Source of the DNA: Mycolicibacillus parakoreensis
Lineage (GTDB): Bacteria; Actinomycetota; Actinomycetes; Mycobacteriales; Mycobacteriaceae
Length of the DNA: 64,000 nucleotides
Assembly: GCF_022370835.2 (NCBI RefSeq)
Contig: NZ_CP092365.1
Coordinates: 1,054,001-1,118,000, forward strand
Reading direction: 5' to 3'
In this document: piece after piece, positions 1 to 64,000 of the stretch
Layout of the letters: every line of letters begins with the position of its first letter
How positions within the stretch are numbered: position 1 is the stretch's first letter
The notes under the pieces: model-generated
What the model saw: only the letters and a program-made list of their open reading frames with translations
The model's database searches: none
What the model was told of the DNA's origin: nothing
Position numbers and translations under genes: made by a program

Positions 1-212
<212 letters not shown>

Positions 213-263
213 CGATGGGCGCTTCTGCACAGATAGTCGAGATCAAGCGAAAGGCGGTGTGAC

Positions 264-629
264 ATGGGCGAGTTGAATGTCGACATCGTGGCCGCCGATC
301 GCAGCGTGTGGTCGGGCGAGGCCAGTTTCATCTTCACCCGCACCACGGTCGGGGAGATCGGCATCCTGCCGCAGCACATTCCGCTGGTCGCCGAACTCGT
401 CGAGGACGCGATGGTGCGTGTCGAACGCACTGACGCGGAAGACCTGCGGATCGCGGTGCACGGTGGGTTCCTGTCGGTGACCGAGGAAGGCGTCATCGTC
501 TTGGCCGAGTCCGCCGATTTCGCCGAGGAGATCGACGAGACCACGGCCCGTCACGACTCGCAGTCCAGTGACCCGCGGATCGCCGCCCAGGGGCGCGCCA
601 GGCTGCGCGCACTGGGCGTCCTTGATTAG
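264..629 (+). CDS. atpC: ATP synthase F1 subunit epsilon
   Basis: A 121-residue protein, the usual length for the short mycobacterial epsilon subunit. It carries the N-terminal beta-sandwich of the family ([18 protein letters not shown], then [16 protein letters not shown]). The C-terminal helical part is short, as is typical in mycobacteria. Epsilon belongs to the central stalk of ATP synthase, couples rotation to catalysis and restrains ATP hydrolysis. It is the last gene of the atp operon, directly after atpD. The ATG at 264 follows a purine-rich GGCGG stretch. Confidence 0.95.
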
Positions 630-643
630 CGGGGTGTGAGCCG

Positions 644-1084
644 ATGAGCGCGTCCATGGTCGGCATGGTCGTGCTCGTCGTCGTGCTGGTGGTCGCGCTG
701 GCCGCCTTGAGTTACCGGCTGTGGAAGCTGCGCCAAGGCGGCACCGCGGGCATCATGCGCGATATCCCCGCGGTGGCCGGCCACGGGTGGCGCCACGGCG
801 TGATCCGGTACCGCGGCGGCGAAGCCGCGTTCTATCGGTTGTCGAGCGTGCGGCTCTGGCCGGATCGGCGGCTCAGCCGGCGTGGCATCGAGATCGTGTC
901 CCGGCGTGCCCCGCGGGGCGACGAATTCGACATCATGACCGACGAGATCACCATCCTGGCCGTCCACGACACCGGTCAGGGTGGGGCCGACTACGAGATC
1001 GCGTTCGACCGCGGCGCGCTGACCGCGTTCCTGTCGTGGCTGGAGTCGCGGCCCTCACCGCGGGCGCGGCGGCGCACCACCTGA
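644..1084 (+). CDS. DUF2550 family membrane-anchored protein
   Basis: A 146-residue protein with one N-terminal hydrophobic segment (about residues 5-25, VGMVVLVVVLVVALAALSY) followed by a basic, soluble domain. It matches the DUF2550 family, found next to atpC in mycobacteria (Rv1312 in M. tuberculosis). It begins 14 bases after the atpC stop, so it is probably read from the atp operon. Its function is unknown; the single anchor suggests a cytoplasmic-membrane protein. The family call rests on order, length and sequence pattern. Confidence 0.8.
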   Translation: MSASMVGMVVLVVVLVVALAALSYRLWKLRQGGTAGIMRDIPAVAGHGWRHGVIRYRGGEAAFYRLSSVRLWPDRRLSRRGIEIVSRRAPRGDEFDIMTDEITILAVHDTGQGGADYEIAFDRGALTAFLSWLESRPSPRARRRTT

Positions 1085-1087
1085 GCG

Positions 1088-1687
1088 TCAGCGCTTCGGT
1101 TTGTCGGGCTTGTCGCTGCGTTGGCCGCCGGGTTGCCACAGCACGTCTCCGCCGGGGTTGGCCACCCGGCACAGGATGAACAGCAGGTCCGACAGCCGGT
1201 TCAAGTACTTCGCCGGCAGCACATTGGTGTCGTCGGGGTGGGCGTCGACCGCGGCCCACGCCGCCCGTTCGGCGCGGCGCACCGCGGTGCGCGCCACATG
1301 CAGCAACGCCGACAACGGTGAGCCGCCCGGCAGGATGAACGAGTTCAGCGGGCTCAACTCCGCGTTGTAGCGGTCGCACCAGTCTTCCAACCGGTCGATG
1401 TAGTCCTGGGTCACCCGCAGCGGGGGGATCTTCGGGTCCTCCACCACCGGGGTCGCCAGGTCGGCGCCGGCGTCGAACAGTTCGTTTTGGATCTGGCCCA
1501 AGGTGGCGGCCATCGTCTCGTCGGGGGCGCCGAGGGCCAGGGCGGTGCCGATGGCCGCATTGGCCTCTTCGCAGTCGGCGTAGGCCGCCAATCGGGTGTC
1601 GTTTTTGCTGACCCGGGAAAAATCGCTCAACCCGGTGGTTCCGTCATCACCGGTGCGGGTGTAAACGCGCGTCACATGAATGGCCAT
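1088..1687 (-). CDS. Cob(I)alamin adenosyltransferase, PduO type
   Basis: A 199-residue protein that begins MAIHVTRVYTRTGDDGTTGL, the N-terminal ATP-binding signature of PduO-type ATP:corrinoid adenosyltransferases. The second family motif, basic and rich in Arg, is visible as ARTAVRRAERAAW near residue 140. The enzyme transfers the 5'-deoxyadenosyl group of ATP to cob(I)alamin to make adenosylcobalamin. I chose the internal ATG at 1687 because the family N-terminus starts there; an in-frame upstream start at 1720 adds an unrelated extension. It is convergent with the DUF2550 gene and divergent from murA, as Rv1314c is in M. tuberculosis. Confidence 0.88.
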   Translation of the reverse strand: MAIHVTRVYTRTGDDGTTGLSDFSRVSKNDTRLAAYADCEEANAAIGTALALGAPDETMAATLGQIQNELFDAGADLATPVVEDPKIPPLRVTQDYIDRLEDWCDRYNAELSPLNSFILPGGSPLSALLHVARTAVRRAERAAWAAVDAHPDDTNVLPAKYLNRLSDLLFILCRVANPGGDVLWQPGGQRSDKPDKPKR

Positions 1688-1740
1688 GAGGAAACCGTAC
1701 CGGGACGCCCGACCGGGCACCGAGGCCGGCGGCCCTTCAT

Positions 1741-1746
1741 TACACT
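1741..1746 (+). promoter_or_regulatory. Putative -10 element of a leaderless murA promoter
   Basis: The hexamer TACACT fits the mycobacterial TANNNT -10 consensus and ends exactly six bases before the GTG start of murA at 1753. That spacing places transcription initiation on the start codon, the usual geometry of leaderless mycobacterial mRNAs, and no Shine-Dalgarno sequence precedes the GTG. The site is seen in the sequence; its activity is inferred. Confidence 0.45.
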
Positions 1747-1752
1747 AACCGC

Positions 1753-3009
1753 GTGGCGGAGCGATTCCTGGTGACCGGCGGCGGACGTCTGGTCGGTGAA
1801 GTGGCCGTTGGTGGCGCCAAAAATAGCGTGCTGAAATTGATGGCGGCCGCATTGCTCGCGGAGGGCACCAGCACCATCACCAACTGCCCCGAGATCCTCG
1901 ACGTGCCGTTGATGGCCGAAGTGTTGCGCGGGTTGGGCGCGACCGTCGAATTGGACGGTGAGACCGTGCGGATCACCTCCCCGGATGAGTTGAAATACGA
2001 TGCCGATTTCGCCGCGGTGCGCCAATTCCGGGCGTCGGTGTGTGTGTTGGGGCCGCTGGTGGGCCGGTGCAAGCGGGCCAAGGTGGCGTTGCCCGGCGGC
2101 GACGCGATCGGGTCGCGGCCGTTGGACATGCACCAGGCCGGTCTGCGCCAGCTCGGCGCGCGGTGCAACATCGAGCACGGCTGTGTGGTCGCCGAAGCCG
2201 ACTCCTTGCACGGCGCGGAGATTCAACTGGAGTTCCCCTCGGTCGGGGCGACCGAGAACATCCTGATGGCTGCGGTGCTGGCCACCGGGGTGACGGTGAT
2301 CCACAACGCCGCCCGCGAACCCGACGTGGTGGACCTGTGCACGATGCTCGCCCAGATGGGGGCCCAGATCACCGGGGCCGGGTCGCCGACGTTGACCATC
2401 ACCGGAGTGCCGCGGCTACACCCCACCGAGCACCGGGTGATCGGGGATCGCATCGTGGCCGCCACCTGGGGCATCGGTGCGGCGATGACCCGCGGGGACG
2501 TCACCGTCGCCGGGGTCGACCCGGCGCACCTACAGCTGGTGCTGCACAAGCTCAGCGACGCCGGGGCCACGGTGACCCAGACCGAGAACAGTTTCCGGGT
2601 GGCCCAGTACGAGCGGCCCAAGGCCGTCAATGTGGCGACGCTGCCGTTCCCCGGTTTCCCGACCGACCTGCAGCCGATGGCGATCGCGTTGGCGGCGATC
2701 GCCGACGGCACGTCGATGATCACCGAGAACGTCTTCGAGGCGCGGTTCCGGTTCGTCGAGGAGATGATCCGGTTGGGCGCCGACGCCCGCACCGACGGCC
2801 ACCACGCGGTGGTGCGGGGTTTGGCCCAGCTCTCCAGCGCCCCGGTGTGGTGCTCGGACATCCGGGCCGGCGCCGGGCTGGTGCTGGCCGGGCTGGTCGC
2901 CGACGGCGAGACCGAGGTGCACGACGTCTTCCACATCGATCGCGGTTATCCGAAGTTCGTCGAGAACCTGGTCGGCCTCGGTGTGGAGGTCGAACGCGTC
3001 GTTGGGTAG
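1753..3009 (+). CDS. murA: UDP-N-acetylglucosamine 1-carboxyvinyltransferase
   Basis: A 418-residue EPSP-synthase-fold enzyme that catalyses the first committed step of peptidoglycan synthesis, transfer of enolpyruvate from PEP to UDP-GlcNAc in the cytoplasm. The N-terminal substrate loop ([16 protein letters not shown], residues 20-35) is present. In the active-site loop [13 protein letters not shown] the residue aligned with the catalytic Cys of E. coli MurA is Asp117. This Cys-to-Asp change is the known mycobacterial trait that makes the enzyme insensitive to fosfomycin. The GTG start at 1753 gives the correct N-terminus ([10 protein letters not shown]). The rrn operon follows, the arrangement known for mycobacterial rrnA. 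Confidence 0.97.
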
Positions 3010-3078
3010 GATGGTCGCCAGATCACACCGGCCCCGGTCGGTGCGATATGGCCCGGCCCGCCAACCCGACGACCGCAG

Positions 3079-3107
3079 TTGACGGTTTGTCATTAACGGT
3101 GTACGCT
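3079..3107 (+). promoter_or_regulatory. rrn operon promoter (PCL1-like)
   Basis: A -35 TTGACG (3079-3084) and a -10 TACGCT (3102-3107) are separated by 17 bases. The following GGCCGGGTTGCCC matches the conserved leader motif seen just after the PCL1 promoter of mycobacterial rrnA operons. The predicted start is near 3114, about 170 bases before mature 16S. Further promoters in the 3010-3078 stretch cannot be excluded but none is clear. Confidence 0.75.
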
Positions 3108-3132
3108 GGCCGGGTTGCCCAAAACAGGGTGT

Positions 3133-3160
3133 GTTGTTTGAGAACTCAATAGTGTGTTTG
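3133..3160 (+). promoter_or_regulatory. rrn leader antitermination (nut-like) region
   Basis: The segment around GTTGTTTGAGAACTCAATAG is the conserved actinobacterial rrn leader element associated with Nus-factor antitermination. It lies between the promoter and 16S. The rest of the leader to 3283 is T- and G-rich and holds no open gene that I would support; it should contain the RNase III processing stalk. Confidence 0.6.
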
Positions 3161-3283
3161 GTGGTTTTTGTTTGTTGTTGTTTTTTGCCATGCCTTTGGC
3201 CGCCCCGTGGTTGGGGGTGTGGTGTTTTTTTGCCAGAGTTTTCTGGTTTGTTGTCAGGTATTTCTGAATGGCCTTTTGAGAGG

Positions 3284-8330
<5,047 letters not shown>

Positions 8331-8423
8331 CCAAAACCGCAACCACACCACACAACCCACACCACACCCCCAAAGCCCCACACAAAACAAAACAAGGGGC
8401 CCCACCACAAAAAGAAAATAAAG

Positions 8424-8539
8424 TTACGGCGGACACAGCGACAGGGAAACGCCCGGCCCCATCCCGAACCCGGAAGCTAAGCCTGCCAGCGCCGATGATA
8501 CTACCCAACCCGGGTGGAAAAGTAGGACACCGCCGAACA
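8424..8539 (+). rRNA. rrf: 5S ribosomal RNA
   Basis: The sequence runs from TTACGGCGGACACAGCGAC to GGACACCGCCGAACA, about 116 nucleotides, with the conserved CCCGAACCCGGAAGCTAAG core. The ends GGCGG and CCGCC pair to form helix I. It lies about 93 bases after 23S; the A- and C-rich spacer between them holds no tRNA. Confidence 0.95.
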
Positions 8540-8547
8540 CACATTAA

Positions 8548-8581
8548 CCTGTGCCCCCCGAATTCGTTCGGGGGGCACAGG
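8548..8581 (+). terminator. Intrinsic-type terminator of the rrn operon
   Basis: A perfect 15-bp inverted repeat, arms at 8548-8562 and 8567-8581, encloses a four-base TTCG loop, so the RNA folds into a very stable UUCG-capped hairpin 9 bases after 5S. No U-tract follows, which is common for mycobacterial terminators. The hairpin is seen directly; its terminator role is inferred from position. Confidence 0.8.
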
Positions 8582-8769
8582 CATATTCGCAGCCCGGTCA
8601 TAGAGTCGAAACTCTGAAAACACGTATCCGATACGCATCCCGGAATTGTCGATCACTTCCGGCCGGGCTGGCCGCCGTCGGAATTCGTTTCGGGTGGGCA
8701 CCCCGAAGCCGGTGTGCGAGAAAGCCGTATCCTTGATTGACCGGGCAACGAAAACGGAAGGCGGTACAG

Positions 8770-9582
8770 GTGAGCCAAGGCAGCGGTGGGGAACGGCGGC
8801 CGCGCTCGGGCGGCCCTCAACGCGGCCCGCGCCCGCGACCGCAGCCGCCGCGCAGCTCCGGTCCCGGCCGGGCCGGCCGCGCACAGCCGCACCCCGCCGC
8901 GCGTGCCCAGAGCGCGCCGCACGAAGGCCCGGCGATCCCGCCCGAGGTGCAAGCCAAGCAACTGGCGCCCGAGGTACGCCGCGAGCTGTCCACGCTGGAC
9001 CGCTCGACCGCCGACACCGTGGCGCGACACCTGGTGGCCGCCGGGACGCTGCTCGACGAGGACCCCGAGGCGGCGTTGCAGCACGCCCGCGCCGCCCGGG
9101 CACGCGCGGCCCGGATCGCCGCGGTGCGCGAAGCGGTGGGGATCGCCGCCTACCACTGCGGCGACTGGGCGCAGGCGCTGGCCGAACTGCGGGCCGCACG
9201 GCGGATGGGCAGCACATCCCCGCTGCTGCCGCTGGTCGCCGACTGTGAACGCGGTCTCGGGCGGCCGCAGCGGGCCATCGAGGTGGCCCGCGGTCCGGAA
9301 GCGGCCGAACTCACCGGCGACGAGGCCGACGAACTGCGGATCGTCGCGGCGGGCGCGCGCGCCGACCTCGGCCAGCTCGACGCCGCACTGGCGGTGCTGA
9401 CCACCCCGCAGATCGATCCCGACCGCACCGGGGCGATCGCGGCCCGGCTCTACTACGCCCACGCCGAGATCCTGCTGGCCCTGCAGCGCACCGAGGAGGC
9501 GCTGCAGTGGTTTCTGCGCTGCGCGGCCGCCGACATCGACGGGGTGACCGACGCCGAAGAGCGCATCGGCGAGCTGAGCTGA
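8770..9582 (+). CDS. Tetratricopeptide-repeat protein (Rv1691-like)
   Basis: A 270-residue protein. The first 60 residues are an Arg/Pro/Gly-rich low-complexity tail (RPRSGGPQRGPRPRPQPP). The rest is a helical array of TPR-like repeats (LLDEDPEAALQHARAARARA, AYHCGDWAQALAELRAA, ALQRTEEALQWFLRCAA). Helical repeats of this type usually bind partner proteins. The GTG at 8770 is preferred because GGAAGG lies about eight bases upstream; a TTG at 8737 is in frame but lacks such a site. The gene matches the position of Rv1691 and begins the Rv1691-Rv1700 block. Its partner is unknown. Confidence 0.8.
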   Translation: MSQGSGGERRPRSGGPQRGPRPRPQPPRSSGPGRAGRAQPHPAARAQSAPHEGPAIPPEVQAKQLAPEVRRELSTLDRSTADTVARHLVAAGTLLDEDPEAALQHARAARARAARIAAVREAVGIAAYHCGDWAQALAELRAARRMGSTSPLLPLVADCERGLGRPQRAIEVARGPEAAELTGDEADELRIVAAGARADLGQLDAALAVLTTPQIDPDRTGAIAARLYYAHAEILLALQRTEEALQWFLRCAAADIDGVTDAEERIGELS

Positions 9583-9583
9583 C

Positions 9584-10609
9584 ATGGCCACTCTCCTCGA
9601 CGCCCATGACTGTCTGCTGCTCGACCTCGACGGCACGGTGTTTCGCGGCCACCGCCCCACCGAGGGGGCGGTGGAGGCGCTGCGGACCGCGCCGGCCCGC
9701 GCCCTGTTCGTCACCAACAACGCCTCCCGCAGCGCCGCGCAGGTCGCCGACCATCTGCGTGAGCTGGGGTTCGAGGCCGCCGCCGAGGACGTCGTCACCA
9801 GCGCGCAGAGCGCGGCACACCTGTTGGCGCGCCGGCTCGATCCCGGGGCACCGGTCCTGGTCGTCGGCACCGATTCGCTGGCGGCCGAGATCCGCGCCGT
9901 CGGGCTGACACCGGTACGCCGGTTCGCCGAGGACCCGGTGGCCGTGGTGCAGGGGCACTCGCCGGACACCGGCTGGGCGCAGCTGGCCGAGGCCGCGCTG
10001 GCGGTGCGGTCCGGGGCGCTGTGGGTGGCGTCCAACGTCGACCGCACCCTGCCCTCGGAGCGGGGCCTGCTGCCCGGCAACGGTGCGATGGTCGCCGCGC
10101 TGCGGGCCGCCACCGACACCGACCCCCAGGTGGCCGGCAAACCGGCACCGACGCTGTTGACCGACGCGTTGGCGCGCGGACGGTTCGCCAGCCCGTTGGT
10201 CGTCGGTGACCGGCTCGACACCGACATCGCCGGGGCGAACGCGAGCGGCTTGCCCAGCCTGATGGTGCTCACGGGGGTCAATTCCGCGCGTGACGCGGTG
10301 TTCGCCGACCCCGATCAGCGCCCCACCTACCTGGGTGCCGATCTGCGCGCGTTGCATCGGGGCGCCGAGACGGTGGCCGTCGCGGCGCAGCCGGGGTGGC
10401 GGGTCACCGTCGAGGAGACGACGGTGACCGTGACGCGGGCTGCCGATCACCGTGCCGAGGACCCGCTGTCGGTGGTGCGGGCGGTGGCCCGCGCGATCTG
10501 GGACGCCGAGTCGCGGGGGCGCCCCCACACGGTCCTGGCCGGCGACGACGCCGCGCGCGCGGCGCTGCAGCGCTGGTCGCTGCTCGCCGACCCCGATCGA
10601 CTAGCGTGA
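9584..10609 (+). CDS. HAD-IIA family phosphatase (Rv1692-like)
   Basis: A 341-residue hydrolase of the haloacid dehalogenase superfamily. Motif I is LLDLDGTVFRG with nucleophile Asp14 and Asp16, motif II is FVTNNAS, and the C-terminal metal motif is VVGDRLDTDIAGA. The large cap between motifs II and III places it in the NagD-like class IIA. In M. tuberculosis the Rv1692 orthologue is reported as a glycerol-phosphate phosphatase, so a role in recycling polar lipid headgroups is plausible. The ATG at 9584 follows the TPR gene stop directly, suggesting coupled translation. Confidence 0.88.
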   Translation: MATLLDAHDCLLLDLDGTVFRGHRPTEGAVEALRTAPARALFVTNNASRSAAQVADHLRELGFEAAAEDVVTSAQSAAHLLARRLDPGAPVLVVGTDSLAAEIRAVGLTPVRRFAEDPVAVVQGHSPDTGWAQLAEAALAVRSGALWVASNVDRTLPSERGLLPGNGAMVAALRAATDTDPQVAGKPAPTLLTDALARGRFASPLVVGDRLDTDIAGANASGLPSLMVLTGVNSARDAVFADPDQRPTYLGADLRALHRGAETVAVAAQPGWRVTVEETTVTVTRAADHRAEDPLSVVRAVARAIWDAESRGRPHTVLAGDDAARAALQRWSLLADPDRLA

Positions 10610-10617
10610 GACCCGTC

Positions 10618-10788
10618 ATGAGTACCGACCCCGACCAGATTCGCGCCCAGATCGATGCACTCCTTGCCCCGCTGCCCGACGGTGACGATCCCGCCCTGGC
10701 CGACTCCGACCTGGCCGGCATCGCGCGCCGGCTCTCCGAGGCGCACGATGTGCTGGTCCAGGCCCTGGAATCGGTGGAGAAAGGCTGA
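10618..10788 (+). CDS. Small conserved protein (Rv1693-like)
   Basis: A 56-residue acidic protein, MSTDPDQIRAQIDALLAP to QALESVEKG. It looks mainly helical with heptad-like hydrophobic spacing (IARRLSEAHDVLVQALESV), so it may form a short coiled coil. It sits between the HAD phosphatase and tlyA exactly as Rv1693 does in M. tuberculosis. That conservation supports a real gene despite its size. Its function is unknown. Confidence 0.75.
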   Translation: MSTDPDQIRAQIDALLAPLPDGDDPALADSDLAGIARRLSEAHDVLVQALESVEKG

Positions 10789-10795
10789 GTGTGTT

Positions 10796-11605
10796 GTGGC
10801 GCGGCGCGTCCGTGTTGACGCCGAACTGGTCCGACGGGGACTGGCCCGGTCCCGCCAGCAGGCCGCGGAATTGATCGGCGCCGGCAAGGTCAGCATCGAC
10901 GGCATGCCGGCGGTCAAACCGGCCACCGCGGTGGCGCCCACCGCGAACCTCACGGTCGACGCCGCGAACGATCGCCCGTGGGTGTCGCGCGGTGCCCACA
11001 AGCTGATCGGCGCGCTGGAGACCTTCGGTCTCGGCGTCGCGCGGCGACGCTGCCTCGACGCCGGTGCGTCCACCGGCGGGTTCACCGAGGTGCTGCTCGA
11101 CCGCGGTGTCCGCGAAGTGGTGGCCGTCGACGTCGGCTACGGGCAGCTGGCCTGGCCGCTGCGCTCCGATCCGCGGGTGACGGTGCTGGAGCGCACCAAC
11201 GTGCGCAACCTGACCGCCGAGCAAACCGGCGGCGCCGTCGACCTGGTCGTCGCCGACCTGTCGTTCATCTCGCTGGCGACCGTGTTGCCCGCACTGGTCG
11301 GCTGCGCGGCACCCGACGCCGATATCGTGCCCATGGTGAAACCACAATTCGAGGTCGGCAAGGGCCAGGTGGGCCCGGGAGGAGTCGTCCAGGACCCGGC
11401 CCTGCGCCACGCGGCGGTGCTGTCGGTGGCCGACCGTGCCGCCGTGCTGGGCTGGCCGCCCGTCGGGGTGACCGCCAGCCCGCTTCCGGGCCCGTCGGGC
11501 AATGTCGAATATTTTCTGTGGCTGCGCGCGCGCACCGACCACCCGTTGACCGGGGCGGCGCTCGATGACGCCGTGCAGTCCGCCGTCGCGGAAGGACCGC
11601 AATGA
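10796..11605 (+). CDS. tlyA: 16S/23S rRNA (cytidine-2'-O)-methyltransferase TlyA
   Basis: A 269-residue protein with an N-terminal S4 RNA-binding domain (residues 1-60) and a FtsJ-type SAM methyltransferase domain carrying the SAM motif DAGASTGG (residues 88-95). With the GTG start at 10796, the catalytic tetrad falls at K69, D154, K182 and E238, exactly the numbering of M. tuberculosis TlyA, which confirms the start. The enzyme 2'-O-methylates C1409 of 16S and C1920 of 23S rRNA, and loss of these marks gives capreomycin resistance. Its stop overlaps the nadK start by four bases (ATGA). Confidence 0.95.
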
Positions 11606-12525
11606 CCCCAGAGCGCACCATTTTGTTGGTGGTACACACCGGCCGTGAGGATGCGACCGACACCGCGCGCCGAGTGGAGAAGGTCCTCGGTGAGCACGGC
11701 ATCGCGCTGCGGGTGCTCTCCGCGGAGGCCGTCGACCGGGGTGGGCTGCAACTGGCACCCGAGCACACCCGCTCGATGGGCTTCGACATCGAGGTGGTCG
11801 ACGCCGATGATCACGCCGCCCGCGGCTGCGAGCTGGTGTTGGTGCTCGGCGGGGACGGCAGTTTCCTGCGGGCCGCCGAGTTGGCCCACAACGCCGGCAT
11901 CCCGGTGCTCGGCGTCAACCTGGGCCGGATCGGGTTCCTCGCCGAGGCCGAGGCCGAGGCCATCGACGCCGTGCTCGACCATGTCATCGCCCGCGACTAC
12001 CGGGTCGAAGACCGGATGACCCTCGACGTCGCGGTCCGCGCCGGTGGGCAGGTCGTCGACCGCGGGTGGGCGCTGAACGAGGCCAGCCTGGAGAAGGGCC
12101 AGCGCCTCGGGGTGCTCGGCGTGATCGTCGAGGTCGATGCGCGGCCGGTGTCGACGTTCGGCTGCGACGGCGTGCTGGTGTCCACCCCGACCGGGTCGAC
12201 CGCCTACGCGTTCTCCGCGGGTGGTCCGCTTCTGTGGCCCGACCTCGACGCGATCCTGGTCGTGCCCAACAACGCCCACGCCCTGTTCGCCCGCCCGATG
12301 GTGACCAGCCCGCACGCCACGATCGCGATCGAACTGGAGGCCAGCGGCCACGACGCGTTGGTGTTCTGCGACGGGCGCCGCGAGATGCGGGTGCCCGCCG
12401 GCAGCCGCCTGGAGGTCACCTGCGGACGCACCCCGGTCAAATGGGCCCGGTTGGACAGTGCCCCGTTCACCGACCGGTTGGTCCGCAAGTTCCGGCTGCC
12501 GGTCACCGGGTGGCGCGGGCAGTGA
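11602..12525 (+). CDS. nadK: NAD kinase
   Basis: A 307-residue enzyme that phosphorylates NAD+ to NADP+ in the cytoplasm. Family signatures are the [12 protein letters not shown] loop (GGDG at 83-86), [10 protein letters not shown], the NE motif in [10 protein letters not shown], and the Gly-rich [16 protein letters not shown] segment. Its ATG overlaps the tlyA stop, so translation of the two is probably coupled. Order tlyA-nadK-recN is conserved with Rv1694-Rv1696. Confidence 0.95.
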
Positions 12526-12535
12526 GGGCACGCCG

Positions 12536-14332
12536 GTGCTGACCGAGATCACGATCGCCTCGCTGGGGGCGATCAGCGCCGCGACCGCGGAGTTCGGTCG
12601 CGGGCTGACCGTGCTGACCGGGGAGACCGGCACCGGCAAGACCATGGTGGTGACCGGCCTGCACCTGCTCGGCGGGGCGCGCGCCGACGCCAACCGGGTC
12701 CGTTCCGGTGCCGACCGTGCCGTGGTCGAGGGCCGCTTCGCCACCGCCGACCTCGATGAGCGGACCGCCCGGCGGGTCGCGGAGATCCTCGACGCCTGCG
12801 GCGGGGACCGCGACGAGGACGGCAGCGTGATCACCTCCCGGTCGGTCAGCCGCGACGGCCGGTCCCGGGCCTACCTGGGCGGGCGCAGCGTGCCGGCCAA
12901 GTCGTTGAGCGGGTTCACCGCAGGCCTGCTCACCCTGCACGGCCAGAACGATCAGCTGCGGCTGATGCGCCCGGAGGAGCAGCGCGGCGCCCTGGACCGC
13001 TACGCCGGGGTCGGCGATGAACTGGAGACCTACCGCAAACTGCGCGACCGCTGGCTGACGGCCCGACGTGACCTCACCGAACGCCGCCTGCGGGCCCGTG
13101 AGCTGGCCCAGGAGGCGGACCGGCTGCAGTTCGCCCTCGAGGAGATCGCCGCGGTCGACCCGCAGCCCGGCGAAGACGACGCCCTCACCACCGACATCCG
13201 CCGCCTCTCCGAACTCGACACCCTGCGCGAGGCGGTCGCCGGGGCGCGCGCGGCACTGGCCGGCACCGATGAGGCCGACGATCCCGCGGCGGTGACACCG
13301 TCGGTGTCGAGCCTGCTGGGGCGGGCGCGCGCGGCGCTGGACGGCGCCGACGACCGGACGCTGCGCGACCTCGCCGACCAGCTCGGGGGAGCGCTGACCG
13401 TCATCGCCGACGTCAGCACCGAACTCGGTGACTACCTGGGTGCGTTGCCCGACGACGCCAGCGCGCTGGACACCAAGTTGGCCCGCCAGGCGGAGCTGCG
13501 CACCCTGACCCGCAAATACGCCGCCAACACCGACGGGGTGCTGGACTGGGCGCGGGAGGCCGGTGACCGGCTGGCCACCCTCGACGTCTCCGAGGAGACC
13601 CTCGCCGAGCTGCAGCGGCGCACCGACGATCTGGCCGCCCAGGTCGGGCAGGCGGCGCTGGCGCTCAGTGCGCTGCGGCACCGCCACGCCGCCGGGCTGG
13701 CCGAGGCGGTCACCGCCGAGCTGGCCGGGCTGGCCATGGCCGACGCCGAGTTCACCGTCGCGGTCACCGCGGTCGCCGCCGCCGACGATGATCCGGCCGC
13801 GCTCACCCTGGACTCCGCAGAACCGGTGCGCGCCGGAGCCGACGGCATCGACCAGGTCGAGTTCGGGTTCACCGCCCACCGGGGGACCACCGTGCTGCCG
13901 TTGGCCAAAAGCGCCTCCGGCGGGGAGCTGTCCCGGGTGATGTTGGCCATCGAGGTGGTGCTGGCCACCGCGATGCACCGCTCGCACGGCACCACGATGG
14001 TCTTCGACGAGATCGACGCCGGGGTGGGCGGGCGCGCCGCCGTGCAGATCGGCCGGCGACTGGCCCGGCTGGCCCGCACCCACCAGGTCATCGTCGTCAC
14101 CCACCTGCCGCAGGTGGCCGCCTACGCCGACGTGCACCTGACGGTGACCGCCGCCGGTGACGACGGGGCCAGCGAGGTGTGCTGCCTCGACACCGACCAA
14201 CGTGTCGCCGAGCTGGCCCGCATGCTCGCCGGCCTCGGCGAATCCGACAGCGGGCGCGCCCACGCACGCGAACTGCTCAGCACCGCCCAGACCGAGATCG
14301 CCGCCCCCGATGCGGCCTCGACCGGCCCCTGA
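12536..14332 (+). CDS. recN: DNA repair protein RecN
   Basis: A 598-residue SMC-like ATPase for double-strand-break repair. The Walker A motif GETGTGKTM lies about 34 residues from the start, an Ala- and Arg-rich coiled-coil region fills the centre, and the ABC signature SASGGELSRVML and Walker B TMVFDEIDAGVGG are in the C-terminal third, as expected for a split-head SMC protein. I chose the GTG at 12536 (VLTEITIASLGAI) because family members start here; an in-frame upstream start would overlap nadK. Confidence 0.93.
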   Translation: MLTEITIASLGAISAATAEFGRGLTVLTGETGTGKTMVVTGLHLLGGARADANRVRSGADRAVVEGRFATADLDERTARRVAEILDACGGDRDEDGSVITSRSVSRDGRSRAYLGGRSVPAKSLSGFTAGLLTLHGQNDQLRLMRPEEQRGALDRYAGVGDELETYRKLRDRWLTARRDLTERRLRARELAQEADRLQFALEEIAAVDPQPGEDDALTTDIRRLSELDTLREAVAGARAALAGTDEADDPAAVTPSVSSLLGRARAALDGADDRTLRDLADQLGGALTVIADVSTELGDYLGALPDDASALDTKLARQAELRTLTRKYAANTDGVLDWAREAGDRLATLDVSEETLAELQRRTDDLAAQVGQAALALSALRHRHAAGLAEAVTAELAGLAMADAEFTVAVTAVAAADDDPAALTLDSAEPVRAGADGIDQVEFGFTAHRGTTVLPLAKSASGGELSRVMLAIEVVLATAMHRSHGTTMVFDEIDAGVGGRAAVQIGRRLARLARTHQVIVVTHLPQVAAYADVHLTVTAAGDDGASEVCCLDTDQRVAELARMLAGLGESDSGRAHARELLSTAQTEIAAPDAASTGP

Positions 14333-14435
14333 CCGCCGTCGCCACCTGTGGCAAATGTGACGCGATATAACTATTGAGGCTGGTGTTACGGCGCGCCTCC
14401 ATGACGGGAGCGGCTTTGGCCGACAGAATCGCCGC

Positions 14436-15617
14436 ATGAGGATGTCAGCGCTGCTTTCCCGAAACAGCTCGCGACCCGGCATTGTCGGTACGGCCCGGGT
14501 CGACCGCGATATGGATCGGCTGCTCCGCCGGCTCTGCCCGGGCGACATCGCCATCGTCGAGGCGCAGGATCTGGACCGCATCACCGCCGACGCGCTGGTG
14601 GACGCCCAGGTCGCCGGTGTCGTCAACGCCGCGCCGTCGATCTCGGGGCGCTACCCCAACCAGGGCCCGGAGGTGCTGGTCGCCAACGGTGTCGCGCTGT
14701 TCGACGAGGCGGGCCCGGAGGTCTTCAAGAAGATCAAGGACGGCGCCAAGATCCGGCTCTACGAGGGCGGGATCTACACCGGGGACCGTCGGTTGATCCA
14801 GGGCACCGAGCGCGCCGACCACGACATCGCCGAGTTGATGCACGAGGCGAAAAGCGGGTTGGTCGCCCACCTCGAGGCCTTCGCCGGCAACACCATCGAG
14901 TTCATCCGCAGTGAAAGTCCGCTGCTCATCGACGGCATCGGCATCCCCGACGTCGACATCAACCTGCGCCGCCGTCACGTCGTGCTCGTCGGTGACGAGC
15001 CGACGGCGATCGACGACCTCAAGGTGCTCAAACCGTTCATCAAGGAGTACCAGCCGGTGCTGCTGGGGGTGGGCGCCGGCGCCGACGTGCTCCGCAAGGC
15101 CGGCTACCGGCCGCAGTTGATCGTCGGCGACCCCGAACACATCAGCACCGAAGTCCTCAAGTGCGGCGCCGAGGTGGTGCTGCCGGCCGACGCCGACGGC
15201 CACGCCCCCGGGCTGGAACGCATCCAGGACCTCGGGGTGGGCGCGATGACCTTCCCGGCGGCCGGTTCGGCCATGGACCTGGCGCTGCTGCTCGCCGACC
15301 ACCACGGCGCCTCGCTGCTGGTGACCGCCGGGCACAACGCCAGCATCGAGGAGTTCTTCGACCGCACCCGCCAGCAGAGCAACCCGTCGATGTTTTTGAC
15401 CCGCCTGAAGGTCGAGGACAAACTCGTCGACGCCAAGGCCGTGGCCACCCTCTACCGCAACCGGGTCTCCGCGGGAGCCATCGCGTTGCTGGTGTTCACC
15501 ATGCTGATCGCGGTCATCGTGGCCCTGTGGGTGTCGCGTACCGATGTCTCGGTGCTGCACTGGATCACCGAATACTGGAACCGCTTCTCGGTGTGGGTAC
15601 AGGGCTGGATCACCTAG
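14436..15617 (+). CDS. steA: Cell-envelope/cytokinetic protein SteA (Rv1697-like)
   Basis: A 393-residue protein with a cytoplasmic domain related to thiamine pyrophosphokinases and one C-terminal membrane segment (about residues 345-367, AGAIALLVFTMLIAVIVALWV). It is closely similar along its length to Rv1697, the homologue of corynebacterial SteA, which works with SteB in cell separation and envelope integrity. The stop TAG overlaps the AGGAGG ribosome-binding site of the next gene, so SteA and the SteB/MctB protein are translationally linked. The 103-base gap before it contains an AT-rich TATAAC stretch (14363-14372 region) that could be a promoter. Confidence 0.88.
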   Translation: MRMSALLSRNSSRPGIVGTARVDRDMDRLLRRLCPGDIAIVEAQDLDRITADALVDAQVAGVVNAAPSISGRYPNQGPEVLVANGVALFDEAGPEVFKKIKDGAKIRLYEGGIYTGDRRLIQGTERADHDIAELMHEAKSGLVAHLEAFAGNTIEFIRSESPLLIDGIGIPDVDINLRRRHVVLVGDEPTAIDDLKVLKPFIKEYQPVLLGVGAGADVLRKAGYRPQLIVGDPEHISTEVLKCGAEVVLPADADGHAPGLERIQDLGVGAMTFPAAGSAMDLALLLADHHGASLLVTAGHNASIEEFFDRTRQQSNPSMFLTRLKVEDKLVDAKAVATLYRNRVSAGAIALLVFTMLIAVIVALWVSRTDVSVLHWITEYWNRFSVWVQGWIT

Positions 15618-15626
15618 GAGGCCTCG

Positions 15627-16568
15627 GTGGTTTCACTACGGCACCATGTGATCTCGTTGGCCGCGGTCTTCCTGGCGCTGGCAGTCGGGGTGGTGTTGGG
15701 CTCGGGGTTGCTCTCCGACTCGCTGCTGTCGGGCGTGCGTGCGGAGAAAAAGGATCTGCGCAGCCAGATCAGTGAGCTCAACGACGAGAAGAACGCGCTC
15801 AACGAGAAGCTCGACGCCGTCAACCATTTCGACTCCCTGGTGGCCGGGCGCATCGTGCGCGACGCGCTGGCGGGGAAGTCGGTGGTGATCTTTCAGGCGC
15901 CGGATGCCGACGGCGACGACGTCGAATCGCTCACCCGTACCGTGGGGCAGGCCGGGGCGACGGTCACCGGGACGGTGTCGCTGACCCAGCAATTCGTCGA
16001 GGCCAACTCCGCGGAGAAGCTGCGCTCGGTGGTGACCTCATCGGTGCTGCCCGCCGGTGCGCAGTTGAATCCCGCCCTGATCGATCAGGGGGCGCAGGCC
16101 GGCGACCTGCTCGGCATCGCCGTGCTGATCAACCGCGATACGGCGATCAAACCGGCCGACGACGCCCAGCGCGAGACCGTGCTGGCCGCGCTGCGCGACA
16201 CCGGGTTCATCTCCTACGGCGATCAGCAGATCGGTGCGGCGGACACCGCGCTGGTGATCACCGGCGGCGCCGTCGCCGACGATGCCGGCAACCAGGGCAC
16301 CAGCGTGGCCCGGTTCGCCGCGGCGCTCGCCCCGCGCGGCTCCGGGACGCTGCTGGCCGGTCGTGACGGCTCGGCGTCGGGTTCGGCCGCGGTCGCGGTG
16401 ACCCGCGCGGACGCCGGGATGGCGGCCGCGGTGAGCACCGTCGACGACATCGACACCGAGGCCGGACGCATCACCGCGGTGCTCGGGCTGGCCGAGCTGA
16501 TCGGTGGTGGTGACCCCGGTCAGTACGGCATCGGCCCCGGTGCGACGGCGATCACCGTCGCACAGTGA
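15627..16568 (+). CDS. mctB: SteB/MctB family outer-envelope protein (Rv1698-like)
   Basis: A 313-residue protein with an N-terminal membrane anchor or signal segment (residues 8-30, VISLAAVFLALAVGVVLGSGL), then a coiled coil (about residues 36-65, LRSQISELNDEKNALNEK) and a soluble domain. The Rv1698 orthologue was described as MctB, needed for copper resistance, and the corynebacterial orthologue is SteB, partner of SteA. A strong AGGAGG (15616-15621) is five bases before the GTG start. It likely acts in the periplasm or outer envelope; whether it forms a channel is debated. Confidence 0.88.
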   Translation: MVSLRHHVISLAAVFLALAVGVVLGSGLLSDSLLSGVRAEKKDLRSQISELNDEKNALNEKLDAVNHFDSLVAGRIVRDALAGKSVVIFQAPDADGDDVESLTRTVGQAGATVTGTVSLTQQFVEANSAEKLRSVVTSSVLPAGAQLNPALIDQGAQAGDLLGIAVLINRDTAIKPADDAQRETVLAALRDTGFISYGDQQIGAADTALVITGGAVADDAGNQGTSVARFAAALAPRGSGTLLAGRDGSASGSAAVAVTRADAGMAAAVSTVDDIDTEAGRITAVLGLAELIGGGDPGQYGIGPGATAITVAQ

Positions 16569-16656
16569 GGCCCGGCGGGCGTGTCAACGCCGGCTGGTTC
16601 GGTCGGGTGTTAAGGTGAGATTCCGTGGGTCGGCAGGCCCCACTAGCACAAGCTAG

Positions 16657-19047
<2,391 letters not shown>

Positions 19048-19051
<4 letters not shown>

Positions 19052-20004
19052 CCGCCGCCCAGGCCGCGCCGGTGGCCCTCGACGGCCAGGTCGGCGGCTA
19101 CCTGGACCATCTGACGATCGAGCGCGGGGTGGCCGCCAACACGTTGAGCTCCTACCGTCGGGATCTTCGCCGCTACAACGACTATCTGCGCCGGCGGGGG
19201 ATCGAGGACCTCGGCGAGGTCAGCGAGGCCGATGTCAGCGAGTTCGTGGTGGCGCTGCAGCGCGGCGACGTCGAGGCGGGGCTGAGCCCGCTGTCGGCGG
19301 TGTCGGCCGGGCGGGCGCTGGTCGCGGTGCGCGGTCTGCACCGTTTCGCCGCCGCCGAAGGGGTGGCGCCGGCGGACGTGGCCCGCGAGGTGCGCCCACC
19401 GAGTGCGGGTCGCCGGCTGCCCAAGAGCCTCACCGTCGAGGAGGTGCTGGCGCTGTTGGAGGCCGCCGGAGGCGACCGGCCCTCCGACAGTCCGTTGACG
19501 TTGCGCAATCGCGCGCTGCTGGAGTTGCTGTACTCCACCGGGGCGCGGATCTCCGAGGCGGTCGGCTTGGACCTCGACGACATCGACACCCACGACCGCT
19601 CGGTGTTGCTGCACGGCAAGGGCGACAAGCAGCGGCTGGTGCCGATCGGGCGGCCCGCCGTGGCCGCTCTGGAGGCGTATCTGGTGCGCGGGCGCCCCGA
19701 TCTGGCCCGGCGTGGCCGCGGCACACCGGCGTTGTTCCTCAACGCCCGCGGGGGCCGGCTCTCCCGGCAGAGCGCCTGGCAAGTGCTCCACGACGCCGCC
19801 GAGCACGCCGGGATCACCGCCGCGGTCTCCCCGCACACCCTGCGCCACTCGTTCGCTACCCACCTGCTCGACGGCGGCGCCGACGTCCGCGTCGTGCAGG
19901 AACTGCTCGGCCACGCGTCGGTGACCACCACCCAGATCTACACGCTGGTCACCGTGCACGCACTGCGTGAGGTGTGGGCCGGCGCCCACCCGCGGGCCCG
20001 CTAA
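19048..20004 (+). CDS. xerD: Site-specific tyrosine recombinase XerD
   Basis: A 318-residue recombinase. It has the N-terminal SAM-like core-binding domain (residues 12-105) and a catalytic domain with the full active site: R167, K191, H263, R266, H289 and nucleophile Y298. With XerC it resolves chromosome dimers at dif before cell division. The GTG at 19048 overlaps the NUDIX stop and gives the standard family length. The gene ends tail-to-tail with the methyltransferase, overlapping by four bases. Its location in the Rv1700-Rv1703 order supports XerD rather than a phage integrase. Confidence 0.93.
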
Positions 20005-20759
20005 CCCGAGCCCAGATAGCGCGACTCGAGCACCAGGTCGGGGATCAGGCTCTGATACTCCGCGTGGGTCTTGTGCTCGACGGTGTCGAACAGCGTGCCC
20101 TGCTGTTCGCGCATGTAGGCCCGGTATTTCGGGGCGCCCGGCACCAGGACGTTGTCGGCGACCACGATCGCCTCCCGACGCAGCCAACCGCGGTCGAGGA
20201 TGCTCTGCAGATCGGGCAGGTAGGCCACCTTGTCGTGATCGAGGAACAGAAAATCCAGCGCTCCCGGGGTGAGTCCGTGGTCGCGGGCCAGCGCGTCGAG
20301 GGTGCCGCCGCCGTCGCCGAGGGTGCCGACCACGCAGCCGATCCGATCCGAGACCCCCGCATGCGCCCAGATGGCGCGGGCGTTGGCGGCGTTGGCCTCG
20401 GCCAGCTCCACCGAGAGCACCCGCGCCTGCGGGGCGGCGCGGGCGATGCGCAGCGCGCTGTACCCGGCGTAGGTGCCCAACTCCAGTGCGAGCGTCGGCT
20501 CGGCACGGCGCACCGCGGCGTCGAGGAGCGCGCCCTTCTCGTCGCCGACGTTCATCAACATCGACTTGTCGTAGGCGAAGCGGTCGATGGTGGCGAGCAC
20601 GTCGTCGACGTCGCCGGCGCGGGCGTTGGCCAGCACGTAGCGCACCACCGCGTCCTCCCGGCCGTCACCGACCTGCCCGGTCCTGGACACATTGCGGGGC
20701 AGCGTGATCATCCGCAGCACCGACCAGCGCAGGAACGGGAAGCGCTGTTTGAGACTCAT
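20001..20759 (-). CDS. SAM-dependent O-methyltransferase (catechol-type, Rv1703c-like)
   Basis: A 252-residue class I methyltransferase of the COMT-like O-methyltransferase_3 group. The SAM-binding motif [16 protein letters not shown] (about residues 90-105), the acidic [14 protein letters not shown] segment and the metal-binding-type FLFLDHDK and ADNVL motifs are all present. The substrate is unknown; the fold suggests catechols or related phenolics. On the minus strand its ATG is preceded by TAGGCT (complement of 20767-20772), seven bases upstream, so it may be transcribed without a leader. In M. tuberculosis, PPE and permease genes separate this gene from parA; here they are absent. Confidence 0.88.
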
Positions 20760-20823
20760 AGCGCCCAGCCTATGCGGTCGGGCCGGTGATCTTGCCTGTG
20801 CACGGCGGTTGACCCGTTAGACT

Positions 20824-21744
20824 TTGGCCGATGTTCGCCACCACCGCAGCACCGAGTCGTTCGACGGGCCCCGGGCGCCGATGAACAGCAACGCTGACGG
20901 CACCGTCGAGCTGGGCCTGACCGGCCGGCCCCCGCGTGACATCCCCGAACCGCAACCCCGGGTCTCGCACGGTCCCGCGCAGGTCATCGCGATGTGTAAC
21001 CAGAAGGGCGGCGTCGGCAAGACGACCTCGACGATCAACCTCGGCGCCGCGCTCGCCGAGTACGGGCGCCGGGTGCTGCTGGTGGACCTCGACCCGCAGG
21101 GTGCGCTCTCGGCGGGGCTGGGGGTGCCGCACTACGAGCTGGAACGCACCGTGCACAACCTGCTGGTGGAACCGCGGGTCTCGACCGACGAGGTGCTCAT
21201 CGGCACCCGGATCAAAAACGTCGATCTGATCCCGTCCAACATCGACCTGTCGGCCGCCGAGATCCAGTTGGTCAACGAGGTGGGGCGCGAGCAGTCGCTG
21301 GCGCGTGCGCTGCACCCGGTCATCGACCGCTACGACTACGTCCTGGTCGACTGTCAGCCGTCGCTGGGGTTGCTCACCGTCAACGGTCTGGCCTGCGCGG
21401 ACGGGGTGATCATCCCGACCGAGTGCGAGTATTTCTCGCTGCGGGGCCTGGCGTTGCTCACCGACACGGTCGAGAAGGTGCGCGACCGGCTCAACCCGAA
21501 GCTGGAGATCAGCGGCATCCTGGTCACCCGCTTCGACCCGCGCACCATCAACTCCCGGGAGGTGATGGCCCGGGTGGTGGAACGCTTCGGTGATCTGGTG
21601 TTCGACACGGTCATCACCCGCACCGTCCGGTTCCCGGAAACCACCGTGGCCGGGGAGCCGATCACCACCTGGGCTCCGAAATCCGGCGGTGCCCAGTCCT
21701 ACCGTGCGCTGGCCCGCGAGGTCATCGACCGGTTCGGCGCCTGA
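20824..21744 (+). CDS. ParA-like chromosome-partitioning ATPase (Rv1708-like)
   Basis: A 306-residue ParA/Soj-family P-loop ATPase. The deviant Walker A CNQKGGVGKTT is about 58 residues from the start, followed by LLVDLDPQGALS and the Walker A' region VLVDCQPSLGLLT. No parB is next to it, so it is not the canonical parAB pair; it heads the scpA-scpB operon and probably assists nucleoid organisation. The start is uncertain: TTG 20824 gives an N-terminal extension like that of homologues, while ATG 20881 would shorten the protein by 19 residues. Confidence 0.9.
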   Translation: MADVRHHRSTESFDGPRAPMNSNADGTVELGLTGRPPRDIPEPQPRVSHGPAQVIAMCNQKGGVGKTTSTINLGAALAEYGRRVLLVDLDPQGALSAGLGVPHYELERTVHNLLVEPRVSTDEVLIGTRIKNVDLIPSNIDLSAAEIQLVNEVGREQSLARALHPVIDRYDYVLVDCQPSLGLLTVNGLACADGVIIPTECEYFSLRGLALLTDTVEKVRDRLNPKLEISGILVTRFDPRTINSREVMARVVERFGDLVFDTVITRTVRFPETTVAGEPITTWAPKSGGAQSYRALAREVIDRFGA

Positions 21745-21745
21745 G

Positions 21746-22564
21746 GTGACCGCGGAGGACACCGCCGAGCAGTCCGGGTTCCAGGTTCGGCTGACCAATT
21801 TCGAGGGGCCCTTCGACCTGCTGCTGCAGTTGATCTTCGCCCACCGGCTCGATGTCACCGAGGTCGCGCTGCACCAGGTCACCGACGACTTCATCGCCTA
21901 CACCCGCGAGATCGGGGCCCACCTGGGGTTGGAGGAGACCACCGCCTTCCTGGTGATCGCCGCGACCCTGCTCGATCTCAAGGCCGCCCGGCTGCTGCCG
22001 GCCGGGCAGGTCGACGACGAGGAAGACCTGGCGCTGCTGGAGGTCCGTGACCTGCTGTTCGCCCGATTGCTGCAGTATCGGGCTTACAAGCATGTCGCGC
22101 AGATGTTCGCCGAACTGGAGGCCGCCGCGCTGCGCAGCTATCCGCGGGCGGTGTCGCTGGAGGACCGCTTCGCCGATCTGTTGCCCGAGGTGATGCTCGG
22201 CGTCGACGCGCAGCGCTTCGCCGAGATCGCGGCGAGCGCCTTCACCCCGCGCCCGGTGCCCACGGTCGCCACCGCGCACCTGCACCAGGTCAGCGTCTCG
22301 GTGCCCGAGCAGGCTCAGCGACTGCTGGCGCTGCTGGAGGCCCGCGGCAGCGGCACCTGGGCGTCGTTTCGCGAGCTGGTCGCCGACTGCGAGGTGCCGA
22401 TCGAGATCGTCGGACGCTTCCTGGCGCTGCTCGAGCTGTACCGAGCGCGGGCGGTAGCATTCGAGCAGGCAGAGCCACTTGGTGTGCTCGAGGTTTCGTG
22501 GACCGGAGAACGTCCGGCCGCTGGAGACCTCGACGAACTGGTGAAAGCAGACAACCCCACATGA
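21746..22564 (+). CDS. scpA: Segregation and condensation protein A
   Basis: A 272-residue kleisin. The N-terminal helical domain that binds the SMC neck begins FQVRLTNFEGPFDLLLQLI, a strong ScpA signature, and the winged-helix C-terminus is at about residues 190-255. ScpA bridges SMC heads and recruits ScpB in the bacterial condensin. The GTG at 21746 is one base after the parA stop; the stop overlaps the scpB ATG, so translation is coupled. Confidence 0.94.
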   Translation: MTAEDTAEQSGFQVRLTNFEGPFDLLLQLIFAHRLDVTEVALHQVTDDFIAYTREIGAHLGLEETTAFLVIAATLLDLKAARLLPAGQVDDEEDLALLEVRDLLFARLLQYRAYKHVAQMFAELEAAALRSYPRAVSLEDRFADLLPEVMLGVDAQRFAEIAASAFTPRPVPTVATAHLHQVSVSVPEQAQRLLALLEARGSGTWASFRELVADCEVPIEIVGRFLALLELYRARAVAFEQAEPLGVLEVSWTGERPAAGDLDELVKADNPT

Positions 22565-23325
22565 CCCAGCCCGACGACGCGCGCCCCGAGGAGACGACCC
22601 CGGCGGCGCCCCCGCAGCCCGCGGAGCCGCTCGCCGTGGACGACAACGGCGACCCGGCGCACCGCAGCGACGCGCTCGGCATCGACGTCGCCACCGCCGA
22701 CCTCGACGACGAGGAGCTCGCCGCGGTGCTCGAGGCGCTGCTGCTGGTGGTCGACACCCCGGTGGCCACCGAGACGCTGGCCACGGCCACCGAGCAGCCG
22801 GTGGATCGGGTCGCCGCCCAGCTGCGTGCGATGGCCGAGGGCCTCGCCGCCCGCGACAGCGGCATCGAGTTGCGGGAGGCCGGCGGGGGATGGCGGCTCT
22901 ACACCCGGGCCGCCTACGCGCCGTATGTGGAACGGCTGCTGCTCGACGGGGCGCGCTCGAAGCTGACCCGCGCCGCCCTGGAGACCCTCGCGGTGGTGGC
23001 CTACCGCCAGCCGGTGACCCGGGCGCGGGTCTCGGCGGTGCGCGGGGTCAACTGCGATGCGGTGATGCGCACGCTGCTGGCGCGCGGGCTGATCACCGAG
23101 GCCGGACCCGACGCCGACACCGGCGCGGCGACGTTCACCACCACCGAGCTGTTTCTGGAGCGGCTCGGGTTGTCGTCGCTGGCCGATCTGCCCGATATCG
23201 CCCCGCTGCTGCCCGATGTCGACAGCATCGACGACCTGAGCGAATCGTTGGACAGCGAGCCACGTTTCATGAAACTCGGTGGCGCCTCGGCCGACGAGCC
23301 CCTGACCTTCGACGTGGACCGATGA
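22561..23325 (+). CDS. scpB: Segregation and condensation protein B
   Basis: A 254-residue protein. An acidic, Pro-rich leader of about 45 residues precedes the paired winged-helix domains: AVLEALLLVVDTPVATETLA at about residues 60-80 and ALETLAVVAYRQPVTRARVS at about 140-160, the latter an ScpB hallmark. ScpB dimers bind ScpA in the SMC condensin. The ATG at 22561 overlaps the scpA stop and the stop overlaps the next ATG at 23322. Confidence 0.94.
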   Translation: MTQPDDARPEETTPAAPPQPAEPLAVDDNGDPAHRSDALGIDVATADLDDEELAAVLEALLLVVDTPVATETLATATEQPVDRVAAQLRAMAEGLAARDSGIELREAGGGWRLYTRAAYAPYVERLLLDGARSKLTRAALETLAVVAYRQPVTRARVSAVRGVNCDAVMRTLLARGLITEAGPDADTGAATFTTTELFLERLGLSSLADLPDIAPLLPDVDSIDDLSESLDSEPRFMKLGGASADEPLTFDVDR

Positions 23326-24059
23326 CCGAGGGAATCCGCCTGCAGAAGGTGCTCTCCCGGGCCGGGGTGGCGTCGCGGCGGGTGGCCGAGAAGATGATCC
23401 GCGACGGGCGCGTCGAGATCGACGGCCGGGTGGTCAGCGAGTTGGGCACCCGGGTGGACCCGGAGTCCGCGGTGATCCGGGTCGACGGCGCGCGGGTGAG
23501 CGTCGATGAATCCCTGGTGTACCTGGCGTTGAACAAACCCCGCGGGATGCATTCGACGATGTCGGATGATCGCGGCCGGCCGTGCATCGGGGATCTGGTC
23601 GAGCACCGGGTGCGCGGCAACAAGAACCTCTTCCACGTCGGACGGTTGGACGCCGACACCGAGGGGCTGATCCTGCTGACCAACGACGGGGAACTGGCCC
23701 ACCGGTTGATGCACCCGTCCTACGAGGTGCCGAAAACCTATCTGGCGACCGTTGCGGGCACGGTGCCGCGCACCCTGGGCAAGAGACTGCGGGCCGGTGT
23801 GGACCTGGAGGACGGCCCCGCGCGGGTGGACGACTTCGCCGTGGTCGACGCGGTAGCGGGCCGCACCCTGGTGCGGGTGACCCTGCACGAGGGACGCAAC
23901 CGGATCGTGCGGCGGCTGCTGGGCGCCGCCGGGTTCCCGGTGCAGGAATTGGTGCGCACCGAGATCGGTGCGGTCACGCTGGGGGAGCAGCGACCGGGAA
24001 GCATTCGGCCGTTGCGGCGCAACGAAATCGGACAACTCTACAAGGCGGTCGGACTGTGA
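23322..24059 (+). CDS. 23S rRNA pseudouridine synthase, RluB/RsuA family
   Basis: A 245-residue protein with an N-terminal S4 RNA-binding domain ([19 protein letters not shown], residues 5-23) and the RsuA-type catalytic domain with active-site Asp110 in [16 protein letters not shown]. These enzymes isomerise a uridine in rRNA; by family the likely target is U2605 of 23S rRNA, but the site is not proven by sequence. Order scpB-this gene-cmk-der matches Rv1710-Rv1713 and many Gram-positive genomes. Confidence 0.9.
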
Positions 24060-24739
24060 GCGGGTTGAGGATCGCCGTGGACGGGCCGGCGGGCACCGGA
24101 AAATCCTCGGTGTCACGCGGACTGGCACGCGCGTTGAGATCGCGCTATCTCGACACCGGCGCGATGTACCGGATCGTGGCGTTGGCGGTGCTGCGGGCCG
24201 GGATCGACCCGACCGACGCGGCGCGGGTCGCCCGGCTGGTTCCCGACGTGCGCCTCGCGGTCGGTGCCGACCCCGACGGTGACCGTTTCTACCTTGCCGA
24301 CGACGACGTGTCAGCTCAGATCCGCGGTGCGGCGGTGACCGGCGCGGTCTCGGCGGTCTCGGCGGTGCCGGCGGTGCGGCAGCGACTCGTCGAACTGCAG
24401 CGACAGTTGGCCGCCGGCCCCGACGGCATCGTGGTGGAGGGTCGCGACATCGGCACCGTGGTGCTCCCGGACGCCGAGCTGAAGGTCTTCCTCACCGCCT
24501 CGCCGCAGACCCGGGCGCGGCGGCGCAACGAACAGAACGTCGCCGCCGGGCAACCCGACGACTACGCCGGGGTGCTCGCCGACGTGCAGCGCCGCGACCA
24601 CCTCGACTCCACCCGGGCGGCCTCACCGCTGCTGCCCGCCGACGACGCGGTCATCGTCGACACCAGCGCGATGACCGAAGCCGCGGTGGTCGAGTACCTG
24701 ATCGGACTGGTCGATGACCACAGTGGGGCGCGTCGATGA
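24056..24739 (+). CDS. cmk: Cytidylate kinase
   Basis: A 227-residue nucleoside monophosphate kinase that phosphorylates CMP and dCMP. The P-loop is [15 protein letters not shown] (residues 10-24), followed by YLDTGAMYR, the CMP-binding [15 protein letters not shown] and the LID-type ARRRNEQ segment. The GTG start overlaps the preceding stop (GTGA) and the stop overlaps the der ATG. With pyrG nearby it supplies cytidine nucleotides, though the two are in different transcription units. Confidence 0.94.
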
Positions 24740-26181
24740 GCACCACCGGTTCCGACGGGACGTGGAGCGACGAAAGTGACTGGGATATCGCCGAAGTCGG
24801 CGACTTCAGCGACTTCAGCGACGTCGACGACGCGGGGCGCTCCGAGGTCCTGGCCGGGCAGTTCGCGCCGCCGGTGGTGGCGGTGGTGGGACGGCCCAAC
24901 GTCGGCAAGTCCACGCTGGTCAACCGGATCCTGGGGCGCCGTGAGGCCGTCGTCCAAGACCTCCCCGGCGTCACCCGCGATCGGGTGTCTTATGACGCCA
25001 ACTGGACCGGGCGGCGCTTCGTCGTGCAGGACACCGGCGGTTGGGAGCCCGACGCCAAGGGACTGCAGCAGCTGGTCGCCGAACAGGCGGCGGTGGCCAT
25101 GCGCACCGCCGACGCGGTGATCCTGGTCGTCGACGCGGTGGTCGGTGCCACCAGCGGCGACGAGGCGGCCGCCCGGATCCTGCGCCGGGCCGGCAAACCG
25201 GTGTTTTTGGCGGCCAACAAGGTCGACAACGAACGCGGCGAGTCCGACGCCGCAGCGCTGTGGTCGCTGGGACTGGGTGAGCCCCATGCGGTCAGCGCCA
25301 TGCACGGTCGCGGTGTCGCCGATCTGCTCGATGAGGTGGTCGCCGCACTCCCGCAGGTCACCGGCATCGTTACCGCCGGCGAGGGCGGGCCGCGGCGGGT
25401 GGCGCTGGTCGGAAAACCCAACGTCGGCAAGAGCTCGCTGCTCAACAAGCTGGCCGGCGACCAGCTGTCGGTCGTGCACGACGTGGCCGGCACCACCGTC
25501 GACCCGGTCGACTCGCTGATCGAGTTGGGCGGGCGGACCTGGCGGTTCATCGACACCGCCGGGCTGCGGCGCAAGGTCCGTCAGGCCAGCGGACACGAGT
25601 TCTACGCCTCGGTGCGCACCCACGGGGCGATCGACGCCGCCGAGGTGGTGATCGCGCTGATCGACGGCTCCGAGCCTCTGACCGAACAAGACCAGCGGGT
25701 GCTGTCGATGGTCATCGACGCCGGGCGTGCCCTGGTGTTGGCGTTCAACAAATGGGATCTGGTCGATGAGGACCGTCGCCATCGACTGGAACGCGAAATC
25801 GATCGCGAGCTGGTCCAGGTGCGGTGGGCGCAGCGGGTCAACATCTCCGCGCAGACCGGGCGGGCGGTGCAGAAACTGGTGCCCGCACTGGAGTCGGCGC
25901 TGCGATCCTGGGACACCCGGGTGCCCACCGGACGGCTCAACACCTTCCTCAAAGAGGTCGTCGCCGCGACCCCGCCGCCGGTGCGCGGCGGAAAACAACC
26001 GCGGATCCTGTTCGCGACCCAGGCCGCTGCGCGCCCCCCGACGTTCGTGCTGTTCACCACCGGGTTCCTCGAGGCCGGCTACCGCCGTTTCCTGGAACGG
26101 CGCCTGCGCGAAGAGTTCGGGTTCGCGGGCAGCCCGATCCGGATCAACGTGCGGGTGCGGGAGAAACGCAAGAGCCGCTGA
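24736..26181 (+). CDS. der: Ribosome biogenesis GTPase Der (EngA)
   Basis: A 481-residue protein with two tandem GTPase domains, the hallmark of Der. The G1 motifs are GRPNVGKST (52-60) and GKPNVGKSS (226-234), and a KH-like C-terminal domain follows. An acidic leader of about 45 residues ([19 protein letters not shown]) precedes the first G domain, as in other mycobacterial Der proteins. Der is needed for 50S subunit maturation. It is the last gene of the coupled parA-scpAB-rluB-cmk-der run. Confidence 0.95.
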
Positions 26182-26209
26182 CCGCGCGACACCGCGTAAG
26201 GTGCTGTCG

Positions 26210-26992
26210 ATGTCGTTGTTCGAGGTGGCGCTGATCACGCTGGCCGGACTCGGCGCCGGGGCGATCAACTCGCTGGTGGGAAGCGGCACCCTGATCACTT
26301 TCCCGACCCTGGTCACGCTGGGGTATGCGCCGCTGACCGCCACCATCTCCAATGCGGTCGGGCTGGTGGCCGGCGGCGTCTCGGGCACCTGGGCCTACCG
26401 GCGCGAGCTGCGCGGCCAGTGGGCCCGGCTGCGCTGGCAGCTGCCCGGCTCCCTACTGGGGGCGGTCTGCGGTGCGTGGCTGCTGCTGCACCTGCCCGAG
26501 CAGGTGTTCAACCGCGTGGTGCCCGCGCTGTTGGTGTTGGCGCTGGTCCTGGTGGTGGTCGGCCCGCGCATCCAGCGATTGGCCCAGCGCCGCGCGCTCG
26601 CCGCGGGCCGCTCCCTTGAGCAGCTCAGCCGGGGCCGGTTGGCGGCGTTAACGATCGGGACCTTCGCGGTCGGGGTCTACGGGGGGTATTTCTCCGCCGC
26701 CCAGGGGATTCTGCTCGTCGGGGTGATGGGGGTGCTGCTGCCCGAGTCGATGCAGCGGATGAACGCCGCGAAGAACCTGCTGGCGCTGGTGGTGAACATG
26801 GTGGCCGCCAGCGCCTACATCCTGGTGGCCGCCGACCGGATCAGTTGGGCCGCTGCCGGACTGATCGCGGCCGGGTCCCTGGTCGGCGGGCTGCTCGGCG
26901 GCCACTACGGCCGGCGGCTGTCCCCGACCGCGCTGCGGGCGGTGATCATCGTCGTCGGGCTGATCGGGCTGTGGCGGCTGCTCACCGTGTAG
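26210..26992 (+). CDS. TauE/SafE family sulfite exporter-like permease
   Basis: A 260-residue integral membrane protein with about eight hydrophobic helices and the duplicated family motif (LGAGAINSLVGSGTLITFP near residue 13 and VGVYGGYFSAAQGILLVGVMG near 157). TauE/SafE proteins export small anions such as sulfite, sulfoacetate or other organosulfur compounds; the substrate is not evident. The chosen ATG at 26210 has TAAGGT (26197-26202) seven bases upstream, so the mRNA may be leaderless; an in-frame GTG at 26201 is possible. Confidence 0.85.
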   Translation: MSLFEVALITLAGLGAGAINSLVGSGTLITFPTLVTLGYAPLTATISNAVGLVAGGVSGTWAYRRELRGQWARLRWQLPGSLLGAVCGAWLLLHLPEQVFNRVVPALLVLALVLVVVGPRIQRLAQRRALAAGRSLEQLSRGRLAALTIGTFAVGVYGGYFSAAQGILLVGVMGVLLPESMQRMNAAKNLLALVVNMVAASAYILVAADRISWAAAGLIAAGSLVGGLLGGHYGRRLSPTALRAVIIVVGLIGLWRLLTV

Positions 26993-27003
26993 CGGCCCGG
27001 CGC

Positions 27004-28704
27004 TCAGGACTGCCGACGGCCGCGCCACCGCTCGAACCGGTTGCGCCGGCCGCCCAGCGCGGCCAGCACCGCGTTCATCGAGGCGGGCGCCGGTCGGAGG
27101 CGGGTCGCCGCGGTGGCCGGCGCGGGCGGCGCGTCGCCGTCCCACCACACCGGGTCCAGCAGCGCACCCATCACGGTCACCGCGCGCTCGGTGCTGTCGT
27201 GGCCCCACCGGCAGGCCCGGTCGATCGCGTGGGCCGACGGCGCCAGGTTCACCGGGGACAAGGTGGGGGTGAACCGGACCAGATGATCGGCGTACGGCGC
27301 GTTGCGCACCATCTGCAGCGAGATCGCCTGGGTGATCGGCACCAGCCACAGATTGCGGGGATCCCACTGCGGATGGAAGCAGTCGAACGCCAAGTAGCAC
27401 GCGTTGCGGGTGCCCAGGCGGCCGTCGCGGACCCGTTTCCACGCCAACTCGACCGGGACGTTGCTGGCCGCGCCGCCGTCGACGAGGGCACCGACGTCGT
27501 TGTCGGCGAGCAACCGGTCGAACAGCGGCACCATCGCCGGATCGGCGGTCTCGTGGTGCAGCACGCCCGGGATCGCCGAGGAGAACGACGCCGCGTCCAC
27601 CACGTTGACGTCGGTGTCGGGGTTGTCACCACCGATGACGATCGGGGTGACCACCCGCGGGTCGATGAACGCCGCGGTCTGCCAGAGCCGGGCCGCCACC
27701 TGCGGGCCCAGCCCGATCGGCAGATACGGCAGCGAGCGCAGCTGCAGCGCCGCCAGCCGCTGTCGGCGATACCGGGACGGCAGTGCCGCAAACGGCTGGC
27801 GTCGCACCCCGGCGACCACCGCGTCGAACGGCACGTCCAGGTCGGACAGCGTCATCAACGCGCCGTCCTCACGCCGGAACATCGCGTCGGCGAACCGGTC
27901 GAAACGCAGCGAGAACACGCCGGTCAGACCGTGGGTGCGGTGCCGCGACTCCGGGCCGAGGATGGCGCGGAACGAGACCGACTTGGCCCACTGCACGTAC
28001 TCGTCGATCGGCACCGGCAGGGTGCGCGCGACCACCGAGCCCAGCACCGACCCGAACGAGGAGCCGATCAGGTAGTCGGGCACCTGGCCGGCCTCCAGCA
28101 GCCGCTGCATGCCCCCGATGTAGACGAAGCCGGCGCCGCCGCCCCCGCCGAGCACCGTGACCAGCTTCTTGTACCCGACCTCGGTGTCCAGTTCGGCCAG
28201 GGAGAAGTCGTTGCCGTGCCGTTCGGCCAGAATCGCACGCTGCTCGTCCTGGTCGTCGCGCAGCGCGGTCAGCGCCGCGCGGGCGTCGGTCAGCGCGGCG
28301 ACCGGATCCTGCTGCTCGCGCAGCGGGCCGCGCAGAGTGTCGGCCACCCTGGTGCGCCAGGGCGTCAGCTCGGCACCGACCGACACGTCCCCGCGCCCGC
28401 GGGTCCCGCCCGGGCCGGCCGCACCCGGCTCGAAGTCGGCCAGCCGAGCGAAGTTGAGCAGGTAGCGCAGCCGGCGCAGTTCCTCGGCGCCCAGCACCTC
28501 GGGATTGTTGAGGTGATTGCGGACCAGCCGATTCTCCATCTTCTGCAGCAGCAGGGTGTCATCGGAGGTGTCGACCTCGTCCTCGACGACCTCCTGGTCG
28601 AGTGGGAGGGCGAAGTCCTGGCCGGTGTCAGCGTCGTCGACCCCCTCCGGGGGTCTGCGTAACCCGGTCCGGGCGAGCACGTTGTCGACAAAGGGGATCT
28701 GCAT
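27004..28704 (-). CDS. Patatin-like phospholipase/acyl hydrolase
   Basis: A 566-residue protein with a central patatin domain. It shows the oxyanion loop LGGGGGAGFVYIGG (about 185-198), the nucleophile elbow GSSFG with Ser216, and the catalytic Asp409 in the VDGGAASNVP motif, so the Ser-Asp dyad looks complete. The N-terminal 180 residues are acidic and helical with no recognisable domain. No signal peptide is visible, so a cytoplasmic or peripheral membrane lipase is likely. The ATG at 28704 has AGGAAG about eight bases upstream. The gene is alone, convergent with the TauE gene. Confidence 0.85.
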   Translation of the reverse strand: MQIPFVDNVLARTGLRRPPEGVDDADTGQDFALPLDQEVVEDEVDTSDDTLLLQKMENRLVRNHLNNPEVLGAEELRRLRYLLNFARLADFEPGAAGPGGTRGRGDVSVGAELTPWRTRVADTLRGPLREQQDPVAALTDARAALTALRDDQDEQRAILAERHGNDFSLAELDTEVGYKKLVTVLGGGGGAGFVYIGGMQRLLEAGQVPDYLIGSSFGSVLGSVVARTLPVPIDEYVQWAKSVSFRAILGPESRHRTHGLTGVFSLRFDRFADAMFRREDGALMTLSDLDVPFDAVVAGVRRQPFAALPSRYRRQRLAALQLRSLPYLPIGLGPQVAARLWQTAAFIDPRVVTPIVIGGDNPDTDVNVVDAASFSSAIPGVLHHETADPAMVPLFDRLLADNDVGALVDGGAASNVPVELAWKRVRDGRLGTRNACYLAFDCFHPQWDPRNLWLVPITQAISLQMVRNAPYADHLVRFTPTLSPVNLAPSAHAIDRACRWGHDSTERAVTVMGALLDPVWWDGDAPPAPATAATRLRPAPASMNAVLAALGGRRNRFERWRGRRQS

Positions 28705-28912
28705 GGGGCCCGCTTCCTGGTAGTGACGCGTTGCGCAGCCGAAGCAATCTCGACAGGTGAGCCTACGTGGTGGGTCCCCGCCCGGGCGGCACCCACGGGC
28801 CGGGTGAGCGTGGGTGTCGGGTCGACGCCGGCCTGCGCGCAGAGTCAACGGACCGGTCGCCCCGGTTGCGGGCGCGACACCGGGTGATTCGGGCCGGCGG
28901 CGGGCGTGCGGT

Positions 28913-28918
28913 AGGCTT
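28913..28918 (+). promoter_or_regulatory. Putative -10 element of the tRNA-Pro promoter
   Basis: TAGGCT fits the mycobacterial -10 consensus and lies 31 bases before the mature tRNA, a usual distance for a short tRNA leader. No good -35 is visible. The rest of the 28705-28949 gap shows no gene. Confidence 0.35.
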
Positions 28919-28949
28919 TCGACCTGCCGCCGGAGTGTTTCGGCGGCAC

Positions 28950-29023
28950 CGGGCTGTGGCGCAGTTTGGTAGCGCACTTGACTGGGGGTCAAGTGGTCGC
29001 AGGTTCAAATCCTGTCAGCCCGA
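28950..29023 (+). tRNA. tRNA-Pro, anticodon GGG
   Basis: A 74-base cloverleaf. The acceptor stem CGGGCTG pairs with CAGCCCG, the anticodon stem CTTGA pairs with TCAAG around the loop CTGGGGG with GGG at 28984-28986, and the T arm is GCAGGTTCAAATCCTGT. The discriminator base is A and the CCA end is not encoded. It reads the Pro codons CCC and CCU. Confidence 0.95.
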
Positions 29024-29044
29024 CAGAGGACACGCCAGCTCAAG

Positions 29045-29072
29045 GACGGTTTTCGGGGCTCCGGGAACCGTC
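29045..29072 (+). terminator. Possible terminator between tRNA-Pro and the fadD gene
   Basis: GACGGTT (29045-29051) and AACCGTC (29066-29072) form a 7-bp stem with a 14-base GC-rich loop, placed 21 bases after the tRNA and before the convergent fadD gene. No U-tract follows. The hairpin is weak and its role is inferred from position. Confidence 0.3.
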
Positions 29073-29128
29073 TGTGGCGTCTACCGGCCCGGCCGACCTT
29101 TTAGCGACCTGACCCGCGGACCAAACGC

Positions 29129-30889
29129 CTACTCGCTGTCCAAGCGGGTGAACTGGCTCTGCCGATAGTGCTCGACGCAGGCAGAGCGCCGGATCTTGCC
29201 GCTCGTCGTCGTCGGGATCGAGCCGGCCGGCACCAGGACCATGTCTCGGAGATTGAGACCGTGTGCGGTCGATATCGCGGAGGTGACGTCGGACTTGATC
29301 TCGGCGAACCGGGTCATCTCCTCCGGCGCGGAACCCGTCGGCTGCTTCAGTTCGATCACCGTGACCAGTTCCTCGGTGCCGCCCATGGGGACCGAGACCG
29401 CTGCGACCCGGCCGCGAGTGATCCGTTGAACGGTCGCTTCGATGTCCTCTGGGTAGTGGTTGCGGCCACGAATGATCAACACGTCCTTGATGCGCCCGAC
29501 GATGAACAACTCACCCTGCGAGATGAACCCCAGATCCCCGGTTCTCAGCCAGGAGTCCGCCGGAGTGCCAGGTGTCGGATCGCGCAGAGTGGCGTTGAAG
29601 CATCGCTGCTGCTTCGGGCTGGCACCCCAGTAGCCGTCGGCGACATTGTCGCCGCGCACCCAGATCTCGCCGACGACGTCCGGCGGGCACTCGCGATGGA
29701 AGTCGCTGTCGACGATCCGCAGCAGAGGGGAGTGCGGCAGCCGGTACCGAACCAGTGCGGTGCCCGATCCGCCCGTAGACCGTTGAACGCGTCCGGCGGA
29801 TAACGCGTTGATGTCGAATCGGGCCGGCGGCGTGGATTCACACCAGGTGCCGCTCGTGACGAAGACGGTCGCTTCCGCCAGGCCGTAAGACGGCCTGAGC
29901 ATGGCGTCTCGAAAGTTGAAGTGGGCGAACCGGTCCGCGAACCGCCGCAGCGTTGCCTGCTCGACCCGTTCGGCGCCACTGATGATGCCCAGTATTCCGC
30001 CGAGGTCGAGCCCGGCGAGGTCACCGTCGGTGGTGCTGCGCACAGCGAGGTCGAAGGCGAAGTTGGGTGCGGCCGAAAATGCGGCGGGATTCTCGGCCAA
30101 CGCCCGCATCCACCTCGCCGGCCGTTCCAGGAACGCCACCGGGCTGGACAGCTGACCGCGAAATCCGCCCAGGATGGGCGCGCAGACCCCCAGCACGAGG
30201 CCCATGTCGTGGTAGAAGGGCAACCACGACACCATCGTGGCGGTGGGAGGGACGGTGATACCGGAGTCCGCGAAGAGGCAGCGCATCAACTGATCGAAAT
30301 TCACCTGCAGGTTGCGATGTGAGACCGTGACCCCGGTCGGTGTCCGTGTCGACCCCGAGCTGTACTGCAGATATGCGATGTGTGGTGTGTCCGCGACCAG
30401 GAGGTTCGACTCCGCTCCGCCGCTGTCCAGGTTCAGCGCATCGACCTCGATCACCGTCGGTGCTGTGTCCAGGCGCGCTTCGGCGACATAAGCGCGGACG
30501 TCATCGGTGGCCGCCGAGGTGGTGAGGACGACAGCCGGGGAGGTGTCGGCCAAGACCGCACCCACCCGTTCATGGCTCGAACCGCGATTGGGCAGCGGCA
30601 GCGGTACCGCGATCAGCCCGGCCTGCATCGCACCCAGGAAAGCCAGAATGTACTGCAGGCTCTGCGGAGCCAGGATCACCGCTCGGTCCCCCGGCGCTGC
30701 GCAAACGCTGAGCTGGCTTGCCAACGCCATCGTGCGGTGCGACAGCTCGGACCAGGTGAGATCCTCAGGAACTCCCGCCGGATCCTTCTCGTAATCGGTG
30801 AAGGTGAACGCGATGTCGTTGGGCCGCAAGCTGGCGCGGCCATGCAGGATCGAGAGGATGGATGACTGATTAATCGTCGTCGCCGTCAC
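29129..30889 (-). CDS. fadD23: Long-chain fatty acyl-AMP ligase (FadD23-like, TPP locus)
   Basis: A 586-residue ANL-superfamily adenylating enzyme. It has the ATP-binding loop YLQYSSGSTRTPTGVTVSH (about 172-190), YGLAEATVF, the TGDLGF motif, the hinge GRIKDVLIIRGRNHYPEDIE and the catalytic Lys565 in TTTSGKIRR. The LPFYHDMGL stretch and overall pattern are those of mycobacterial fatty acyl-AMP ligases, which load activated fatty acids onto polyketide synthases. It would prime the Pks of this locus. The GTG at 30889 gives the family N-terminus (MTATTINQSSILSILHGRAS); longer in-frame starts run into the next gene. It ends the minus-strand operon papA-mmpL-acyltransferase-fadD. Confidence 0.88.
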   Translation of the reverse strand: MTATTINQSSILSILHGRASLRPNDIAFTFTDYEKDPAGVPEDLTWSELSHRTMALASQLSVCAAPGDRAVILAPQSLQYILAFLGAMQAGLIAVPLPLPNRGSSHERVGAVLADTSPAVVLTTSAATDDVRAYVAEARLDTAPTVIEVDALNLDSGGAESNLLVADTPHIAYLQYSSGSTRTPTGVTVSHRNLQVNFDQLMRCLFADSGITVPPTATMVSWLPFYHDMGLVLGVCAPILGGFRGQLSSPVAFLERPARWMRALAENPAAFSAAPNFAFDLAVRSTTDGDLAGLDLGGILGIISGAERVEQATLRRFADRFAHFNFRDAMLRPSYGLAEATVFVTSGTWCESTPPARFDINALSAGRVQRSTGGSGTALVRYRLPHSPLLRIVDSDFHRECPPDVVGEIWVRGDNVADGYWGASPKQQRCFNATLRDPTPGTPADSWLRTGDLGFISQGELFIVGRIKDVLIIRGRNHYPEDIEATVQRITRGRVAAVSVPMGGTEELVTVIELKQPTGSAPEEMTRFAEIKSDVTSAISTAHGLNLRDMVLVPAGSIPTTTSGKIRRSACVEHYRQSQFTRLDSE

Positions 30890-30911
30890 ATCGAATCCGT
30901 TGCGGACGGGG

Positions 30912-32039
30912 TCACGGGGCACCGGGAGCCATGAACGACATGACGCCGTCGATGAGCTCGGAGATCGGGTCGTCGCCACCGGCGCCGCCACCGTCACCGA
31001 ATGTCGCCTCGTTGGCCGGTTCGGTGACTTCGATCGGGTCGAAGCCGTGCTCCGGATCCACCTGCACCGGGGCGGTCGCCGGATCATCGTTGCGCGAATA
31101 GCCCGCGTTCACCCGTGGCATCAGGATCGCATCGAGTCGGTTCAGGGTGTCCTCGTCGTATCCGAGGTATTTGAAGGGGAAGACCAGGGGCAGATGTTGC
31201 TCGGGAATCAGGTACGTCGTCGTCTTGGCGCCCCGGGAGTTCACCGTCGTCCGGATGTTCTGTGCGGGCACCATGCTCGGGTCGGTGAACGCGACGGCGG
31301 TGTGACCGGTTGCCAGACCCGCTATCGAGTTGGCCAGGGCGAACAAGTTGTCCGGCCGGTCCGGAAAATCGGCGATGCTGTCGTAGGCGGAGACGAACTG
31401 GTGGGTGTCGTACTGGCTCTCCACCGGTTGCGGCATCGGATAGTCCATGAACGGCACGACGCTGCCCGGGGGGAATACCTGGGTCAGGAACCCCTCCCCG
31501 AACGGGTGCTTGGCCAGCGGATCGCCGAACGTCGCGAAATTCAGTTGATCCGGCGGCGGTGCGGTCGGATCGTTGGCCAGTCGCGCTTTCACGGCGTCGA
31601 GCACCAGCGCGCCCTCCGACAGCCCCATCGCCGTGCCGGGGCCGCCGGCACGGATGGCGGCATCGAGGTTGTCCTCGCCGACGACGACGGACTCACCGAT
31701 GCTGGGGCCGTCGAGCCCCAGGCCGGGATGGATCTCCTCGCCGATCGGACCGATCCCGGGGAAGAACCGCTCAAGAGTATGCCCCTGGACCTGTCCAGCC
31801 GGGTAGTCGACCTTCACCCTCTTCATGTTGGGGAACCAGTGCTCCCCGGTCCGACGGATGTACTCGTCGTAGGGGATGCCCAGCACGTGAGCCCCACCCA
31901 AGGCGTACGCGGTGCCCGGCTCGGACGGTGGCGGAGCGGGCGGAGGGGGCGGATCGTCGGCGCGTGCCGATCCGATACCGAAACATCCTGTGGTACCAGC
32001 TGTTATCAGCACGACGAATCCCGAGAGGAACTTCTTCAT
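30912..32039 (-). CDS. Secreted PE-PPE-domain acyltransferase (Chp2/PE-like, TPP locus)
   Basis: A 375-residue exported alpha/beta-hydrolase. A signal peptide ([18 protein letters not shown], likely cleaved after SARA at residue 27) precedes a Pro-rich linker and a PE-PPE domain with the nucleophile elbow GLSEG, Ser141. Homologues Chp1 and Chp2 finish sulfolipid and polyacyltrehalose assembly outside the cytoplasmic membrane, and the TPP locus encodes the equivalent enzyme, so this one probably transfers acyl groups between acyl-trehalose intermediates. I favour the ATG at 32039, which starts at the signal peptide and follows a purine-rich GGGGGCGGG; an in-frame ATG at 32087 is possible. It carries no actual PE N-terminal domain. 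Confidence 0.85.
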
Positions 32040-32098
32040 CCCGCCCCCTGATGTCTGACTCTTGCCAAGTTTTCCATAGATGTACATGGCGGTCTACC

Positions 32099-35000
32099 TC
32101 ACTCCTCCGTACCGGCCGGTTCTTCGATGACGTCACCCGGCGCCGTGATCTGCGACGGTGGTGAGCGTCTGGCACCCACTCGGGACGGCCACCAGTTCGC
32201 CCGCCCCACCAGCGTCGCGATGGCCGGCACCGTGATGGTGCGCACCACGAAGGTGTCCAACAAGATGCCCACTCCGATCACGAATCCGCCTTGCACCACG
32301 ACGCCGATGCTGGAGAACAGCAGGCCGGCCATCGACGCGGCGAAGATCAAGCCCGCCGCGGTGATGACGCCGCCGGTCGAGCTCAGCGTGCGGATGACGC
32401 CAAACCGGACGCTGTGCGGAGACTCGTCCCGCAGTCGCGAGACCAAGAGCATGTTGTAGTCGGCTCCGACCGCGATCAACACCACGAACGCTAACGGTGG
32501 CACGCTCCAGTGTAATTGCTGATCGAAGAGGAACTGGAACGTCAGCACACCGATCCCGAGCGCAGCGAAGAATGAGATCACCACGGATCCAACGAGATAC
32601 AGCGGAGCGATGAGCGCACGCAACAGCAGCATCAAGGTGAGCAGGACGACGATGAGGGTTGCGATGATGATGTATCGGATGTCGTGCTGGTAGTAGTCGC
32701 GGGTATCGCGCAACGCGGCAGGATAGCCGCCCATCGAGATCGTGGCGTCGGCGAGCGTGGTGTTCGGTTGGGCTCCGGCCGCGATGTCGCTGATCCGGTC
32801 GACTTGATCCATCGCCTCGGCGCTGAACGGGTTGAGGTTGGTCTGCACCAGGTACCGCACCGTGTGCCCGTCCGGTGAGATGAACGCCCTGGCGGCCTCC
32901 TGGAACTCCGGCAGACCCAACGCTTCCTGCGGGATGTTGAACCCCGCCGCCGACGGGCCCGCCGCTTCGTTCCGCATCGTCAACAGGAACCCCGCGGCCT
33001 CGTTGAGGCCAGCGGCGATCACTTTGACCTGGTTGACCAGCTCGTCCACTCCGCCGGCCACTTCTTGGCTGCCGTCGGCCAGTCGGGCAGCGTTCTTCCT
33101 GAGGTCGGTGAGGGCAGCCTGTGCGCCACCCGGCTCGTTCAGCCCCATCGAATTGGCGGCCGCGGCGACGTCGGCCAACGCAGCGTTGAGCCGTTTCACC
33201 GTTGCGGAGAGGGTCTGTCCGCCGCCGAAGTCCTGCAACTGGCGGGCCGCATCGTTGATCTGATCGAGGCTGCCGTTTTCGTGTGCGACGGTGAGTCGCT
33301 CGAACTGCGCGCGGGTGGCACGGCAGGAGGGATTCGCATCGCAGACCGCGTTGCCCTGCAGCGCCGTTAACACCGGCCCAATCCACAGGAACATGTCCTT
33401 GACAGCGGAGAAATTGATGCCCATGGAGTTGCCGAGCAGGTTGATGCTGTCGACGAGCTTGGCGGCAGTGTCGACGTCGCGTACCAATTGGTCGCCGCCG
33501 TAAGCGGTTCTGGCTGAGGAGAACGTGGTGACCAGATTCTCAAGGCTGGGTACGATTTCGTTGACCTGGTTGCGGACGTCGGCGAGACTGTCGGCCAGCG
33601 TACCGGCTCCGTCCTTCAACCGGTTCAGGTCGCCGCCGCGCTCCTTGATCTGACCGGAACCGTCGGCCAGCCGGTCGCCGACCAGGCCCGCCTGATAAGT
33701 GGCCCGGAACTCCGGGGGCACATCCCCTAACGGCCGGGTGATGCCGCTGACCCGAGCGACGTCCGGCAACTGGGCTACCCGGGACGCCAGCTGTTCGAGG
33801 TCGGCCAGGGCGCGTGGCTCGCGCAGATCGCGCGGTGACTGGATCAGGATGTATTCGGGGATGGACTGGCTGATCGGGAAGTGGCGTTCCAATGCGGCGT
33901 AGCCGATAGAACTCGGCGCCGACGCCGCCACACTTTTACGGTCGTCGTAGTTGTAGTGCGCGAAGATCGCGGAGCCGGCCAACAACGCCAGAATGATTGC
34001 GCTGGAAACCAGATTGATCACCGGTCGCCGCACGATGCGGATGCCGGCGCGCCGCCAGAGCCGGGCGGTCAGTTCGCGGCGCGGCTTGACCCATCCGCGC
34101 GGTCCGGCAAGGGTCAGGATCGCCGGTAACAGCGTCAGCCCGGCGAGATAGGCGATGCCGATGCCGATCGCCGAGGAGATCCCGACCGTCTTGAACACGC
34201 CCATCTTGGCGAAGCCCAGCAGCAGGAAGGTGATCCCGACGGTCGCGGCCGATGCGGTGATGACCTTCCCGATCGAGACCATCGCCGCCTTCACCGCCTC
34301 GTCGAAGTCGGTATCGGCGCGCAGATAGTCGTGATATCGGCTGATCAGGAACACTGCGTAATCGGTTCCCGCGCCGGCCATGATCGCGCTCAGGAAGACG
34401 ATGGACTGATTGGAGACACCCGATCCGGTCAGCTCGGAGTAAGCCGCCACCACGGACTGTGCGATCAGCAGGGATGACCCGATCGTGATCAGCGGCAGGA
34501 GCATCGTGACCAAGTTCCGGTAAACCACGAGCAATACGGTGAGCACCAGTACCGCGATCGCGATCTCGATCGGCATCCGATCACGCTGCCCGGCGACGGT
34601 GAGATCCGCGACGGTAGCCGCGGGGCCGGTGAGGTGCACCGACAGCGAACTGTCGCTGACGGCCTGCCGGATGACCTCGGAGACCCGGTTGAACGATTCG
34701 AAGGACCGCGGCGTGCCCAATTCTCCGACCAGCCCGACCGGCAGCACCCAGGTCGTGTTGTCTTCGCTGGTCAGGAACTCGCGTAGCTGCGGCGTACCGA
34801 CGAAATCCTGCACCGTCTCGACGTCGGCGAGATCGTCGCCGAGGACCTTGACCAGGTGGCGGTAGGTCTGCTCGTCGGCTTTCGTCAGCCCGTCCTCGTT
34901 GATCATCGCCACGATGAGCAGGTCGTCGCTGCCGGATTCGTTGAACGCCTCCGCCATTTTCTGTGCGGTGACGCTCGAAGGCGCGTCGTCGGGCAGGATC

Positions 35001-35158
35001 GCGAGCGGGTGCCGCTCGGACATCTCGGTCAGGGACGGGACCGCCAACGGCAAGGCGACGGCCATCATGATCCAGACCGCGATGACCGCCCAGGGCCACC
35101 CCACCACGAGGTCGGCGAGCGGACGCATGGCGAACTCGCCGTCGCCTCGAGACGTCAC
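32099..35158 (-). CDS. mmpL10: MmpL family RND lipid transporter (MmpL10-like, TPP locus)
   Basis: About 1019 residues in the MmpL layout: one membrane helix near the N-terminus (RPLADLVVGWPWAVIAVWI), a first periplasmic domain, five helices, a second large periplasmic domain rich in Ala and Asn (about residues 400-730), then the last membrane block. The AGAGTDYAVFLISRYHDYL and AVGADYNMLLVSRLRDE segments carry the Asp-Tyr pairs used for proton coupling. In TPP-type loci this protein moves the diacyltrehalose precursor across the membrane. The start is uncertain: GTG 35158 is chosen, ATG 35128 is the alternative, and an upstream start at 35242 would overlap papA. Confidence 0.85.
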   Translation of the reverse strand: MTSRGDGEFAMRPLADLVVGWPWAVIAVWIMMAVALPLAVPSLTEMSERHPLAILPDDAPSSVTAQKMAEAFNESGSDDLLIVAMINEDGLTKADEQTYRHLVKVLGDDLADVETVQDFVGTPQLREFLTSEDNTTWVLPVGLVGELGTPRSFESFNRVSEVIRQAVSDSSLSVHLTGPAATVADLTVAGQRDRMPIEIAIAVLVLTVLLVVYRNLVTMLLPLITIGSSLLIAQSVVAAYSELTGSGVSNQSIVFLSAIMAGAGTDYAVFLISRYHDYLRADTDFDEAVKAAMVSIGKVITASAATVGITFLLLGFAKMGVFKTVGISSAIGIGIAYLAGLTLLPAILTLAGPRGWVKPRRELTARLWRRAGIRIVRRPVINLVSSAIILALLAGSAIFAHYNYDDRKSVAASAPSSIGYAALERHFPISQSIPEYILIQSPRDLREPRALADLEQLASRVAQLPDVARVSGITRPLGDVPPEFRATYQAGLVGDRLADGSGQIKERGGDLNRLKDGAGTLADSLADVRNQVNEIVPSLENLVTTFSSARTAYGGDQLVRDVDTAAKLVDSINLLGNSMGINFSAVKDMFLWIGPVLTALQGNAVCDANPSCRATRAQFERLTVAHENGSLDQINDAARQLQDFGGGQTLSATVKRLNAALADVAAAANSMGLNEPGGAQAALTDLRKNAARLADGSQEVAGGVDELVNQVKVIAAGLNEAAGFLLTMRNEAAGPSAAGFNIPQEALGLPEFQEAARAFISPDGHTVRYLVQTNLNPFSAEAMDQVDRISDIAAGAQPNTTLADATISMGGYPAALRDTRDYYQHDIRYIIIATLIVVLLTLMLLLRALIAPLYLVGSVVISFFAALGIGVLTFQFLFDQQLHWSVPPLAFVVLIAVGADYNMLLVSRLRDESPHSVRFGVIRTLSSTGGVITAAGLIFAASMAGLLFSSIGVVVQGGFVIGVGILLDTFVVRTITVPAIATLVGRANWWPSRVGARRSPPSQITAPGDVIEEPAGTEE

Positions 35159-35196
35159 CCGACGGAGAAGGCTGCGCGTCCGGTTCCTGACCCCGG

Positions 35197-36618
35197 CTAT
35201 GCGATCCGCCCCCAGGACCCGCTGCGGGCGACCTGCGTACACACCGAGCGAACCGCGTCCATGTACCGGATGACCGACTTCGCCGCCACGGGATTGTCGG
35301 GATGCATGATCGCCATGGTTGTGCCCTCCCCGTATCGGAAAATGTATATGGTCAGTTGATAGGAGTATCGCCCGTCGGGGTAAATGCCGATGTTCTCGGC
35401 AAGGCCCATGTCGGCCGCGGCGAGTATGGCGTTAAGCGGTGCGGCGCCGCCATGGAAGAAGTTCGACACCGGAAAGTTCGGTTGCGGCCAGTCCAGCCAC
35501 GGCGCTAATTCGCGTGCGCGGTAATACGGCACCTTCGCCATATCCAGCGCGGAATCGAACGAGGTTTGCGCCGCCCAAGCAGCTTCGCTGAACGTGGTCG
35601 CCGCGATCGGGACGATGATCGGGATCAACCCGGTGAACCAACCCTGAGTCATGAAATTGTCACCGGCTTTGCGAGAATCCCTCGGAGTGAGACCGTAGTA
35701 CGTCAGAGCGCCGGTGAACTCGTGCTCGACCAAGGCCAGACAGGCAAACAAACCGCCCACGAAGCGTGCGCCGGCCGCTGTGCAGGCCGATTCGAATTGG
35801 TCGGTCTGGGCCGGGTCCATCAACACCGTCGATGTCATGTCGCTGCCGGTCGTCTTGAGTGGATCACCCAGCGGCAGAGGGAATTCAGGGAAGCCGCCGC
35901 CGCTGTTCTCGGCGAAATCGATCCAGTCCCGGACCTCGGGCGAATCCACTGTCAGGCCGGCCGTGGATTCGCGTTCACGAATGCAGAATTCATCAAAACT
36001 GCCCGCATCGGGAAGTGTGAGGGACTGTCCGCTCCCGCTCAAAGCCGAATACATTCCGTTGGCTTCGACCATCGTGGTCCCGATCAATGTCGCATCGCCG
36101 TGCACGTGATCCATGGCCGCGAAAAAGGTGAATCGACCGTCGTTCTGGATAATCCCGAAGGTGAAGCAACCCCACTCCAGGGGGGAGGGGATCGACACGA
36201 CGTGGGTGCGGATCTCGTCTTCGGTCATGTAGCCGTGGTCGATCGGTCCGAACTCGATATCTTCGGGATCCTCGAGCGCATGCCGGACGAAATCTCCGGA
36301 GTCGGTTTGTTCGAACCAGCTCCGGAATGTGTCGTGGCGGCGCAGATATTCGTTGACAGCACGGTCCATTGCGTCGATATCGCATTCGCCGGCGACTTCG
36401 CAGCTGGCGATGATCTGCCGGGAGAAGGTCAACCCCGCGGCGGTGCGCTCGCAGTGGTTGCGCAGATGCTGGTGCTGCATGTAACTGACCGGCACCGAGC
36501 TCACCGGTGCGCGCCGCGCCTTCTCCGCCGCGGCGGGCACCGGGTGCCACGAGGTGACCGAACCCGGCCGCAACGACCATTCGTCGAGCGTTCCGATCGT
36601 GACTTCGCCAATGCGCAC
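35197..36618 (-). CDS. papA3: PapA-type polyketide-associated acyltransferase (PapA3-like, TPP locus)
   Basis: A 473-residue acyltransferase of the condensation-domain superfamily. The catalytic HxxxD motif is HVHGD at residues 171-175. The N-terminus (GEVTIGTLDEWSLRPGSVTSWHP) and the PVSYMQHQHLRNH segment match mycobacterial PapA1, PapA2 and PapA3, which acylate trehalose. It probably makes the first acyl-trehalose intermediates in the cytoplasm before MmpL transport. The GTG at 36618 with GGGAAGG about ten bases upstream is the best start; an extension to 36699 looks noncoding. It is divergent from pks across 251 bases. Confidence 0.87.
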   Translation of the reverse strand: MRIGEVTIGTLDEWSLRPGSVTSWHPVPAAAEKARRAPVSSVPVSYMQHQHLRNHCERTAAGLTFSRQIIASCEVAGECDIDAMDRAVNEYLRRHDTFRSWFEQTDSGDFVRHALEDPEDIEFGPIDHGYMTEDEIRTHVVSIPSPLEWGCFTFGIIQNDGRFTFFAAMDHVHGDATLIGTTMVEANGMYSALSGSGQSLTLPDAGSFDEFCIRERESTAGLTVDSPEVRDWIDFAENSGGGFPEFPLPLGDPLKTTGSDMTSTVLMDPAQTDQFESACTAAGARFVGGLFACLALVEHEFTGALTYYGLTPRDSRKAGDNFMTQGWFTGLIPIIVPIAATTFSEAAWAAQTSFDSALDMAKVPYYRARELAPWLDWPQPNFPVSNFFHGGAAPLNAILAAADMGLAENIGIYPDGRYSYQLTIYIFRYGEGTTMAIMHPDNPVAAKSVIRYMDAVRSVCTQVARSGSWGRIA

Positions 36619-36681
36619 GACGCTGTACCTTCCCGTCCCCGGCTGGCAGCCCAGCCAGCTCGCATCCCCCGTGGCCGCACG

Positions 36682-36687
36682 ACTATA
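36682..36687 (-). promoter_or_regulatory. Putative -10 element for the papA-mmpL-acyltransferase-fadD operon
   Basis: On the minus strand TATAGT matches the mycobacterial -10 consensus closely and would start transcription about 57 bases before the papA GTG. No good -35 is visible. For pks, on the plus strand, TTGCGC (36738) and CATACT (36763) are a weak pair with 19-base spacing. The 251-base gap between the divergent genes must hold both promoters. Confidence 0.4.
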
Positions 36688-36869
36688 CCTACAAGACAAC
36701 CCGCACGGTCCTTAGGGAAACGCTGGGAAATCCTTACTTGCGCCTCGGGGCACCCCTTCGTGCATACTACGGGTGATCTTGCAACACTGCCGGGGGGTGA
36801 CCGTTGGTTCGCAACGGGTTTGCCGCGTTCTGGCGGAGGCGTTGAGCCCCGCCCGGGGAGGACGACGAT

Positions 36870-39800
36870 ATGGAATTTCACGAGAATTTCTCAGACGAGA
36901 CCCCGAGGTTTGCCATCATCGGCTACGGGGCGCGCTTTCCCGAGGCAGCGGATCCGGACGCCTTCTGGAGCGTGTTGCGAGACTGTCGGGATGCGGTCTC
37001 CGAGGTGCCGCCGGACCGCTGGGATGTCGATGATTTCTTCGATCCGGAGCCCGGGGCGCCGGGGAAGGTGGCGACCCGGCGGGCCGGATTCGTCGATGAC
37101 GTCACCGGATTCGATGCACCGTTTTTCGGAATCTCGGTGCGCGAGGCCCGGCTGCTGGACCCACAGCACCGGTTGCTGCTGGAGACCGCGTGGCACGCCG
37201 TGGAGCACGCGGGTATCGCACCGACGTCACTGGCCGGGAGCAATACCGGCGTTTTTGTCGGCCTCGCCACCCACGACTACCTGGGTATGGCGTCCGACGA
37301 GCTGACCTACCCGGAGATCGAGGCCTACATGGCGATCGGGACGTCGAACGCCGCGGCCGCCGGGCGGATCAGTTATCGGTTGGGGTTGCAGGGTCCCGCA
37401 GTCGCGGTCGACACCGCGTGCAGCTCGTCGCTGGTCGCGATTCACCAGGCGTGCCAGGCGCTGCGCTCGGGTGAATGCGACCTTGCGCTGGCCGGCGGTG
37501 CCAACGTTCTGTTGACCCCCGCGACCATGATCACGTTCTCCCAGGCCCACATGCTCGCCCCGGACGGCCGGTGCAAGACCTTCGACGCAGCCGCGGACGG
37601 CTACGTTCGTGGTGAGGGCTGCGGCGTGGTGGTGATCAAACGCCTCGAAGACGCGATCGGCGACGGTGACCACATCCGAGCCGTGATCCGCGGCAGCGCC
37701 GTCAACCAGGATGGCGCATCCGGCGGTCTGACGGTGCCCAACGGCGTCGCCCAGCAGCGGGTCATCGCCGATGCGCTTCAGCGCGCCGGCCTGAAACCCC
37801 ATGAGGTGGGATACCTGGAGGCGCACGGCACCGGGACGTCGCTGGGTGACCCGATCGAGGCGCAGGCCGCCGGCGCGGTACTCGGTACCGGGCGTGCGCC
37901 GGACGAACCCCTGTTGATGGGGTCGGTGAAGACCAACATCGGGCACCTGGAGGCGGCCGCGGGGATCGCCGGTGTCCTGAAGGTCGTCCTGGCCTTGGAG
38001 AACGAGCTGATCCCACGGCACCTCAACTTCCAGAACCCGTCGCCGCACATCCCGTGGGACCGTCTTGCGGTCGAGGTCGTCAAGGAGGCCACCCCCTGGG
38101 AACGCGACGCCCAGCGGCCGCGGGTCGCCGGTGTCAGCTCGTTCGGATTTGCCGGGACCAACGCCCACGTGATCATCGAAGAGGCTCCGCTAGCAGCACG
38201 GCCGTCGGTCGTGGAACCGGACCGGTTTGATGAGCCGGAGAGTTCGCGGTTCGGTATCTTGCCGCTCTCCGCGCGAACGCCGGGGGCATTGGCCCGGCTC
38301 GCCGCCGAGTACCGCCGCTGGTTGGAAGAGCATCCGGCGGCCACCCTGGCCGACGTGTGTTTCACCGCAGGGGCGGGGCGCGCGCACCTGGAGCATCGAG
38401 CCGCGCTGGTGGTCAACACCAGGCAGTCCGCGGTCGACCTGCTCGGCGCGCTCGCCGATGAGCGTCCCGCGCCCGGCCTGGTCCGTGCAGAGAGCCACAG
38501 CGCACCGAAGACCGCGTGGCTGTTCACCGGTCAGGGCAGTCAGTACCCCGGAATGGCCCGGGCGTTGTTCGACACCGAGCCAGTCTTCGCCGACACCGTG
38601 ACACGGTGCGCGACGGCGATCTCCGATGTGCTCGAAAAGCCGCTGCTGGACGTGATCTTCGATACGGCCGGTCCGGGGGGTGAGGAAACGCTGCGGAACA
38701 CCGCCTACGCCCAGCCCGCCTTGTACGCGATTGAGATGGGGCTGGCGCGGCTCTGGCAGTCGTGGGGGCTGGAGCCCGACGTGGTGCTGGGCCACAGCGT
38801 GGGCCAGTACGCGGCGGCCTGCGTCGCGGGGGTGCTCAGCCTGGAGGACGGCTCCCGGCTGATTGCCGAACGGGGGCGACTCTTCGGCAGTCTTCCCGCA
38901 GGCGGGCGGATGGCCGCGGTGTTCGCCGCCGCCGAGCGGGTCGAGAGTCTGGCCAACGAGTTCCCGTCGCTCTCCGTCGCGGCCTACAACGGTGCCAACA
39001 CCGTGTTGTCCGGCCCGGCGTCGGATCTGGAGAAGGCGGTCGCTGCACTGGGAGCCGACGGGGTGCGGTGCGATTGGCTGGACACCAGCCACGCCTTCCA
39101 CTCGTCGCTGCTCGATCCGATCCTCGACGAATTCGAGACATACGCCGACGGATTCGCGTTTCAGGCGCCGCAGTGCATGCTGATCGACAACCGCACCGGG
39201 GTCGCGCTCGGCCGTAGCGTGAAGCTCGACGGAGCCTACTGGCGCCGGCACGCACGCCAGCCGGTGGAGTTCGCTACCAGCGTGCGCACCCTGGCGGAGC
39301 TGAACTGCAAAGTGCTACTGGAGATCGGTCCACAACCGATCCTCACGGCCGCAGCGCTGCGGGCATGGCCCGATCCGGCTACCGCGCCGCAGGCGATCGC
39401 TTCTCTGCGCCGCAACACCGCCGACGATCGGCAGATCGTCGAGGCCCTGGCCGCGGTCTACACCGCGGGCAGTCTCCCCGATTTCGCAGCGGCCGCAGGG
39501 CAGTCCGCACGCAAGGCGGACCTGCCCACCTATCCTTTCGAACACCGCCAGTACTGGTATCGCGACAACCGTGAACAGCCCAACGCGTTACAGAACGTGC
39601 CCGCCCGCACCCGAGCCGTCGCGCTGCTCGAAGACGGACGGATCGAGGAGCTTGCAGCGCTGCTCGACGGAGCCGACGGGGACCGCCGAACGGTGAGTGT
39701 GCTGGCCAAGCTCGCGGCCCAGCACAATCGGCAGCGGACAACTCAGTCCATCGCCGACGATCGTTACGAGATCCGGTGGGAGAAGACCACCCCTCCGATC

Positions 39801-42800
39801 GCACACGCGGAAGCCGGCGGACAGTCCAGCTGGCTTCTCGTCGGGGACGGCTCCGAAGACGTCGAGCCGCTTGTCGCTGCGCTGACCGAGCGCGGGGAGC
39901 CGTACCGGATCGTCGGTTTGCCGCTGACCGACGTCGATGAGGAACAGTTCGCCCAGGAGTTGCGCGCCGAAGCGGAGAACGAGTCGGCGTCGGGAACAGA
40001 GCTGCGCGTCGTCCATGTGGCCGCGCTGGGACCGGAACCCGAGTCCTCCACCCGGTCGCTGTCGCGGATGCAGCATCGGATCCTGACGGGAACCCGGCGG
40101 CTGTTCCGCGCCGCGGCCGCCGCTGAACTGCGCCGGCCGATCTGGTTGGTGACCCGCGGAGCGCAACGGGCCACCGACACGGACGCGGTGTCACCGGATC
40201 AGAGCTGCCTGTGGGGCTTCGGCCGTGCCGCAGCGCTGGAAATGCCGCAGGTGTGGGGCGGCCTGGCCGACCTCATGACCGCCTCCGGGGAGGAATGGTC
40301 GGCGCTGCTGGCCCGGATCGCTGCGGGGGCCGGCGCCGGCAGCCGGGAAGATCAGGTGGCGGTGCGCGGGTCCGAATCCTTCGTCCCCCGGCTGGTCCGG
40401 AGCGCCGAGCAGCCCAGCGGCACACCGCTGGCGTTGCGTGGTGACGCCACCTATCTGGTGACCGGTGGTCTCGGCTCGATCGGAATGGAGATCGTCGGCT
40501 ACCTGGCGGCACAGGGCGCCAAGCACCTGGTGCTGACCGGCCGGCGCGCCCCCAGCGACGATGTCCGGGGACGCATTCATGCGTTGAGTGAACAGTACGG
40601 CTGCGACATCCGTGTCATCGGTGCCGACGTCGCCGACCTCGACGACGTGACCCACGTGCTGGCCACCGTGCAGGACGAGCTGCCGCCGCTGGCGGGAATA
40701 GTCCACGCGGCGGGCGAACTCGGCACCACCCCGTTGAGTGACCTGACCGACGCCGAGGTAGAGCGCGTCTTCGCAGGGAAGGTTTGGGGTGCTTGGCATC
40801 TGAGCGAGGCAACCGCCGAGCGCGACCTCGACTTCTTCATCAACGTCTCATCGATCGCCTCGGTGTGGGGCGGATTCGGGCAGACCGCCTACGGTGCGGC
40901 CAACGCATTCCTCGACGGGCTGACCTGGCGGCTGCGCCAGCGGGGGGCCTCCGGCGTCAGCGTGAACTTCGGGCCGTGGTCGACGGGTATGGCCGACCCG
41001 GAGTCGCGGGCACGCCTGGATCAACGTGGCGTCAAGACGCTCGGGCCGGCCGACGCGCTCGCGGGGCTCGCCGAGGTCGTGGCGGCTTCGGGACAGGGCT
41101 CCGCGCAGGGCATCATCGCCCGGATCGACTGGGCGCGGTTCCTGCCGCTCTACCAGCAGGCGGGCCGGCGGGCATTCCTGGCGGAGTTGGAACGCGAAGC
41201 ACCGACCCGGGAGTCGGACGCGACCGCAGCGATGACCTCGTCAGGGAAGACGGCGTTCGTCGAGCGGCTCGGCAACGCCCCCGTTCAGCAACGGAAGCGT
41301 CTGCTCAGCGATTACCTGCGGGACACGGTCGCCGATGTGACGCGGGTGGATCCGAGCGAGATCAGCGAGGACGCCGGGTTCTTCGACCTCGGCATGGATT
41401 CGTTGATGGCCGTCGAATTGCGGCAGCGGATCGAGCAAGGACTGGGCCGCGACATCCCGGTGACCCTGGTGATGGACCACCCTCGGCTCTCCGATGCAGC
41501 GCGGTATCTGCTCGGCGAGGTGCTCGGCCTTGACGAGGCCGCCGCAGTCGACGGAACGGGGTCGCGTTCGGCCGGCGTGGCGCCGACCCGTACCGACGAG
41601 CCGATCGCGATCGTCGCGGTCTCCTGCCGGTTTCCTGGTGCCGCGGACCCCGAAGCATTCTGGGAGCTGTTGGCCGCCGGCGGCAATGCGATCCGGGAGA
41701 TTCCCGAGGACCGTTTCGATATCGACGAGTTCTTCGACCCGGATCCCGAGACCGCGGGCAAGACCTACACGCGTCGCGGCGGATTCCTCGACGCCGTCGA
41801 CGGATTCGACCCGGAGTTCTTCGGTATCTCCCCGCGGGAAGCCGGCTGGATCGAACCGCAGCAGCGACTGATGCTCGAGACGGTCTGGGAAAGCCTCGAA
41901 CGCGCCGGGTACGCCCCTGCCGGTCTCCGCGGCAGCCGGACCGGCATCTTCGCCGGCGTGGGCGCCAACGAGTATGCGCATCTGCTGTCGTCGGAGTCCG
42001 TCGACAAGATCGAGCCCTACTTCATCACCGGCAATGCCGTCAACGCCATCTCCGGCCGGGTCGCTTTCGCGCTCGGATTCGAAGGGCCGGCGGTGGCGGT
42101 CGACACCGCGTGCAGTTCGGCGCTGGTCGCCGTTCATGAGGCCTGCCGGGCGTTGCACGCCGGAGACTGCGATATGGCCTTGGCGGGCGGGGTGAACGTC
42201 CTGCTGAGTCCGGTGACGTTCATCGCCGCCTCCCGGGCCCGGATGCTGTCGCCGGTCGGCCAATGCAAGACCTTCGATGCCTCCGCCGACGGCTACGTGC
42301 GCGGTGAGGGCTGCGGCATGCTGGTGCTCAAGCGCCTCAGCGACGCCCAGCGCGACCACGATCGCGTACTGGCGGTGATCCCGGCCAGTGGAGTCAACCA
42401 GGACGGCGCTTCGAGCGGTTTGACGGTCCCCAACGGCGGCGCCCAGCAGCGCCTTATCGGATCGGTGCTGGCCCGTGCCGGTCTGTCCGGCGACGAGGTC
42501 GACTACCTCGAGGCACACGGAACGGGCACACCGTTGGGGGATCCCATCGAGGTGCAAGCCGCCGCGGCCGCCTTCAGGGCGCGGGAGACGGATCGGCCGT
42601 TGCTGATGGGAGCGGTGAAGACCAATGTCGGTCACCTCGAGTCGGCATCCGGTGCCGCCGGTCTGATCAAGGTCGTGTTGTCGCTGCAGAACGAGACGCT
42701 GCCGCAGAGCCTGCACTTCGATACCCCGTCGCCGCACATCCCATGGGATTCCCTTCCGGTGCGGGTGGTCGACACGGCGATGCCGTGGTCTTCCAACGGC

Positions 42801-45800
42801 CGGGTGCGTCGAGCCGCGGTGAGCTCGTTCGGGTTCACCGGCACCAACGCCCATGTGCTGGTCGAAGAGGCTCCGAGCGTGGCGGTGCCCGACACCCAGA
42901 CCCCGGCTCATCCGGCCGGGTCGGCCATCGGAAGCGGAGCGAGCGGATCGCCTGACGATGACGCCGCCCCGGACCAGGTTGGCGCCTCCGAGAGGCACGA
43001 CCCCGAGGTCAACGTTCTGGCGCTCTCGGCCCGGTCACCGGAGGCGCTGAACGCGGTGGTCCGGCGTTATGAGGCGTGGTTGTCTGAGAACCCCGATGTC
43101 GACGTCGCCGCCGCCTGCCTGACCGCCGGAGTCGGCCGTTCGCACTTCGAACACCGGGCGGCGTTGGTGGTCGATTCGGTGCAGAGCGCGCGAGACGGCC
43201 TGGCCGAACTGGCCGAAAACCGTCTACGGCCGGGCATCGTGCGCGGCGAACGCGCCAACCATCCGACGACCGCCTGGTTGTTCACCGGCCAGGGCAGCCA
43301 GTATCCGGGGATGGCGCGGGAGTTGTTCGACACCGAACCGGTATTCGCCGAGACCGTCACCCGGTGTGCAGACACCCTCCACGACCTGCTGCCGGTCCCG
43401 CTGCTGGAGGTGATGTTCGCCACCGATCGAGCGGCCGACGAACGCCTGCGCGACACCTCCTATGCGCAACCAGCCCTGTTCGCTGTCGAGATGGGCCTGG
43501 CTCGGCTCTGGCAGTCGTGGGGTATCGAACCGGACGTGGTCCTCGGCCACAGCGTGGGGCAGTACGCGGCGGCCTGCGTAGCCGGGGTCTTCAGCCTCGA
43601 AGACGGCATTCGACTAATCGCCCAGCGCGGGCGGCTGTTCGGCAGCCTCCCCGAAGGAGGGCGGATGGTCGCGGTGTTCACCGACGCCGAGCACGTCGAG
43701 GAAATCGCCGCCGAGTTCCCGCGGGTGTCCGTTGCGGCCTACAACGGTCCGAACACCGTACTCTCCGGCCCGGGGGAGGATCTGGAGCAGATCGTGGGCC
43801 GATTCGAGGCCGAAGCGATCCGCTGCACGTGGCTGGAGACCAGCCACGCGTTCCATTCGGAGTTACTGGACCCGGTGCTGGACGAATTCGAGTCCTACGC
43901 GGCGGAGTTGCGGTTCGCGCTGCCGACGTTGCCGCTGGTGTGCAACCGCACCGGTGCGGTGCTCACGGCGCAGACGCCGATCGACGCCGCGTACTGGCGA
44001 CGACATTCCCGCCAGCCGGTGCAATTCGTCGAGAGCGTGCGAACCATTGCCGCACTGGGTTGCTCGGTGCTGATGGAGATCGGGCCGCAACCGGTGTTGA
44101 TCGGCGCGGCGGCCCAGATCTGGCCGGAGCATCTCGCTGCGCCGCGAGCGATCGTCTCCCTGCGCAAGGGCGCTGACGATCGGCGTCAGGTCAGCGAGGC
44201 GCTCGCCACCGCCTACGTCAGTGGTCACCTGCCCGACTTCGCCGCCCTGTCCAGCGGGCCGCGTCACCGGCTCGTCATGCCGACCTATCCCTTCCAGCGC
44301 CGGCGCTTCTGGCCCAAGACCTCTGGTATCGCCGGCTCCGGAATCCAGGGTGACGTGGTGTCAGCGATCCTGGGTAGCGAAAAGGATCTGGCCTCCGGGG
44401 ATGTGGTCTACACCAGCCGGCTGTCGGTCAAATCGCAACCGTGGCTCGCCGACCACGTCATCTACGGCACCGTCGTCGTTCCCGGGGCGACCTACGCGGC
44501 GATGGCCCTGGCCGCGGTCGGCCCGCCGGCGTCGGTGAAGGATGTCTTCTTCTACGAGCCGATCATCCTTCCCGAGAAGAGCTCTCGTGAGGTCCAGTTG
44601 ACCCTGCATCCGTCCGAGGCCGAGGGTCAGTGGGGTTTCCGGGTGCACAGTCGCCCCTACGGTGAACGCGACACCGACTGGTCGTTGAACGCCGATGGCA
44701 CTGTCAGCACTGAGGCCGCTGCCGACGAACCGGCGGCGGAGCCTGTGGACCCGATCGACACGGCGACCGAGCGGATGAACCGCATGCGCCCCCAAGAGCT
44801 GTTCGAGGTCTTCGCCGACATGGAACTGGCGTGGGGACCGACGTGGTCGGGCTCGCTCAAGGCGCTGTGGCTCGGCGAGGGGGAGGCGATCGGCGATATC
44901 ACCGTTGGCGAGGAACTCGCCGAGCAACTGGGTTCGGAACCGATGCACCCGGTGTTGATGGATTTGTGCACCGGCGTGGCCTTCCCGGCGTTTCCAGCTC
45001 TGCTCGCGGCCGAGCAGGGTATCAACGATCTGTTCCTCCCACTGCGGTACGGGCAGGTGAGCCTGCGGGCGCGGATGCCGCGCCGCTTCTACTGTCGAGC
45101 GCGGTGGCATACCAGCGCGCTCGACAGCGAGACGCAGGTCTTCGACCTCGACTTCCTGGACCGGGACGGCAGCCCGTTGGGCGGAATTCAGGGGTTCACC
45201 GTCAAACGTGCGCCCCGCGAGGCGTTGCTGCGCGGACTGGGCGGTGACAGTACCCGGTTGCTCTACACGTTGGGCTGGCACGAAGTACCGTTGCCCGACG
45301 GTGAGAACGGGGAGATCAGCGGGACTTGGTTGATCGCCGGCTTCGACGAACTGGCGGCGCGTGTCCCGGGCTGCGTCCCGGTCGACCCGAGAGCTGACAC
45401 CGAGCCGCTGGGACAGCTGCTCGACCAGGCACAAGAACGCGGCATGCCGTTCGCCGGCGTCGTATGGCGCTGCGCTGCGCCCGCAGCCGACGAGTCGGAC
45501 GCCGACATCGCCGCGCGTATCGAGGCGGAGGTCGCCAACCTGCTCGGCGCCGTACACGCCGTCCAGGATGGAAAGGTGCGATTGCCGGGCGGACTGCGGA
45601 TCGTCACCGAGCAGGCTGTGGCCGTCGAACCCGGCGAGCCAGTCGATCCCGGGCAGTCGGCGTTGTGGGGGCTGGGGCGCACCGTGATCAACGAGGAGCC
45701 CGGCCTACGGTGCAGACTGTACGACTGCGATCGGTCGCCGGAGGTGGCAGGGGCCGTGGCAGACCTGCTGGCCGCACCGGTCGAGGAGCCCGAACTCGCC

Positions 45801-48023
45801 TTCCGTCAGGGGAAGCTGTTGGCCTCCCGGCTGGTGCCGTGGGCGCGCAGTGGCCGTCTGACGGTGCCGCGCTCGGCCGACTACGCGTTGGCGCCCACCG
45901 AGCGCGGCGCAATCGACAACTTGCGGCTGGTCGAGACCGAGGTGCCCCCGCCCGGCGACGGGTACGTGCAGGTTCGGGTGGAGGCCGCGGGCCTGAACTT
46001 CCGCGACGTACTCAACGTACTCGGCCTCTACCCGGGCGATCCCGGACCGATCGGAGGCGATTTCTGCGGCGTCTTGACCCAATTGGGCGACGGCGTCTCC
46101 GGACTCGAGGTCGGCCAGCGCGTCTACGGCTTCATGCAGGGAGCGTTCTCCACCCGGTTCAATGTGCCGGCCCAATTGGTGGCGCCGGTGCCCGATGGGC
46201 TGGATCCGGTGGCGGCCGCCACCATCCCCGCAGCGGCGCTCACCGCGCGGCTTGCGTTCGATTGGGCGGAACTACAGCCCGGAGACCGGGTGCTCATCCA
46301 TGCCGCCAGCGGTGGTGTGGGATTGGCCGCGATCCAGATGGCTCAGCAGCATGGTGCCACCGTCTTCGCGACCGCCAGCACTTACAAACGCGACACCCTT
46401 CACAAGATGGGTGTGCAGTACGTATACGACTCGCGCACTACGGAATTCGCAGACCAAATCCTCGCCGATACCGAAGGCGCCGGTGTCGACGTCGTCCTCA
46501 ACAGCCTGACCAACGAAGGGTTCTTGGACGCCACCGTGCGGGCCACCGCACAGAACGGCCGGTTCGCCGAGATCGCCAAGCGGGACATCTGGACCCCCGA
46601 GCAGATGGCCGCAGCCCGTCCCGACATCGCCTATGAGATCGTCGCGCTGGATGTCACCACCCTGGAGCGTCCCGAGCACATCAAACGGCTGCTGACCGAG
46701 GTCTCGGACGGAATGCAGCGAGAAGAGTGGAAGCCACTGCCTGCTGAGATCTATCCGCTGACCGAAGCGCGGGCCGCGTTCCGCCGCATGCAGCAGGCTC
46801 GCCACATCGGGAAGATCGTTCTGCAGATCCCGAATCCGCTCCAGCCGAGACCGGACCGGAGTTATCTGATCACCGGCGGCCTCGGAGCGATCGGGTTGCA
46901 CACGGCGGCCTATCTGGCTCAGATGGGTGCCGGCGACATCGTGTTGACCGGCCGAGGAGAACCCGACGCCGAGGCGCAGCAGGTGATCGACGACATCACC
47001 GAGCGTTATCGGTGCCGCATACACGTGTATTGCGCCGACGTCGGCGAGGAATCCGCGGTGGCGACGCTGTTGGCGAGGGTTCGTGCCGAGCTTCCGCCGC
47101 TTGGCGGGGTCGTGCATTTGGCCGGTGTGCTCGATGACGCGTTGCTGTCCCAGCAGAATGTGGAGCGGTTCCGGACGTCGTTGGCGCCCAAGGCGTACGG
47201 CGCCTGCCATCTGGATCGGCTCACTGCCGACGACGATCTGGACTTCTTCATCGTGTCCTCGTCGGTGTCCAGCTTGTTCGGTTCGCCCGGGCAGTCGAAC
47301 TATGCGACGGCCAACGCGTTCCTCGACGGGTTGGTCGCGCAACGACAAGCGCGCGGCCTACCGGCAACCGGCATCAACTTCGGACCGTGGGCGCAGGGCG
47401 GGATGGCGTCGTCGGAGACCGCCAAGACGAATATCGGGGCGCAGGGTCTCGTACCGCTGGAACCGTCCGCGGCGCTGGCGGCCCTGGCCGAGGGGGTCGC
47501 CAGCGGGAACGCTCAGGCAGCCGTGATCAAGGCGAACTGGCAGCGTGCAGCGAAGGTGCTGGGCAGTTCACGTCCGCCCATTCTGGATCTGGTGCTGCCC
47601 AGTGCCGTGGGCGAGGTGACCGGAGACAGCGAGTTGCTGAAGCGGCTGCAGGAGATCCCGGTGCCGCAGCGGGCCGGGTTCGTGACCGAGTTCCTGCAGA
47701 GCGAGGTGCAGACGTTCCTGAGGCTGGCGCAACCGCCCGCCGCGACGAGCCGGTTCCTGGACCTGGGTACCGACTCGCTGATGGCTATCGAGCTCCGAAA
47801 CCGGTTGCACAGCCAATTCGGCGGGGCGTTCACGATCAATGCGACCGCGGTGTTCGACTACCCGACGATCGGCGGCCTGGCCGAGTATCTGGTAAATCAG
47901 CTACCCGATGCGGAATCACCGGAACCGGCGGAATCAGCGTCTGCACAGCAGGATGCACCGGCGACACCCGGCCCACCGGCCAACACGGACGACGAGCAGG
48001 AGGCGGCCGGCACTGTGGAGTGA
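36870..48023 (+). CDS. Two-module type I polyketide synthase (TPP-type Pks)
   Basis: A 3717-residue modular synthase. Module 1 is KS (about 12-437, Cys184), AT (550-860, Ser643), KR (1190-1370, Tyr1341) and ACP (Ser1511). Module 2 is KS (about 1576-2000, Cys1748), AT (Ser2228), DH (His2529 in [10 protein letters not shown]), ER (NADPH motif [11 protein letters not shown] near 3147), KR (3330-3510, Tyr3478) and ACP (Ser3636). There is no DH or ER in module 1 and no thioesterase; the end is a Pro/Glu-rich tail. Both ATs have the malonyl-type GHSVG and HAFH motifs. The layout matches the Pks of trehalose polyphleate loci, which makes phleic acids with a double bond every four carbons. The ATG at 36870 follows GGAGGACGACG. 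Confidence 0.92.
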
Positions 48024-48079
48024 CCGGGGTCTGGCGTGGCGCCGGGGTGCACCGTCTCCGGCCGGTGCAGGGTGAGAGG

Positions 48080-48751
48080 TCAGAGGCCGGCGAGGCCGGC
48101 GACGATCAGTACGCAGCCGACCGTCGCCAACAAAACGGTGAGCGCGCGGCGACGCCTGGTCTGCATCCAACGCTGCAGTGCTGCCAGTGCGGCGCGGGTG
48201 CGGTCAGGAGCGACCAGATGCAAGATCAGCGGGATCTCCACGAACCAGAACGCCACCGTGTTGAACAGCAGTACGGCACCGGTTTGAACAGTGGCAGCGG
48301 CTCCCGAAGCGGCGATGAGGGTCAGTGCGGCCAGATAGTCCACGGACGGGAGCGCGATACCGAGACCGGCGACACCCGCCGTCCACAGGGAGCGGCTGTT
48401 GAGTAGTTGTCGGGCGCGGGTGAGCAGTGGTTCGAATCGCTGTGCGGCCGGGGCGCTGGTTCCCCCCTCGCGGCGCCCCACCACGCCGGTGGCGACCACT
48501 GCGGCGTTGACCAGGAGCAGCGCTCCGACGATCAGCTGCACTCGCGGCAGGGTGAAATGAACCGACTGCACGGCCGGTCGCAAGACGAACAACACGATCA
48601 TCCCGACTGTGGTGCCCATCGCGAACCCACCGGCGAGGAAGGCCGTTAGCTGCAGATCGGGGCGGGGCCGGTTGATCATCACGGCGGTCATGCCGACCCT
48701 GAACGGCTCCAGACTGACCGCAACCGCCATGGCCAACAACGTGATCCACAC
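48080..48751 (-). CDS. GAP-family membrane protein (Sap/Gap-like)
   Basis: A 223-residue integral membrane protein with about six hydrophobic helices, starting MWITLLAMAVAVSLEPFRVG. The SLEPFRVGMTAVMINRPRP stretch is typical of the mycobacterial GAP family, which includes Gap (glycopeptidolipid export) and Sap (sulfolipid locus, Rv3821). It is convergent with pks 56 bases away and is read with the MFS gene, whose stop is one base upstream. It may assist export of the glycolipid made next door; that is inference from family and position. Confidence 0.78.
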   Translation of the reverse strand: MWITLLAMAVAVSLEPFRVGMTAVMINRPRPDLQLTAFLAGGFAMGTTVGMIVLFVLRPAVQSVHFTLPRVQLIVGALLLVNAAVVATGVVGRREGGTSAPAAQRFEPLLTRARQLLNSRSLWTAGVAGLGIALPSVDYLAALTLIAASGAAATVQTGAVLLFNTVAFWFVEIPLILHLVAPDRTRAALAALQRWMQTRRRRALTVLLATVGCVLIVAGLAGL

Positions 48752-48752
48752 G

Positions 48753-50060
48753 CTACTGTGCCCTGGCCGGCACCCGGACGGTGGTCAGCATCAACGTCAG
48801 ACCCACGGCCAGGACCACGCAGAGCCCGGCTAGGCCGGCCCGGTCGGAATCGAACAGGTCGACGAAGGTGAAGAACATCCACGGCGCCAGGAACGACGCC
48901 GCCCTCCCGGCGGTGGTGTAGAGCCCGAACGCGACGCCCTCCTTCCCTTCGGCGGAGAATCGCATCATCAAGGCTCGCGCGGACGCGAGGGTGGGACCGA
49001 CGAACAAGCACAGCAGCAGCCCGCAGACCCAGAACGCCGACGGCCCGGACGCCGCCAGCAGAACCAGACCGGTGGCGATCATCGCGGTGAGCGAACCCGC
49101 GATGACGCGTTTGGAACCCACCCGGTCGTCGAGCAGACCGCCGAGCACGGCGCCGATCGCGGCGACCATGCTGGCGCAGACTCCGAACACGAGCACGTCG
49201 GCCTGCGACAGCCGGTAGACACTGACTCCCAGCACCGCCCCGAAGGCGAACACCCCGGTCATGCCATCTCGGAACACTGCGCTGGCCACCAGGTAATAGA
49301 CCACGTTGTGGTCACGGCGCCACTCGGAGCGCACCTCACCCCAGAGGGCCCGATAGGACCCGACAAACCCGATGCGCGCCCGGTACCCACCGTCATTGGA
49401 GGCGCGCACCGAGATCAGCAGCGGCCAGGCGAACAACGCCAGCCACGCCGCGGCGAGCACCATCGAGGCGCGCACGTTGGCGCCGTCATGGGTCGTGATG
49501 CCCAGCAGGCCGCGGGTGTCACCGTCGCCCCCGATGAAGCCGAAATACACGATCAACAGAAGCAGCACACTGCCGACGAATCCGGCGCCCGACCCCAGCC
49601 CGGAGATGCGGCCGGAATTCTCCGCTGTGGACACCTGCCGCAGCATCGCGTTGTACGGGACGGTCGCCAAGTCGCTACACGCCGCTGTGCAGGCGAGCAA
49701 CGCCAGCCCCCAACCCAGGTAGTGGTGATCGGCTCGGATCAAACTCATCGCCGCTGTCATCGTGACGACCAGGCCGGTCAAGACGGTCAGCGCCGTGCGG
49801 CGACGCCGCGGCGCGTTCACCCAGATGCCGGTGGCCGGGGCGAGCAGTGCGACACACAACCCGGCGATCGTCAGTGCCCGTCCGAGCCAACTCGCCGGAG
49901 TGGCGGGGCCGGGCAAGTCCGCCCCAACGCTCTCGGTGAGATAGACCGCGAACACGAACGTGATGACGACCGCGTTCACGCCGGTCGCGCCGCAATCCCA
50001 CAGCGCCCAGGCCGCCACACGAGACCGTCGGACGACTGGGGTGTGGAGATCGTTGCTCAC
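48753..50060 (-). CDS. MFS transporter
   Basis: A 435-residue permease with about twelve hydrophobic segments in two halves. Residues after the first helix (WALWDCGATGVNAVVITFVF) resemble the Atg22/UMF1-like branch of the major facilitator superfamily, and GLLDDRVGSKRVIAG is the loop 8-9 MFS motif. The substrate is unknown. The GTG start is at 50060 and its stop nearly touches the GAP-family gene, so they form a two-gene operon at the edge of the glycolipid locus. The 246 bases upstream hold no gene that I can support. Confidence 0.8.
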   Translation of the reverse strand: MSNDLHTPVVRRSRVAAWALWDCGATGVNAVVITFVFAVYLTESVGADLPGPATPASWLGRALTIAGLCVALLAPATGIWVNAPRRRRTALTVLTGLVVTMTAAMSLIRADHHYLGWGLALLACTAACSDLATVPYNAMLRQVSTAENSGRISGLGSGAGFVGSVLLLLIVYFGFIGGDGDTRGLLGITTHDGANVRASMVLAAAWLALFAWPLLISVRASNDGGYRARIGFVGSYRALWGEVRSEWRRDHNVVYYLVASAVFRDGMTGVFAFGAVLGVSVYRLSQADVLVFGVCASMVAAIGAVLGGLLDDRVGSKRVIAGSLTAMIATGLVLLAASGPSAFWVCGLLLCLFVGPTLASARALMMRFSAEGKEGVAFGLYTTAGRAASFLAPWMFFTFVDLFDSDRAGLAGLCVVLAVGLTLMLTTVRVPARAQ

Positions 50061-50306
50061 CGGCGCCGACCGGCTCGCATCGGGGTATCGGACGCTGTTA
50101 TCCGGGGACGGTCAGACGATTCGCCGGCAAGGGCGGGATCCGCGGTATCCGCCGTCAATCCGCCCCGTCCCATCCCATGCACCTTACCGAACACGTGGTC
50201 CCGAACGGCAGCGGCCGAGGTGTGGCGGGGGCGCCGGGGTGTGTCTCCAATATGGCGTGTCCAGGCGATGCATGCGCTGAGGACTACGGCGGCTCGGTAG
50301 ACGATG

Positions 50307-50459
50307 TGAACCGCCCCGGCGTGTCCGGGGACTCCGTTCTGTGGCAGGGATGGAGTCTTGTCGGGGGATACGTCGAGGAGGTACCCGGGCGAGTTGCGTG
50401 AGCGGGCGGTCCGGATGGTTGCCGAGGTTCGGGCCGATCACGAGTCGGAGTGGGCGGCG
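50307..50459 (+). mobile_element. Left-end remnant of an IS6110-like IS3-family insertion sequence
   Basis: The segment starts with TGAACCGCCCCGGCGTGTCC at 50307, nearly the same as the left terminal inverted repeat of IS6110 as I recall it. A reading frame from TTG 50358 follows and encodes MSGDTSRRYPGELRERAVRM, then EVRADHESEWAA, the N-terminus of the IS3-family OrfA helix-turn-helix protein. Homology stops at about 50459 and the frame ends at 50474. OrfB and the right repeat are missing, so the element is dead. Confidence 0.8.
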
Positions 50460-50474
50460 ACCTCAAGCCGGTGA

Positions 50475-50945
50475 GAACTGTCAATACTGGGGAGCAAATC
50501 ACATGGCCTGCGGTGCTCCAACAGGTGACTTACGGCGCGAAGGCGCGCAAGAAGGCCATCGCTGCCGAGCTGCGGCAGATTGAACAAGCCTGTGAGACAG
50601 ACGATGTCAGTAACTCTTACTCGCGGGAGTACAACCTGATTCACCGCGTGCCACTACATCTGGGGGATTTTGCGCATGTGAAACACAAGGGTTTCAAGAG
50701 CGAGCATGAGTGTTCTGTGGAGCAGCATGCCGAAGACGACAACAGACGTGTGGTTTCGCGAAGGTGGGCAGGCGTTGTTCAAGCCTTACGTTGCAGTTCC
50801 ATTCTCGAAGTCCGCTCTCGTCGAAGTGGTGCTCGGACCGAACGTGAACGCCGATCTCGCGGAGCCGGTCTTCAGACGGCTGCTCGATCATCACGGACAC
50901 CAGCACACCGAAATTACGCCGTCGACCATTCCGTACCGCGTCTGA
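50475..50945 (+). pseudogene. Frameshifted remnant resembling the C-terminal part of a DUF2971 protein
   Basis: Two overlapping frames read as one protein. The first (ACETDDVSNSYSREYNLIHR, then FAHVKHKGFKSEHE) runs to about 50706. The second continues with TTTDVWFREGGQALFKPYVA, SALVEVVLGPNVN and TEITPSTIPYRV, and stops at 50945. The order of a KHxxFxxE-type motif, FR..PY, a gP-x-N loop and a final PYR resembles DUF2971 proteins, common near defence and mobile genes. The N-terminal half is missing and a frameshift sits near 50706. Base composition is visibly lower in GC than the neighbours. The family call is tentative. Confidence 0.5.
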
Positions 50946-51012
50946 TCTCGCGAGCGGCCGGTGAACTGCGTGTATGCGCTACCGCTACTTCCTGGGGACA
51001 GCGAGGCGCGCT

Positions 51013-51903
51013 TCAGGCCATCGGGGCGAGGAAGCGCCGAAGCTCGGCGAAGAACCGGTCGCCGGCCTCCAGCTGCGCCCAATGGCCGCAATCAGGCACC
51101 ATCACCAACTCGGCGTGGGGCATCCGTTCGCAGGCCTGTCGCGACCCGGCCGGGTCGACGATGGGGTCGTTTTGGCCGTGGAAGAACAACGTCGGCACGG
51201 TGATCCGGCTCACCACCGGCAACAGGTTGTTGCGCATCGATCGGGGCCCCAAGGTGGCCTGGTTGTAGCGCAGATAACCGAGGGCGGCGTCGGGGCGTCG
51301 CGCCTCGCGGACGAATTCGGCCAGCACCGGCTGCGGAAGGGCGTCCGGATCGTTGAGAACAGCGCGCACCGCGGTTTTGACGAACCGGTTCGCCAGCCGT
51401 GTGAGCGGCAGCAGCAGCGGGTCGGGAAGCCGCGCCGCCAGCCATGCCGAGCGTTGAATGAGCCGGCCGTGGAACCTCGGCACCAAGCCGCCGGGTGCGA
51501 TCAGTACCAGCGCCTCGACCAGGTCGCGATGACGCAAAGCCGCGTTGAGTGCGACATCACCGCCCATCGACACACCGGCGACGACGGCACGCTCGATGCC
51601 GAGCCGGTCGGCGGCGCGGGCCACGAAGTCGGCCATCGCGGCCGGCCCGCCGAGCGGTTCGAGGCCGGTGGTGGCACCGAACCCCGGCAGGTCGAACCCG
51701 ATCACCGGCCGTTCGGCGCCCATCGCGGCGAACGTCTGGTACCAGGAGATGGCGGTGTTGTCGGTGCTGCCGCCGTGCAGGGCCAGCAGCGCTCGCCGTG
51801 ATCGATCCGACGGTTTTGCCGTCGACCGCAGCACCCGCACCTGCCCGCCGTCCAGCGCGAGGAACGTCTCGGTGCTCCCCGGTGGGATCAAACGGTCGGC
51901 CAT
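51013..51903 (-). CDS. Alpha/beta-fold hydrolase
   Basis: A 296-residue hydrolase with a complete triad: Ser112 in GVSMGG, Asp245 in HGQNDPIVDP and His273 in DCGHWAQLE. The oxyanion region is LALHGGSTDN near residue 41. The layout is that of the meta-cleavage-product or epoxide-hydrolase-like group; the substrate is unknown. No signal peptide is present. It is divergent from the HD-domain gene across about 180 bases. Confidence 0.85.
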   Translation of the reverse strand: MADRLIPPGSTETFLALDGGQVRVLRSTAKPSDRSRRALLALHGGSTDNTAISWYQTFAAMGAERPVIGFDLPGFGATTGLEPLGGPAAMADFVARAADRLGIERAVVAGVSMGGDVALNAALRHRDLVEALVLIAPGGLVPRFHGRLIQRSAWLAARLPDPLLLPLTRLANRFVKTAVRAVLNDPDALPQPVLAEFVREARRPDAALGYLRYNQATLGPRSMRNNLLPVVSRITVPTLFFHGQNDPIVDPAGSRQACERMPHAELVMVPDCGHWAQLEAGDRFFAELRRFLAPMA

Positions 51904-52082
51904 GGCCCCGGCAGTGCGACGGCGTCACGCAGTCGTGCCACGGTCTGCTGCGCGGCGGCGAGGCCGACGATCCCGATGATCGTGTTCTCCGTTCGTCTGG
52001 GCAGGGGCGCGCCGGTGGCGGCGGCATTCAGGGTAGCCGTTCTGGAAGGCTGGGAGTGTGAGCCACCAGGAGGGGAAGAGCC

Positions 52083-52730
52083 GTGAGCGGTACAGCTGAA
52101 ACGATCGCCGGGGTTGCGATCCCCGACACCGCGTTGGTGCGGGATGCCACCGAGTTCGTCCGCGACGCCGTGGACGATCTGCTGTTCCATCATTCGCGGC
52201 GGGTGTTCCTGTTCGGGGTGCTGCAGGGCCGCCGCCGCGGGCTGGTCGCGGACCCGGAACTGCTCTACGTCGCCGCCATGTTCCACGACCTGGGGCTGAC
52301 CGACCGCTACCGGGACTCGACCCTGCGTTTCGAGGTCGACGGCGCCAACGCGGCACGCGACTTCCTCGTGGAGCGTGGGGTCGAGGAGGCCGACGTCCGC
52401 AAGGTCTGGTTGGGCATCGCGTTGCACACCACCCCCGGCGTTCCGCAGTTCCTCGACCCCGAGGTGGCGTTGGTGACCGCGGGGGTGGAGACCGACGTGC
52501 TCGGCTTCGGTCGCGATGAGCTGCCCGCCGAGGCCCTCGAGGCGGTGACCGCGGCGCATCCGCGCCCGGACTTCAAGCGCCGCATCCTGCACGCGTTCAC
52601 CGACGGGGTCAAACACCGACCGGCCAGCACCTTCGGCACCGTCAACGCCGATGTCCTCGATCACTACGATCCGTCGTTCGTCCGCGACGATTTCGTCGAG
52701 ATCATCTTGGGCAACGGTTGGCCCGAGTAG
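52083..52730 (+). CDS. HD-domain protein, cyanamide hydratase-like
   Basis: A 215-residue protein with an HD metal-binding domain: His36/His37 in LLFHHSRRVFLF, His68-Asp69 in MFHDLGL, and a later His in GIALHTTPG (about residue 115). This arrangement matches the cyanamide hydratase-like branch of the HD superfamily, whose actinobacterial members mostly lack a known substrate. A good AGGAGGGG lies about ten bases before the GTG at 52083. Confidence 0.85.
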   Translation: MSGTAETIAGVAIPDTALVRDATEFVRDAVDDLLFHHSRRVFLFGVLQGRRRGLVADPELLYVAAMFHDLGLTDRYRDSTLRFEVDGANAARDFLVERGVEEADVRKVWLGIALHTTPGVPQFLDPEVALVTAGVETDVLGFGRDELPAEALEAVTAAHPRPDFKRRILHAFTDGVKHRPASTFGTVNADVLDHYDPSFVRDDFVEIILGNGWPE

Positions 52731-52746
52731 CGGGGCGCCTCGACGG

Positions 52747-53238
52747 TCATCGGGTCACGCGGCGAGCCAGCCGCGTCAGCACCGCCCGCAGCCACGGCGA
52801 CAGATAGACGGCGAAAACACCGTTGAAAATGTCCACGCGCAACCGTGTCAGCGTCGAAGTCTTGATCCGCCAGTCGCCGTCGACGTTCTCGTAGGTCTCC
52901 GTGTAGTGGCCGTAACCGCGCAAGTTGACCCCCGGACCGAACCGCACGACGTCCTCGAGTGCCCATACACCCTGCGCCGTGGTGGGCGACGTCAGCGCGA
53001 TCTCGCCGGCGTGCACCTGATGCACGGTGGGCTGCGAGCGCAGGCTCCTGCGTGTGAAGGCGACAAAGGCGTCCGCGCCGGAAATGACCTTTCCACCCGC
53101 CTGGGAGGTGTCGCTGAGGAAGTCATCGGTGAAGATCTCGCGCCAGGACGCCCACTGCTTGGTGTCGAGCAGGCGACAATACCGCGCTTTGAGTTGCTTG
53201 ATCGCCTCGATCTCGACCAGGGTCGTCGCATCGTCCAC
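52747..53238 (-). CDS. SnoaL-like / NTF2-fold protein
   Basis: A 163-residue alpha+beta-barrel protein of the SnoaL_4 type. It begins VDDATTLVEIEAIKQLKARY, the usual first helix of the fold, followed by CRLLDTKQWASWREIFTDD. The barrel strands (TVHQVHAGEIALTS, GYGHYTETYENVDGDWRIK) follow in order. Members include dehydratases, isomerases and ring-hydroxylating-dioxygenase-like proteins, so the reaction is open. GAGGAG five bases before the GTG at 53238 decides the start. Confidence 0.8.
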   Translation of the reverse strand: MDDATTLVEIEAIKQLKARYCRLLDTKQWASWREIFTDDFLSDTSQAGGKVISGADAFVAFTRRSLRSQPTVHQVHAGEIALTSPTTAQGVWALEDVVRFGPGVNLRGYGHYTETYENVDGDWRIKTSTLTRLRVDIFNGVFAVYLSPWLRAVLTRLARRVTR

Positions 53239-53397
53239 GGCCACTCCTCGTCGATCCGGCCGGTGATCGCGGCGGGCGCCGCGCTCGACGGGCAGCCTAC
53301 CGTCGCCCTTACCGCAATGGATTCGATTTCCCACCGCGGGCCAGCGTCGAGCGGCGGCACCGGTGAGGCGCGGCCCACCGGTGCCGCTTACCCACAG

Positions 53398-53640
53398 TCA
53401 GCCCGAGGTGGCGCGGTGGCGCAGGTGCGCACCGGTGCGGTGGATGGGAACCTTCTCACCGGGGTGGATGTGCTTCTTGAACGGCATCACCTCATAGGTG
53501 GTGGTCGCCGAGGTCGTGCCCTTCTTGGCCACCCCGACGATGCGGCCCTCCAAATCGTGGGCCGACCGGTAGTTGAAGTAGACGGGGTCTTTGACCTTGA
53601 AGTCGGGTTCTGCGTCGCGTCTCGCGTTACTGGCCGCCAT
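53398..53640 (-). CDS. DUF2945 / hypervirulence-associated TUDOR-domain protein
   Basis: An 80-residue basic protein with the small beta-barrel pattern FKVKDPVYFNYRSAHDLEG followed by RIVGVAKKGTTS and YEVMPFKKHIHPG. It matches the DUF2945 (HVA1 TUDOR-like) family found across bacteria and fungi, whose function is unknown. GAAAGGAC precedes the ATG by about eight bases. The 213-base gap to the next gene on the other strand shows no further gene. Confidence 0.8.
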   Translation of the reverse strand: MAASNARRDAEPDFKVKDPVYFNYRSAHDLEGRIVGVAKKGTTSATTTYEVMPFKKHIHPGEKVPIHRTGAHLRHRATSG

Positions 53641-53853
53641 GGGATCGGTCCTTTCGAACGTGTTGGGTGTCCTGGGTCTTTACCGATTGTGGGCACGACT
53701 CCTTCTGGGAATTGCCGCATTGGCGGGGCACCAAACTCACGGGTGGGCACAGACACGGATCTGTGGACGAAACGAGCGGGGACTCCGGGCGGATTAATTC
53801 GCGGTGTTCGCCTGTTGTCGAGGTCAAGGCAACCGACGTCGGGAGGTGCGGAC

Positions 53854-54117
53854 GTGAACATTGACGGGTGTGTGGCGGCGGTGGCCGGCGCCGAAACCTT
53901 GGAGGAGGTCGGCGAGAGGCTCACCGCGGCCGGATTTCAGGCCACCGTGCAGGATGAGGAGCTCATCGTCGACGACGGTGCGGCGACCGTGCGGGCCGAC
54001 GGCGGCACCAATCAGATCGGCCACGAGTTCTTCCTGTGGTGCATCTACGGTGACGACGGCGAACTGAGCCGCTGTGTGGCACGGGGGCCGCACGGTAGTT
54101 GCCCACCGATCCGCTGA
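53854..54117 (+). CDS. Small hypothetical protein
   Basis: An 87-residue protein that I do not recognise (MNIDGCVAAVAGAETLEEVG to GPHGSCPPIR). It contains three Cys residues (positions 6, 68 and 76 approximately), no signal peptide and no membrane segment. GGGAGG seven bases before the GTG at 53854 supports translation. It sits among other small, possibly stress-related proteins. Confidence 0.6.
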   Translation: MNIDGCVAAVAGAETLEEVGERLTAAGFQATVQDEELIVDDGAATVRADGGTNQIGHEFFLWCIYGDDGELSRCVARGPHGSCPPIR

Positions 54118-54209
54118 CCGATCCGGCGCGGGCCCGCACCGACCGGAACCAGCGGCGGTGCGGCCGACCGCAAAGCAGCTCTCACCAGGCAATTTATCGT
54201 CCGCTGGGC

Positions 54210-54215
54210 TAAGTT
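54210..54215 (+). promoter_or_regulatory. Putative -10 element, leaderless amphi-Trp gene
   Basis: TAAGTT ends six bases before the ATG at 54222, the geometry of a leaderless transcript. The intervening GGAAGC is too close to the ATG to act as a normal ribosome-binding site. Confidence 0.35.
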
Positions 54216-54221
54216 GGAAGC

Positions 54222-54464
54222 ATGGCCGAAGAGACGATCCACAAAGAAGAACGTATGACCACCCGCGCCGACGTGGTGGCCGAACTGCGGCGCCTCGCCG
54301 ACGAACTGGAATCCGGGGCGACCATCAGCTACGGCACCGGGGGGAGCCTGGCGGTGCCCGACCGACTCGAGCGGGAATTCGAGATCGAACGCGAGGACAA
54401 GGGCGGCCGCGTGGAGTACGAGGTCGAGATCGAACTGAAGTGGTACGCGCCCAACGACCAGTGA
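54222..54464 (+). CDS. Amphi-Trp domain-containing protein
   Basis: An 80-residue acidic protein (MAEETIHKEERMTTRADVVA, then ATISYGTGGSLAVPD and EIELKWYAPND). The alternating acidic and hydrophobic ending EVEIELKW is the signature of the short amphi-Trp family found in halophilic archaea and actinobacteria. Its function is unknown. The sequence is complete and well separated from its neighbours. Confidence 0.75.
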   Translation: MAEETIHKEERMTTRADVVAELRRLADELESGATISYGTGGSLAVPDRLEREFEIEREDKGGRVEYEVEIELKWYAPNDQ

Positions 54465-54512
54465 CCGGGCCCGGGATGCGCGGCTGAGCGTTCGGGACGT
54501 GCGCCGACCCGC

Positions 54513-54518
54513 TAGCGT
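54513..54518 (+). promoter_or_regulatory. Putative -10 element, leaderless hydrolase gene
   Basis: TAGCGT fits the mycobacterial TANNNT consensus and ends six bases before the ATG at 54525, again placing the start of transcription on the start codon. Confidence 0.35.
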
Positions 54519-54524
54519 CAAGGC

Positions 54525-55745
54525 ATGCCCGAACGGGAAGCCGACGACCCGGAGCCCAAACCCGCCAGCAGGTGGCCCGGTGTCGCCGGGTTGGAGACCG
54601 CGGTGCGACCGTTTCAGCGCACCGGCCGGTACTACGCGAGGATGTGGCGGGACTACCTCGGGGACCGGGGCAGCGAGGAGGACCTGCCGGTCGCACGGCC
54701 GACGATGGCGCTTGCCACCGAGGCGTTCCGCGACGAAGTCGTCCTGCTGGGGCTGCGGGGGCGTCGTCCGGTCAGCGATCCGGAGGCGTTCCAACGTATC
54801 GACCGCGAGGTCTCCGCGGCGATCAGGTTCTACGACAAACGCGGCTTTTTGGCCGCGCCGGAGAAGTTCTTCGCCGCGCCACCACCACTGACCGACGTCA
54901 CCGTGCTGCCGCGGCAGGGCCGGTTGCGCCGCCACGACCGGATCCGCTGGGAGAGCGGCTACGCCCCACGCAAAGGTGAGCCCGGTGGGCCGCGATGGCG
55001 CAGCTACACCGCCAACGACCGCGCCTACGCGGTGATGCTGCGCCACCACGAGCCCCGCCCCTGGCTGGTGGGCATCCACGGCGCCGAAATGGGCCGCGCC
55101 GGAATCGATTTGTGGCTGTTTCGTGCCCGGCACCTGCACGAGAAATACGGGCTGAACATCGTGCTGCCGGTGCTGCCCATGCACGGCCCACGCGCCCGCG
55201 ACCTCCCGGCGGGGGCGGTGTTTCCCAGCGAGGACGTGATGGACACCCTGCACGCCGGGGCGCAGGGCGTGTGGGATGTGCGCCGGCTGATCAGCTGGAT
55301 CCGCGCTCAAGAGCCCGATCAACCGATCGGGTTGAACAGCATCTCGATGGGCGGCTACATCGCCGGCCTGGTCGCCAGCGTCGAAGACGACCTGACCTGC
55401 GCCATCCTCGGGGTGCCGGTGGTCGACGTGGTGCAGCTTCTCGGACGGCACTCCGGGCTGAGCCGCACCGACCCGCGCTGGCAGACCGTGGCGCTGGCCG
55501 AACCACTCGGGCGGATGGCCTCCCCGCTGTCGATGACACCGCGGGTGCCGATGCGGGGACGGTTCATCTATGCCGGCATCGCCGACCGCGTGGTGCACCC
55601 TCGCGAGCAGGTGGTGCGGTTGTGGGAGCACTGGGGCAAACCCGAGATCGTCTGGTACCGCGGCGGGCACACCGGGTTCTTCCAGGCGCGCCCGGTGCAG
55701 CGCTTTGTCGAGGCGGCCATCGTGCAGTCCGGGCTGTTGGACTGA
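54525..55745 (+). CDS. Alpha/beta-hydrolase family protein
   Basis: A 406-residue protein whose second half is an alpha/beta hydrolase. The nucleophile is in NSISMGGYIAGL, where the usual first Gly of GxSxG is Ser; the acid is probably Asp in GIADRVVHP and the His is in GGHTGFF. The first 150 residues are helical and basic with no known domain. It resembles large mycobacterial hydrolases of unknown substrate. No signal peptide is visible. Confidence 0.78.
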   Translation: MPEREADDPEPKPASRWPGVAGLETAVRPFQRTGRYYARMWRDYLGDRGSEEDLPVARPTMALATEAFRDEVVLLGLRGRRPVSDPEAFQRIDREVSAAIRFYDKRGFLAAPEKFFAAPPPLTDVTVLPRQGRLRRHDRIRWESGYAPRKGEPGGPRWRSYTANDRAYAVMLRHHEPRPWLVGIHGAEMGRAGIDLWLFRARHLHEKYGLNIVLPVLPMHGPRARDLPAGAVFPSEDVMDTLHAGAQGVWDVRRLISWIRAQEPDQPIGLNSISMGGYIAGLVASVEDDLTCAILGVPVVDVVQLLGRHSGLSRTDPRWQTVALAEPLGRMASPLSMTPRVPMRGRFIYAGIADRVVHPREQVVRLWEHWGKPEIVWYRGGHTGFFQARPVQRFVEAAIVQSGLLD

Positions 55746-55861
55746 AGCCCGGCCGCGCGCTCTGCCGTCTCCCCCCGGACCGGTCCCCGTGCGCCCGTCA
55801 CGCCAGTAGGCTCGACGCAGGTGCGCACGACGCGCACCCTCGGGTGAGAAGGAGGTGCGCC

Positions 55862-56716
55862 GTGGCCGCGCGCGACCAGGTGCTGATCGGTGTCGACGAG
55901 TTGGCGCAACGCCTCGAGGCCGGTGAGCCGATCACGGTCCTCGACGTCCGGTGGCGCCTCGACGAGCCCGACGGCCGGCCCGCCTATGTGGCCGGGCATC
56001 TGCCCGGCGCGGTGTACGTCTCGTTGGAGGACGAGCTGAGCGACCACGCCGTCACCGGCCGGGGGCGCCACCCACTGCCGTCGGGGTCGGACCTGCAGGC
56101 CGCCGCACGACGCTGGGGTGTGTGCACCGGCCGCCCGGTGGTCGCCTACGACGACTGGAACCGGGTCGGATCCGGTCGCGCCTGGTGGGTGCTGACCGCC
56201 GCCGGGCTGACCGATGTGCGCATCCTCGACGGCGGCTTGGCCGCCTGGCGCGCGGCCGGTCACACCGTGGAGACCGGGCCGGTCGACCCGCAACCGGGCG
56301 ACGTGACGGTCGACCACCTCGACCTGTATGCCGGCGCGCTGCCCACCCTCAGCGCCGACCAGGTCGCCGAGGGGGCCGCGACGCTGCTCGATGCGCGCCC
56401 GCCGGAGAGATACCGCGGGGACAACGAACCCGCGGACGCGGTGGCCGGGCACATCCCCAGCGCCAAAAACCTGCCCTGCACGGCGTTGCTCGCCGACGAC
56501 GGCACCTTCCTCGACGACGACGCGCTGACCCGCCTGCTGGCCGAGCGGGAGGTCGGGGCCGCCGACACGGTGGGCGCCTACTGCGGGTCGGGGATCAGCG
56601 CGACGGTCCCGGTGGCCGCGTTGGCGCTGTTGGGGCGGCGCGCCGCACTGTTTCCCGGGTCGTGGTCGGAGTGGAGCGCCGATCCCGATCGGGTCGTCGT
56701 CCGCGGCGGGGAGTAA
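55862..56716 (+). CDS. Sulfurtransferase (two rhodanese domains)
   Basis: A 284-residue protein with two rhodanese domains. The first (residues 8-135) is the inactive half: the loop that should hold Cys reads AYDDWNRVGSGR. The second (160-284) carries the active-site Cys241 in AYCGSGISA. Such enzymes transfer sulfane sulfur from thiosulfate or 3-mercaptopyruvate to thiol acceptors or cyanide. AAGGAGG (55849-55855) six bases before the GTG sets the start. It is 37 bases upstream of an SQR-like flavoprotein gene, so the pair may handle sulfide or sulfane sulfur. Confidence 0.88.
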   Translation: MAARDQVLIGVDELAQRLEAGEPITVLDVRWRLDEPDGRPAYVAGHLPGAVYVSLEDELSDHAVTGRGRHPLPSGSDLQAAARRWGVCTGRPVVAYDDWNRVGSGRAWWVLTAAGLTDVRILDGGLAAWRAAGHTVETGPVDPQPGDVTVDHLDLYAGALPTLSADQVAEGAATLLDARPPERYRGDNEPADAVAGHIPSAKNLPCTALLADDGTFLDDDALTRLLAEREVGAADTVGAYCGSGISATVPVAALALLGRRAALFPGSWSEWSADPDRVVVRGGE

Positions 56717-56753
56717 CCGACCCCCACGGACCACAACGGAGAGGTGAAGACCG

Positions 56754-57932
56754 TTGAGCAAAACGGTGGTCGTCCTCGGAGCGGGAACGTCGGGATGCGC
56801 TGCGGCCGAACGGCTTCGCGCCGTACTGTCCCCAGCAGATCACATCGTGATGATCGACCGTTCCTTCACCGGGAGCCTGGGTCTGTCGTCGCTTCGGGTG
56901 CTCGCCGGTTGGCGCCGCCCCGAGGAGGTGACGGCCACGGTGAAACAGACTGCACTGCTGGGGGTCTCACTGAAGGTCGGGGAGGCCACCGAAGTGGACA
57001 CCGCCGCGGAAACCGTGACCTACCGCGCCGGGGACACCGAGCACCGACTGGGATACGACGCGCTGCTCGTCGCCTTGGGCGCCGACCTCGACACCGCGGC
57101 GCTGCCGGGATTGGATGCGGCGATCTCGGCGGGTCGCGCCGCCCAGTTCTACACCCCCGACGGCGCCGAGGAGCTGCGGTGGCGTGCCGAGGCGCTCAGC
57201 GCCGGGCGCCTGGTGGTGTTGATCCCGCCGCCGCCGTTCAAGTGCCCGCCGGCCCCCTACGAGGCGGCGTTCCTGCTCGCCGATCAACTCGGTGAGAAAC
57301 TCACCAGCGGCGCGGTGCGGCTCGACGTCATCAGCGCCGAGCCGTATCCCATCCCGGTGGCCGGCCCCGAGGTCGGTGCGGGAGTGACCGATCTGCTGTC
57401 CGCGCGCGGTATCGGGTTCCACCCGGGACGCAGCGCCACCGGGATCGACCCGGGCAGTGCGTCGATCACCTTCGCCGACGGGAGCACCGAGCACGCCGAT
57501 CTGCTCGCGGTGGTTCCCCCGCACACCGCGCCGGCCGCCGCGGTCGCCCCCGACCTGGTCAACGCGGGCGGGTGGCTCCCGGTCGAGGCGAGCACCCTGG
57601 CCACCGCGGCCCCCGGGGTGTGGGCCGTCGGCGACGCCACGGCGGTGACCCTGGCCAACGGCAAGCCCATGCCCAAGGCCGGCGTGTTCGCCGAGGGGCA
57701 GGCGCTGGTGGCCGCCGATCAGATCGCCCGCCACCTCGGCTACGACGCCCCCGACACCCGATACGCCGGTGACGGGGGGTGTCTGCTGGTCGTCGGCGGC
57801 GGCCGGGCGGCCAAGGTCGCCGGTCGCTTCCTGGCCGACCCCGCCCCGCAGGTCACCCTGTATGCGCCGACCCCGCAGTTGCACGCCGAGAAGGAACAGC
57901 TGGAACGCGACTGGTTGGCCCGCTGGCACTGA
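56754..57932 (+). CDS. FAD-dependent oxidoreductase, sulfide:quinone oxidoreductase-like
   Basis: A 392-residue flavoprotein with the N-terminal FAD motif VVVLGAGTSGCAAAERL, the second GD motif GVWAVGDATAVTLANGKPMP, and the family motif FKCPPAPYEAAF with Cys164. This last motif is shared by SQR and flavocytochrome c sulfide dehydrogenases, where the Cys forms the reactive disulfide. No obvious quinone-side membrane helix is seen, as is usual for monotopic SQRs. The TTG start at 56754 follows AACGGAGAGG. Location next to the rhodanese supports a sulfide-oxidising role, but a general NADH-type oxidoreductase is not excluded. Confidence 0.78.
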   Translation: MSKTVVVLGAGTSGCAAAERLRAVLSPADHIVMIDRSFTGSLGLSSLRVLAGWRRPEEVTATVKQTALLGVSLKVGEATEVDTAAETVTYRAGDTEHRLGYDALLVALGADLDTAALPGLDAAISAGRAAQFYTPDGAEELRWRAEALSAGRLVVLIPPPPFKCPPAPYEAAFLLADQLGEKLTSGAVRLDVISAEPYPIPVAGPEVGAGVTDLLSARGIGFHPGRSATGIDPGSASITFADGSTEHADLLAVVPPHTAPAAAVAPDLVNAGGWLPVEASTLATAAPGVWAVGDATAVTLANGKPMPKAGVFAEGQALVAADQIARHLGYDAPDTRYAGDGGCLLVVGGGRAAKVAGRFLADPAPQVTLYAPTPQLHAEKEQLERDWLARWH

Positions 57933-57995
57933 GCGGGCTCCGGAGCGGGCTCCGGGGCGGTGCGCGGCGCGGACCCCGTGCGGGACAATGACGCG

Positions 57996-58331
57996 ATGAT
58001 GCTCGCCAAGTCCGTCGTTTTGTTCGCTGTGGCCGCGCTGTTGGAGATCGGCGGCGCCTGGCTGGTCTGGCAGGGCGTGCGTGAGCACCGCGGCTGGCTT
58101 GCGATCGGGCTCGGGGTCATCGCCCTCGGCGCCTACGGCTTCGTCGCGACCCTGCAACCGGACGCCCACTTCGGCCGGATCCTGGCGGCCTACGGCGGCG
58201 TCTTCGTCGCCGGTTCGCTGGCGTGGGGGATGGCGCTCGACGGGTTCCGGCCGGATCGCTGGGATGTCACCGGCGCGCTGATCTGTCTGACCGGGGTGGC
58301 GGTCATCATGTATGCCCCACGGCCGGCGTGA
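57996..58331 (+). CDS. YnfA family membrane protein (UPF0060)
   Basis: A 111-residue protein with four hydrophobic helices. The typical YnfA pattern is present: [20 protein letters not shown] in the first half and [20 protein letters not shown] with [20 protein letters not shown] at the end. YnfA proteins are small multidrug-resistance-like membrane proteins; the E. coli member has been linked to efflux, and the function here is unknown. Confidence 0.85.
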
Positions 58332-58350
58332 TGCGGCAGAGTGCACACCG

Positions 58351-58908
58351 ATGAGTGACGACGACCGGGTGCGCTGGGACGCCCGCTACGCGGGCGGGGA
58401 CCCGCCGTCGTCCGCGCAGGTCGGTCCACCGGCCGTGTTCGCCCCCTACGCCGAGGTCTTCCCGACCGCCGGCCGCGCCCTGGACCTGGCCTGCGGCGTG
58501 GGCGGCGCGGCGGTGTGGCTGGCCCGCCGCGGCCTGGCCGTCCGCGGTGTGGACGTCTCCCCGGTGGCGATCGGGCAGGCGCGGGTGTTGGCCGAGCGCA
58601 GCGGTGTGGCGCAGCGCTGCCGCTTCGACGTCGCCGACCTCGACGACGGCCTGCCGGACGGGCCTACGGTCTCGGTGGTGCTGTGCCATCACTTCACCGA
58701 TCGCCGGTTGGATACGGCCATCGTCGACCGGTTGGCCCCGGGCGGGCTGTTGGCGGTGGCCGCGCTCAGCGTGGTCGGGGCCAACGGCGGGGGCCGGTAC
58801 CGGGTGGCCGCCGGGGAGCTGTCGGCCGCGTTCGCCTCGTTGCAGACCATCGCGTCCGGGGAAGGGCGCGGCCACGCCTGGCTGCTGGGTCGCAAAAATG
58901 ACGGATAA
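58351..58908 (+). CDS. Class I SAM-dependent methyltransferase
   Basis: A 185-residue protein with a Methyltransf_25-type SAM-binding motif ALDLACGVGGAAVWLARRG (about residues 46-64), then RGVDVSPVAIGQAR and VSVVLCHHFTDRRLD. The substrate is unknown. The ATG at 58351 is preferred over an in-frame start at 58312, which overlaps the YnfA gene. A 226-base AT-richer gap follows, with TTGACC at 59039 and TAGATA/TATTCT near 59070 as weak promoter elements. Confidence 0.82.
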   Translation: MSDDDRVRWDARYAGGDPPSSAQVGPPAVFAPYAEVFPTAGRALDLACGVGGAAVWLARRGLAVRGVDVSPVAIGQARVLAERSGVAQRCRFDVADLDDGLPDGPTVSVVLCHHFTDRRLDTAIVDRLAPGGLLAVAALSVVGANGGGRYRVAAGELSAAFASLQTIASGEGRGHAWLLGRKNDG

Positions 58909-59134
58909 ATGGCGAATTAAATCGCGAATCGCCGGGTTCGATGTGTGGTGCGAGTGACGCATAGTTGTTACCTTTCAGCGATTAACTCGGCCCTGTCATC
59001 AATGGCGATAAACCAGCGGATTCGTCGACGATGACCTGTTGACCTGGTGCGACGAGGGCGCACTGACTAGATATTCTGCCCCAATATGTCGTTTCGCCCA
59101 TGTCCGTTCGGCAACGTGATGACTGCCACAAAAT

Positions 59135-59539
59135 TTGATTATCGCCACCGCGGTCTTGTTAATGTTCCACCCCGTGTTTGTTCTGGCTTCGATTATGTCG
59201 CTGATCAACCAGGTCGCGGGAACGCCGTACGTTGTCGGTGGGGACTCGCCGGCGGGCACCGACTGCTCGGGACTGGTGTCGTGGATCGCCAATACCGCCA
59301 CCGGGCGGCCGGCGTTCGGGGACCGATTCCACACCGCCAACGAGGAGGCGGCGCTGCTGGAACGCGGCTTTCAGTATGGAACGGCGCCGAACGCGTTGGT
59401 GATCGGCTGGAACGAGCCCCCGGCGCCCGACGCCCCGCCGCCGGAGATGGAACCCGAGCCCCCGCCGCCGCCCGACTTCGGGCTCCCGCCGGCGCCGGAG
59501 CCCGATCTTGCCCCGCCGCCGGAGCCCGCGCCTCTGTAA
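59135..59539 (+). CDS. Truncated NlpC/P60-like exported protein
   Basis: A 134-residue protein. After a hydrophobic signal (MIIATAVLLMFHPVFVLA) comes the start of an NlpC/P60-like domain, GTPYVVGGDSPAGTDCSGLV, with the catalytic Cys in DCSG. Homologues such as Rv0320-type proteins continue with GWNSGHTAVTL, which holds the catalytic His. Here the frame turns after ALVIGWN into a Pro/Glu/Ala repeat tail (PEMEPEPPPPPDFGLPP) and no His follows. The TTG start is uncertain; ATG 59162 is an alternative. It is probably an inactive or binding-only wall protein. Confidence 0.65.
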   Translation: MIIATAVLLMFHPVFVLASIMSLINQVAGTPYVVGGDSPAGTDCSGLVSWIANTATGRPAFGDRFHTANEEAALLERGFQYGTAPNALVIGWNEPPAPDAPPPEMEPEPPPPPDFGLPPAPEPDLAPPPEPAPL

Positions 59540-59617
59540 CGGCGTCACCGTTTGTGCGCGGGGCCGTGTCGACGGACGAGCCTGCCGACCATCGCGTCGA
59601 ACAGCCGATACTCTGAG

Positions 59618-60187
59618 ATGGCTATGCAGACCCACGAGTATCTGAGCTACGACGAATTCGGGCGGCGTTTTTTTGACATCGCCGTCACCGAGGAGCGCGT
59701 GGAGTCCGCATTGGCGGCCATCGCCGGTGACGATTTCGAGCTGCCGCCGATGCGGCAGGGTCCGGGTAAGTTCGCGAAGGTCAGCGCCAAGGTCAAGATC
59801 CACCAGCCGCAAGTCACCCGGCACCTGGGGGAACCGATCACCTTCGCCATCCACATTCCGTTGACGATCGACCTGGTGGTCGACCTGCGTTTGGACAAGC
59901 CGCGCTTCACCGTCGACGGGGACATCTCGTTGCGTGCCACCGCACGGGCCGCCGAGCCGCTGCTGCTCATCGTCGACGTGGCCAAACCGCGGCCCAGTGA
60001 TATCGCCGTGCGGGTCTCCTCCAGCACACTGCGGGGCGAATTGGTCCGCATCATCGGTGGTGTGGACGCCGAGATCCGCCGGTTCATCGCCCAGCACGTC
60101 GCCGGCGAGATCGACAGTCCCCAGTCGCAGGCCGCACAGATCATCAACGTGGCCGACAGCATCGACGTCGCCTGGTCGGCGACCTAG
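59618..60187 (+). CDS. Conserved hypothetical protein
   Basis: A 189-residue protein starting MAMQTHEYLSYDEFGRRFFD, with long beta-rich stretches (KVKIHQPQVTRHLGEPITFA, LTIDLVVDLRLDKPRFTVDG). No signal peptide, membrane segment or catalytic motif is visible. It looks like a conserved mycobacterial cytoplasmic protein, but I do not recognise a named family. It is convergent with the next gene, 13 bases away. Confidence 0.7.
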   Translation: MAMQTHEYLSYDEFGRRFFDIAVTEERVESALAAIAGDDFELPPMRQGPGKFAKVSAKVKIHQPQVTRHLGEPITFAIHIPLTIDLVVDLRLDKPRFTVDGDISLRATARAAEPLLLIVDVAKPRPSDIAVRVSSSTLRGELVRIIGGVDAEIRRFIAQHVAGEIDSPQSQAAQIINVADSIDVAWSAT

Positions 60188-60200
60188 CCGTCCCGGCCGC

Positions 60201-61016
60201 TCACCACCACCGATGGGCGCGGGTCAGGTTGAGTTGCCGTCCCACCGAGCTGAGCTGGGTGATGATCGTCTCCAACGCCGCCTGAGGGACGTCCATCCGC
60301 CATTCCGGCAGGGTTCCGGACACCTGCACACCGCCGGTGCCGATCCGGACGTCGGTCAGTTCCAGTCCGTGCGGGAACGCCGGCAGCTGGATCGGGTAGG
60401 CCGGTGTCCGGGGTGAGAACCCCCACCGGCGTCGCCGCAACGCGATGCCGCGCGGCTGCAGCCACAGCGTCGAGCCGTCCACCTGGGCGTCGACCTCCAC
60501 GCTGCCCAGATGCGGTCGACGCGCCCAGTGCAGCCTTGCCACCCCGTCGGGTCCGATGGCGCCGAGGACGTTGGGCATCGCCCACCGCATGACATCGGTG
60601 ACCACCGACGCCGGAAGGTCGACGGTGATCTCCACCGGGGCGGCGACGATCACCGGTGGTGTGCTGGGGCGGAAATGCACATTGCGCAGCAGGACGACGG
60701 CGTGATCGAGTCGGTTGTCGTCCCAGCGCAGGTCCGTGGCTTCGATCTGGAGGTCATCGAGTTGGCCGACCGACAGGCTGCGCACATCCAGCCGGGCGTC
60801 GAAGCCGGTCACGGTCAGCGTGAGCGAGCCCTCATCGAGATGGACGGAGAGCTGGCGCCCGACCAAAAGCCGACGCAGCGTCATGAACAACGTGCGATAG
60901 GCGACCGCCGCGCCGGTCGACACCGGCGGAATCGCTGCGGCGGTGGAGAACAGCGACGCCAACATGTCCAGCGGCCGGAACGGGTCCCACCGTCCCAGCG
61001 GTCCCGAACGCGTCAT
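60201..61016 (-). CDS. Conserved hypothetical protein, DUF2993-like beta fold
   Basis: A 271-residue protein with repeated beta strands (RQLSVHLDEGSLTLTVTGFD, GLELTDVRIGTGGVQVSGTL) that resemble the lipid-binding-like DUF2993 fold, without a clear signal peptide. The ATG at 61016 is chosen over an in-frame start at 61052. Function unknown. It lies downstream of the molybdo-oxidoreductase gene on the same strand with a 64-base gap. Confidence 0.65.
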   Translation of the reverse strand: MTRSGPLGRWDPFRPLDMLASLFSTAAAIPPVSTGAAVAYRTLFMTLRRLLVGRQLSVHLDEGSLTLTVTGFDARLDVRSLSVGQLDDLQIEATDLRWDDNRLDHAVVLLRNVHFRPSTPPVIVAAPVEITVDLPASVVTDVMRWAMPNVLGAIGPDGVARLHWARRPHLGSVEVDAQVDGSTLWLQPRGIALRRRRWGFSPRTPAYPIQLPAFPHGLELTDVRIGTGGVQVSGTLPEWRMDVPQAALETIITQLSSVGRQLNLTRAHRWW

Positions 61017-61080
61017 GGCTCCAGCATCCCCGAAACCTCCTCGAAACCGCACCCGTGGGGGCCAACGGCTCGCGCGCCGG

Positions 61081-62808
61081 TCAGATCGTGTGCCGCGGCC
61101 CGAAGAACTCCTGGTCCTCGTTGTAGCCGCCGTGACCGCCGCCGATCTCAGTGTAGTGCGACAGGAACTCGATGCCCTTGAGCCACTTGACGTGCATGAA
61201 GCCGTGCTGCAACTCGTTGCGCAACCGCAGTGGAGCGCCGTGGCCGTAGGTCAGCGGTGCGCCGTTCATGTCGTAGGCGAGCATCGTCAGATGGTTGCTC
61301 ATCTGTTTGATGTCGTGCACGTCGTAGTAGGTTCCGCCGTCGGCGCCCGAGCCCAGGGAGTAAAACGCCACCCACTTGGCCTGCGGTAGCGGTTTGGCGA
61401 TGTCCATGATCGTCTGCATCCTCACCCCGCCCCATTTGGCCACCCCGGACCAGCCCTGGATACAGAAGTGCTGGGTGATCTGCTCGTGGTAGGGCAGTGT
61501 TTTCAACTCGTCGAGGGAGAAATCGGTGGGGTTCTCGACCAGGCCGTAGACGCGCAGACGCCAATCGGTGAAGTCGTTTTTCTCCAGCTCCTTGTACTCG
61601 ACGGTCTCGGGATAGGTGCCGTTGTGCCAGAAGTACGGCGAGATGTCCTTTTCGGTGAATGCACCCGGTTTCGGGTCGACCTGTTCGAGTGCCAGCTGCA
61701 GCGGCCCGATCAGCGCGTAGGCGACTCGCCGCACCACATTGGGGTGGTTGAGGGTGAACGGGGTGGCCCACACCCATGCGACGACGGTGACGACCATCGC
61801 GACGGCGAACACCGAGAACCCCGCCCAACTGTCGTCGTCGCGGGAGGCGAACATGTGGTTGAGGTTGTTGAGCGCATCGGTGGCGAACACCAGCGTGACG
61901 TGCACGATGATGAAGAAGATGAAATACACCATCACCAGGAAGTGCAGCGAACGTGCCAACTGGATGCTCAGGCGCTTACTGATCATCGTCAGCCGCATCG
62001 ACAGCGCCGGTGACATGCCCAATCCGGTGATCAGCGCCGCCGGGGCGGCGAGGAAGATCGTCGTGAAATAGGCCAACAGCTGAAGCCCGTTGTAGGCGAC
62101 CCACCCGTTGTCGTCGGGCCAATTCAACGAGAGGTATTGCACCGCCACCGATGCCGCGTTGGGGAAAACCTCCCAGCTGGTCGGCACCACGTGACGCCAG
62201 TGCCCGGTGGTGAACAGCAGTACATAGAACACCGCTCCGTTGAGCAGCCAGAGCATATCCAGGCCCAGATGCCACCAGCGTGCCAAGCCGATGGAGTGCC
62301 GGATACCGGGCAGGCCGAATTGTCCTGGCAGACCGACTGAGTCATCCTTGGCCGTCCACAACGGGTCGTCGGGGACCGGCTTGGCGATCCGCAGCCATTC
62401 GTCTTTGCCGGGGGTGGCGTTGCGGCTCACATACAGCCGTGGATGATCGGCGAGTATCTGGATGCCCGATCGGATGATGAACATCATCAAAAACAGGTTG
62501 AAAAAGTGGGTCCAATTCGCCCACCACGGCATGCCTTCGGGCCCGGCTGTGGCGGGGTCGCTGCCCGGATGGCGTTCGATGAAGGCCTGTACCGCGGGGT
62601 TGTTGTACAACCCCTTGCCGACGGCGACCGCGGCGACGAGAACGACGAAACCGAGCGGGGCCAGCCACAGCACGTTGAACCATTTGTCGCGGCCGACACG
62701 CACGCGCGGAGCGATCGCCTGTTTGTTTTCGAGGCCGCCAGCCCAGGTTTCCGAATTAACCTCGTGTTCAGCAGGTTTCAGTTCCGAACGAAAGCTAGTG
62801 GTACTCAC
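61081..62808 (-). CDS. Cytochrome b / molybdopterin-dependent oxidoreductase fusion (copy 1)
   Basis: A 575-residue fusion. The N-terminal half has about five membrane helices with conserved His residues (ARWWHLGLDMLWLL, ARSLHFLVMVYFIFFIIVHV), typical of a bacterial cytochrome b561 or thiosulfate-reductase b subunit. The C-terminal half (from about residue 390) is a sulfite-oxidase-type molybdopterin domain with the Moco-ligand Cys449 in QHFCIQGWSGVAKWGG. The enzyme could exchange electrons between the quinone pool and an oxidised substrate at the membrane face. The substrate is unknown. A closely similar gene lies directly upstream. Confidence 0.82.
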   Translation of the reverse strand: MSTTSFRSELKPAEHEVNSETWAGGLENKQAIAPRVRVGRDKWFNVLWLAPLGFVVLVAAVAVGKGLYNNPAVQAFIERHPGSDPATAGPEGMPWWANWTHFFNLFLMMFIIRSGIQILADHPRLYVSRNATPGKDEWLRIAKPVPDDPLWTAKDDSVGLPGQFGLPGIRHSIGLARWWHLGLDMLWLLNGAVFYVLLFTTGHWRHVVPTSWEVFPNAASVAVQYLSLNWPDDNGWVAYNGLQLLAYFTTIFLAAPAALITGLGMSPALSMRLTMISKRLSIQLARSLHFLVMVYFIFFIIVHVTLVFATDALNNLNHMFASRDDDSWAGFSVFAVAMVVTVVAWVWATPFTLNHPNVVRRVAYALIGPLQLALEQVDPKPGAFTEKDISPYFWHNGTYPETVEYKELEKNDFTDWRLRVYGLVENPTDFSLDELKTLPYHEQITQHFCIQGWSGVAKWGGVRMQTIMDIAKPLPQAKWVAFYSLGSGADGGTYYDVHDIKQMSNHLTMLAYDMNGAPLTYGHGAPLRLRNELQHGFMHVKWLKGIEFLSHYTEIGGGHGGYNEDQEFFGPRHTI

Positions 62809-62875
62809 GTACCGGACTCTACGCTCGATTTCTCCTGTTGAAAATCAGTCGCCGCTGAAAAACAGCTGGCGGTTG

Positions 62876-64000
62876 TCAGATCGTTTGGTGGCGACCGAAG
62901 TATTTGTGGTCTTCACTGTAGCCTCCATGGCCACTGCCGATGTCTTTGTAGCTCGACAAGAATTCGATGCCCTTGATCCATTTGACCTGTTTGAAACCGT
63001 GCTGCAATTCATTGCGCAACCGCAGGGGCTTTCCGTGCATGTAGGGCAGGGGCTGGTCGTTCATGTTGTAGGCCAGCATCGTCATGTGGTTGCTCATCTG
63101 CTGAATCGGATGCACGTTGTAGTAGATTCCACCGGTGGCGCCCAACCCCATCGAGTAGAACGCCACCCACTTGGCCTCCGGCAGCGGTTTGACGATGTCC
63201 ATGATGGTCTGCATCGTCACCCCGCCCCATTTGGCCACCCCCGACCAGGCCTGAATGCAGAAGTGCTGGGTGATCTGATCGTGGTAGGGCAGCTCTTTGA
63301 GCTCGTCCAACGACAGCGAAACCGGGTTCTCGACCAAGCCGTAGACCTGCAGGCGCCAGTCTTCGAAGTCGTTCTTCTCCAACTCCTGGTACTCCGGGGT
63401 CTCCGGCAGCCGGCCGTTGCGCCAGTGGTACGGAGAGATGTCCTCCTCGGTGAACGCCCCCGGTTCGGGGTTGAATCGCTCCAACACACGCTGGAACGGG
63501 CCGATCAGCGCATACCCGACCCGCTGGACGACACGCGGGTGCTTGATGGTGAACGGTGTGGCCCACACCCAGGCCACGACCACCACCGCCATCGCGGCGG
63601 TGAAGACCCAGAATCCGGCGTAGCTGTGGCAGTGCGGTTCGTCACCGATGCCGCAGCCGCGCGCCGCGAACATGTGGTTGAGGTTGTCGGCGGCGTCGGT
63701 GGCGAACACCATCGTGACGTGGACGAGGATGAAGAACAGGAAGTACACCAACACCAGGAAGTGCAGTGAGCGGGCCACCTGGATGTTGAGCCGCTTGCTG
63801 ATCATCGTCAGGCGCTGCGACAGCGCCGGCGACATGCCCAGCCCGGTGATCAGCGCCGCCGGCGCGGCGATGAACACGGTCATGAAGTACGAGAGCAGCT
63901 GCAGCGAGTTGTAGTTGACCCAGGTGTGGTCGTCGGGCCACTGCAGCGCCATGTACTGGATCGCCGTCGACAGCGCGTTGGGGAAGACATCCCAGCTGGT
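62876..64000 (-). CDS. Cytochrome b / molybdopterin-dependent oxidoreductase fusion (copy 2, partial)
   Basis: The N-terminal part lies outside the window; 374 codons are visible (TSWDVFPNALSTAIQYMALQ onward). It is a tandem paralogue of the preceding gene product: membrane helices with HFLVLVYFLFFILVHV, then the Moco domain with Cys in HFCIQAWSGVAKWGG and the shared LRLRNELQHGF and GHGGYSED motifs. A loop between helices has gained a Cys-rich insert, GCGIGDEPHCHSYAGF, absent from copy 1. The 67-base gap suggests one operon and a local duplication. Confidence 0.82.
   Translation of the reverse strand, partial: TSWDVFPNALSTAIQYMALQWPDDHTWVNYNSLQLLSYFMTVFIAAPAALITGLGMSPALSQRLTMISKRLNIQVARSLHFLVLVYFLFFILVHVTMVFATDAADNLNHMFAARGCGIGDEPHCHSYAGFWVFTAAMAVVVVAWVWATPFTIKHPRVVQRVGYALIGPFQRVLERFNPEPGAFTEEDISPYHWRNGRLPETPEYQELEKNDFEDWRLQVYGLVENPVSLSLDELKELPYHDQITQHFCIQAWSGVAKWGGVTMQTIMDIVKPLPEAKWVAFYSMGLGATGGIYYNVHPIQQMSNHMTMLAYNMNDQPLPYMHGKPLRLRNELQHGFKQVKWIKGIEFLSSYKDIGSGHGGYSEDHKYFGRHQTI

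Follow-up and report, generated by a model that had tools for sequence, protein, structure and literature searches.

Exchanged downstream flanks at the two rRNA operons of Mycolicibacillus parakoreensis, a rearrangement probably made by two nested inversions

A hybrid rRNA operon region and its reciprocal partner

The window analysed here is a stretch of 64,000 nucleotides from the chromosome of M. parakoreensis (contig NZ_CP092365.1, positions 1,054,001 to 1,118,000, forward strand). Near its left end lies an intact rRNA (rrn) operon with murA on its left and homologues of Rv1691 and Rv1692 on its right, as had been proposed from a sequence-only reading and as the gene, Rfam and Pfam coordinates bear out. 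Positions in the list are those of the window; those prefixed C1 are on the chromosome contig.

264..629, plus strand: AtpC-like open reading frame (ORF), named by eye; belongs to the conserved flank upstream of murA
1753..3009, plus strand: murA, with a Pfam EPSP_synthase match; final gene of the ancestral flank upstream of rrnA
3125..8547, plus strand: tract homologous, inverted and at 98.5%, to the second rrn operon (C1:1848694-1854115)
3287..4809, plus strand: 16S rRNA gene, Rfam model matched end to end
5199..8329, plus strand: 23S rRNA gene, Rfam model matched end to end
8425..8538, plus strand: 5S rRNA gene, Rfam model matched end to end
8548..64000, no strand assigned: window portion of the relocated and inverted block, from synteny with genome G084
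8737..9582, plus strand: TPR-like gene (281 aa), first gene of the relocated block; Rv1691-like in the sequence-only reading
9584..10609, plus strand: HAD hydrolase, Rv1692-like in the same reading
10691..11605, plus strand: TlyA-like S4/FtsJ methyltransferase
11602..12525, plus strand: NAD kinase
12458..14332, plus strand: RecN-like ORF, named by eye

AtpC, RecN and alkA are tentative names given by eye, and the Rv numbers, in part those of the earlier reading, are presumed correspondences. The 281-aa TPR-like ORF had no Pfam match at E 1e-5. Of the relatives, 11 were examined around the murA-side operon, and all have an AtpC-like ORF upstream of murA.

Both ogt and tyrS are absent from the murA-rrn-TPR junction, as the first reading had remarked, and both border a second rrn operon in the same chromosome, which is assembled as one 3.92-Mb contig starting at dnaA. 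The 16S gene of this second operon lies on the minus strand at C1:1852432-1853954, with tyrS (C1:1854354-1855601, minus strand) directly upstream and ogt (C1:1840792) 8 kb on, on the 3' side. The assembly contains, in other words, a tyrS-rrn-ogt block as the reciprocal partner of the murA-rrn-TPR block, the exchange of flanks at both operons that characterises an inversion between rrn operons. The two operons lie on opposite strands, both oriented from dnaA (position 115) towards a dif-like site at 1.696 Mb, and share the long inverted homology that such an inversion uses (98.5% over 5439 aligned positions). Their 16S genes are two substitutions apart, their 23S genes differ by 14 substitutions and two gaps, and most differences between the copies fall at columns that are also variable among 40 relatives.

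Gene order in relatives

We compared this arrangement with 43 other Mycobacterium genomes of 1-10 contigs each. In all 43, murA is followed by an rrn operon, and in all 43 the TPR-like gene is preceded by tyrS, with an rrn operon between them in 29 and without one in 14; all 29 two-operon relatives keep this usual order. These flanks agree with the expectation that rrnA follows murA, and that rrnB follows tyrS and precedes the Rv1691 homologue. They also uphold the view that the operon in the window joins an rrnA-type upstream flank to an rrnB-type downstream flank.

Within the stretch read, none of the 43 relatives has murA-rrn followed by the TPR block. An arrangement that is ancestral for the lineage, or common in the genus, is thereby refuted for the genus as sampled and has next to no chance of being correct, since the 43 include genomes of the Mycolicibacter and slow-grower clades, beside which M. 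parakoreensis stands in the tree. The comparison with relatives, which the sequence-only reading had named as a check, shows the order not to be ancestral: the flank swap is derived in the M. parakoreensis lineage. The nearest genome, draft G096, groups with M. parakoreensis with support 91; its murA contig and its TPR contig both end beside rrn, so that it can serve neither to corroborate the swap nor to date it. Of 40 relatives, 17 have murA and the TPR-like gene on opposite strands, the layout that an inversion needs as its substrate, and the other 23 have them on the same strand.

Block order, dif position and the proposed inversions

The interval between the operons was compared with one genome, G084, through 194 best-hit genes that cover about three quarters of it; from the M. 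parakoreensis stretches 1580-1600, 1620-1660, 1680-1700 and 1760-1770 kb it took in only 3 kb around dif. M. parakoreensis 1062.7-1138 kb corresponds to 0-86 kb downstream of tyrS-rrn in G084, 1152-1800 kb to 947 down to 118 kb, and 1806-1838 kb to 1040-1098 kb. Two blocks next to the operons, of 77-81 kb and 43-48 kb, are thus swapped and inverted relative to G084, while the ~660 kb between them, dif included, keeps the old orientation. The 77-81 kb block ends outside the window; within it, the window from ~24.7 to 59.5 kb has only two isolated, out-of-place G084 matches, and the remainder is collinear. The inner breakpoints fall at C1:1139.2-1143.4 kb and C1:1801.1-1806.2 kb. No repeat of at least 200 b and 85% identity is common to both, and an inner inversion mediated by a repeat was rejected on this ground; a 625-b repeat at the left breakpoint (1141.3 kb) has its other copies at 1131.2 and 2108.5 kb, and none near 1801-1806 kb in the sequence examined.

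A search with a presumed dif pattern gave a single dif-like site in M. parakoreensis, at C1:1696169; the pattern reversed, used as a control, had one match as well, in G006. Across the 40 genomes in which the site turned up, it lies at 41.9-57.1% of the chromosome, and the shorter replichore makes up 41.9-49.9% in 39 relatives. In M. parakoreensis the TPR-like gene shares its strand with dif, whereas in 38 of 39 relatives the two are on opposite strands. A single inversion of the whole interval was rejected because it predicts the opposite-strand state, which is not the one found here, and because the interior runs collinear with G084. An inversion between the rrn operons fits the block order only when an inner inversion is added, which is needed because the interior with dif keeps its ancestral orientation. 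By reasoning, without a program, two is the smallest number of inversions that gives the observed order.

Both hybrid junctions, the opposite orientation of the operons, the order of the blocks and the position of the dif-like site can be read directly from the assembly. It is very probable that this is a real, derived rearrangement through two nested, terminus-spanning inversions, the outer one between the rrn operons. In the ancestor, murA-rrnA-ogt would have stood on one chromosome arm and tyrS-rrnB-TPR on the opposite arm, the two operons pointing towards one another from either side of the terminus. By homologous recombination, a crossover of the inverted 5.4-kb operons somewhere inside the tract 3125..8547 would have turned the 0.79 Mb between them and produced the murA-rrn-TPR and tyrS-rrn-ogt blocks; an inner inversion of ~660 kb, between the two inner breakpoints, would have turned the dif-bearing interior back. 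The order of the two events may have been the reverse. The net effect would be that the 77-81 kb and 43-48 kb blocks change replichore and orientation, while each rrn operon stays behind the same upstream gene, as far from the origin as before and co-directional with replication. Against the two-inversion model we count 9 of the 194 best-hit genes, which lie off the synteny pattern, and the shift of both blocks by ~1 Mb relative to the origin.

The sequence-only reading had proposed recombination between two rrn operons of the same direction, with displacement of the segment between them. Recombination between the operons remains the best source of the hybrid; the operons, however, are opposite in direction, so that the exchange is an inversion in which nothing is displaced, and one exchange is insufficient. 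A same-direction rrnA/rrnB exchange with excision, the circle being re-inserted elsewhere, could draw on the 23 relatives with murA and the TPR-like gene on one strand, but it would need more breaks than two inversions, and the interior does not adjoin ogt or tyrS, which would be its neighbours in an excised circle. We rejected it on the orientation of the operons and regard it as highly improbable.

An artefact of assembly was also considered, in which the true order is murA-rrn-ogt and tyrS-rrn-TPR, the interval having been misjoined through the inverted rrn and the inner inversion still being real. Operons 98.5% alike over 5.4 kb invite such an error. One between two rRNA operons is described for Corynebacterium pseudotuberculosis 1002 (as given in PMC4851793), and invalid rrn orders, likely misassemblies, are stated for 6.76% (88) of 1295 ESKAPE genomes (PMC7478630). 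With the rrn exchange undone, however, dif would lie at 31.0% of the chromosome, outside the range of the 39 relatives, which makes a crossed-over assembly unlikely; as assembled, the operons are co-directional with replication rather than head-on and the shorter replichore is 43.2-43.3%. Additionally, copy-specific variants leave no identical run longer than 1,091 b, so that accurate reads of modest length distinguish the copies, and the chromosome is a single contig. The assembler misjoin that the first reading had offered as its other possibility is conceivable in principle, and is made unlikely by replichore balance and by the variants along the operons. Sampled GC skew changes sign only roughly near 1.6-1.7 Mb (positive at 1.77 and 1.84 Mb, about zero at 1.2 Mb) and does not separate the two orders, because, by reasoning, a terminus-spanning inversion keeps the sign pattern.

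For the two nested inversions, the shorter replichore computes to 42.3-42.5% in the ancestor and to 31.0-32.0% in either single-inversion intermediate, which suggests that the pair may have been tolerated or favoured for keeping the replichores balanced. More tentatively, the rrn-rrn inversion might have come first and unbalanced the replichores (~32:68), the inner inversion then being selected for restoring balance and leaving a fixed two-block swap with changed gene dosage; the TPR block would then lie ~1 Mb nearer the origin and the ogt block ~1 Mb farther from it.

Relation to known rearrangements

Neighbouring genes are the landmarks by which mycobacterial rrnA and rrnB are known, and M. 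parakoreensis shows that those on the downstream side may vary. It offers a clean case of an asymmetric rrn inversion paired with a second one that maintains replichore balance, which makes the idea of compensatory inversion testable in sister strains. For assemblies that cross rrn operons in this genus, where dif lies relative to dnaA provides a practical check.

Mycobacterial rrnA is described after murA and rrnB after tyrS (PMC10218544, PMC6089878); the M. parakoreensis operons keep these upstream genes and exchange the downstream ones. No earlier report of a swap of rrnA/rrnB downstream flanks appears in the titles and abstract openings of the matches listed. Chromosomal inversions mediated by rrn are described in host-specific Salmonella (PMC2957434) and in the socru survey of bacterial chromosomes (PMC7478630). 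As these sources present them, recombination in inverted rrn operons likewise turns a large segment that they enclose, and the operons still point from origin to terminus; M. parakoreensis differs in that its operons number just two and that a further inversion, with ends away from rrn, accompanies the first. As in the interreplichore translocations outlined in PMC4889656, gene blocks occupy the replichore opposite to the one they have in relatives. The symmetric translocations described there keep the distance from oriC, whereas here the blocks exchange ~1.06-1.14 and 2.07-2.15 Mb. The reported case of C. pseudotuberculosis 1002 (PMC4851793) is alike in that two rRNA operons bound an inversion in a finished actinobacterial genome. 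Its order was overturned by optical mapping, according to that source, whereas in M. parakoreensis the dif position favours the assembled order. The rearrangement is of a known kind, of which M. parakoreensis is a clear and well balanced case.

Reciprocal flanks at the two rRNA operons

The sequence-only reading had placed an rRNA (rrn) operon between murA and the Rv1691-like TPR block, with ogt and tyrS absent from the junction, and gene and rRNA order in the window bears this out, since neither gene lies between murA and the NAD kinase gene:

Window 1753-3009, + strand: murA, directly 5' of rrn
Window 3287-8538, + strand: complete 16S-23S-5S operon
Window 8737-12525, + strand: TPR-like, HAD, TlyA-like and NAD kinase genes, 3' of rrn

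The window spans C1:1054001-1118000 of the genome G000 (3,936,223 bases, two contigs), which carries two 16S genes, one in the window and one on the minus strand at C1:1852432-1853954, and a search for tyrS and ogt found both bordering this second operon. Immediately 5' lies tyrS (C1:1854354-1855601; one weaker second match, 34.8 bits, fell under the cut-off), and the 3' order is GMC-oxidoreductase-like, dehydrogenase-like, TetR-like, hydrolase-like (these last three named by eye), ogt and alkA-like. The second hybrid is the reciprocal of the first and the two operons point in opposite directions, so the same-direction arrangement first proposed does not hold. The oxidoreductase gene directly 3' of the second 5S (locus L005, 5902-10570; C1:1843.9-1848.6 kb), FAD-binding-type in its N part and GMC in its C part, is split by two identical inverted copies of a 1,485-base Mutator-family element, with two Rfam Ms_AS-8 matches between the transposase ORFs. 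The other contig of the assembly, contig 2, has 14,660 bases and may be a plasmid.

We read the flanks of both operons in nine two-operon relatives, the murA side in two more, and further murA and TPR neighbourhoods in genomes of 1-10 contigs, picked for few contigs; the murA and TPR sets comprise 43 genomes each, 42 of them common (G099 murA only, G139 TPR only). An rrn operon follows murA in all 43, with ogt detected beyond it in 38 (undetected within the stretch read in G002, G074, G107, G112 and G116) and the TPR-like gene in none. Upstream of the TPR-like gene, tyrS is present in 43 of 43, with an rrn operon between the two in 29 and none in 14. This agrees with the mycobacterial convention, as described, of rrnA after murA and rrnB after tyrS (PMC10218544; PMC6089878), and with the M-strain rrnA placed before an O6-alkylguanine alkyltransferase gene (PMC6089878). 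The order in G000, found in 0/43, is hence derived, not ancestral. The layout needed for rrn-rrn inversion is common: 17 of 40 relatives carry murA on one strand and the TPR-like gene on the other.

In a FastTree phylogeny of four concatenated proteins (120 rows), G000 and the draft genome G096 form a group with support 91 that lies next to the Mycolicibacter and slow-grower clades; this tree and the named relatives point to Mycobacterium as the genus. The top identity to G000 among the 119 other rows is 76.8%, and MurA of G096 is 94% identical. The G096 contigs stop beside rrn at both the murA and TPR sides, so the swap cannot be dated from this draft.

Two proposed nested inversions around dif

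Protein-level synteny was read against the relative G084, which has its two operons in the usual contexts and in the inverted layout; best hits with identity of 60% or more and a score of 150 bits or more number 194 across the interval. Positions in G084 start at its TPR-like gene (0), pass dif at 316 kb and reach murA at 1106 kb. G000 1062.7-1138 kb corresponds to G084 0-86 kb, 1143/1152-1800 kb to 1001/947 down to 118 kb, and 1806-1838 kb to 1040-1098 kb. Both outer blocks are swapped and inverted, and the interior is neither. Nine single genes lie off this pattern (G000 1102.8, 1109.0, 1171.1, 1295.3, 1375.1, 1441.1, 1556.3, 1600.2 and 1756.5 kb). Window 24700-59500 has only two isolated, out-of-place matches to G084; it contains a tRNA-Pro at 28950 and, at 27-50 kb, patatin-like, AMP-ligase, MMPL, condensation-domain, MFS and polyketide synthase genes, the last a 3,717-residue ORF whose first 1,377 residues were scanned.

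One dif-like site was found in G000 (C1:1696169; two mismatches to the dif pattern, control unmatched). A looser pattern matched once per genome in 40 of the 41 examined, G141 being the exception; the reversed control of that pattern matched a single time, in G006. In G000 the TPR-like gene shares its strand with dif, unlike in 38 of 39 relatives, because the outer blocks turned while the interior kept its orientation. A single inversion of the whole rrn-rrn interval does not fit this shared strand and the collinear interior; as reasoned from block order, the fewest steps that would do so are two inversions, one nested in the other, whichever came first. The sole exception among the 39 is G088 (C1:3412002), where dif lies 641 kb from the TPR-like gene on one and the same strand, which suggests another inversion around dif there.

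The inner breakpoints lie in two intervals:

C1 1139.2-1143.4 kb: left, between the end of an EccA-like AAA gene and the start of an AMP-ligase (FadD-like) gene
C1 1801.1-1806.2 kb: right, between the end of an MgtC-family gene and the start of the match to the G084 ogt side

The left stretch holds two PPE-like genes, named by eye. If the ABC transporter pair inside the right interval belongs to the ogt block, as in M. tuberculosis, the right breakpoint would narrow to 1801.1-1801.6 kb. The matching G084 breaks fall in contiguous stretches of ~32 and ~39 kb, whose only matches to G000 are scattered and weaker (46-70%), outside collinear order, and so allow no finer placement there. No repeat of at least 200 bases and 85% identity that its two breakpoints share is visible for the inner inversion. 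Elsewhere, two inverted copies of a 1.4-kb repeat, 99.4% identical to each other (C1:1356430-1357825, L247 16430-17825; 1469598-1470990, L252 9598-10990), could mediate a further 113-kb inversion.

Replichore geometry and the question of misassembly

The outer inversion would have arisen by recombination inside the rrn tract. The two operons are homologous over window 3125-8547 (98.5%), with a longest identical run of 1,091 bases; their 16S genes differ by two substitutions and their 23S genes by 14 substitutions and two gaps. A wider 23S alignment has 22 differing columns, most of them also variable among the murA-side copies of 40 relatives; in the four columns where at least 38 of 40 relatives agree, the window copy is odd in three and the second copy in one. 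Unusually divergent copies within a genome occur in G002 (16S, 16 mismatches and 68 gaps; L106, L107), G004 (21 differences in 16S, 48 in 23S; L100, L101) and G126 (42 in 23S; L141, L172); 23S substitutions number 19 in G089, 15 in G109 and at most seven in the other 24 relatives.

The strongest argument for a real rrn exchange is replichore geometry. For block sizes of 76.7-80.9, 658-667 and 42.5-47.6 kb, dif is computed to lie at 42.3-42.5% of the chromosome in the ancestor, at 31.7-32.0% after the outer inversion alone and at 31.0% after the inner alone; as assembled it lies at 43.3%, and the shorter replichore spans 41.9-49.9% in 39 relatives. An assembler joining contigs through rRNA, the other possibility raised from the sequence, has a precedent in C. 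pseudotuberculosis 1002, where optical mapping traced an inversion between two rRNA operons to misassembly (PMC4851793), but here it would leave a true chromosome in the 31.0% state, like none of the 39 relatives, and we consider such an error improbable.

Each operon retains its upstream gene and origin distance. Distance from the origin falls from ~2.07-2.15 to 1.06-1.14 Mb for the TPR block and rises from ~1.06-1.11 to 2.07-2.12 Mb for the ogt block, so the dosage of both is predicted from position to change in growing cells.

No earlier report of this rrn flank swap appears in the titles and abstract openings of the matches listed. Interreplichore translocations are described as widespread, with symmetric ones keeping oriC distance (PMC4889656); Salmonella offers well-known cases of rrn-rrn recombination, the most frequent rearrangements there leaving balance unchanged (PMC2957434), and a survey types rrn orders and flags likely misassemblies (PMC7478630). 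The swap belongs with these known rrn-operon rearrangements; what is unusual in G000 is an asymmetric outer step paired with a balancing inner one.
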